Assembly: GCA_030612835.1 (NCBI GenBank)
Contig: JAUWND010000009.1
Coordinates: 1-33,451, forward strand
DNA: 33,451 bases
Direction: 5' to 3'
From: Candidatus Methanophagales archaeon
GTDB taxonomy: Archaea; Halobacteriota; Syntropharchaeia; Alkanophagales; Methanospirareceae
Position 1 is the first letter of the stretch. Every line of letters begins with the position of its first letter. The position numbers and the translations under genes were made by a program. Of this stretch, positions 1-33,451 are shown in pieces. The notes under the pieces were generated by a model, which made no database searches, was not told where the DNA came from, and saw only the letters and a list, made by a program, of their open reading frames with translations.

Positions 1-122
1 AGATTACACAGATTTTCACGAGAAAACAATAATAGTACTTATGTTTTAATAAACTATTGGCTATCCCATCCATATTAACCTTAATTTCTTGTGTTAATCT
101 TGTGGAATCTCGTGGTTTTTAA
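1..122. repeat. Dispersed inverted-repeat element B, copy 1
   Basis: The two ends form imperfect inverted arms: 1-25 (reverse complement of TTCTCGTGAAAATCTGTGTA plus ATCT) and 84-120 (TTGTGTTAATCTTGTGGAAT then CTCGTGG). The middle is about 58 bases of AT-rich DNA. The whole block reads in reverse complement as the block at 4353-4490, including parts of the middle, so it is one element present twice. It may begin before the window. Single arms recur near 2894, 12045, 15051 and 20348. No ORF is inside it, so it would be non-autonomous. Confidence 0.75.
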
Positions 123-170
123 GATTAGCTATACAAATACAAGCTTTTTATTTTATATTCATTCATTTTT

Positions 171-914
171 TCAAACCCTTTTTAAAACAACCCCATATAA
201 CTCTTTCTGAACCTCCGCATCCTGATATTTCTCATCGTCACGTAGATATTCTGTAATGACCTCGTATTCGATCCCGGATAGTGATGTTTTTAGCCATTTT
301 ACGCCCTTTGATCTAAATGGAATGAGCGAATGAAAAGAAATACCATACTGTCTCGCCACATCCGCAGCTCCTTGCTCGCGGTCTAACAAAACAACCACAT
401 CATTACATTCAACTTTTAAACCCCTCTTCTTCGTTTCGTAGTTTATCTGCTCAATAGCAACGAGTTTGGAATCGAATTTTGTCGCCAGATCGTCAATAAC
501 CGCTATCTGGTCGCCATTTTCTAACTCACCCTCTACCAATGTATGTTCACCATAACTGCGAATGTTTTTTTTGAATTCGTCTAAGGACCTAGCGCCTATC
601 TTTCTCGTCCATAGCGCGGGTAAGTCTCCATGCAAGGTGCAGGCAATGGGTATTCCGGTCATTGCTACGCCTACCACTTTATTTACCGCTTTACATTCCT
701 CTTTGATTATTTTCCCGAGTGCATAACCTACCCTTCGTAAGAGTTCAGGATAAGAAGCGAGTGGTCTTAATTGTATGTAGAAAGGGCTCCATAAGCCAGA
801 AATGAGCGTCCAACCATCAGGATTATCACGATACCAGGTTTTAATTAGCCCCTTCTCGTATAGCAAGCGAGTTATTTCTTTTCCAAGCTCCTCCTTCTCC
901 TCTTGCCATACCAT
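171..914 (-). CDS. pyrE: Orotate phosphoribosyltransferase-like protein (PyrE family)
   Basis: This 247-residue protein resembles OPRTases, which join orotate to PRPP to give OMP in pyrimidine synthesis. The N-terminal part (residues 35-60, LISGLWSPFYIQLRP) matches the OPRT 'SGxxSPxYxxLR' region, and residues 80-90 (VVGVAMTGIPIA) match the strand before the substrate loop. The PRPP loop lies at 138-150 (AVIDDLATKFDSK). It keeps the Asp-Asp pair but has TKFD where OPRTases usually have TTGG, so binding may be altered. It is about 40 residues longer than most PyrE. It starts two bases after the FKBP gene stop, so the two are probably co-transcribed. A divergent OMP decarboxylase lies at 19540-20301. 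The family is fairly secure; the exact activity is inferred. Confidence 0.8.
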   Translation of the reverse strand: MVWQEEKEELGKEITRLLYEKGLIKTWYRDNPDGWTLISGLWSPFYIQLRPLASYPELLRRVGYALGKIIKEECKAVNKVVGVAMTGIPIACTLHGDLPALWTRKIGARSLDEFKKNIRSYGEHTLVEGELENGDQIAVIDDLATKFDSKLVAIEQINYETKKRGLKVECNDVVVLLDREQGAADVARQYGISFHSLIPFRSKGVKWLKTSLSGIEYEVITEYLRDDEKYQDAEVQKELYGVVLKRV

Positions 915-916
915 TA

Positions 917-1345
917 TTAGACAATCTCTATGAGCTGAATTTCAAAAGTAAGGCTTTTACCGGCCAACGGATGGTTGGCATCTAACGTCACGCGCGATTC
1001 CGTGACATCAGTCACAGTGGCTACAACTATTTCGCCATCGGGTTGACGCCCTTCTAACGGCTGTCCGATCTCAGTTTTCAAGCCAGCCGGGAGTTCTTTT
1101 CTATCTACTACCTGTACTAAATCATCACGATGTGGACCGTATGCTTTATCCACCGGAATATTGACGGTTTTCGTTTCGCCCGGATTCATTCCTACTACCG
1201 CCTCCTCAAAGCCTGGGATTACCTGACTTTCGCCTATTCTAAATTCCAGTGGTTCATCGTCAATGGAAGTATCAAACACCATACCATCGCCAAACTTGCC
1301 CGTGTAGTGAACCTTAACAGTATCACCGATTTTCGCCTGAGCCAT
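917..1345 (-). CDS. FKBP-type peptidyl-prolyl isomerase, SlyD-like
   Basis: The protein has 142 residues. Residues 4-65 carry the FKBP core (DTVKVHYTGKFGDGMVFDTS, then GESQVIPGFEEAVVGMNPGE). The middle region from about 68 to 125 (AYGPHRDDLVQVVDRKELP, later VTLDANHPLAGKSLTF) is the insert-in-flap chaperone domain typical of SlyD and archaeal short FKBPs. It catalyses proline isomerisation and helps folding in the cytoplasm. It lacks the His-rich C-tail of E. coli SlyD. The ATG is preceded by a GGAGAAAAGGAAG purine tract and, further up, a minus-strand TATA-like CTTTTATACTCC element near 1390-1400. It leads a two-gene unit with the PyrE-like gene. Confidence 0.93.
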   Translation of the reverse strand: MAQAKIGDTVKVHYTGKFGDGMVFDTSIDDEPLEFRIGESQVIPGFEEAVVGMNPGETKTVNIPVDKAYGPHRDDLVQVVDRKELPAGLKTEIGQPLEGRQPDGEIVVATVTDVTESRVTLDANHPLAGKSLTFEIQLIEIV

Positions 1346-1507
1346 TCTTCCTTTTCTCCTTTCACTATGTAGCTATTACCGGTCTTTGGAGTATAAAAGC
1401 TTTTCAATTTTTTAACTTAAAATGCTATCCCTCCTTTATACAAGCATGACGGACAATATATCTATGGGGGTTCACGATGATATTCAAATAGAGCGGAGGT
1501 TAGAGCT

Positions 1508-2887
1508 ATGAGCATTCCGAGGGTACTGATTGCAGGCGATAGGAGCTCGGCAGGTAAGACTACGGTGTGTATCGGATTATTAGGTGCATTGCGGGCAATG
1601 GGGCTTGAGGTTCAGGGGTTCAAGGTAGGACTTGATTATATAGACCCTGGCTTTCACACATTAGTTTCGGGCAGACCCTCGCGTAATCTGGACGGTTTCT
1701 TGATGCCACCTGACGTAGTGAAGGAGCTGTATGCAAGGAATTGTAACGGTGCGGACATTGCAGTGATAGAAGGCGTAAGGGGGCTTTATGAAGGTTTGAA
1801 TTATTTCGACGATGTGGGGAGTACCGCACAGATAGCAAAGATCTTAGACTGCCCTGTTATACTGGTAATTGATGCAGGCAGCATCACGCGGAGTGTTGCT
1901 GCGGTCGTTAGCGGCTATAAAAGTTTTGACCCCGAAGTACAGATCTCAGCGGTGATTTTAAACAATATTGGGAGCGAAAGACATGGCGATAAAGCGGAGA
2001 AGGCAGTAGCGAAGTATTGTGGTGTAAACGTTATCGGTAAGATCCCACGTAATAGCGATCTGAGAATCTCTATGCGGCATCTCGGCTTGATTACCGCTAC
2101 GGAATGTGAAACCGGTGGGAGCGAGTTTAACACCGTTTTAGATACGATAAGGACAGCGGTGGAGGAATATGTCGATCTAAATGCGTTTTTAGATGTTGCG
2201 AAATCGGCACGTGCACAGAAAATGCAGGAGGCAAAGATATTTCATGCGGGCAAGAGTGCACGGGCAGACGTCAAAATTGCTGTTGCATTTGATGTGGCGT
2301 TCAATTTTTATTATCAGGACACATTGGATCTACTCGTTCAGGCGGGTGCGGAACTCGTATATTTCAGTCCTATAAGGGATAAGCAGCTTCCGGACGGTGT
2401 GGATGCGGTGTATATCGGTGGCGGCTTTCCCGAGATTTATGCCGATACGCTTTCATCGAACACGCAGATGCGTAACGCCATAAAAGACTTTTACGATGGC
2501 TATGGTGTTATATATGCAGAATGTGGCGGGTTGATGTATCTGATGGACAAGCTCGAATATAAGGGCAACCGTTTTGAGCTCTGTGGTGTGATAAACGGAT
2601 CCGTGCGATTTGAAGAGAAGAGGGTAGTAAACTATATAGAATGCGAACTCCAGCAGGATTGTATCATAGGAGAAAAGGGCAGCCGGTTTAGAGGGCATGA
2701 ATTCCATCATTCTACTATAAAACTCGAATCAAACGTTGATTTTGCTTATAAAATGATCCGGGGCGAGGGTATAAAAGATGGCAGGGATGGTATCATATCA
2801 AAGAACTGTCTTGCTTCTTTTGCTCATCTGCATGCGGCATCCTATACGGAATTTGCCCCGAATTTTGTTAGGAGTGCAAGAAAATGA
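1508..2887 (+). CDS. cfbB: Cobyrinate / Ni-sirohydrochlorin a,c-diamide synthase
   Basis: This 459-residue ATP- and glutamine-dependent amidase amidates side chains a and c of cobyrinate (CbiA, B12) or Ni-sirohydrochlorin (CfbB, coenzyme F430). The N-terminal dethiobiotin-synthase-like domain has a P-loop at residues 9-20 (AGDRSSAGKTTV) followed by the family motif FKVGLDYIDPGFH. The C-terminal GATase domain has the nucleophile Cys339 (YAECGGLMYL) and the catalytic His region RGHEFHHS at 396-402. The GGAGG site eight bases upstream supports the ATG. CbiA and CfbB cannot be separated by motif alone, and no cob or other cfb genes are nearby. The F430 reading is an inference from the archaeal setting. 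A repeat-B arm follows the stop by about ten bases. Confidence 0.88.
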   Translation: MSIPRVLIAGDRSSAGKTTVCIGLLGALRAMGLEVQGFKVGLDYIDPGFHTLVSGRPSRNLDGFLMPPDVVKELYARNCNGADIAVIEGVRGLYEGLNYFDDVGSTAQIAKILDCPVILVIDAGSITRSVAAVVSGYKSFDPEVQISAVILNNIGSERHGDKAEKAVAKYCGVNVIGKIPRNSDLRISMRHLGLITATECETGGSEFNTVLDTIRTAVEEYVDLNAFLDVAKSARAQKMQEAKIFHAGKSARADVKIAVAFDVAFNFYYQDTLDLLVQAGAELVYFSPIRDKQLPDGVDAVYIGGGFPEIYADTLSSNTQMRNAIKDFYDGYGVIYAECGGLMYLMDKLEYKGNRFELCGVINGSVRFEEKRVVNYIECELQQDCIIGEKGSRFRGHEFHHSTIKLESNVDFAYKMIRGEGIKDGRDGIISKNCLASFAHLHAASYTEFAPNFVRSARK

Positions 2888-2893
2888 TGCGTG

Positions 2894-2928
2894 ATTTTTC
2901 TCGTGTAAATCTGTGTAATCTTGTGGTC
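2894..2928 (+). repeat. Single arm of repeat B
   Basis: It reads TTTTTCTCGTGTAAATCTGT then GTAATCTTGTGGTC and matches the right arm of element B at 4455-4488 and the arms at 15051 and 20348. It lies in the short gap between the convergent cfbB and DUF4139 genes. Confidence 0.7.
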
Positions 2929-2933
2929 CTATA

Positions 2934-4286
2934 TCACCATCTCTTGTATCTTATGGTATAGGTTAGAGTGCTTTCTCCATTGGCTTTTACCGGAACCTGC
3001 CACTCGATTTCATTGTTAGACACCTTTGTATGGTTATAATCCTCTTTTGTTATCTCCCAGTCTCCGCTGGTCCGCTCAACTACCGTGACCACAATGTCCG
3101 CGTCCTTGTGGTTCCTGAGATTCACCGCCCACTCATATACATACCAGTTTGCGCTTTTGTTGAAGTCCATCTGCGTCCGCTCACCGACGATGTCAAATGC
3201 CTGTCCAATGAATAGGCTTATTGTTTCGTCCTTTGGCGTATGGTCTATCGAATCCTCACCTATAAACTGCAGCTTGCCCGCTTTGTCGTTCGTGAACACA
3301 CGAACTGTACCCTTCGGTAGTGGGATACCCAGATTATTGCCCTCACTATTATTGAAATTAAGCATCACATCAACCTTCTTTTCGCTTGTGTCCGACCAGT
3401 TGCTCCCATACCTCCACCAGCGGGGTATATCATCATACACGTATTCCTTTTCGACATCAATGTCCGCCGCCTCCAGCAGCGAAATCTGTTTCTGTTCGTT
3501 GTTCTTTAACGTTGTTATTTCCGGCAAGTCATACCGGTGGCACTCAAACAACGCCTTATCTCCGGCAACAAGCTTAAGAGCGGTGTCATTGAATGTTGTG
3601 CCCGCATTGTTTGTGATAGTAGCCCAGCCATTCAAATCAAGTTTCGTGTCATTCCTGTTTGTAACCGCAACATAGTCGGCATTCCACGTCATACCAGAGG
3701 TCATATAGGAGAGCTCCAATGTATGATTCCTGCTTTCTGTGACATTTAGGGTCCACACCAGTGTCGGCTTCGTCATTAAGCCCTCCGGTAGCTCCGATAG
3801 TACCAGATTATTTGAATCTAGGATCTGAATCATACCATATTTATCTTTCATGATTAGTTGGTCCCCTCTGTAACTAAGCAGTGTACCCTTAATCAGCTCC
3901 TTATTGCCGCCGTAGGTCAGGTAGGCCTCTATCTCTTTGTTGATGTACTTCTTCAGTATCTCATCCCTGTTGACCAGGTCATACTGGTAATTCTGCTCCA
4001 CTACCTCAATCACGGAATCCACCGCCTTTAGGCGAACACTTGTAGGATCTATCCTCGATGCAACACCCTCGTACAGGACATTAATTACCCCCGCCGGGAG
4101 GTATTTTGCCCTGTATTCTTTGACAACGCCGAGATTTGTATTGTAAATAGTAACTTCCAAATCCTCGGCCTCTGTATCTATAACGATGGGGTTATTAATC
4201 GGGTTTACACCGGCAGCCAACCCTATCAGAGTTACGCTGATAACTAACCCTATTGCCACAAAGAGTATTTTTTTATCTGTTTTCAT
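2934..4286 (-). CDS. Secreted or membrane-anchored DUF4139 domain protein
   Basis: The protein has 450 residues. An N-terminal hydrophobic segment (residues 7-26, after MKTDKK) is a signal peptide or anchor, so the rest is predicted outside the membrane. The middle and C-terminal parts match DUF4139: LNGWATITNNAGTTFNDTAL near 220, a GIPLPKGTVRVFTNDKAGKL strand near 317, then QFIGEDSIDHTPKDE and DIVGER. These are beta-rich modules found in archaeal and bacterial surface proteins of unknown role. Its ATG follows an AAAGGG tract, and a TATA-like GATATATAAG lies about 40 bases further up, near 4326-4335 on the minus strand. It stands alone between repeats; no partner is evident. Confidence 0.82.
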   Translation of the reverse strand: MKTDKKILFVAIGLVISVTLIGLAAGVNPINNPIVIDTEAEDLEVTIYNTNLGVVKEYRAKYLPAGVINVLYEGVASRIDPTSVRLKAVDSVIEVVEQNYQYDLVNRDEILKKYINKEIEAYLTYGGNKELIKGTLLSYRGDQLIMKDKYGMIQILDSNNLVLSELPEGLMTKPTLVWTLNVTESRNHTLELSYMTSGMTWNADYVAVTNRNDTKLDLNGWATITNNAGTTFNDTALKLVAGDKALFECHRYDLPEITTLKNNEQKQISLLEAADIDVEKEYVYDDIPRWWRYGSNWSDTSEKKVDVMLNFNNSEGNNLGIPLPKGTVRVFTNDKAGKLQFIGEDSIDHTPKDETISLFIGQAFDIVGERTQMDFNKSANWYVYEWAVNLRNHKDADIVVTVVERTSGDWEITKEDYNHTKVSNNEIEWQVPVKANGESTLTYTIRYKRW

Positions 4287-4352
4287 TTTGATCTTCGGGC
4301 CCTTTAGTATTCCTATAAGTTTTTCTTATATATCTCTTTTGTATTTGTATAG

Positions 4353-4490
4353 CTACATAAAAAAACCACGAGATTTCACAAGATTAACACAAGAAGTTAG
4401 AAATATTGTGGGCTAAAGTAGCTAAGGACGTACTAAAACTATGTCAATAATATTCTTTTTCTCGTGAAAATCTGTGTAATCTCGTGGTTA
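4353..4490. repeat. Dispersed inverted-repeat element B, copy 2
   Basis: The left arm at 4360-4396 (ACCACGAGATTTCACAAGAT, then TAACACAAGAAG) and the right arm at 4459-4488 (TTCTCGTGAAAATCTGTGTA, then ATCTCGTGGT) are imperfect inverted repeats around about 60 bases. It is the reverse complement of the block at 1-122. It fills the gap between the divergent 5' end of the DUF4139 gene and the 3' end of argJ and has no coding capacity. Confidence 0.78.
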
Positions 4491-4526
4491 TAAAAAGGAG
4501 CTAAACAAATACTCTCTTTTTATGAT

Positions 4527-5714
4527 CTATTCTTTCCCCGCATTTATCCTGACATAATCATAAGATAAATCGCATCCCCACGCAGTTGCTTCGATCTCTT
4601 CGTCCGCCCCCATATCCACATCAATGAATAGCTCTTTACCCTTCATTATGTTCCTTGCACTGCCTGCCAAATCCATAAATTCGCCTTTCTTCACTGCTAA
4701 GATCGCATCGGCATTCTCGTTTCTTACGCTTATTGATATCCCCACGGGACTAACATATCCCGCAGAACTACCAATTGTTGCTATTATACGACCGCACGTA
4801 AGGTCAAGGTGTTCACCAAATATAGCACTCTTCACTAACGGCGATCTGAGTATCTCCCTCGCTATATCTTTCGCATCCGCACCAGCACCTTTCACACGCA
4901 CCTCTATGAACTTCGTTGCGCCTTCGCCATCTCTCGCTATCTGTTTCGCAAGCGCTTTACAAACCTGATTTAAACCAACTTTAAAATCCTCTTCTGTTAT
5001 CGCCACACCTCTACCCGTTGCTACCAGCAATACCATGTCGTTCGTGCTCATATCGCCATCTACCACAATCATATTGAACGAATTATCAACTGCATCTTTC
5101 AAGCACCGTCTCAGCGATTCTTCACTTAAAGAAGCATCGGTATAAATAAAAGAGAGCATAGTGGCCATATCAGGGAATATCATCCCAGAACCTTTCGCTA
5201 TTCCACCTATTACCACCCTCTCGGCATCGCCAGTATCTATAGTTATTGCATGTTCCTTATGGAATGTATCAGTAGTCATAATGGCCTTCGCCGCTTCCGT
5301 GCTACCCGTCTCATCAGAAGTTAACCCCTCTGCAACCACCCCAAGCTGCCGCTCTATTAACGCCATATCTAATTGTGCCCCAATAGGACCGGTAGACAAA
5401 ACAGCTACCTCTTCTTTTATAACGCCTAAGGCGGAAGCGACAACCTCAGCCATTTTTTCCGCATTCTTCATGCCCTGCTCACCGGTAAAACTGTTTGCAC
5501 AGCCACTGTTCGCAATTACAGCACTTATACGCCCATTCTCAAGCTGCCGCTTTGTAAATAGAAGCGGTGCGGCCTTCAGTTTATTTAATGTGAATACACC
5601 TGCAGCTTTGCCGCCGCCCTCTATCAATGCTAACCCCTTACTACCCTCTTTTATACCGTATGCTCTTATGCCTTTTACTGCGCAAATCCCGCCACTTACC
5701 TCTTCTATCTTCAT
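4527..5714 (-). CDS. argJ: Bifunctional ornithine acetyltransferase / N-acetylglutamate synthase
   Basis: This 395-residue protein belongs to the self-cleaving ArgJ family, which moves acetyl from N-acetylornithine to glutamate in the cyclic arginine pathway. The cleavage site lies at residues 181-187 (PDMATML): the chain is cut before Thr185, which becomes the N-terminal nucleophile of the beta subunit. STGPIG at 107-112 fits the oxyanion-hole motif, and ANSGCANSFTG at 68-78 is a family signature. The C-terminal YVRINAGKE region matches the family end. Whether it is mono- or bifunctional cannot be told. A purine-rich stretch with two copies of GATAAAGGGGAA precedes the ATG. It is single-gene and divergent from tRNA-Val. 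Confidence 0.95.
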   Translation of the reverse strand: MKIEEVSGGICAVKGIRAYGIKEGSKGLALIEGGGKAAGVFTLNKLKAAPLLFTKRQLENGRISAVIANSGCANSFTGEQGMKNAEKMAEVVASALGVIKEEVAVLSTGPIGAQLDMALIERQLGVVAEGLTSDETGSTEAAKAIMTTDTFHKEHAITIDTGDAERVVIGGIAKGSGMIFPDMATMLSFIYTDASLSEESLRRCLKDAVDNSFNMIVVDGDMSTNDMVLLVATGRGVAITEEDFKVGLNQVCKALAKQIARDGEGATKFIEVRVKGAGADAKDIAREILRSPLVKSAIFGEHLDLTCGRIIATIGSSAGYVSPVGISISVRNENADAILAVKKGEFMDLAGSARNIMKGKELFIDVDMGADEEIEATAWGCDLSYDYVRINAGKE

Positions 5715-5859
5715 ATCTCGCTCTTCCCCTTTATCTTCCCCTTTATCTTCATCTTAGCTGAAGAAAGGCTATGATGAACCTTTCATAACTTCTTTCAATT
5801 ATGCAGAATGAAAAAAAAATAATTAAATTACTTGAGTGTATATGATAAATAACTATGAA

Positions 5860-5933
5860 GGGCTCGTGGTCTAGTTGGTTATGACACCGCCTTCACACGG
5901 CGGAGGTCATGCGTTCGAATCGCATCGGGCCCA
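5860..5933 (+). tRNA. tRNA-Val (anticodon CAC)
   Basis: The sequence folds as a full cloverleaf. The acceptor GGGCTCG pairs with CGGGCCC (one G-U pair). The anticodon stem is CCGCC/GGCGG with loop TTCACAC, giving anticodon CAC for GUG (Val). The T arm is ATGCG-TTCGAAT-CGCAT, and the discriminator is A. CCA is not encoded and no intron is visible. It ends six bases before the stop codon of the guaA remnant on the other strand. Confidence 0.95.
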
Positions 5934-5938
5934 TTAAA

Positions 5939-6420
5939 TTAAACCACTTCCATCGTCGATGGTGGCTTCTTCGTTATGTTATATGTCACACATACCACAC
6001 TTGAGATTTCTCCTGTTATCCTCTCACTCAACTGTTCCAATATATCATAAGACAACCTCGTTGGCGTTGCGACCCTTGCATCCTTACTCTCCCAGCTCCT
6101 AATTTCTATTGCCTTACCACCGCTATTCTTTCAGGTGTCACTTCGCCGATCACTCTAGCTGCAAGAGCGGGGCCTGGAAAGGGTGGTCGGTTATACTCCG
6201 ATTCGGACAAACCCCGCGCCTTCCCTACTTCCCGCACTCCATCCTTCCTGAGTTGCAACAGTGGCTCTATAACTTTATACCAAAATTCACGTTCTGGGTC
6301 AATCCCTAACTGTGCAAGAATATTATGCTGCCTCTTGATTCCTGCAACCGTTTCATCTACGTCCGTCAGAATAGTACATTGCAGAAGAAATTCCGCACCA
6401 CTTTCCTGCACTAAGTCTTT
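5939..6420 (-). pseudogene. guaA: Remnant of GMP synthase C-terminal (GuaA/GuaAb) gene
   Basis: Reading on the minus strand, 6411-6109 encodes 101 residues that match the central part of GMP synthase: AEFLLQCTI, GIKRQHNIL, VIEPLLQLRKDGVREVGKA, then PFPGPALAARVIGEVTPERI. This reading stops after VVRQ. A different frame from about 6104 to 5939 gives AIEIRSWESKDARVATPTRL and ends ITKKPPSTMEVV, the family's C-terminal end (compare ITSKPPATIEWE). About 40 residues between the two blocks and the whole ATP-pyrophosphatase P-loop region at the N-terminus are missing. It cannot make an active enzyme. A complete guaA must lie elsewhere if the cell makes GMP itself. The homology is seen directly; loss by deletion is inferred. 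Confidence 0.85.
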
Positions 6421-6563
6421 TTATTTCACTATATCCTAGGTATCACTTAAAGTATACATTAGCTGGTAGGACAGTTACTATATTGCCAGACCAGGATAGA
6501 GAAGGTAAGGCAGTGGTAAAGTTAAAAGATAGAGGTGATAACACCTTAAAGGAGGATAATAAA

Positions 6564-7739
6564 ATGCATGATGTAGATACAACAAAATATGTTATTCATG
6601 CTGACATCTCAGCAGAGGGTTTTGTTGAGAAATCAGATGTGGTAGGTGCAATATTTGGTCAAACCGAAGGGTTATTGGGTGAAGAGCTGGACCTTAGAGA
6701 CTTACAAAAGAGTAGCAGGATAGGCAGAATAGAGGTCAATATTGAGTCAAAGAGTGGGAAATCAAAAGGTGAGATACTTATCCCCTCTGGCTTGGACAAA
6801 GTAGAAACTGCAATATTGGCTGCCTCGTTAGAGACCATAGATAGAGTAGGTCCTTGTATCGCGAAGGTAGAAGTCAGTAAGGTGGAGGACATAAGAGCGA
6901 CAAAGAGAAAAATGATAACCGATCGAGCGAAAGAGTTGATGCGTAAGGCTACAGAGAAAGGCATAGATAGTGAAATGATGGTGAACGAAGTGAAAGAAGC
7001 AGTGAGAATGGAAGAGATAAGGACTTATAAGGACTTACCTGCTGGACCAAACATAGAGAATTCGGATGCTATTATAATTGTAGAAGGGCGTGCAGATGTG
7101 TTAAATTTACTCAAATATGGAATTAAAAACACAATTGCCGTAGAAGGCACGAATATATCGCCGATAATAGGTAAATTGAGCAAGAGGAAGACAGTTACCG
7201 CTTTCGTAGACGGTGACAGAGGTGGCGACCTCATATTGAAGGAACTTTTACAAATTGGTGATGTAGATTATGTCGCTGCGACTCCAGAAGGTAGAAGCGT
7301 GGAAGACATGACGTATAAGGAAATAACGAAATCGTTACATAACAAGACGTCAGTAGAGCAGCAGGGCTATACTAAGCGTGAACCCGCGCCAACACGAGTA
7401 ATACAAAGAAAGAAAACCAAGGAAGTGAGAGACGTGAAAGAGGCGAAGTTAAGCTCCAACCCATTTAAAACTGACCTGGATGAGCTCGAAGGTACGTTTA
7501 AAGCTAGACTGTTGGATAAGGATAAGAAGATAGTAAAGGAGACAACCGTGAGGGATCTCGCAAAGGAATTGAAAGAGCTAACAGGAAATGCAAATAGTGT
7601 AGTCTTTGATGGCGTAATCACGCAGAGGATAGTGGACCTTGCGAAAGAGAAGGAGTTGGAATACGTAGTGGGGCTAAAAATGGGCGATGTAGTAAAAAGG
7701 CCGGCATCATTAAAGATTCTGACAGCCGAGTCAGCCTGA
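6564..7739 (+). CDS. dnaG: Archaeal DnaG-type primase / exosome-associated protein
   Basis: This 391-residue protein has a central TOPRIM domain: Glu174 in IIIVEGRADVLNLL and the DGDRGGD motif at 216-222, which bind metal. The N-terminal KYVIHADISAEGFVEKSDVV and GAIFGQTEGLLG are the archaeal DnaG signature. Known archaeal DnaG has primase activity in vitro and is a stable exosome subunit. A TTG at 6483 extends the frame by 27 residues, but the chosen ATG has an AAAGGAGG site nine bases upstream and matches the usual family start, so I prefer it. It stands alone between the guaA remnant and a terminator hairpin. The charged linker at 280-310 and the C-terminal region are less conserved. Confidence 0.93.
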   Translation: MHDVDTTKYVIHADISAEGFVEKSDVVGAIFGQTEGLLGEELDLRDLQKSSRIGRIEVNIESKSGKSKGEILIPSGLDKVETAILAASLETIDRVGPCIAKVEVSKVEDIRATKRKMITDRAKELMRKATEKGIDSEMMVNEVKEAVRMEEIRTYKDLPAGPNIENSDAIIIVEGRADVLNLLKYGIKNTIAVEGTNISPIIGKLSKRKTVTAFVDGDRGGDLILKELLQIGDVDYVAATPEGRSVEDMTYKEITKSLHNKTSVEQQGYTKREPAPTRVIQRKKTKEVRDVKEAKLSSNPFKTDLDELEGTFKARLLDKDKKIVKETTVRDLAKELKELTGNANSVVFDGVITQRIVDLAKEKELEYVVGLKMGDVVKRPASLKILTAESA

Positions 7740-7764
7740 CCTGAGAGAGGCAAAAAGAAGTCGT

Positions 7765-7800
7765 AGGTTAGAGCTTTGTACTCTAACCTCTTATTTATCT
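7765..7800. terminator. Hairpin terminator between convergent genes
   Basis: AGGTTAGAG at 7765-7773 pairs perfectly with CTCTAACCT at 7781-7789 around a seven-base loop and is followed by T-rich sequence. It sits between the 3' ends of dnaG and the PAC2-family gene and could serve both. Confidence 0.6.
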
Positions 7801-7804
7801 TTAT

Positions 7805-8572
7805 CTATCTAATGTAGCCCAGCTCTTCCTCTCGCATTCTTGGAACTTGAGCTTGTTCCATCTCTTTCAAGCGTTCGATGACCTTTTCCATTTCCTCTGC
7901 TCGGTCTTTCAAATCCTGCATGTTTATAACATTTTTGAGATTTAATGCACGACAGAGGATTTTTAGAACCGCCTGGGCGCTTTTAGGATCCACTAAATAC
8001 CCTGACGTAAGGCCTAACAAACACACTGCCGGGATACCTCTCATCTTTCCAAGACCTAACAAAAGTCCCGATGCCCCTACGATACTCCCGCCTGGCTCAT
8101 CGTCCCGGAATTCCACGCCATAGCCCTTCATCTCATCCACAAGTCCTACCTCATTCACTGATCCAAGCACTGTCTGTTTCTCTACAAGCTGACCTATGCC
8201 ATATCCACCCAGAGTGTATATGCGCGAAACATCATACTGTTGTGCAATGTCAAGAAGCCGCTCGGAGATAAGATAATGGCCCTCGTTCGTAACGCTCTGT
8301 TGGTCACCATTGACTATTAACAGATCACCAAGCTCCTTTGATTTCCATGCATAGATCTCGATTTTACATAAACGGACTGTTCCATCGCCATTCACCAACA
8401 CTTGTGGTGGAAAATGCCGAGAGTATATCTCCACAATCTTCTCAGCATTCAACTCCTGTATCATGTGCTCCGCAACCAATTTCCCTACGTTTCCCACTCC
8501 TGGAAGCCCTTCTATCATCACTGGCTTGTTCAATTCCACCTTTTTTAGCTCATGTACTTCTATCTCTTCCAT
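7805..8572 (-). CDS. PAC2-family proteasome assembly chaperone-like protein
   Basis: The protein has 255 residues. The N-terminal half carries the PAC2-family pattern: VMIEGLPGVGNVGKLVAEHM near 18-37, RIYTLGGYGIG near 137-147, and the glycine-rich GASGLLLGLGKMRGIPAVCL near 166-185. The C-terminal 45 residues are charged and probably coiled-coil (LKDRAEEMEKVIERLKEMEQ). Archaeal members are homologues of proteasome assembly chaperones, but their function is unproven. The ATG overlaps the end of nop10 by 23 bases, so it is the last gene of the ribosomal/translation operon. That placement after Nop10 and aIF2-alpha is common in archaea. Confidence 0.85.
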   Translation of the reverse strand: MEEIEVHELKKVELNKPVMIEGLPGVGNVGKLVAEHMIQELNAEKIVEIYSRHFPPQVLVNGDGTVRLCKIEIYAWKSKELGDLLIVNGDQQSVTNEGHYLISERLLDIAQQYDVSRIYTLGGYGIGQLVEKQTVLGSVNEVGLVDEMKGYGVEFRDDEPGGSIVGASGLLLGLGKMRGIPAVCLLGLTSGYLVDPKSAQAVLKILCRALNLKNVINMQDLKDRAEEMEKVIERLKEMEQAQVPRMREEELGYIR

Positions 8573-8720
8573 ATTTCATCATCCTTCTATATTTCCCATA
8601 AGGGTCTTTAGGAGAGAATCTTGGGGGCATGGGATTCATTGTCCTTTGCCCACACCTCGCACATACCTCCTTCAACGTATACGCCCCACATACCCCACAT
8701 TTCCTCAACTTCGACTTCAT
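8550..8720 (-). CDS. nop10: Ribosome biogenesis / rRNA pseudouridylation protein Nop10
   Basis: This 56-residue zinc-binding protein is part of archaeal H/ACA ribonucleoproteins, where it supports Cbf5 in making pseudouridine in rRNA. Two CxxC pairs (CGVCGAY and CARCG) form the zinc site. RFSPKDPYGKYRR near 34-46 is the Nop10 signature. The frame is open 27 codons further up, but the family starts at MKSKLRKC, and an AAGGGAAG tract precedes this ATG. It lies between aIF2-alpha and the PAC2-family gene, overlapping the latter by 23 bases. Confidence 0.93.
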   Translation of the reverse strand: MKSKLRKCGVCGAYTLKEVCARCGQRTMNPMPPRFSPKDPYGKYRRMMKYGRDRST

Positions 8721-8775
8721 AAAACTTCCCTTTTTTAAAAAAGAAGAGTTCATCAATGGTAAATCTATTCTCTCA

Positions 8776-9585
8776 TTAAGGCAGATTCCGGTAAAACGCA
8801 CCTTGTCCTCCGTTTTTCTTTAATGCTTCAATAGCTGTGTCCGCAGCATCACTTAAGACGCTTTCCGCCTCCTTATAATTGGATGCGATGACTCTTATCT
8901 TATATCTTGGTGCACCTATGTAGAAGCATTCTACCTTTGTGCTTTCCTCTCCTTCCATCCTCTCCTTCGCTTCATCCTCTACATTAAGCAACGCTTTTTT
9001 TATTCTTTCTACACCATCATACAGGGGACACGTCAGCTCCACATATCCGACTATCTGCACGGAAGGCAGTTTAACATTAGTGACAGCCACAAGGTGTATT
9101 GCATCCGCGTGTTCCTCTTCTATCCCACGAGAAATCAGTGCTCCCTTGCCGACCTTTACAACATCCTCAAAAGCATCGTACAGACTACCATAAGTATCGA
9201 ATAATTTCTGCTCTATCTCAGCGAGCTCTTCGCTGCTGATTTCGAGTGGGGGATTTGTGAGTGCGAGAGAAAGCCACTTCTTCGCCTTTTTCTCGTTCTT
9301 CCACTCCTTTATCTTCTCCCTTTTTTGCCCTTCATTTACCGCCTTTAGTGATAAATCTATATGCCCCCTCCGAGCATCCACAAATAGCACTTTGCAGACC
9401 ACTTTTTGCTCTTCTCTTACGTAATCCCTCAGATGTTTCACCCAACCGGAGGCGACCTCAGATATATGTATGAGTCCTTCTTTTCCACCATATTCCACAA
9501 CTGAGACAAAGGCACCAAAACTCTTAAGCTCTTTTACCGCGCAAATTACTAATTCGCCCTTCTCCGGCCATTCATCGCGCCCCAT
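8776..9585 (-). CDS. eif2a: Translation initiation factor aIF2 subunit alpha
   Basis: This 269-residue subunit of the trimeric aIF2 helps deliver initiator Met-tRNA to the small ribosomal subunit. An S1/OB domain at 8-85 has the classic GAFVSVVEYGGKEGLIHISE and WVKHLRDYV patterns and ends HIDLSLKAV. A helical domain follows (about 90-170, KWLSLALTNPPLEIS), then an alpha-beta domain at 175-265 (YVELTCPLYDGVERIKKAL, YIGAPRYKIRV). All three family domains are present and the length is normal. Its ATG follows the S27e stop codon directly, so translation is probably coupled. Confidence 0.96.
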   Translation of the reverse strand: MGRDEWPEKGELVICAVKELKSFGAFVSVVEYGGKEGLIHISEVASGWVKHLRDYVREEQKVVCKVLFVDARRGHIDLSLKAVNEGQKREKIKEWKNEKKAKKWLSLALTNPPLEISSEELAEIEQKLFDTYGSLYDAFEDVVKVGKGALISRGIEEEHADAIHLVAVTNVKLPSVQIVGYVELTCPLYDGVERIKKALLNVEDEAKERMEGEESTKVECFYIGAPRYKIRVIASNYKEAESVLSDAADTAIEALKKNGGQGAFYRNLP

Positions 9586-9771
9586 CTAATCAAGGACCTC
9601 TATCACTTTGCTTTTTATCTCCGCTTTACCGCCTCTTGGCTCAACTAAGGTTCTTCCACAGACATTACATTGTACCGTCGTAGCTGCATGATCAAATACA
9701 ACCTGCTCATTCTCACAATCTGTGCATTTCACCTTCAAAAATTTACTTTGTGTTTTTCCCTCTCTCCTCAT
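9586..9771 (-). CDS. rps27e: Small ribosomal subunit protein eS27
   Basis: This 61-residue zinc-ribbon ribosomal protein has [14 protein letters not shown] and [16 protein letters not shown], the expected two CxxC pairs. An alternative ATG two codons earlier (9775-9777) would sit one base from the GGAGGG site; the chosen ATG has a seven-base spacer and is the better start. It lies between L44e and aIF2-alpha in the usual archaeal order. Confidence 0.95.
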
Positions 9772-9827
9772 AACCATACCCTCCTTTTACTAAAAACAGA
9801 CCTTTTTCTTTGATAAGACATTTATGT

Positions 9828-10106
9828 TCATTCCACGAAATCGAGTTTGGCTACCCTAAAGCCTTTCCTTTGATGCGATTTCTTGCAGTCCTTGCACTTA
9901 TATCGGAGAAAAACCTTCTTCGTTGGCTTATCTCCGCCCGGGACCTTTGAGAATTTACCACTGTTACCTATGCCCGACCTACGTTTCTTCTGCCTTACTA
10001 TCCACTTCAAGGAAGAAGCTCTCCCCTTTTTCACCTTTTCCACTTCGTGCATCGTATGCTTCCCACAAAAGGGACAATAAATCCGCATGCGCTTTGGCAT
10101 CTTCAT
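9828..10106 (-). CDS. rpl44e: Large ribosomal subunit protein eL42 (L44e)
   Basis: The protein has 92 residues and four zinc-binding cysteines (YCPFCGKHT near 10-18 and [16 protein letters not shown] near 69-84). The basic loop [20 protein letters not shown] is typical of archaeal L44e, which binds 23S rRNA near the E site. Its ATG overlaps the gins51 stop codon as ATGA, showing translational coupling. A second ATG at codon 3 is also possible; MPKRMR is the family's usual start. Confidence 0.96.
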
Positions 10107-10747
10107 TTTCCTACCCCCATTTTCTTCGCTTCACCACTGAATCGCACTGCAACCCCTCGCTTACATAATATCTCGGCGTTTGTCTTTGGCAGCATAATAA
10201 CATCTTCTTTTTTTATTTTATAAATTCTTCCATCAGTACCCATAAAAGTAGGTATGTCTTCTAAGACCCTAACTATCTGCAGTTCTTCATTTCCTGCTTT
10301 TGTAGAACTTGCTTCAACTTCTTTAAAGATAGACCCCACAATTACCTCATCCACCTTTTCGCTTCCACCTTCGCTTTTTTCTTTATTCCCTTTGTCGCCC
10401 AATATCAACGCAAATATTCGCGCTTTTCCTTCCTCTACATGACCTTTAACGCCCGCAAATATCGATTCCTCTTCCGCTAACATACCTTTAGGAACTGCTT
10501 TTATGCCCGAACTGGCAAGCTTTACTATCTTTCCTATACGCCTTCGGATTATGTCCTCCGCCTTCATACGTACATTCCTTATCTCGTCTTCCACAAGCTC
10601 CCCTCGCCTTTCATCCACTTCCCCTTTCTCATTCTTCAACTGCTGTATGTATTCACGCACTTCATCACAGAAGTTTTCCGGTAATTCTTGCAGTGATGCC
10701 GTATTTCTCTCCTTATGCAGGATTTCCCAGAGCTTTTCTATGTCCAT
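10103..10747 (-). CDS. gins51: GINS complex subunit Gins51 (Gins15)
   Basis: The protein has 214 residues. The N-terminal helical A domain (1-115) has the GINS5-like helix pair ([20 protein letters not shown], then KLAS). The small C-terminal B domain (about 160-205) carries the diagnostic strand pattern [27 protein letters not shown] and [11 protein letters not shown]. The linker at 118-155 is Glu/Lys/Ser-rich and looks disordered. GINS joins MCM helicase and GAN/RecJ in the replication machine. It sits directly downstream of priS, as in many archaea, and its stop overlaps the L44e start. A TATA-like AAACTATAAACC lies about 75 bases up, near 10820, with two small palindromes between it and the ATG. 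Confidence 0.9.
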
Positions 10748-10769
10748 ACACTCAATTTTTCTTTTTACT

Positions 10770-10825
10770 TTACTAAAGAACTAGTTTCTTTGGTAAAGCT
10801 TTCTTTCCTAAAGAAAGGTTTATAG
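10770..10825. repeat. Palindrome-rich repeat D upstream of gins51
   Basis: ACTAAAGAACTAGTTTCTTTGG is a near-perfect palindrome, and CTTTCTTTCCTAAAGAAAGG follows it as a second one. The segment TTTCTTTGGTAAAGCTTTCT at 10786-10805 recurs in reverse complement at the right end of the window (about 33391-33412, with one base different in the shared core). It lies between the gins51 promoter-like element and its ATG, so it would be in the 5' leader. Confidence 0.5.
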
Positions 10826-10857
10826 TTTTTTAAAAAAAAAATTGCGAAGCAAAATAT

Positions 10858-12042
10858 TCACTTAATTTCCGCAACTCCTCTACACATAAAATAAAGCGCA
10901 GCATGCTCCGGCATCGAGACAACTTCGCCTTCTTCCACCTCATAGCTTTCGCCTTTCATCGTTATCGATGAGTTTCGAGCAACTCTTATCTCTACTGGCG
11001 AATTACCAAATGCAACTGCATCCTCTAAGGGGTCAAAGTCATCAAAAGTTTCTATACTTAATGGCTTTACCTGCAAACTCGATTTGCCATGTAACGAAGT
11101 AGGCAGCCGGATAAGCCGTTTTATGTCTGCTGTGACCGGCGCGTCAGGTTTATCGGCATAAGCCGAGTATTTAGCCTCCGAACTTTTTGATAGGCCTTGC
11201 CAGATGGAATCAGAGAAGTGTGGTATTTGCCCTTTCTCTATCCTACTCATCACTGTTTCATCATTTGCAATTCGTAATATCTCTTTTGCTTTCTTCTTTT
11301 CCTTCGCCCCAACACTCTTTACCACTTTGATAGCTTGTTTTTCTTCCATCGCCGCTATTTCGTGCAGAAACGCTATTAATCCTTTAAGAACCCGTTTTCC
11401 CCAGCCCTCGGGAATCAACCTCAAGTCCTCTCTTCCGGTCTTTTTGCCGCTCTTATCTTTTGAATCAGCCACTAAAAAACTATTTATGTCCAGCCCGGTT
11501 GCCATTACATAATCAACAATCTCCCTTCGCTCTCTGCTTCCAAGCCCTCTTACTTGTTCTGTTTCTATATGTATGTGGTAGCCCCGCGAGCCTGAAAATA
11601 CCAGCTCTATCGTATTTTCCGGGAATCCGAAATCGTTGAGCAGGAAGTCAATCAGTTTCCGCGTTTCTTCTTTTACTGACTTTAATATGTCCTCATAAGA
11701 ATAACTCTGGAACTCCGCTTCGCCTATGACATGGTCTGCATCGAGGTCAAAAATTAGGTCAGCGCCGAGCCAATCTTTATCTGCCATCTTCGCCGTAGGA
11801 TATTTGTATATTGCTGTTGAGAAGTAGGCATGAGCAGGGGCATTTTCCCGGAGGTAATGCACTAACTCCTCCTCGGTTGCAAAGGCTTTGTGCCGCCGCA
11901 TCACGAGTTTCGCCGGGTAATAGTGGTCAAAGAGAACAAAACCCCACTCCCGCATCCATAAATCCGTTGGGATTTCTACTTTTACCCGCCTATAATAGTC
12001 ACCAAATTTGGCCGTCACGAATTTTTTTGTCTTCTCATTCAT
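10858..12042 (-). CDS. priS: DNA primase small (catalytic) subunit PriS
   Basis: This 394-residue protein makes RNA/DNA primers with PriL. The catalytic acidic pair lies at Asp99 and Asp101 (ADLIFDLDADH). The nucleotide-binding FSGSRGYHIHIE motif at 149-160 includes Ser150, Arg153 and His156. The third acidic site is expected in the FDDFDPL region near 340. RLPTSLHGKSSLQVKPL (about 318-334) is another primase signature. The length is normal for archaeal PriS. The ATG has no visible Shine-Dalgarno site, because a repeat-B arm ends three bases before it. It heads the block of minus-strand information-processing genes. Confidence 0.95.
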   Translation of the reverse strand: MNEKTKKFVTAKFGDYYRRVKVEIPTDLWMREWGFVLFDHYYPAKLVMRRHKAFATEEELVHYLRENAPAHAYFSTAIYKYPTAKMADKDWLGADLIFDLDADHVIGEAEFQSYSYEDILKSVKEETRKLIDFLLNDFGFPENTIELVFSGSRGYHIHIETEQVRGLGSRERREIVDYVMATGLDINSFLVADSKDKSGKKTGREDLRLIPEGWGKRVLKGLIAFLHEIAAMEEKQAIKVVKSVGAKEKKKAKEILRIANDETVMSRIEKGQIPHFSDSIWQGLSKSSEAKYSAYADKPDAPVTADIKRLIRLPTSLHGKSSLQVKPLSIETFDDFDPLEDAVAFGNSPVEIRVARNSSITMKGESYEVEEGEVVSMPEHAALYFMCRGVAEIK

Positions 12043-12044
12043 TT

Positions 12045-12066
12045 TGTAAAATCTCGTGGTTTTTTA
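12045..12066 (-). repeat. Partial repeat B arm abutting priS start
   Basis: On the minus strand this reads AAAACCACGAGATTTTACAA directly before the priS ATG. It matches one end of element B and is followed by a full repeat A at 12079-12167. The leader of priS is therefore made of repeat DNA. Confidence 0.6.
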
Positions 12067-12078
12067 TTGTATCTGAAT

Positions 12079-12167
12079 AAAGTATAGCTTCTACCTATTT
12101 AGGACGCAGATTTACACGGATTTAATTTTTTCCGTGTTAATTAATCTGCGTTAATCAGTGTCAATAA
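12079..12167 (-). repeat. Dispersed hairpin element A, copy 1
   Basis: On the minus strand it reads ATTGACACTGATTAACGCAG ... AATCCGTGTAAATCTGCGTC, CTAAATAGGTAGAAGCTATA, CTTTAT. This matches 25738-25833 almost base for base apart from small indels. The first two-thirds is an imperfect inverted repeat able to fold as a hairpin; the last third (TAAATAGGTAGAAG...) is a non-palindromic tail ending in a TATA-like motif. Confidence 0.75.
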
Positions 12168-12245
12168 TTTATTTTCTTGTTCGCTATTTTTTACCAAAGA
12201 AATCTTCAAAAAAAGGTATAGTAAAAAGGGAAAGAAAGAGGGAAC

Positions 12246-13127
12246 ATGATAAGCATAACGATACCAAAAGGAAGTTTAGAAGCGCAAACGCTGTTGCTAT
12301 TCAAGCAGGCCGACCTGGAAATAAAAGTGACGAGTAGAGAATACAGCCCGAAGATAGAAGACCCGCGGATAGATATTGTAAAGATATTGAGACCGCAGGA
12401 GATACCGGAATACGTGGAGAAAGGGTACTTTGACGTTGGCATAACCGGTAAGGATTGGATAGAGGAACGGGGTGCGGACGTAGTGGAAATAGCGGACTTG
12501 AGTTATAGCAAAGCAGCGGAGAAAGAAAGCACAGTAAATATCGTCCTGGCTGTGCAAGCCGACCGAGCGGATATAAAAGAGGCAAGTGATATACCGCCGC
12601 AGAGTGAAATAAGCACTGAATATCCAAACCTCACAAAATCGTTCTTTGACAAGCTTGGTATTCCAGTCCAGATATTCTTCTCTTACGGTGCGACCGAAGC
12701 GAAAGACATGATGGACTGCATAGTCGAACTCACGGAGACTGGCGAGACCCTAAGAAAGAACAACTGGCGGATAATAGACACGATACTGGAATCTTCTACC
12801 AAGTTGATAGTGAATAAGGACTCGTGGAATGATGCGGTAAAAAGGAAGGAGATAGAAGAGATAAGAACCTTGCTTGCGGGCGTGATAGAAGCAAGAGGAA
12901 AGGTATTGCTCAGCATGAATGTTGCGGAAGATAATTTGGCGGCTGTTGTGTCCGCGCTACCGGCAATGAAAAGACCCACTATATCGCAACTTTATGATTC
13001 CGAGCCCCGATATTATGCGGTGGAGACGGTAGTGAGCAAGCGTGATGTGAATATCCTAATACCTGAGTTGAAGAGCATGGGCGCTGAGGACATTATAGAG
13101 ATAGATATAACCAAGATAGTGAAGTGA
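12246..13127 (+). CDS. hisG: ATP phosphoribosyltransferase, long form (HisG)
   Basis: This 293-residue enzyme catalyses the first step of histidine synthesis, joining ATP and PRPP. Domain I/II features are IPKGSLEAQT at the start, FDVGITGKDWIEERGADV near 60-77, and the PRPP loop ETGETLRKNNWRII near 161-174. The C-terminal 80 residues (about 215-293) are the ACT-like regulatory domain of the long form (AVVSALPAMKRPTISQLY, later LIPELKSMGAEDIIEIDITK), which gives histidine feedback and removes the need for HisZ. GAGGGAA precedes the ATG. It stands alone, without other his genes in the window. Confidence 0.96.
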   Translation: MISITIPKGSLEAQTLLLFKQADLEIKVTSREYSPKIEDPRIDIVKILRPQEIPEYVEKGYFDVGITGKDWIEERGADVVEIADLSYSKAAEKESTVNIVLAVQADRADIKEASDIPPQSEISTEYPNLTKSFFDKLGIPVQIFFSYGATEAKDMMDCIVELTETGETLRKNNWRIIDTILESSTKLIVNKDSWNDAVKRKEIEEIRTLLAGVIEARGKVLLSMNVAEDNLAAVVSALPAMKRPTISQLYDSEPRYYAVETVVSKRDVNILIPELKSMGAEDIIEIDITKIVK

Positions 13128-13135
13128 TAGGCGTC

Positions 13136-13275
13136 CAATATCACTTCCCCAAATCTTTCGCCTGCATACCTGTATCAATTGGCAGACGTCCAATCCCTTT
13201 TTGACCACAAAATCAACTTCGCGGCCTTTATAAGTTCCAGTCGGTAAGTAGCTCAAAGAGTTCGTCTTTTCGCAT
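13136..13275 (-). pseudogene. Relict of a DUF4143-type AAA ATPase (two ends joined)
   Basis: Read on the minus strand, an ATG at 13273-13275 begins MRKDELFELLTDWNL and then stops. A shifted frame immediately after gives YKGREVDFVVKKGLDVCQLI. The first piece looks like the N-terminal end of archaeal DUF4143 ATPases, the second like their C-terminal nuclease-like segment (EVDFVVKKG...LIQV). Together they suggest that the middle of the gene, some 350 codons, has been deleted. It is convergent with hisG. The match rests on short motifs, so the family call is moderate. Confidence 0.6.
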
Positions 13276-13375
13276 TTGGGGTGCCTTTCGTTATCTATTT
13301 ATCTTATTCGCTTCTATATAAATCTCTTCCAAATTTAATCTATATAAAGCTCAAAAATGGAGGTGTTTGAACTAC

Positions 13376-13492
13376 ATGTGGATTGAAATTAGATTGGATT
13401 TGGTGCAGCAGTTGCAATCATGCAAACAGTTACGGGAACTCACAAATAACAATTTACCAGAACGGTATGTATCATTTTCCAAGGATTTTTAA
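13376..13492 (+). CDS. Small ORF with strong expression signals, possibly truncated
   Basis: It encodes 38 residues beginning MWIEIRLDLVQQLQSCK and ending PERYVSFSKDF. A GGAGGTG site lies ten bases upstream of the ATG, and two TATA-like boxes (TCTATATAAATC at 13313 and TCTATATAAAGC at 13340) precede it at about the right distance. The reading frame ends exactly where hairpin repeat A begins, so it may be the front of a gene cut by repeat insertion or deletion. I recognise no family. Confidence 0.35.
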   Translation: MWIEIRLDLVQQLQSCKQLRELTNNNLPERYVSFSKDF

Positions 13493-13637
13493 GACACAGA
13501 TTAACGCTGATTAACACAGATTTAAAGTAGTGCAATAATTGATTTTTTAATTTCGATTCTATGAACCCGTAAAAAGTTAATAATTTTTTGGGACAGTAGC
13601 GTCTGTGTAAATCTGTGTAAATCTGTGTCTAAAATTT
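13490..13637. repeat. Hairpin element related to repeat A, long-loop form
   Basis: The left arm 13493-13525 (GACACAGATTAACGCTGATT, then AACACAGATTT) and the right arm 13602-13634 (TCTGTGTAAATCTGTGTAAA, then TCTGTGTCT) are imperfect inverted repeats around about 75 AT-rich bases. The arms match those of the compact copies at 12079 and 25738, but the TAAATAGGTAGAAG tail is absent. The next 100 bases (13638-13735) hold only a TATA-like CATTTATATTAC near 13679. Confidence 0.65.
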
Positions 13638-13749
13638 GGCTACAAATATTTATTTTTGTGTGCTCGCTAAAGCAACAAACATTTATATTACTCTGCGTTA
13701 ATCTGATAATGTCAAGCTGAAATCAGTATTATACGGTGGTGAGAGGGAA

Positions 13750-14652
13750 ATCACATTAGAACCGAAGACCAGGAAACGTACATTCGCATGCGCAGCAGCT
13801 ATTTTAATGGTTATTGCCGCCTTAACGCTATTCTCCGGCTGCGTTGAAGAAGATGGAGATCGTCAACTCGACCTCGGGGAGCCGATGAAAAAGGTAAATC
13901 ATTATGTAGGCACAGAAGGCTTCAACGTAGATGTAGATGATATATTTGGAGAAAAAAGCATATATTACCTGGCAGAGCAAGAGACAGGTGCAAAATCCTC
14001 TGGTATGGAATTTAAGCCATGTGCGGAAGTTGTAGAAGAAACATATCTTGGCGAGGACGGTGCCGAGATAAAAAAATACAAAATCGGCAATAAGCGTTAT
14101 GATGAGCAGGAAATCAAAAAATCAGGCATAAATATAGAAGATTCGTATCTCCCTAAAGACAAAATCCCCCTGATGATAAAAAAACTCCCTGACGGCACTT
14201 ACGATCTTTCCGACCTGACAAAATCCACCGAGGCTGTTGGCTGGGAGCATATAACCAAGACAGGCTATTTCCCGGGATCAGATAAAAACCCAAAAGCAAA
14301 CGATAACATCATAGGCAACAACGGTAGAAAGCCCGAGTTGCGCAATGAGCTAACTCCCGCTCCTGACGGCGAAGGTCTCAACTATATTATGTTTTTTAAT
14401 AAGGCCTATCTGGATGAGTATAAAGAATTGGCTCTCTATGGAATGCCCCCAGGAGAGAAATTGCCAGATAAGAATGAATTCCGGTGGGTGAATAAAGTGA
14501 GGTTGAAAGAACCAATACAAGCATACAAAGAATTATTCGGCGGAGATTTATGCTATACCGACTCAACTATTTATCCCGATTGCACTGACGCACTAATAGC
14601 GGGTTCTCCTGGCTGCGAATGCGGTACAATTATCCAAAAAAAAGCAGCATAA
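13750..14652 (+). CDS. Predicted lipoprotein, unknown function, atypical start
   Basis: The protein has a lipobox LTLFSGC with a Cys 16 codons after the first ATG (13807). That ATG would leave out the basic N-region. If translation begins at the ATC codon at 13750, the protein starts TLEPKTRKRTFACAAAILMV and has a complete lipoprotein signal, and a GGTGGTGAG site sits seven bases before the ATC. No ATG, GTG or TTG is in frame upstream before the stop at 13699. The start is therefore either non-standard or damaged by one base. The mature part of about 260 residues is hydrophilic and acidic, with six cysteines (four in the last 45 residues: CYTDSTIYPDC, CECG). I recognise no domain. It is convergent with a frameshifted gene. 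Confidence 0.7.
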   Translation: MTLEPKTRKRTFACAAAILMVIAALTLFSGCVEEDGDRQLDLGEPMKKVNHYVGTEGFNVDVDDIFGEKSIYYLAEQETGAKSSGMEFKPCAEVVEETYLGEDGAEIKKYKIGNKRYDEQEIKKSGINIEDSYLPKDKIPLMIKKLPDGTYDLSDLTKSTEAVGWEHITKTGYFPGSDKNPKANDNIIGNNGRKPELRNELTPAPDGEGLNYIMFFNKAYLDEYKELALYGMPPGEKLPDKNEFRWVNKVRLKEPIQAYKELFGGDLCYTDSTIYPDCTDALIAGSPGCECGTIIQKKAA

Positions 14653-14658
14653 CATCTC

Positions 14659-15050
14659 TTACTGGTCAATTATCCCGTTCGGCCACTTGTCCCCGGCCAT
14701 TGTCCCTGCAAGCAGCCATGCCCCCGCAGCTGACACGGCAGTGGTCGTCGCGCAGTACGCAGCTATTGACCCTGGTCCCGAGGGTGACGCAAGTATCCCG
14801 ACAGCAACTCCAAGAGTGACTTCTCCTGCAATAAGGCCACTTCTGTCCTGCTTGCTTTGTCCCATTTTCTCTCGTAGCAGAAATTCGGCTTATAGTCACT
14901 ATACCCCTCTGCCTTGATTTTTATGCAGTCCACAGTCTTATCAGGCCCCTCCCAGAATGCCCACCAGTCGCCCTTGACGCAGCTCTTGTAAGGCGTACTC
15001 TGGCCGTAGTTGTTCTCATACCGGTCTATCACAGATAACTTATAATGATT
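14659..15050 (-). pseudogene. Frameshifted small membrane-protein gene
   Basis: The upstream reading (about 15042-14870) gives SVIDRYENNYGQSTPYKSCV then KGDWWAFWEGPDKTVDCIKI and KAEGYSDYKPNFCYE. After that the plausible sequence moves by one base to a frame beginning MGQSKQDRSGLIAGEVTLGV, with two hydrophobic stretches (GEVTLGVAVGILA and AAYCATTTAVSAAGAWLLAG), ending at 14659. Continuing in the first frame gives an unlikely tail. I read this as one gene with a +1 frameshift, or two overlapping genes. Its N-terminus runs into a repeat-B arm at 15051, so the true start may be lost. Convergent with the lipoprotein gene and spaced seven bases from it. Function unknown. Confidence 0.5.
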
Positions 15051-15086
15051 ATTCTCTCGTGAAAATCTGTGTAATCTTGTGGTCTT
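15051..15086 (+). repeat. Single arm of repeat B
   Basis: ATTCTCTCGTGAAAATCTGT, GTAATCTTGTGGTCTT matches the right arm of element B at 4455-4488. It separates the broken membrane-protein gene from the ATPase gene and supplies the GTG that would be the first possible start of the ATPase frame. Confidence 0.7.
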
Positions 15087-16491
15087 AACCCTGCAGCCTT
15101 TTATATATTTCAAGCACGATTATAATAATCATGATCAAACAAAATTCGTTGATCGAGAACGCGAGCTGAAGATACTTAAAGATGCATACAATTCTGACAG
15201 GGCTGAGTTCATAATTTTATATGGCCGCAGAAGAATCGGCAAGACAGAACTGTTAAAACAGTCAAAACAAGAAGAAAAATTCGTTTACTTCTTTGTTGAA
15301 GAAGCGCTGGAAGAAGAGAATTTGAACACATTCAAGGATATAGTTGCCGGATTCTTATCCAATCCCTTAATCGCGAAGGCCGAATTATCATGGACGGATT
15401 TATTCACAGAGCTTGCAAAAATAGACAATTTGGTTTTGATTTTCGATGAATTCCCAAACCTCGTAAAGAAGAATAAACGATTTTTATCGCAATTCCAAAA
15501 GATCTGGGACGAGTTGCTGGTTAATACGACAATCAAATTAGTTGTCTGCGGCTCATCTATTTCATTGATGGAGACCCATCTTTTGGGTTATCAATCGCCG
15601 CTGTATGGTAGACGAACCGGTCAAATATTGCTGCCACCACTTAAATATTATCACCTAAAGGAGTTCATTGAACTTCCGGTTGATGATATTATCAAGATAT
15701 ATGGCATAACAGACGGAATACCATATTACATTCTGGACGCTGCGTACAGGCTAAAGAATAACGAGCAATTAGAAGATATTTTCATGCCGGGCCGGATATT
15801 ATTTGAAGAAGCGGAAATCCTGATAAAATACGAATTGCGTGATCCGACAAGATATTATAAGATACTCAAGGCTATTTCGTTCGGCTATACCAAATTCGGC
15901 GATATTGCTACATATACGGGTTTCAGTACGAGCATAGTCTCCCAATATCTGAGCAATCTAATAAAATTGCATATTATTGAATATACGTATCCGCTTGGAG
16001 AAAGGAAGGAGAAAGCACGAAATAGGCGATATACCTTCGCGGACAATTACTTCCAGTTCTATTTCAGATTTATTTATCCGCACAAATCAGAACTCTTAGA
16101 AACAGGACGTATAACTAATTTCGGTGCAAAATTCAATCAGTATATGGGCACGGTATTTGAAAAAGTCTGCAAGCAATTTCTTCTTCTAAACCGTGATAGA
16201 CTGCCGTTTACATTCACAAAATTAGGCCGCTGGTGGCATAAAGATAAAGAAATAGACGTTGTTGCTCTGAACGAAGAAAGCAAAGAGATCGGATTCTTTG
16301 AATGCAAATACAGTAGCCTGAAGTTTAAGGACGCTTTAGACATCATTGCCGAACTGAAAAATAAGAGCAGATATGTTGACTGGAATCGAAACAAACACAA
16401 AGAGCATTTTGGTCTGATTGCAAAGAAGATCGACGGTAAAGCGAGACTCAGAAAAGAAGGCTATTTTGTATTCGATTTTGATGACTTTTAG
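15079..16491 (+). CDS. Archaeal ATPase with DUF234-type nuclease-like C-terminus, copy 1
   Basis: The frame holds 470 codons. A STAND/AAA-like NTPase domain has Walker A at 49-56 (GRRRIGKT) and Walker B Asp123-Glu124 (LVLIFDEFPNL), with the GSSISLME sensor near 154. A winged-helix region lies around 265-320. The C-terminus has a PD-(D/E)xK-like pattern: Asp in KEIDVVAL and ECK in FFECKYSS. Related archaeal ATPases are abundant, mobile and of uncertain role. The GTG at 15079 lies inside a repeat. A TATA box (TTATATAT, 15101-15108) sits 27 bases before an ATG at 15131 that would give a leaderless MIKQ start but is one base out of frame, so a one-base loss in the A run at 15138-15144 is likely. 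The last 74 residues are nearly identical to those of the next gene. Confidence 0.85.
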   Translation: MVLTLQPFIYFKHDYNNHDQTKFVDRERELKILKDAYNSDRAEFIILYGRRRIGKTELLKQSKQEEKFVYFFVEEALEEENLNTFKDIVAGFLSNPLIAKAELSWTDLFTELAKIDNLVLIFDEFPNLVKKNKRFLSQFQKIWDELLVNTTIKLVVCGSSISLMETHLLGYQSPLYGRRTGQILLPPLKYYHLKEFIELPVDDIIKIYGITDGIPYYILDAAYRLKNNEQLEDIFMPGRILFEEAEILIKYELRDPTRYYKILKAISFGYTKFGDIATYTGFSTSIVSQYLSNLIKLHIIEYTYPLGERKEKARNRRYTFADNYFQFYFRFIYPHKSELLETGRITNFGAKFNQYMGTVFEKVCKQFLLLNRDRLPFTFTKLGRWWHKDKEIDVVALNEESKEIGFFECKYSSLKFKDALDIIAELKNKSRYVDWNRNKHKEHFGLIAKKIDGKARLRKEGYFVFDFDDF

Positions 16492-16537
16492 GCAGGACCA
16501 TGTATCTGCTAAAAAGTCAGTAGAATTTTAAGCAGAC

Positions 16538-16671
16538 AATGCAAAATGCAAAATGTAAAATGCAAAGTTCATTAAATAGCAATAATGGATGTTTTAGAGC
16601 GAAAATAGCGCTTTCCCGCCAAGACCGCATATTTTGCATTTTTATATTTGCACTTTTCTGCATTTTGCAAT
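16538..16671. repeat. Inverted-repeat element C (ATGCAAAATGC type)
   Basis: The left end (AATGCAAAATGCAAAATGTA, then AAATGCAAAG) and the right end (ATTTTGCATTTTTATATTTG, then CACTTTTCTGCATTTTGCAA) are imperfect inverted repeats built of ATGCAAA units around about 60 bases. It occupies most of the gap between the two ATPase genes. No coding sequence is inside. Confidence 0.6.
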
Positions 16672-16747
16672 ACACCAAAAACTTTATATAACCCAAATTA
16701 GGATAATATCTATTATATTACCAACACAAATAGAAAAGAGGTGAACT

Positions 16748-18103
16748 ATGAAATTCATAAACCGTAAAAACGAGTTGGATGCAATCAAAACGAAATTAAA
16801 CGGGCCTGATTTGGATTTATATGTCATCTACGGACGGAGAAGAATAGGAAAGACAACGCTTGCACTTGCCAGTGTAAAAGGCAAGGAATATATCTATTAT
16901 CTTGCAACCGAAGAGAACAATCTCAAAAAGCTCAAAGACGTTGCTTCTCGGGTGCAACCCCGAATAAAATATGTGGAGGCGGATCTGGAAGCCATATTCA
17001 ATTTCTTGAAAGACAAGATAATAATTATTGATGAATTTCCAAACCTGATAAAAGAGAACCCGAAAGTCGTTTCCGAACTCCAGAGGATAGTAGATGTCCT
17101 TCTTGCAAATACAAAGACGAAATTAATACTACTTGGCTCGTCCATATCAATGATGGAAAGTCAGGTTTTGAGCTATCACGCACCCTTGTATGGCAGAAAA
17201 ACGGGGCAGTTGAAATTGAGCGCTATGAAATTCGCGGAATTAACCGACTTTTTCCCGGGTTCTACAACAGAAGAACGTATAGAAATATACGGCTTTTCTG
17301 ATGGCATCCCCTACTATCTTACGAAGATAAATTACCCGTTCTGGGAATGGCTGGATGCTGAGCTGAAGATGGTAGACACATTTTTAAAATCTGAGATTGA
17401 TTTCATCATGAAATATGAGTTTAGTGATGTGAAGACATATAAGAAGATATTAGGTGCTATTGCTTTGGGCCATACGAAATTAGGTGAAATTAGAGATCAT
17501 ATCGGCGCTAAAGGCACAGATATAAGCCCATATCTTAGAAACCTGATAGATGTAGAGCTTGTAGAAAGGAAGACGCCATTGATAGATACTGTTAAGTCAA
17601 GAAGAGGCCGGTATTATATCAGCGATAATTTCGTCAATTTCTGGTTCCGGTTCATTAATCCGAACATAACATTTATAGAAGAGGCGATTTTTTCGGCTAC
17701 TGAAATTAAGGCCGTGTATAACCGCTATCTCGGACACGTGTTTGAAAATGTCTGCCGCGAATTTTTAATTGAAAAACGGGACAGTTTACCCTTTAGAATC
17801 CAGAAAATCGGTGGGCTGTGGGGCGCAATCCCGAAACACGAAAAGGGTAGGAATCAGTATGAGATAGATATTGTCACTCTGAACGAAGAAAGCAAGGAGA
17901 TCGGATTCTTTGAATGCAAATACAGTAGCCTTAAGTTTAAGGACGCTTTGGCTATCATTGCGGAACTGAAAAATAAGAGCGGATATGTTGACTGGAATCT
18001 AAACAAAAGAAAAGAGTATTTTGGCGTGATTGCGAAGAAGATCGAGGGTAAAGAGAGACTCAGAAAAGAAGGCTATATCGTATTCGATTTTGATGACTTT
18101 TAG
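16748..18103 (+). CDS. Archaeal ATPase with DUF234-type nuclease-like C-terminus, copy 2
   Basis: This 451-residue paralogue of the preceding gene keeps the same order: Walker A at 29-36 (GRRRIGKT), Walker B Asp95-Glu96 (IIIIDEFPNL), the GSSISMME sensor and YGFSDGIPYYL near 180-190, then a winged helix and the nuclease-like C-terminus with EIDIVTL and FFECKYSS. Here the start is normal: GAGGTGA six bases before the ATG and TATA boxes upstream (TTTATATAAC near 16682). The N-terminal three-quarters is clearly diverged from copy 1, but 65 of the last 74 residues are identical by my count, and the coding DNA there is also very close. Function unknown; such ATPases are often linked with mobile or defence islands. 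Confidence 0.87.
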   Translation: MKFINRKNELDAIKTKLNGPDLDLYVIYGRRRIGKTTLALASVKGKEYIYYLATEENNLKKLKDVASRVQPRIKYVEADLEAIFNFLKDKIIIIDEFPNLIKENPKVVSELQRIVDVLLANTKTKLILLGSSISMMESQVLSYHAPLYGRKTGQLKLSAMKFAELTDFFPGSTTEERIEIYGFSDGIPYYLTKINYPFWEWLDAELKMVDTFLKSEIDFIMKYEFSDVKTYKKILGAIALGHTKLGEIRDHIGAKGTDISPYLRNLIDVELVERKTPLIDTVKSRRGRYYISDNFVNFWFRFINPNITFIEEAIFSATEIKAVYNRYLGHVFENVCREFLIEKRDSLPFRIQKIGGLWGAIPKHEKGRNQYEIDIVTLNEESKEIGFFECKYSSLKFKDALAIIAELKNKSGYVDWNLNKRKEYFGVIAKKIEGKERLRKEGYIVFDFDDF

Positions 18104-18138
18104 ATTATGGATAGAGAACCTGATACCTAACACCTAAT

Positions 18139-18170
18139 CCTCTCTGCGAACTCAGCGTTCTCTGCGGTAA
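18139..18170 (+). repeat. Short CTCTGCG-type dispersed repeat
   Basis: TCCTCTCTGCGAACTCAGCG followed by TTCTCTGCGGTA is a degenerate tandem of CTCTGCG(A/G) units. Such short intergenic motifs are widespread in prokaryotic genomes; its role is unknown. Confidence 0.4.
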
Positions 18171-18200
18171 TGTCAGGTAAATCTTCATTTGTGTGTTCCC

Positions 18201-19487
18201 TTATGGGCCCACGGGATATTGAGCAGTTACAACCCGCTCATATCGCTCTTCTTCCCCCAGCACCTTCGTCGCATCTATTCCGAGCTTCGATGTCAGCCCA
18301 TTTAAAGTAGAAGGGTCAAGTGAAGAACCCTTTGCTTTTGGTATCAACACCACATCTTCATCCCATCGAACCCGAGTCGCTATTGCATACTCCACATCAT
18401 TAGGGTTAAATATATCTATATCGTCATCCACAACGACAACGCGTTTTAGGCTGGGATGAGCGGCAAAAGAAGCGATAACTGCATTCTTTGCCTCGCCCTC
18501 TTTTTCCTTCTTTATCTGCACTACCGCATGTAAATAGCAGCATCCGCCATCTGTCAAGAAGACGTTCTTCACTCGTGCCATACGCTCAACCGCTCTAAAG
18601 ATCAAAGGTTCGTAAGGCACGCCCATAAGCAGCTTGTGCTCCGCACCTGAAGGCAGGATAGCATGATAAATCGGATCTCTTTTGTGATACATCCGTGTAA
18701 GTGTGACAACCGGCTCCTGCCTTACTTTGTCATAGGTGCCGGTAATATCCAAAAACGGGCCTTCTTTTGCACGTTCGTCACCTATGAACCCCTCAAAGGC
18801 GATTTCAGCATGAGGTATCGCCACACCGTTATCTAATTTGAAAAGCTCTATCGGTTCGCTTTTCAATGCAGAGGCATATTCAAATTCCTTGCCCGGTGGC
18901 ACTCTTGTCGCTGCGGCCAAAAGGATAAGAGGATCCACTCCGATTGCTATTCCTACTTTCAATTCCTCGCCTCGTTCTATCGCTTCACGATGCATCATAT
19001 ACAAGTGCCGGGAAGGGACAAGCCTCGCGGCTAATCGTTTATCGTCTAATACCATCATCCGGTGAAAAGATGCATTTCTCACGCCATCTAATTCCGCAAC
19101 TACTACACCACTCGTGATATAAGCGCCGCCATCTCTACTGAAATATGTTAATATCGGTAACTCGCCCAAATCCGGCTCTTTAACCACTTCTCTCGTCGGT
19201 GAATCCGCTACTATGTTCACCGTGCCGCCCTCGCCCCCTTCAGGTATTTTAGCCATGAATTGCACTGTCTTTGCAGTTGTTGTACCAAGTAACTCAGCCA
19301 GTGTGTTTCGCCCGCCAACTAAGTTCATTATGACTTTATGCGAACCGTCAACAGCGTGGAAAAGAACCGGCTGACCTTTTTGCTCATGCGCTGCACATAT
19401 AGATGCCACCTCGTATTTTGATGACACTGCCTCCCCTATTTCTATTACCTTTCCTTCTCGCGCTAATATATCTATGAACTGTCTCAT
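18201..19487 (-). CDS. UbiD family decarboxylase (possible anhydromevalonate phosphate decarboxylase)
   Basis: This 428-residue UbiD-type enzyme would use prenylated FMN to remove CO2 from an unsaturated acid. Signatures include VRNASFHRMMVLD (136-148, cofactor/metal region), PHAEIAFEGFI (225-235) and EGPFLDITGTY (242-252), and the C-terminal VVVVDDDIDIFNPNDVEYAI. In many archaea the UbiD homologue makes isopentenyl phosphate precursors by decarboxylating trans-anhydromevalonate 5-phosphate. The length and archaeal setting fit that role, but quinone-related or aromatic-acid decarboxylases look alike. No ubiX or aconitase-X gene is nearby. AAGGTA lies about nine bases before the ATG. A divergent PyrF gene lies just upstream on the same strand. 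Confidence 0.88.
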   Translation of the reverse strand: MRQFIDILAREGKVIEIGEAVSSKYEVASICAAHEQKGQPVLFHAVDGSHKVIMNLVGGRNTLAELLGTTTAKTVQFMAKIPEGGEGGTVNIVADSPTREVVKEPDLGELPILTYFSRDGGAYITSGVVVAELDGVRNASFHRMMVLDDKRLAARLVPSRHLYMMHREAIERGEELKVGIAIGVDPLILLAAATRVPPGKEFEYASALKSEPIELFKLDNGVAIPHAEIAFEGFIGDERAKEGPFLDITGTYDKVRQEPVVTLTRMYHKRDPIYHAILPSGAEHKLLMGVPYEPLIFRAVERMARVKNVFLTDGGCCYLHAVVQIKKEKEGEAKNAVIASFAAHPSLKRVVVVDDDIDIFNPNDVEYAIATRVRWDEDVVLIPKAKGSSLDPSTLNGLTSKLGIDATKVLGEEERYERVVTAQYPVGP

Positions 19488-19539
19488 TTTTCGTATACCT
19501 TATATCATATCTTGTAGCCTTAGGGGCCTTATTTATACT

Positions 19540-20301
19540 TCATAAAAAACTTTGGGTTACTTCACATAACCGCTTTGTGGCTTCTTTGATGTCTTTTGCA
19601 GCGTATATCGCCCTACCTACGATCGCATAGCTCGGGAAATGCTTTACCGTTTCAAATGCCGCTACTATATCGCCACCCTGGTGTTCTTTACCTATTCCAG
19701 GAAAGAGAAAATTCGGCTCTTTTAGTTCCTGTTCTAATAATGTGCAGTACTCCCTCATCTTTTCTATTTTGGTCCCGGGAATTACGAAATGCTCAACCCC
19801 TAATTTTGCAGCGTCCATATACATTCTCTTTGGTGCATCATCGGCGATATAACCGCCTTCACTTCGTAGATATTTGCTGTGTGTCATCTCACCACCAACT
19901 ATCGGCGTTAAGCCGAACTTAAAACAGCCCTTAACCTTTTCCTTTAGCTTTTCTGTTCCTACACCAATAACGGCTGCTTTTAAAGTTTCCGGTCCCGCTT
20001 CCGGGAATATTATGACCGAACTTATCCCCGCATCCTTACAAACCGCTAATATGTCACCACCACATATTTCGGGGATGTCTGACCCTAATTTCTGGTGGTC
20101 GTAGATTATCGGAAGATCGGTATATGATAAAATCGTTTCACATATATGGGGTAATCCATAGTTCAATGCTAATATAGCCCCTACTTTATAACCCACTACA
20201 CCCTCTATGTTGCTTGTCTCTTCTACTATCCGCTTTAACTCGCCTATATCTTTCACATCACAAGCAGGCATAATCCCATATCTTGACTTGAAGAGTTGCA
20301 T
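19540..20301 (-). CDS. pyrF: Orotidine 5'-phosphate decarboxylase-like protein (PyrF)
   Basis: The protein has 253 residues of TIM-barrel type. Lys39 in GYKVG and the motif DHQKLGSDIPE at 68-78 correspond to the catalytic Lys/Asp/Lys/Asp set of OMP decarboxylases, which make UMP. Canonical enzymes have DxKxxDI; here the spacing is DxxKxxxDI. The phosphate-binding end is FPGIGKEHQGGDIVAAFE with IVGRAIY near 230. I take it as a divergent OMPDC, the likely partner of the PyrE-like protein at 171-914. Its start is probably leaderless: a TATA-like TTTATAAACC lies about 28 bases before the ATG and no ribosome site is seen. Confidence 0.78.
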   Translation of the reverse strand: MQLFKSRYGIMPACDVKDIGELKRIVEETSNIEGVVGYKVGAILALNYGLPHICETILSYTDLPIIYDHQKLGSDIPEICGGDILAVCKDAGISSVIIFPEAGPETLKAAVIGVGTEKLKEKVKGCFKFGLTPIVGGEMTHSKYLRSEGGYIADDAPKRMYMDAAKLGVEHFVIPGTKIEKMREYCTLLEQELKEPNFLFPGIGKEHQGGDIVAAFETVKHFPSYAIVGRAIYAAKDIKEATKRLCEVTQSFL

Positions 20302-20347
20302 TTTATCTTAAATAAATAATCCATACCGGTTTATAAAATTTCCCTTT

Positions 20348-20376
20348 TTATGAAAATCCGTGTAATCTTGTGGTTT
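20348..20376 (+). repeat. Single arm of repeat B
   Basis: TTATGAAAATCCGTGTAATC, TTGTGGTTT repeats the element-B arm. It lies between the pyrF promoter region and the 3' end of the antiporter gene and ends at the antiporter stop codon. Confidence 0.6.
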
Positions 20377-22262
20377 CATGGTGCCAGCCACCCGTGTATA
20401 AACATAACGATCAAATAAATAGCGAAGAAGAGAAGCACTATCATCACTCCGGCACCTATGCTTAATTTCTCCATCGGCTCGTCCACAAGTTGCGGCTTCT
20501 CTTCTTTCAGATCACGCTCTTGTCCATTATCTTCAGAACCAAACGGGTTCCGCAACTTTGTGCATGTCGCTGTTATCAACACGATAGAAGCAGCCGCGGG
20601 ATTCCTACTGAACCAAACGGCGGAATCTGTGAGCCTATGTACGCCACTGTCCATAGCATTCGCAAAAGCCGTCAGCGGTTTCTCGCAGAACCATATAATA
20701 CCTCTTCCTGCCTTCCGGTATATGTAATCTATATCATACGTTATCCGCTCATGTGGCATAATCAGTACTCTAAATGCGAAGAACATAAACGCGGTCATCG
20801 CCAGTAACTCCAACGTGCCTACTGTATGTGCAAGAGCGAACGCATCGTAGTGTAATGCAACCGCTTTATAAGGTAGAATTTCATATAGCATCTTCGGATA
20901 CACACCAAAGGCAACGCAGAGGAACGCTACAACGCACATTGGAATAAGCATAAATATTGGCGCTTCCTTTGCTTCTATCTCATCATTTCTCCTGAAAAAG
21001 GTGAAATAAGTGAGTTTTAAAAACGACAAGAAAGTACCTATCGAGCCCAACATCAAAACGAGTGCAAGAATATGCATATGTGACAGTTCCGCAGCGTGTA
21101 TTATCATCCCTTTACTTACGTATCCATTAAACCCAACAACACCCGAAATAGAGAGAGCTGCTATTATGCACGTTATCGTCGTTACCGGCATCTTCCTCGC
21201 CAGTCCACCAAGATCTGTGAGGTTTCTCCTGCCTGTTGAATATATCACTGCACCCATACACATAAACAGAAGCGCCTTATACAGGATATGGTTGAAAACA
21301 TGGGCAATACCTCCGTTTATCCCTATGTACGTGCCTATTCCCACTCCCGCCACCATGTAGCCCACCTGAGATATGATATGATAAGAGAGAAGTTTCCGCA
21401 CGTCATTCTGCAGCAGTGCAAATACAACTCCGTATACACACATCAAGCCGCCTATGTATGCTATAAATGGGATTCCATCACCGAAGAATAGCGAAAGTTT
21501 TGCACCCGGAAAAGTCCTCGCAAGCACATATACGCCCGTCTTTGTCGTAAATACACACATGAATACTGCACCCGCGAGTGTTGCCTTCGGATATGAATCC
21601 GGCAGCCAGGTATGCAGAAATATGAATGCCGTGTTCACGCCTATTCCAATAAGCAGGAGGAAATACCCTATGCCCATTTCCACCGGGAAATGCCCTATGC
21701 CCAAAGCTCCCGGTACTAGCGAGATAGCGCCTGTGCTCATGTAATTTATTATTATCCCCGCGAGAAGGGCACATCCACCGAACAAATGAAACAGGATATA
21801 TCGCATCCCCGCGTTCGTTGCCCGCTCTGTCCGGGTGTACCAGATCAACCCGAGTGAAGCGAACGCCATTATCTCCCAGAAGATATAGAGCGTAAAGAAG
21901 TCGCCGGCAAATACCGCGCCCATCGCGCTTCCTAAATATAACAAGCCACACATAAGCTCGCCATTCTCTTTTACTATGTCTAACGAATATAATATCGCAG
22001 CAGCGCCTATTATGGCAAATATATAGCCCATTATCAGGCTCAATCGGTCAACATATAAGAATGTCAGATCTAATCCAGGTAGAACTGCGAATACCCAACC
22101 TACGTGTTGTTCTAATACTACCACACCGATTAACCCCACCACCGCTAAGAGAATAAGATAAACCTTCCTCGCGCTGCCCTTACCGAACAGTGGTAATAAC
22201 GCAGCCCCGAGGAAATAAATGATAAAAGGCGGTATATTTGCAATACTACTAATATCAATCAT
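20376..22262 (-). CDS. Proton-conducting antiporter subunit (MrpD/NuoL-like) with long C-terminal tail
   Basis: This 628-residue membrane protein belongs to the Proton_antipo_M family with about 14-16 helices. The conserved Glu of the fifth core helix is present (FFTLYIFWEIMAF). The helix that usually carries a lysine before the PxHxWLPD motif reads GIGVNTAFIFLHTWLPDSYP, so that lysine is absent; the next lysine is present (FTTKTGVYVLAR). The C-terminal 150 residues (from about RITYDIDYIYRKAGRGI) form a linker, a charged segment and a last helix; a matching tail is a separate gene at 28549. It overlaps the upstream small gene by eight bases. It may work in an Mrp-like or energy-converting complex; no other standard Mrp subunits are here. 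Confidence 0.88.
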   Translation of the reverse strand: MIDISSIANIPPFIIYFLGAALLPLFGKGSARKVYLILLAVVGLIGVVVLEQHVGWVFAVLPGLDLTFLYVDRLSLIMGYIFAIIGAAAILYSLDIVKENGELMCGLLYLGSAMGAVFAGDFFTLYIFWEIMAFASLGLIWYTRTERATNAGMRYILFHLFGGCALLAGIIINYMSTGAISLVPGALGIGHFPVEMGIGYFLLLIGIGVNTAFIFLHTWLPDSYPKATLAGAVFMCVFTTKTGVYVLARTFPGAKLSLFFGDGIPFIAYIGGLMCVYGVVFALLQNDVRKLLSYHIISQVGYMVAGVGIGTYIGINGGIAHVFNHILYKALLFMCMGAVIYSTGRRNLTDLGGLARKMPVTTITCIIAALSISGVVGFNGYVSKGMIIHAAELSHMHILALVLMLGSIGTFLSFLKLTYFTFFRRNDEIEAKEAPIFMLIPMCVVAFLCVAFGVYPKMLYEILPYKAVALHYDAFALAHTVGTLELLAMTAFMFFAFRVLIMPHERITYDIDYIYRKAGRGIIWFCEKPLTAFANAMDSGVHRLTDSAVWFSRNPAAASIVLITATCTKLRNPFGSEDNGQERDLKEEKPQLVDEPMEKLSIGAGVMIVLLFFAIYLIVMFIHGWLAP

Positions 22263-22446
22263 CTTGCTGCCCCTCCCTTTGTATTAGCGACAATATCTGC
22301 ATCGCTACCAGAAATAATCCAACGCCTACCATACCGAATACGAGATAGAAACCCATAATATGTTCATCATACATAAATAATACCAAGGCTACACCCAATA
22401 CTACCGCTATTCCTACCAGCACTATTTTTAGTATCTTCCCGATCAT
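22255..22446 (-). CDS. Small two-helix membrane protein linked to antiporter subunit
   Basis: It encodes 63 residues with two hydrophobic helices (about 4-25, LKIVLVGIAVVLGVALVLFM, and 30-52, MGFYLVFGMVGVGLFLVAMQ) and a short charged tail. A GTG at 22476 in the same frame would begin before the likely transcript start: a TATA-like TTTATAAG lies at 22478-22487, so I choose the ATG at 22446, which has GGTG nine bases upstream. The stop overlaps the next gene's ATG by eight bases, so they are co-translated. It could be a small accessory subunit. I recognise no named family. Confidence 0.75.
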   Translation of the reverse strand: MIGKILKIVLVGIAVVLGVALVLFMYDEHIMGFYLVFGMVGVGLFLVAMQILSLIQREGQQDD

Positions 22447-22500
22447 TGCTGTCACCAATACAACGTAATTTACCACGTTTTATAAGTTTTACCAAGAAAT

Positions 22501-22857
22501 CTATGCTGATGCATAGGTATCTTCATATGTAAGTGTATAGATAGGGGAGGTTTGCAAGTATCCGCTCATAATTCGGTGGAAGGGGGAAGGTTCTGAAAGC
22601 CGATAGTATGTCGCCTTTTCTCGCTCTACCTTCTCCACAACGCCTTGTTTGAGCAGAGAATTCCCTGCATCGAACCTGTTCCCCATCCCCCTCAGCCCAC
22701 CTAGGATATTTGTAGGGTCTATCCCGGTGTTTCTGGAAATCTCCGCAGGATACGAAGCATTTGGATAGATCTTATAGAGATACATTGCGATTTCCGTCCT
22801 TACTCGGCTCCTTCTGAGAGAACGCAAGACCTCCTCAAATTGTACTTCCTCGCTCAT
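22501..22857 (-). CDS. Winged-helix transcriptional regulator, archaeal
   Basis: It has 118 residues. LRRSRVRTEIAMYLYKIYPN, ASYPAEISRNTGIDPTNILGGLRGMG is a typical wHTH (about 12-58), followed by a wing (VVEKVEREKATYYRLSE). The C-terminal 30 residues have no clear motif. The start has a GGGGAAGAGCGAGGG site directly before it. It sits 54 bases before the antiporter pair on the same strand and faces the TM-repeat family gene at 23132 across 275 bases. A palindrome over its own promoter region suggests autoregulation; the target genes are a guess. Confidence 0.85.
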   Translation of the reverse strand: MSEEVQFEEVLRSLRRSRVRTEIAMYLYKIYPNASYPAEISRNTGIDPTNILGGLRGMGNRFDAGNSLLKQGVVEKVEREKATYYRLSEPSPFHRIMSGYLQTSPIYTLTYEDTYASA

Positions 22858-22930
22858 CCCTCGCTCTTCCCCTGCTGTTTTTCGCGTGCATCAAATAAAT
22901 TCTTCTTCTGCATCTTTTTCCTACCACCTT

Positions 22931-22956
22931 TTATTATTGCCGTTTTGGCATAATAA
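22931..22956. promoter_or_regulatory. Palindrome over the promoter of the winged-helix gene
   Basis: TTATTATTGCC-GTTTT-GGCATAATAA has matching arms (TTATTATTGCC against TTATTATGCC read in reverse complement). On the minus strand it contains CTTTATTAT, a TATA-like sequence with the regulator start about 75 bases away. It is a plausible operator. The rest of 22858-23131 holds the TATA box for the gene at 23132 and nothing else I recognise. Confidence 0.45.
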
Positions 22957-23056
22957 AGAAAAATTTTGAGCATTTTCCAACTTCACTTGTAGCCCATACT
23001 ATCCCGCCATGTAACTATACTAAATAAACGCTCAAAAAGAACAAAAAAATCGAAAG

Positions 23057-23070
23057 ATATTTATATACCC
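23057..23070 (+). promoter_or_regulatory. TATA box of TM-repeat family gene 1
   Basis: ATATTTATATACCC, preceded by TCGAAAG. The same arrangement (CGAAATCTATTTATATACC) precedes the family gene at 32387. Both leaders also share TTCAAG(G/A).AAAGATGGGCA at the start codon. Confidence 0.6.
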
Positions 23071-23131
23071 TTCTCACATTCAAAGCTTATAAAGTAAGAA
23101 ATAAATAAGGGATAGGTGTTTCAAGATAAAG

Positions 23132-24085
23132 ATGGGCACATCGAAAACGCTCGCAGAGATAATGATGGATTGGCGCACTCTGGCAGTGATAGCGCTTGTG
23201 ACGATTGGATGGCGAACTTATGTAAGTATTGATGGTACGATAGCGCTTTGGGAAAGTGTCTGCTCAGGTGTTGTTCTCATGATATTTGGCTGGGGTATCT
23301 TTGGTTATCTCTATGCCATGTCTAAGCGAGATACAAGCTGGCTAATATCAAATAAGCTAGCTCAGGGGCTCGCCATTAGCACAGGTGTCTTAAATCTTTA
23401 TGTTCTTATTTACTACGGGATGAGATGGCCGAGATTAATGGCGGGAATGGAAGCTTATGTAGAAGCCTATATGCCGCAGGATTACCTTCTCCGGAGCTTG
23501 AGATACGCCATGTTAGTGCTGGCGTATTGTGGTATTATCTGGGCGACCGGGCATCTAAAGAAGATGCACGATAATTACATGTTGATAACAGAAGATATGC
23601 CGGAGGTGCAAAGGAAGGGTGCGGCAGAGACAATGTTCAGGGTAATTACCGATGAACGAACAGTAATCGTGATATTGGGTGTGGTGTTTTTATGGCGCGC
23701 CGTCATAAGTCTTGACGGACAGATAGAGCTCTGGGAGAGTATGTGCTCAGGTATTGCTCTTTCCATGTTGGGTTGGGTTCTCTTCGGGTACATAAGTTCA
23801 TTGGCAGTGAGAACAACCAGACCAAGCGTAGCAAAGATATATCAAGGGTTTGCCTTTGCTATATTCGCTGTAGACGTATATGTTCTCGTTTACTATGGTA
23901 TGAGGTGGTATACCTTACTACAGTTGTATCCAGCTACGGAGGAAGCTATAATGCCAATGGCTTATGTCTTTAGAGATATAAGATATTTTGTGTTGGCGAT
24001 ATTTTTCTGCGTAACCATAGTCTTTTCCAAGTATCTGGAAAAAGCCTCTGGTGAGTGTGAGTACTTGACAAAGAAAGAGGCATGA
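23132..24085 (+). CDS. Tandem-repeat 8-helix membrane protein, unknown family, member 1
   Basis: The protein has 317 residues in two homologous halves (about 12-150 and 170-310), each with four hydrophobic helices. Each half has, in order: WRT/WRA with IS.D (first helix end), LWESxCSGI and GWxxFGY (second helix), a Q-G-x-A helix ending YYGMRW (third), then a MPxxY...RxxRY segment before the fourth helix. The first half ends LKKMHDNY, the second SKYLEKA. I know no family with this pattern. Related halves occur in the proteins at 24171 and 32387 and in the fragment at 25472. It is preceded by a TATA box and lies divergent from the regulator gene. Function is not evident; Arg, Glu, Asp and Cys conserved at helix ends could bind an ion or cofactor. 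Confidence 0.88.
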   Translation: MGTSKTLAEIMMDWRTLAVIALVTIGWRTYVSIDGTIALWESVCSGVVLMIFGWGIFGYLYAMSKRDTSWLISNKLAQGLAISTGVLNLYVLIYYGMRWPRLMAGMEAYVEAYMPQDYLLRSLRYAMLVLAYCGIIWATGHLKKMHDNYMLITEDMPEVQRKGAAETMFRVITDERTVIVILGVVFLWRAVISLDGQIELWESMCSGIALSMLGWVLFGYISSLAVRTTRPSVAKIYQGFAFAIFAVDVYVLVYYGMRWYTLLQLYPATEEAIMPMAYVFRDIRYFVLAIFFCVTIVFSKYLEKASGECEYLTKKEA

Positions 24086-24170
24086 GGTAGAGAATACCCC
24101 TTCCTTGACATCCGGGAATTTAGTTTGTAATAATAAATATTCGTACGGGTACGTGATAGGATATGTCAAG

Positions 24171-25127
24171 ATGGACAAGAGAGAATCCATATTTAAGTTG
24201 GTAACAGACGAACGAATATTGATATTGATAGTGGGGATTGCCATTCTATGGCGAGGAGTCATAAGCTCAGATGAAACTATATCCTTCTGGGAAAGTGTAT
24301 GTTCTGGTATTACGCTTATCCTAATGGGCTGGGTTATCTTTGGTTACCTGTATTCTATGTGCCAAAAACCGACTGACTGGCCAGTCACAAGTAAGATTTA
24401 TCAGGGTATTGCCGTTAGCCTTCTCGTTTTAAATATCTATGTGGCTATTTACTATGGGATGCGCTGGTTCGGGATACTGCACGAAGAAGTATATATGCCG
24501 CTGGATTTTGTCTTCAGTGATGTAAGATACCTCATGTTAGTGCTGTATTACTGCGCAGTATTATGGACAACGAGGTACTTAAAGGGGATGCGGGATAAGT
24601 ACCGATTGCTAATCAAAGAAAGACCGAAGAGGCACGACACAACATGTATGAAAAGATATGTAGTATGGGTGATAATGCATGAACGGACATTAACAGTGAT
24701 AGTGGTAGCAGCGATTTTATGGCGGATCGCTATAAGCGTTGACCATACCATAACATTTAGGGAAAGTGCAATCTCATGTGTTACCCTGCTCATATTGGGC
24801 TGGTTTCTCTTCGGTTATATATGCGCATTGTCCGTGAAAGCAAAACGCAAGATAGAACTGACTAGGGTCATCCAGGGGATTGCCTTTGGTCTAATGGCGA
24901 TAAACATTTATGCTATCTTTTACTACGGGATGAGCTGGTATGTATTAATACTAGGCATGGGTGATGTATCGGGGACTTATGTGCCTTTTGATCTCATTTT
25001 CAGAAATATACGATACATCATGTTGGTAATATTTTACTGTACTGCAATAGTGTTATCGAAGTTCTTAGATAAGGCATATACGGATTATACAGTACCAATC
25101 AATAAAAGCGCAAATTTAAATGACTAA
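24171..25127 (+). CDS. Tandem-repeat 8-helix membrane protein, unknown family, member 2
   Basis: It has 318 residues and two halves of the same four-helix unit (about 9-140 and 162-310). Conserved features: TDERILILI...LWRGVIS, FWESVCSGI, YYGMRW, VFSDVRY, then MHERTL...LWRIAIS, YYGMSW, FRNIRY, SKFLDKAY. The second half has lost parts of the motif (FRESAISCVTLL instead of WESxCSGI). The frame is open 22 codons further, but alignment to the other members and the TCAAGATGGACA context support this ATG. It follows member 1 by 85 bases on the same strand. Its 3' end overlaps the convergent 82-residue gene by 12 bases. Confidence 0.87.
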   Translation: MDKRESIFKLVTDERILILIVGIAILWRGVISSDETISFWESVCSGITLILMGWVIFGYLYSMCQKPTDWPVTSKIYQGIAVSLLVLNIYVAIYYGMRWFGILHEEVYMPLDFVFSDVRYLMLVLYYCAVLWTTRYLKGMRDKYRLLIKERPKRHDTTCMKRYVVWVIMHERTLTVIVVAAILWRIAISVDHTITFRESAISCVTLLILGWFLFGYICALSVKAKRKIELTRVIQGIAFGLMAINIYAIFYYGMSWYVLILGMGDVSGTYVPFDLIFRNIRYIMLVIFYCTAIVLSKFLDKAYTDYTVPINKSANLND

Positions 25128-25364
25128 CATGCCCTTGTTGTAAAGTAGCGACATTGCATACGCCAACATACAAAATGCAAGGAAGACAAGCGCTAAGAAG
25201 ATACCGGCGTAAAAGCCTACACTCTCCACGTCTACCCCGGGGCAATTCGTCTTTACGGATTCTATCGCTTTCGGATCATTAGGCTCCAAAGACATCATGA
25301 GCCTCATTGTACCCGCGGGGCATTTAAAAAAACATTTCAGTGCACCAAAGAATTTACTTCCCAT
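25116..25364 (-). CDS. Small single-helix protein, unknown function
   Basis: It has 82 residues: a Cys-containing N-terminal part (KCFFKCPAGTMRLMMSLEPN), an acidic middle and one C-terminal helix (YAGIFLALVFLAFCMLAYAM). The ATG has a strong GAGGTGGAGG site. On the minus strand a TATA-like CTTTATAAGG near 25453-25463 would place the transcript start before a short 18-codon frame (MKMTSPKEIKEVEEGNGK) that overlaps its start. It converges on family member 2. It may be a partner of the nearby membrane proteins, but this rests only on position. Confidence 0.65.
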   Translation of the reverse strand: MGSKFFGALKCFFKCPAGTMRLMMSLEPNDPKAIESVKTNCPGVDVESVGFYAGIFLALVFLAFCMLAYAMSLLYNKGMLVI

Positions 25365-25471
25365 TCCCTTCCTCCACCTCTTTTATCTCTTTTGGGGACG
25401 TCATCTTCATCTCCTTTTCATCTCGATAGTAACGCTGTCTTCATATACACAACTTATACCTTATAAAGGTT

Positions 25472-25694
25472 TCGATATTTGTCGCTTGGCTTTGGGAGAG
25501 TATGTGTTCGGGTATAGCTCTTTTCATAATGGGCTGGTCTATCTTTGCGTACATATATTTAATGAGCAGGGGACTGAAGGGCTGGTTAAGATTGTGCAAG
25601 ATTTACCAGTGGATTATGGTTAACGAAATATCTGATGGAAATGCACCGGGATTATCTATTGGTAGTTGGAAAGGAGAGCAGCAGGTGTAACTAA
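25472..25694 (+). pseudogene. Broken copy of the TM-repeat membrane protein family
   Basis: One frame reads SIFVAWLWESMCSGIALFIM then GWSIFAYIYLMSRGLKGWLR, LCKIYQ, matching the end of the first helix, the second helix and the following loop of the family's first half. A second frame then reads LTKYLMEMHRDYLLVVGKE, matching the segment after the fourth helix (LKKMHDNYMLITEDMPE in member 1). The first helix, the third and fourth helices and the whole second half are gone, and the two blocks are out of frame. It is the remains of a first-half unit. Confidence 0.85.
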
Positions 25695-25737
25695 TAAGCC
25701 TTTTGTCAAGAAAGCATAAAATCCAACTAAAATTAAT

Positions 25738-25833
25738 TATTGACACAGATTAACACAGATTAACGCAGAAGAAATTAAATCCGTGTAAATCTGTGTAAAT
25801 CTGCGTCTTAAATAGGTAGAAGTTATACTTTAT
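25738..25833 (+). repeat. Dispersed hairpin element A, copy 2
   Basis: It starts TATTGACACAGATTAACACA and GATTAACGCAG, runs through a short AGAAATTAA loop, then ATCCGTGTAAATCTGTGTAA, ATCTGCGTC, and ends with the tail TTAAATAGGTAGAAGTTATA, CTTTAT. The two arms are imperfect inverted repeats. It matches 12079-12167 (other strand) along its whole length. It lies upstream of the RAM-domain gene. Confidence 0.78.
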
Positions 25834-25890
25834 CTACTAAAATATATAATTACCAATCTACAAATATATTGAATAAGTGGAGGTGATAAG

Positions 25891-26118
25891 ATGGTAAAGG
25901 TATTTGCTCTGGTAAATGCAGAGGTTGGTAAAGCAAGAGAGGTACTGAACGTGCTCGAAAAGACCGGATTGGAAGTGTGCCCCCTGTTTGGCGAGTATGA
26001 TTACATAGTGATAGCTGAAACCGAGGATCTAAAAACCGCTACTGCCACTATACTTGATAAGATTCAGGCCGTCAAGGGAGTTACCAGAACAAGGACATTG
26101 GTTGGCGCAGAGATATAG
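25891..26118 (+). CDS. Stand-alone Lrp/AsnC ligand-binding (RAM) domain protein
   Basis: The 75 residues cover one alpha-beta RAM domain: VKVFALVNAEVGKAREVLNV, then CPLFGEYDYIVIAETEDLKT, and VKGVTRTRTLVGAEI. No DNA-binding domain is present. Such single-domain proteins bind small molecules, often amino acids, and can modify full-length Lrp-type regulators. The ATG has a GGAGGTGAT site, and an AT-rich TATA-like AAATATATAAT lies about 50 bases up. A rho-independent-type hairpin follows. Confidence 0.87.
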   Translation: MVKVFALVNAEVGKAREVLNVLEKTGLEVCPLFGEYDYIVIAETEDLKTATATILDKIQAVKGVTRTRTLVGAEI

Positions 26119-26137
26119 CGTAAAACCTGAAACTTTG

Positions 26138-26173
26138 AATAGGGGTCTTTCATGCCCCTATTAATATTTTTTT
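26138..26173 (+). terminator. Hairpin terminator after RAM-domain gene
   Basis: AATAGGGG at 26138-26145 pairs perfectly with CCCCTATT at 26155-26162 around a nine-base loop, followed by a run of T. Confidence 0.65.
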
Positions 26174-26251
26174 GATTTATATTGGCTTACTTCATAGTTA
26201 CATATATCCATAAAATAGAAGAATAAAAGAAGAAGAGGTGATAAAGGAGAG

Positions 26252-26644
26252 ATGAAAGTTAAGGAGATAATGAGCTTTCCAGCCATCACAGAAGATGAAG
26301 ATGCTTCGGTAGCTGTAATATTGAAGCACATGGAACTGTCGCGAATAGGGGGTGTAGTGATAACAAAAGAAGGTAAACCCGTAGGGATAACCGTTGACTA
26401 TGACATAGCGGCAAAAGTGATACTGAAGGATAGAAGTCCAGATGAGGTAAAAGCGAAGGAAATTATGTCATCATCTTTGATTACCGTAGGGTCAGATGCA
26501 TCGGTGGAGGAAGCATGCGGACTCATGGCAAGGAAGGGCATAAGAAGGCTACCTGTGATTGAGGATGGTGAACTCGTGGGTATTATAAGTATTAGAAATA
26601 TATTGACAGGAGAGTCCGTGCATGTGAGAAAATATCTATTTTGA
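26252..26644 (+). CDS. Two-CBS-domain protein, tandem copy 1
   Basis: It has 130 residues and two CBS motifs (about 1-60 and 67-125), for example VKEIMSFPAITEDEDASVAV, GVVITKEGKPVGITVDYDIA and AKEIMSSSLITVGSDASVEE, RRLPVIEDGELVGIISIRNI. CBS pairs bind adenine nucleotides or related ligands and usually regulate a partner. It is close to the next gene at 26732 in length and sequence, ending in the same HVRKYLF tail. AAGGAGAG stands just before the ATG. Its partner is unknown; nearby antiporter subunits are a possibility. Confidence 0.93.
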   Translation: MKVKEIMSFPAITEDEDASVAVILKHMELSRIGGVVITKEGKPVGITVDYDIAAKVILKDRSPDEVKAKEIMSSSLITVGSDASVEEACGLMARKGIRRLPVIEDGELVGIISIRNILTGESVHVRKYLF

Positions 26645-26731
26645 GTATCTGCGCGATGAAAAAAGCGAAAAAAAATATAAACTAGTATATTAAAGATATA
26701 TGTGTAGTAAAGAGGAAGGTGAAAGAAGAAA

Positions 26732-27142
26732 ATGGCAGCGGAATTAATATTAGAAGCTAGAGATGTAATGACATATCCTGCTATCACTGAAGAAGGAGAT
26801 GCATCGGTCGCTAAAATATTGAAAATCATGAAAATGTCGGGAATAGGCAGTGTGGTCATAACAGAAGAAAATAAACCCGTAGGAATTGTTACTGACCGTG
26901 ACCTAGTGATGAAAGTTATAATGAAGGATAGAGACCCGAGTAAGCTAAAAGTGAAAGAGATAATGTCCTCCCCCTTGATGACCATTGAGGCAGATGCATC
27001 CCTTAGGCGTGCATGCAAGCTCATGGTTGAGAAGGGCATAAGAAGACTGCTTGTGATTGATGATGATGAACTTGTGGGCGTTGTAAGTATTAGGAATATA
27101 GTGACAAGAGAGCCACAGCATGTAAGAAAATATTTATTTTGA
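26732..27142 (+). CDS. Two-CBS-domain protein, tandem copy 2
   Basis: The protein has 136 residues and the same layout as copy 1: ARDVMTYPAITEEGDASVAK, GSVVITEENKPVGIVTDRDL and VKEIMSSPLMTIEADASLRR, RRLLVIDDDELVGVVSIRNI, ending QHVRKYLF. The second half is closest to copy 1. It has six extra residues at the N-terminus. A GAGGAAGGTGAAAG purine stretch precedes the ATG. A TATA-like AAAAATATAAACTAG lies about 55 bases upstream, so it probably has its own promoter. It arose by tandem duplication with copy 1. Confidence 0.93.
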   Translation: MAAELILEARDVMTYPAITEEGDASVAKILKIMKMSGIGSVVITEENKPVGIVTDRDLVMKVIMKDRDPSKLKVKEIMSSPLMTIEADASLRRACKLMVEKGIRRLLVIDDDELVGVVSIRNIVTREPQHVRKYLF

Positions 27143-27246
27143 TTTAATGAATTTAGCAATTGTTTAGGCTAAATCATCCGGCAAAAAAACAAAAGATATT
27201 AGCATACGTAAATCTCTAAGGTAGATAAGGAGGTGATGAAAAAAAG

Positions 27247-27492
27247 ATGTTGTTCATAACGTGCGTAAAGGTGAATTCAGGCATGGTAGAGGAAGCGAGA
27301 AAATTCGGTGACAAGATAGTTAAAGAGCCGCCTAAAGGCGTCAAGTTCCTGCAAGTGTATCACACACTGGGCAGGTATGATGCGATATGGATTTACGAGG
27401 CGGAAGATGCAAAAGTGATTGAAGAGTTCCTTCACGATAGCCGGACTGTCGCAACAACCGAAACTTGGGTTGCATTTGCTAGGGAGATGTAG
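27247..27492 (+). CDS. DUF3303/GYD-like small ligand-binding domain protein
   Basis: This 81-residue alpha-beta protein has PPKGVKFLQVYHTLGRYDAI followed by WIYEAEDAKVIEEFL and TETWVAF, the pattern of DUF3303/GYD domains, which share the fold of RAM domains (dimeric alpha-beta barrel). No catalytic residues can be named. It has a strong GGAGGTGAT site. It belongs with the RAM-domain and CBS genes as a run of small, separately promoted sensor-type genes. Confidence 0.72.
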   Translation: MLFITCVKVNSGMVEEARKFGDKIVKEPPKGVKFLQVYHTLGRYDAIWIYEAEDAKVIEEFLHDSRTVATTETWVAFAREM

Positions 27493-27540
27493 GTAAGGGA
27501 TCTGTTGTCTATCCTCCATTCCCCTCTTTTTATTTTTTAT

Positions 27541-27566
27541 TAAATAGGTAGAAGTTATACTTTATA
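27541..27566 (+). repeat. Tail fragment of repeat A carrying a TATA box
   Basis: TAAATAGGTAGAAGTTATAC, TTTATA is identical to the last 26 bases of element A at 25808-25833 apart from the final base. It ends in TTATACTTTATATACC, which has a TATA box 20-25 bases before the ATG of the next gene. Confidence 0.65.
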
Positions 27567-27585
27567 TACCATATATATATATCAA

Positions 27586-28011
27586 ATGCTGAGGGATATG
27601 AAATCAATAAAAATTGATAAAGATATGGATTTTGAACAAAAATTGTTATTGTGCCTTTACTGGACAAACAGAAAGGCTGTAAGAACTGAAGGTTGTGCAC
27701 CTTTTTTGATTAAGAAGATCGTTACAAGCGATGCAACGTATGCCCCAGAGCCCGGAAAATTCCTCAGATTATCAAATGACATTTTAAAAAATATTGAAAA
27801 GAACATGGAAGTTGGAAAAACAGTTGAATTCAAAATAAAGATAGGAGATGAGAACTTAGACATCTCTTTCCAAAACAATGTTTTTTCGGTCTCCACAAAA
27901 AGAAATAAAGAAATTGAAGAGGAAATAGTTGAAAAATTAAAGGAAGAGATAGAAAGGGAAAAGCAAAACATCTGCTCATCGTTTCCTCAACGGGTTGTAA
28001 TCGATATTTAA
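27586..28011 (+). CDS. Lys/Glu-rich soluble protein, unknown function
   Basis: It has 141 residues. The centre is alpha/beta-like (FLIKKIVTSDATYAPEPGKF, VEFKIKIGDENLDISFQNN), followed by a highly charged helix (NKEIEEEIVEKLKEEIEREK) and CSSFPQRVVIDI. No helix is membrane-type. An internal ATG at 27598 has GAGGG before it and a short leader from the TATA box, so the protein may be four residues shorter. Its AT-rich, lysine-rich codon use differs from its neighbours, which suggests a different history. I recognise no family. Confidence 0.6.
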   Translation: MLRDMKSIKIDKDMDFEQKLLLCLYWTNRKAVRTEGCAPFLIKKIVTSDATYAPEPGKFLRLSNDILKNIEKNMEVGKTVEFKIKIGDENLDISFQNNVFSVSTKRNKEIEEEIVEKLKEEIEREKQNICSSFPQRVVIDI

Positions 28012-28066
28012 TTTAAAGCTCTCTCGTAAGTCAAGTTATGGAGTTGTTCTCAACGGCATCTGCTCT

Positions 28067-28468
28067 TCATTTGACTCTCGCTCTCAGTATGTCACTTGCA
28101 GACAATATCCCTACGGGAACATCATAACTTCGGCCTGGTGCCTTATGAAGTATCAATAACCTGTGGATGTTCAAATCCCTCATAATATCTGCAGCTTTCT
28201 TTATCGTCATTTCCGGGTCCATTGTCCTCACAAAGGTAGACATGACCTCTTCTGCCGTTAATTTGTCCCAATCTTTGTCAAAAACTTTGATGAGGTCAAT
28301 CTCTGATATAACCCCTACCGCTTCGTTGTCTGGCGCAGTTACTACAATACCAGATATATCTTCTTTTACCACGAGCTTGGCACTTTCACTTACAGGTGTG
28401 TCAAACGGGACAGTAACAACTCCACGCGTCATTACATCTCTTACCCGCTTCTCTTTTGAGAAATCCAT
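28067..28468 (-). CDS. Two-CBS-domain protein, diverged copy 3
   Basis: The protein has 133 residues and two CBS motifs: VRDVMTRGVVTVPFDTPVSE, GIVVTAPDNEAVGVISEIDL and AEEVMSTFVRTMDPEMTIKK, HRLLILHKAPGRSYDVPVGI. It is on the opposite strand from the other two CBS genes and is more divergent. A GTG three codons further up is in frame, but the AAAAAAGGTGATAAAA site suits the ATG. It lies directly downstream of the antiporter operon (80 bases), so it might regulate or follow that operon. Confidence 0.9.
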   Translation of the reverse strand: MDFSKEKRVRDVMTRGVVTVPFDTPVSESAKLVVKEDISGIVVTAPDNEAVGVISEIDLIKVFDKDWDKLTAEEVMSTFVRTMDPEMTIKKAADIMRDLNIHRLLILHKAPGRSYDVPVGILSASDILRARVK

Positions 28469-28548
28469 TTTTATCACCTTTTTTGCTTTTACTTATTTCG
28501 AAGAAGCTCAATATGTGATCGAAAATCCTAAATCATAAGCACCTAATT

Positions 28549-28971
28549 TCATGGTGCAAGCCACCTACCCATAAACATAGCCAACAGATATAAAGCGATG
28601 AAGACTAAAATCAGCAGCAGTGCAGTTCCTATGTTCAATCTCACCATAGGTTCTCTCTGAGGCTGCATCTTATGTATCTCTTCCAGATCTCGTTCATATT
28701 CCGCAGCCTTTTCCGGTGTAATACTCGGTTGCTCTACCTTCAGCTTCACCTCTTTACCTTTTATTCTCAGCGCGGCCACGGGATTCGTACTGATCCAGAC
28801 GAAAAAAGCGGCTAGTTTCATTACATGAAAATCAATATATCGCGCAAATGTCATCAGCGGTCCTTCGCATAACCGTATGAGCCATTGTCCAGGCGGTGTT
28901 TTAAATATCGCCATCCATATTAGCCAAAACGCAACGAAAGCAAACATCAGCGGTTCATCTATTAGGATCAT
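28549..28971 (-). CDS. Detached C-terminal tail of antiporter subunit
   Basis: It has 140 residues: one or two N-terminal helices, then GQWLIRLCEGPLMTFARYID, FVWISTNPVAALR, a charged linker, and a last helix ending ALYLLAMFMGRWLAP. The same series forms the C-terminal part of the 628-residue protein at 20376 (GIIWFCEKPLTAFANAM, AVWFSRNPAAA, then IYLIVMFIHGWLAP). Here it is a separate gene, three bases after the core subunit at 28975. This suggests the tail docks on a core either as a fused domain or as its own subunit. Confidence 0.85.
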   Translation of the reverse strand: MILIDEPLMFAFVAFWLIWMAIFKTPPGQWLIRLCEGPLMTFARYIDFHVMKLAAFFVWISTNPVAALRIKGKEVKLKVEQPSITPEKAAEYERDLEEIHKMQPQREPMVRLNIGTALLLILVFIALYLLAMFMGRWLAP

Positions 28972-28974
28972 TTC

Positions 28975-30480
28975 TTACGGATGCATACCCCCTCCTATAT
29001 TTAAACTAGTCATCGCTGTTTCCACAAGGTCTGACATATAAAACAGGTCGGGATAAAAGTAGAATATGATAGAACAAGTGGCTGTTATTACTATGGGCAC
29101 GAGCATAAATAACGGTGCTTCCTTTAGTTTGCTTCCGCCTTCGGGCTTCTTGAAGAATGCAATATATATAATCGGGAAGAAATACATCACGTCTAGTATA
29201 GCAGCTATTAAAAGGATATAAGGGAAATACGAAATTGCTCCGCCTGCTTCTTCACAGCCATGAACAAGGAGATGATGCGATAGATAACCCGCAGTCGGCG
29301 GGAGTGCACACATACCGAGCGCGCCGATAGTGAATGTGATCAACGTCACGGGCATTACTCTACCTATGCCCGCCATATCGCTTATGTTCCTCTTACCTGA
29401 TGCCACCATTATCGCGCCCGCACACATGAACAGCGTTATCTTCATGAACGCATGGAAAGGAATATGTATCATCGCACCTTCTATACCCTCCGGAGTTAAT
29501 AACGCGACACCAAAGATAACCAGCGATAGCTGGTTTATTGTGGAGTATGCAAGCCTTTTCTTCAGATTGTCTTGTGCGAGAGCAAACAAATTAGCAACAA
29601 TTATCGTGAAAATAGCGATAGAAATAAGTACTAATCCAAGTCCAAGTGCGTGCATCAAATCCACGCCAAATATGTAACATACGACTCGGATAATACCAAA
29701 TACACCCGCCTTCACCACCGCCACGGCATGTAACAGTGCACTCACGGGCGTTGGTGCAGCCATTGCAGTAGGCAGCCACGAGTGAAAAGGCATCCACGCC
29801 GCTTTCATGAACCCCAGGAGGAATAACATGAATAGTACCACCAGAACCGCTCGCGATGCTTCAGCCGCGAGGTTTGGTATTCCGCCGTTCACAAAATCCG
29901 TCGTTCCCGAGATGTGATAGGTTATAATCAGGGCGGCTAAGAAGAATACGCCCGAGGTAAGCAAATAGGCAAGATATTTACGGCCTGCAAATAGCGCTTC
30001 CGGTGTCTGGTCATGTGCCACCAACGGATACGTTGAGACAGTCAATATCTCGTAAAATACGAACATCGTGAGCAGATTCCCGGATAGTGCTATTCCTACT
30101 GCACCGAAGATCGCCCATGCGAAACAGAAATAATAACGTGTTTGCGCATGCTCGTGCAGCGACCTCATGTAGCCTATGGAATATGAAGATACCAAAATCC
30201 ACAAGAATGAGGAAGTAATGGCGAAGACAAGCCCAAAAGCATCTACGCTGAACCCGAATTCGACATTTGGGAATGCTGTGAAGAACGTACATGTAATTAT
30301 ATTTCCGTCTAGTATAACCGGTACCATGGAGATGACAATCAAGAACTGTATTATGCCCGCGAGCATCGTCCAACCTTCTCTTATGTTCGGCCACTTGCCA
30401 AATAGAACTATAAGTATAGATGCAATTGCCGGGCATAAAATCGCTATCACAGGGGTTAAAGATTCCACTTCCGCTATCAT
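28975..30480 (-). CDS. Proton-conducting antiporter subunit, NuoL/MrpA-like core
   Basis: This 501-residue membrane protein has about 14 helices. The core Glu is present (NLLTMFVFYEILTV) and so is the core Lys (GFMKAAWMPFHSWLPTA). The following helix reads VSALLHAVAVVKAGVFGIIR, with both a His and a Lys, which resembles NuoL/MrpA. It begins with an ATGA overlap with the upstream core gene. Known relatives carry protons or sodium in complex I, Mrp antiporters or membrane hydrogenases. No hydrogenase or quinone module is in this window. Confidence 0.9.
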   Translation of the reverse strand: MIAEVESLTPVIAILCPAIASILIVLFGKWPNIREGWTMLAGIIQFLIVISMVPVILDGNIITCTFFTAFPNVEFGFSVDAFGLVFAITSSFLWILVSSYSIGYMRSLHEHAQTRYYFCFAWAIFGAVGIALSGNLLTMFVFYEILTVSTYPLVAHDQTPEALFAGRKYLAYLLTSGVFFLAALIITYHISGTTDFVNGGIPNLAAEASRAVLVVLFMLFLLGFMKAAWMPFHSWLPTAMAAPTPVSALLHAVAVVKAGVFGIIRVVCYIFGVDLMHALGLGLVLISIAIFTIIVANLFALAQDNLKKRLAYSTINQLSLVIFGVALLTPEGIEGAMIHIPFHAFMKITLFMCAGAIMVASGKRNISDMAGIGRVMPVTLITFTIGALGMCALPPTAGYLSHHLLVHGCEEAGGAISYFPYILLIAAILDVMYFFPIIYIAFFKKPEGGSKLKEAPLFMLVPIVITATCSIIFYFYPDLFYMSDLVETAMTSLNIGGGMHP

Positions 30481-32018
30481 GATGTTGCATACTCCCCTAA
30501 ACCGAAAAGAGCATTAATCTGGTCGAAGACCGGCAGAGGCATCTCTATGAGCCAGAAGATACCGACGATAATACATAGAGCTGCGAGGATTAATACCGGT
30601 ATAAGCATACTAAGCGGTAATTCATCTCTCTTAACCGACTGCGAATGAATATCTTCTCCTTTCATGTACAATGTTTCTACCACGCGCCAGAAATAAACAA
30701 GGTTTAATAACGTACTGAATAGCAGAACCGCTACAAATACGATATATGCAGGGTGACCTGCGCTTGCAGCATCTAAACTGGCAAATATTATGTACACCTT
30801 TGAGACGAAGCCTACGCTCGGTGGCACACCAATCATAGATATTGCCGCTAATGTGAACCCAAAGCAGGTATAGGGCATCTTCCTTGCCAAACCCTTCAAA
30901 TCCGCGATGTCCCATAACTCCGCCTTGTAAATAAAAGCACCGGCAATTAAGAACAAGCAGCCTTTCATCAATGCGTGGTTAACTATATGCATCAATGCCG
31001 GATTAAGCCCGCCCCAAAGTGGCGAGTGCGTAGATGTGGAAAGCCCAACTGCAAGCATGATATAGCCCATCTGCGAAACTGAGGAATACGCCAGCATCCT
31101 TTTCAGGTTATACTGCGCTATCGCAAGGATAGACCCTACAATTATACCTATTGCCGATAACCAACAGATAAAATCGAATATGGGTACGTAACGTGTGATG
31201 AAATCGACAGTGTAAACAGAAAAGCAGATTCTTATGAATGCATAGGTGGAGACCTCGATGATTATACCGGAAAGCAATGCGCTTATTTCTGACGGTGCAA
31301 ATGAATGCGCATCCGGCAACCACACATGAAGCGGGAAAAGCGCCATCTTTATACTTAATCCCACAGTGAAGAATACAAACGCCGCTTGTACTGCCCTGTT
31401 CTCATAATAACTTGGCAATATGAGCGAGAGATCGTGCATGTTCAACGTACCCGTTATCGCGTACAGAAAACCTATCCCGAGCAAGAAGAAACAAGCGCCG
31501 ATCGCACCCAATACGAGGTAAGTGAAGCTCGCCTTCAGCGCTATCTTTCCTCGCGATGCTATTAACGCATACGCGGATAAGGACGTTATCTCGATAAATA
31601 CATACATGTTGAATATATCACCGGTCAGGGTTATACCGCACAGACCAGTAATAAGGAGTTGAAAAAGTGCGTAAAAGGAGACAATTTGATGCGGCAACTC
31701 GTGCTCTATGTTCCTCTTTGAATACGTGACACAGACCAGAGCTAAGAACAGAAGTAATACCAATACGTAAGCATTCAACGCATCTACGACATATTCTATA
31801 CCCCAGGGAGGACTCCATCCGCCGAGCCAGTATATTATGGGTCCTTCCGTAGTGACATGCTGCAGGATAAAAAGAGACATGATAAATTGAATTAAAATGG
31901 TTGCAAAGGCGATGAAACAGCAAGATTTCTTGTTCCGCCAGCCGGCAACCAAAATAGTGAGTGACGAAAGCATGGATATTACTACTACCAGTACAGGCAA
32001 ATGTTCGATACTAAGCAT
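30477..32018 (-). CDS. Proton-conducting antiporter subunit, MrpD/NuoM-like core
   Basis: The protein has 513 residues and about 14 helices. The core Glu is present (DIFNMYVFIEITSLSAYALI) and the first Lys too (SIKMALFPLHVWLPDAH). In the next helix the usual Lys is replaced by Glu (GIIIEVSTYAFIR), which is unusual for a MrpD-type core. It is the first gene of the operon. AAGGGAGG about 16 bases before the ATG is the likely ribosome site, and a minus-strand TATA box GATATATAAAG lies at 32131-32141, giving a leader of about 90 bases with a possible 22-codon ORF. Confidence 0.9.
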   Translation of the reverse strand: MLSIEHLPVLVVVISMLSSLTILVAGWRNKKSCCFIAFATILIQFIMSLFILQHVTTEGPIIYWLGGWSPPWGIEYVVDALNAYVLVLLLFLALVCVTYSKRNIEHELPHQIVSFYALFQLLITGLCGITLTGDIFNMYVFIEITSLSAYALIASRGKIALKASFTYLVLGAIGACFFLLGIGFLYAITGTLNMHDLSLILPSYYENRAVQAAFVFFTVGLSIKMALFPLHVWLPDAHSFAPSEISALLSGIIIEVSTYAFIRICFSVYTVDFITRYVPIFDFICWLSAIGIIVGSILAIAQYNLKRMLAYSSVSQMGYIMLAVGLSTSTHSPLWGGLNPALMHIVNHALMKGCLFLIAGAFIYKAELWDIADLKGLARKMPYTCFGFTLAAISMIGVPPSVGFVSKVYIIFASLDAASAGHPAYIVFVAVLLFSTLLNLVYFWRVVETLYMKGEDIHSQSVKRDELPLSMLIPVLILAALCIIVGIFWLIEMPLPVFDQINALFGLGEYATS

Positions 32019-32024
32019 AAACTT

Positions 32025-32093
32025 TTAGTTAGCCTCCCTTCCCTTCAACACCCTTAACAACCTGGTGACTTTTACTTTAAAGAGCACCTTCAT
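32025..32093 (-). CDS. Possible leader peptide before antiporter operon
   Basis: An ATG frame of 22 codons (MKVLFKVKVTRLLRVLKGRE, then AN) lies between the TATA box at 32131 and the antiporter gene. The antiporter's AAGGGAGG lies inside it, so if it is translated the two would be coupled. There is no clear ribosome site for the leader itself. The rest of the 32019-32386 gap has a 7-bp palindrome at 32161-32180, a heptad repeat and the promoter of the next gene. Confidence 0.2.
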   Translation of the reverse strand: MKVLFKVKVTRLLRVLKGREAN

Positions 32094-32130
32094 CGTAACC
32101 ATCCATTATACAAAGACATGTGTACAATAG

Positions 32131-32141
32131 GATATATAAAG
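32131..32141 (-). promoter_or_regulatory. TATA box of the antiporter operon
   Basis: On the minus strand this reads CTTTATATATC. It lies about 113 bases before the first antiporter ATG. The 7-bp palindrome ACATGCC...GGCATGT at 32161-32180 lies just upstream of it and could bind a regulator. Confidence 0.5.
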
Positions 32142-32287
32142 TTATCGGTTTTTTCCTTCTACATGCCGCCAGTGGCATGTCTTTCACCACATCTTTACCC
32201 TGCATTTCTCCCGCCTTCCACCTCTTTCCGCCCTACCCTTCACAGCAAGCGCAAGTATCCCGTTTATTAGTTGTCATGTATTAGTAG

Positions 32288-32328
32288 CCCTAAAACCTAA
32301 AACCTAAAACCTGAAACCTGAAAAAACC
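32288..32328 (+). repeat. Heptad tandem repeat (CCTAAAA)
   Basis: CCCTAAAACCTAAAACCTAA, AACCTGAAACCTGAAA is a short run of five seven-base units. It lies just before the TATA box of the family gene at 32387. Confidence 0.6.
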
Positions 32329-32334
32329 GAAATC

Positions 32335-32346
32335 TATTTATATACC
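32335..32346 (+). promoter_or_regulatory. TATA box of TM-repeat family gene 3
   Basis: CTATTTATATACC, about 45 bases before the start codon. The flanking CGAAA and the GGTGTTTCAAG/GTCTTCAAGG leaders match those of the gene at 23132. Confidence 0.6.
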
Positions 32347-32386
32347 TTTTATAGAAGAGTAATTGTAGTGGAGTCTTCAAGGAAAG

Positions 32387-33376
32387 ATGGGCATGAAAGG
32401 TTTTTTTGAAAAAGTCGTATTGGATGGACGAACATTATTAGCGATATTAATTGTAGCCATCCTATGGCGGACTTACATAAGCATCGATGAGAGTATAGCC
32501 CTCTGGGAAAGTCTGTGCTCAGGTATCGCTATCATCATATTGGGCTGGGTTATCTTCGCTTACACGTGTCACATGTTTAAGGTACAGAAAGGTTGGCCAA
32601 TTTCAAACTGGATTTATGAAGGTATTGCCATTAGTATGGTCTCTATAAACGTTTACGTTCTTATTTACTATGTAATGAGATGGTTTAAATTACTGCACGT
32701 AGAAGCTTATTTACCATTGGATTTCATCTTCCGGGATGTGAGATATATTGCCTTAATAGTGTTTTATTGTGCAATGTTATGGTCGCTGAAGTATGTAAAT
32801 AAGATGCATGAGGGTTATATAGCGGAGTCTAAAGGGAAGGCGTTTCTGCATATCATATCTCCATATTTATACCCAACGGCAAAAAAGCTGAGAGAAATGA
32901 ACGTGCGAGAATTAATAAGCACTGTGCTAACAGATGAACGGACATTATTAGTGGTAGTAGGGATAGCGTTTTTATGGCGAACCGCCATAAGTTTTGACTA
33001 CAACATAACCAAAGGAGAAAGTGTCTGCTCAGGTATCGCCATTTTTGTCTTGGGTTGGCTCTTATTCACTCTTTTAGTTATCATATCAGCTAGACAGAGA
33101 GACTGGTTGGATTTGGCTAAAGTCTATCGAGGAATTATCGTTGCTGTAACAGCCATAAATATTTACATCCTTGTTTACTATGCAATGAGATGGTATAGAT
33201 TATCAGAAGAGGTGGTGGAAGCCTTTGTGCCACTTGATTACATTTTCCGTGATGTAAGATTTTTCGCGGTAGTGATTTTCTATTGTGCCGCAATAGTGCT
33301 GTCAAAATTCCTAAAAAGGGCGTATGATGAATATTCATTGCTATCTGCATCTGCGGGAGTGAAGACCCGCCCGTAA
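32387..33376 (+). CDS. Tandem-repeat 8-helix membrane protein, unknown family, member 3
   Basis: The protein has 329 residues and the same two-half design as the genes at 23132 and 24171 (halves about 12-145 and 183-320). Motifs: LDGRTLLAI...LWRTYIS, LWESLCSGI, YYVMRW, LPLDFIFRDVRY; then TDERTLLVV...LWRTAIS, GESVCSGI, YYAMRW, VPLDYIFRDVRF, SKFLKRAY. A longer linker (about 145-182) joins the halves. It lies on the far side of the antiporter operon, divergent from it, so the family brackets the operon. The start has ATGGGCATGA; a second ATG two codons later is possible. Confidence 0.88.
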   Translation: MGMKGFFEKVVLDGRTLLAILIVAILWRTYISIDESIALWESLCSGIAIIILGWVIFAYTCHMFKVQKGWPISNWIYEGIAISMVSINVYVLIYYVMRWFKLLHVEAYLPLDFIFRDVRYIALIVFYCAMLWSLKYVNKMHEGYIAESKGKAFLHIISPYLYPTAKKLREMNVRELISTVLTDERTLLVVVGIAFLWRTAISFDYNITKGESVCSGIAIFVLGWLLFTLLVIISARQRDWLDLAKVYRGIIVAVTAINIYILVYYAMRWYRLSEEVVEAFVPLDYIFRDVRFFAVVIFYCAAIVLSKFLKRAYDEYSLLSASAGVKTRP

Positions 33377-33390
33377 CGGAAATCCTAAAT

Positions 33391-33451
33391 AAAAAAGAAA
33401 GCTTTGCCAAAGAAATATTGTTTTCTTTTAGCACAGGTTTTCTTTTGTAAA
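33391..33451. repeat. Repeat D copy, truncated by window end
   Basis: AAAGAAAGCTTTGCCAAAGA and the following CTTTTAGC region read, in reverse complement, much like 10770-10805 (TTTCTTTGGTAAAGCTTTCT). It directly follows family member 3, so it may be part of its terminator. It may continue beyond the window. Confidence 0.45.

Follow-up and report, generated by a model that had tools for sequence, protein, structure and literature searches.

A dispersed hairpin repeat of ANME-1 archaea as a probable miniature derivative of a one-gene GxxExxY element

Why do an imperfect hairpin and a tail with a TATA-like end recur together in a 33,451-nt stretch of a Candidatus Methanophagales contig (hereafter the window), and does the pair spread promoters, as an initial annotation of the DNA suggested it might? 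Our analysis supports reading the hairpin and tail as a mobile element. The unit, which we call element A, is probably a miniature mobile element of ANME-1, presumably non-autonomous, that arose by internal deletion from a larger element with a single gene, GxxExxY; judging from sequence, it may possibly also spread promoters.

The tail, with the consensus TAAATAGGTAGAAG(T/C)TATACTTTAT, has three exact copies in the window, at 12077-12101 on the reverse strand (TAAATAGGTAGAAGCTATACTTTAT) and at 25809-25833 and 27541-27565 on the forward strand, where dinucleotide shuffles give an expectation of 0.02. Two of these tails belong to near-full copies, which the initial annotation had recognized at 12079-12167 and 25738-25833; both intervals proved too short on the left, and the ends common to copies place the approximate limits at 12067-12179 (-) and 25707-25837 (+). 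Copy 1, upstream of the primase small subunit gene PriS (10858-12042, -), runs from the left end CAAGAAAATAAATTATTG at 12179 through a predicted hairpin at 12103-12162 (left arm 12140-12162, loop, right arm 12103-12124) and the tail to a right end reading ..GATACAA near 12067. Copy 2 begins with CAAGAAAGCATAAAATCC, continues with a predicted hairpin at 25742-25807 (left arm GACACAGATTAACACAGATTAACGCAG, right arm CCGTGTAAATCTGTGTAAATCTGCGTC) and the tail, and ends in ..TTATCTAC. Predicted RNA fold energies are -21.3 kcal/mol for the first hairpin (12077-12175, -), -29.3 kcal/mol for the second (25738-25833) and -44.6 kcal/mol for a long-loop hairpin at 13490-13637. The last had been noted as a relative of element A and is a real one: its arms (predicted at 13493-13631, +) consist of the same 10-nt units, though it lacks the tail. 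The tail also recurs by itself, as annotated, in copy 3 (27541-27569, +; right end TTATATAC), where nothing but the tail is present. Rfam had no match at the window hairpins. The window also holds repeated membrane-protein segments at 23168-25564 and 32423-33376 (direct repeats D1, D2 and D5), with a seemingly degraded copy near 25489-25564.

A genome-wide count, one of the checks proposed at the outset, found 69 tails with at most 3 mismatches in the window's own genome (G000; 2.51 Mb in 213 contigs) and none for a reversed control; with the three exact tails and the folds, this establishes the repeated hairpin and tail as real. Element A is a multicopy miniature element of ~110-130 bp, and its parts follow in a fixed order: left end ((A)CAAGAAAG.. 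or AACAAAACAAAATAAA..), left arm, short loop, right arm, linker and AGGTAGAAGTTATACTTTATATACAA. Directly upstream of 156 of 166 distinct tails, from this genome and its relatives, lies the right arm, across a linker mostly of 10, 15 or 19-20 nt that is built of TAAAY units. Conservation over 196 tails extends up to TATATACAA, drops for two positions and is followed by ARAAAR. Because right arms and hairpins are also found without this exact tail, the tail appears to be restricted to some lineages. The arms of a given copy pair better with each other than mixed arms do (0 of 200 permutations reach the observed pairing), a result that we set aside as proof of a structural function since related subfamilies could produce it. 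A third repeat, TTTCTTTGGTAAAGCTTTCTTTT, occurs in the window at 10785-10807 and 33393-33415 and, apparently nested, within the element A loops of six loci (L014, L017, L025, L051, L052 and L057).

The distribution of the tail is patchy. A GTDB scan for the exact 22-mer GTAGAAGTTATACTTTATATAC gave 78 stretches; apart from one titled Syntrophoarchaeum and one Halobacteria, every title names ANME-1 or Methanophagales. The IMG/VR viral collection contains no exact match to tail or arm. Among 51 genomes of the family, three genera have the tail in abundance, apart from one poor member, as does one of the eight species in a fourth genus; the other genomes have none, or single or stray copies. Small counts here are lower bounds because the genomes are drafts. 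Such patchiness is what is expected of a mobile element. Arms with recognizable tails also occur beyond the ANME-1 family f1, at two loci (L333 in G092 and L334 in G084) whose genomes are assigned to a different family of the phylum, through either horizontal transfer or binning error.

Comparison of orthologous sites shows what was inserted. At two pairs of loci (L027 versus L110 and L030 versus L142), flanking genes are 90-95% identical and both hairpin and tail are missing from the empty partner. The hemD site is filled in G000, G003 and G004 and empty in G001 and G002, and copy 2 of the window is missing at the orthologous place in G001, where a diverged sequence takes its place and the junction is approximate. 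At the 27541 site, G001 has neither the tail nor the gene at 27586, and the same gap in G004 holds an internally deleted GxxExxY element in the opposite orientation. Since orthologous sites in sister species lack both parts, hairpin and tail constitute one inserted unit, and the tail belongs to the element, as had been proposed. Copies at the same site in relatives, named beforehand as evidence that would speak against spreading, do exist at some places, and many other sites are polymorphic; the PriS site is occupied in G000, G001, G003 and G004, so some insertions are old.

The A-rich ARAAAR motif lies beside copies that face gene ends as well and was already there in the empty sites that we read, and for these reasons we take it to be an insertion target. 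With somewhat less force, the data indicate that element A enters intergenic gaps on the 5' side of an NNARAAAR target, without visible target duplication: none is visible at clean empty/filled pairs, and the ACAA present at both junctions does not, as read by eye, co-vary between them. At several sites (hemD, L011 and L012), the species that share the site carry different hairpins, loops or left parts there, and the hemD copies have a site-specific right end in common. Deletion, or exchange between copies, would account for this, and tail-only copies such as that at 27541 fit the same kind of reshaping after insertion. Other repeats have similar junctions. Upstream of SRP54 (L003, L242, L243 and L244), different repeat families abut approximately the same junction in sister species, and upstream of MtnP (L240) a family whose arms read CACCGAGACC../..CTCGGTGCTC likewise has TATATACAA as its end, followed by a run of A. 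These junctions hint at a target and end sequence common to several repeat families.

The ends of the unit point to its source. Left CAAGAAAG.. and right ..GTAGAAGTTATACTTTATATACAA occur both in miniature copies and in copies that carry GxxExxY, and in other ANME-1 genera many tails are preceded by pieces of a coding sequence. At one place (L120, the same as L282) the GxxExxY gene is intact, bracketed by GGACGCAGATAAACGCAGAT and ATCTGCGTAAATCTGCGTCC, with outer ends as in the miniature element; its protein matches TIGR04256 (2.8e-39; 134.1 bits against a cut-off of 35) and PF13366 (1.9e-41). A second intact gene (L283) keeps the left end and arms and has lost the tail. The window's own genome contains a full GxxExxY copy with both ends and a broken reading frame (L192); an active copy complete at both ends is not known from this genome. 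Deletion relics of GxxExxY number dozens per genome in two genera, many retaining only the two gene ends, and at one site three species carry three different internal deletions (L129, L151 and L153). Because the ends are the same and the gene is intact in one relative and variously deleted elsewhere, we regard element A as a probable internal-deletion derivative of the GxxExxY element. This deletion series, together with the empty and filled sites and the patchy distribution, bears out the dispersed and mobile character first suggested for the repeat. In a second GxxExxY subfamily (L284 and L286), the arms are GACAC..GATTAAC, like those of element A, and the right end (..TAAATAGAAGG..ACTTTATATAC) is likewise related. 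A second dispersed repeat, family B (CTCGTGAAAATCTGTGTAATCTCGTGGTTATAAAAAGGAGCTAAACAAATAC), lies in the window at 1-33, 75-142, 2886-2932, 4339-4399, 4447-4512, 12038-12068, 15042-15088 and 20333-20379, and its CTCGTGAAAATCTGTGTAATCTCGTGG matches the arms around intact ANME-1 GxxExxY genes (L254, L255 and L273).

The GxxExxY protein itself is predicted to be a PD-(D/E)XK nuclease of the Cas4/RecB/lambda-exonuclease type. Residues D77, E87xK89 and Q101xxxY105 are invariant in 23 sequences, supplying the D, ExK and QxxxY of such nucleases, and the AlphaFold model (pLDDT 89.8) has the corresponding fold, resembling Cas4 SSO0001, LHK-Exo, lambda exonuclease and Hjc, with 4ic1 and 3syy at E < 0.001. 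The literature searched, which excluded most subscription journals and is weak evidence on this point, contains no description of mobility for the GxxExxY/PDDEXK_3 family, and a search of it for the arm sequence and PDDEXK_3 returned no paper.

The explanation that we favor runs as follows. Hairpin and tail enter a site as one unit; in miniature and GxxExxY copies alike, the tail (..GTAGAAGTTATACTTTATATACAA) is the right end, which is conserved, and CAAGAAAG.. usually forms the left one. The hairpin arms are the inverted repeats that bracket the GxxExxY gene, joined up once the gene was lost, and the Cas4/lambda-exonuclease-like protein may be what moves the element. The right end might, in addition, give some downstream genes a promoter, softening insertion between co-transcribed genes. 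Several points weigh against this explanation: transposition itself is unseen, the window's own genome has no known active two-ended copy, right arms and hairpins occur without this exact tail, the two ends of the element do not form an inverted repeat, the tail shows no extra conservation where a gene follows, and GxxExxY may be a passenger.

The last point leads to a competing account, in which another agent (an HUH or IS200-IS605-type enzyme, reverse transcription or recombination between copies) moved the element and GxxExxY only traveled with it. The lack of visible target duplication, the left-truncated copies (L211, L213 and window 27541), the A-rich target at the right junction and the absence of GxxExxY from the known transposases would all suit such an agent. 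However, the copies examined contain no gene between these ends other than GxxExxY, and Rfam had no match in two GxxExxY-carrying loci. Inverted repeats flank GxxExxY genes more often than other short genes: of 25 GxxExxY genes, drawn from ANME-1 and further archaea, 18 exceed the 95th percentile of the controls, a comparison that is rough for the other archaea because the control genes came from ANME-1 loci only. On balance, we consider a separate mover unlikely, though a serious contender.

A different possibility concerns why copies persist. As a portable promoter under selection, element A would be kept mainly where its tail drives a downstream gene. When a TATA/BRE motif (AAAAGTTTTATATA) is learned from 115 promoters that lack the element, 62% of tails score highest at TTATACTTTATATA. 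Many copies lie just before the start codons of unrelated genes, core genes among them (SRP54, PriS, GrpE, HemD and IMPase); at several sites species share the right end and differ in the hairpin or left part; and in tandem gaps of the window's own genome 33 copies lie along the direction of transcription and 7 against it. Yet the target motif alone is biased ~2:1 in the same direction in element-free tandem gaps, which largely explains the 33:7 ratio and leaves a modest excess. Nor are tails better conserved near a codirectional start than facing gene ends (2.27 versus 1.88 mismatches, p = 0.78). The TATA-like box ends ~2 nt before the element does, and in ~14 of 48 codirectional cases the start codon follows it too closely; such distances are approximate, since a basic ORF-scoring routine supplied the gene starts. 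At PriS, two species have lost part of the TATA-like end. Selection for a portable promoter is thus doubtful as an account of the element's persistence.

For the gene at 27586, whose ATG lies 16 nt past the tail end, a transcription start ~20-25 nt past the TATA would fall within the first codons, so the second in-frame ATG, at 27598, suits better. An alternative working TATA, the TTTATAGG/TAAATAGG box further upstream, would have the right geometry for genes very close to the element, but we rejected it for its poor score against the learned motif. We take the tail to be the right terminus of the element and promoter activity to be a plausible by-product.

A fixed operator or promoter module of a regulon, which the highly conserved tail, the many copies upstream of genes and the PriS site common to several species could suggest, is highly improbable given the empty sites, the genera without any copy, the ~1/4 of own-genome copies that face gene ends and the GxxExxY gene enclosed by the same ends, and we dropped the regulon reading because the downstream genes are unrelated and the sites are polymorphic.

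If element A is indeed a derivative of the GxxExxY element, an abundant and so far unexplained hairpin repeat gains an origin, and GxxExxY, a common protein family of unknown role, gains a testable job. More tentatively, GxxExxY genes might define an undescribed class of mobile elements, with one Cas4/lambda-exonuclease-like nuclease gene and inverted repeats of short tandem units in several archaeal sequence flavors; the dispersed hairpins of families A and B would then be gene-less remnants, which in some ANME-1 lineages have a promoter-like right end. Should that right end be an active promoter, the expression of core genes (primase, SRP54, GrpE and HemD) would have been rewired in uncultured methane-consuming archaea. 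In that case, every pair of species with an empty and a filled site would offer a ready natural experiment.

Among known systems, the TIGR04256/PF13366 family clearly includes the gene of the full-length element, whose TIGR04256 score exceeds the curated cut-off. The IS200/IS605 group is defined by an HUH Y1 transposase, whereas GxxExxY is the only gene found here. Intervening sequences of 23S rRNA have ends that pair in a stem. Such sequences, for example in Coxiella, carry a small ORF within a selfish element (PMC4990558), as the GxxExxY element does; their location is 23S rRNA and their protein is S23, whereas GxxExxY elements are intergenic and encode a PD-(D/E)XK protein. MITEs are miniature derivatives of gene-carrying mobile elements. 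Element A shares with them its short length, multiple copies, presumed non-autonomy and origin as an internal-deletion derivative with the ends of its parent. We do not count it as a member because it has no terminal inverted repeats (CAAGAAAG.. and ..TATATACAA are not inverted copies, and the arms are subterminal), no visible target site duplication and no parental transposase, its parent encoding a PD-(D/E)XK-like protein that is no known transposase. Archaeal MITE examples are listed from Sulfolobus, Halobacterium and others (PMC10969869). The Correia repeat enclosed elements of Neisseria are short, hairpin-forming, multicopy and mostly intergenic, often 5' of genes, with promoter sequences at their ends and strain-specific insertions (PMC2649163, PMC10969869). 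Element A is likewise a short, mostly intergenic hairpin in many copies with a TATA-like match at its end; Correia elements, however, have terminal inverted repeats and experimentally proven promoters, whereas element A has asymmetric ends, subterminal inverted arms, a candidate promoter and a parent that carries GxxExxY. In how it works, element A is most like a MITE, and in its layout it is most like the Correia elements.
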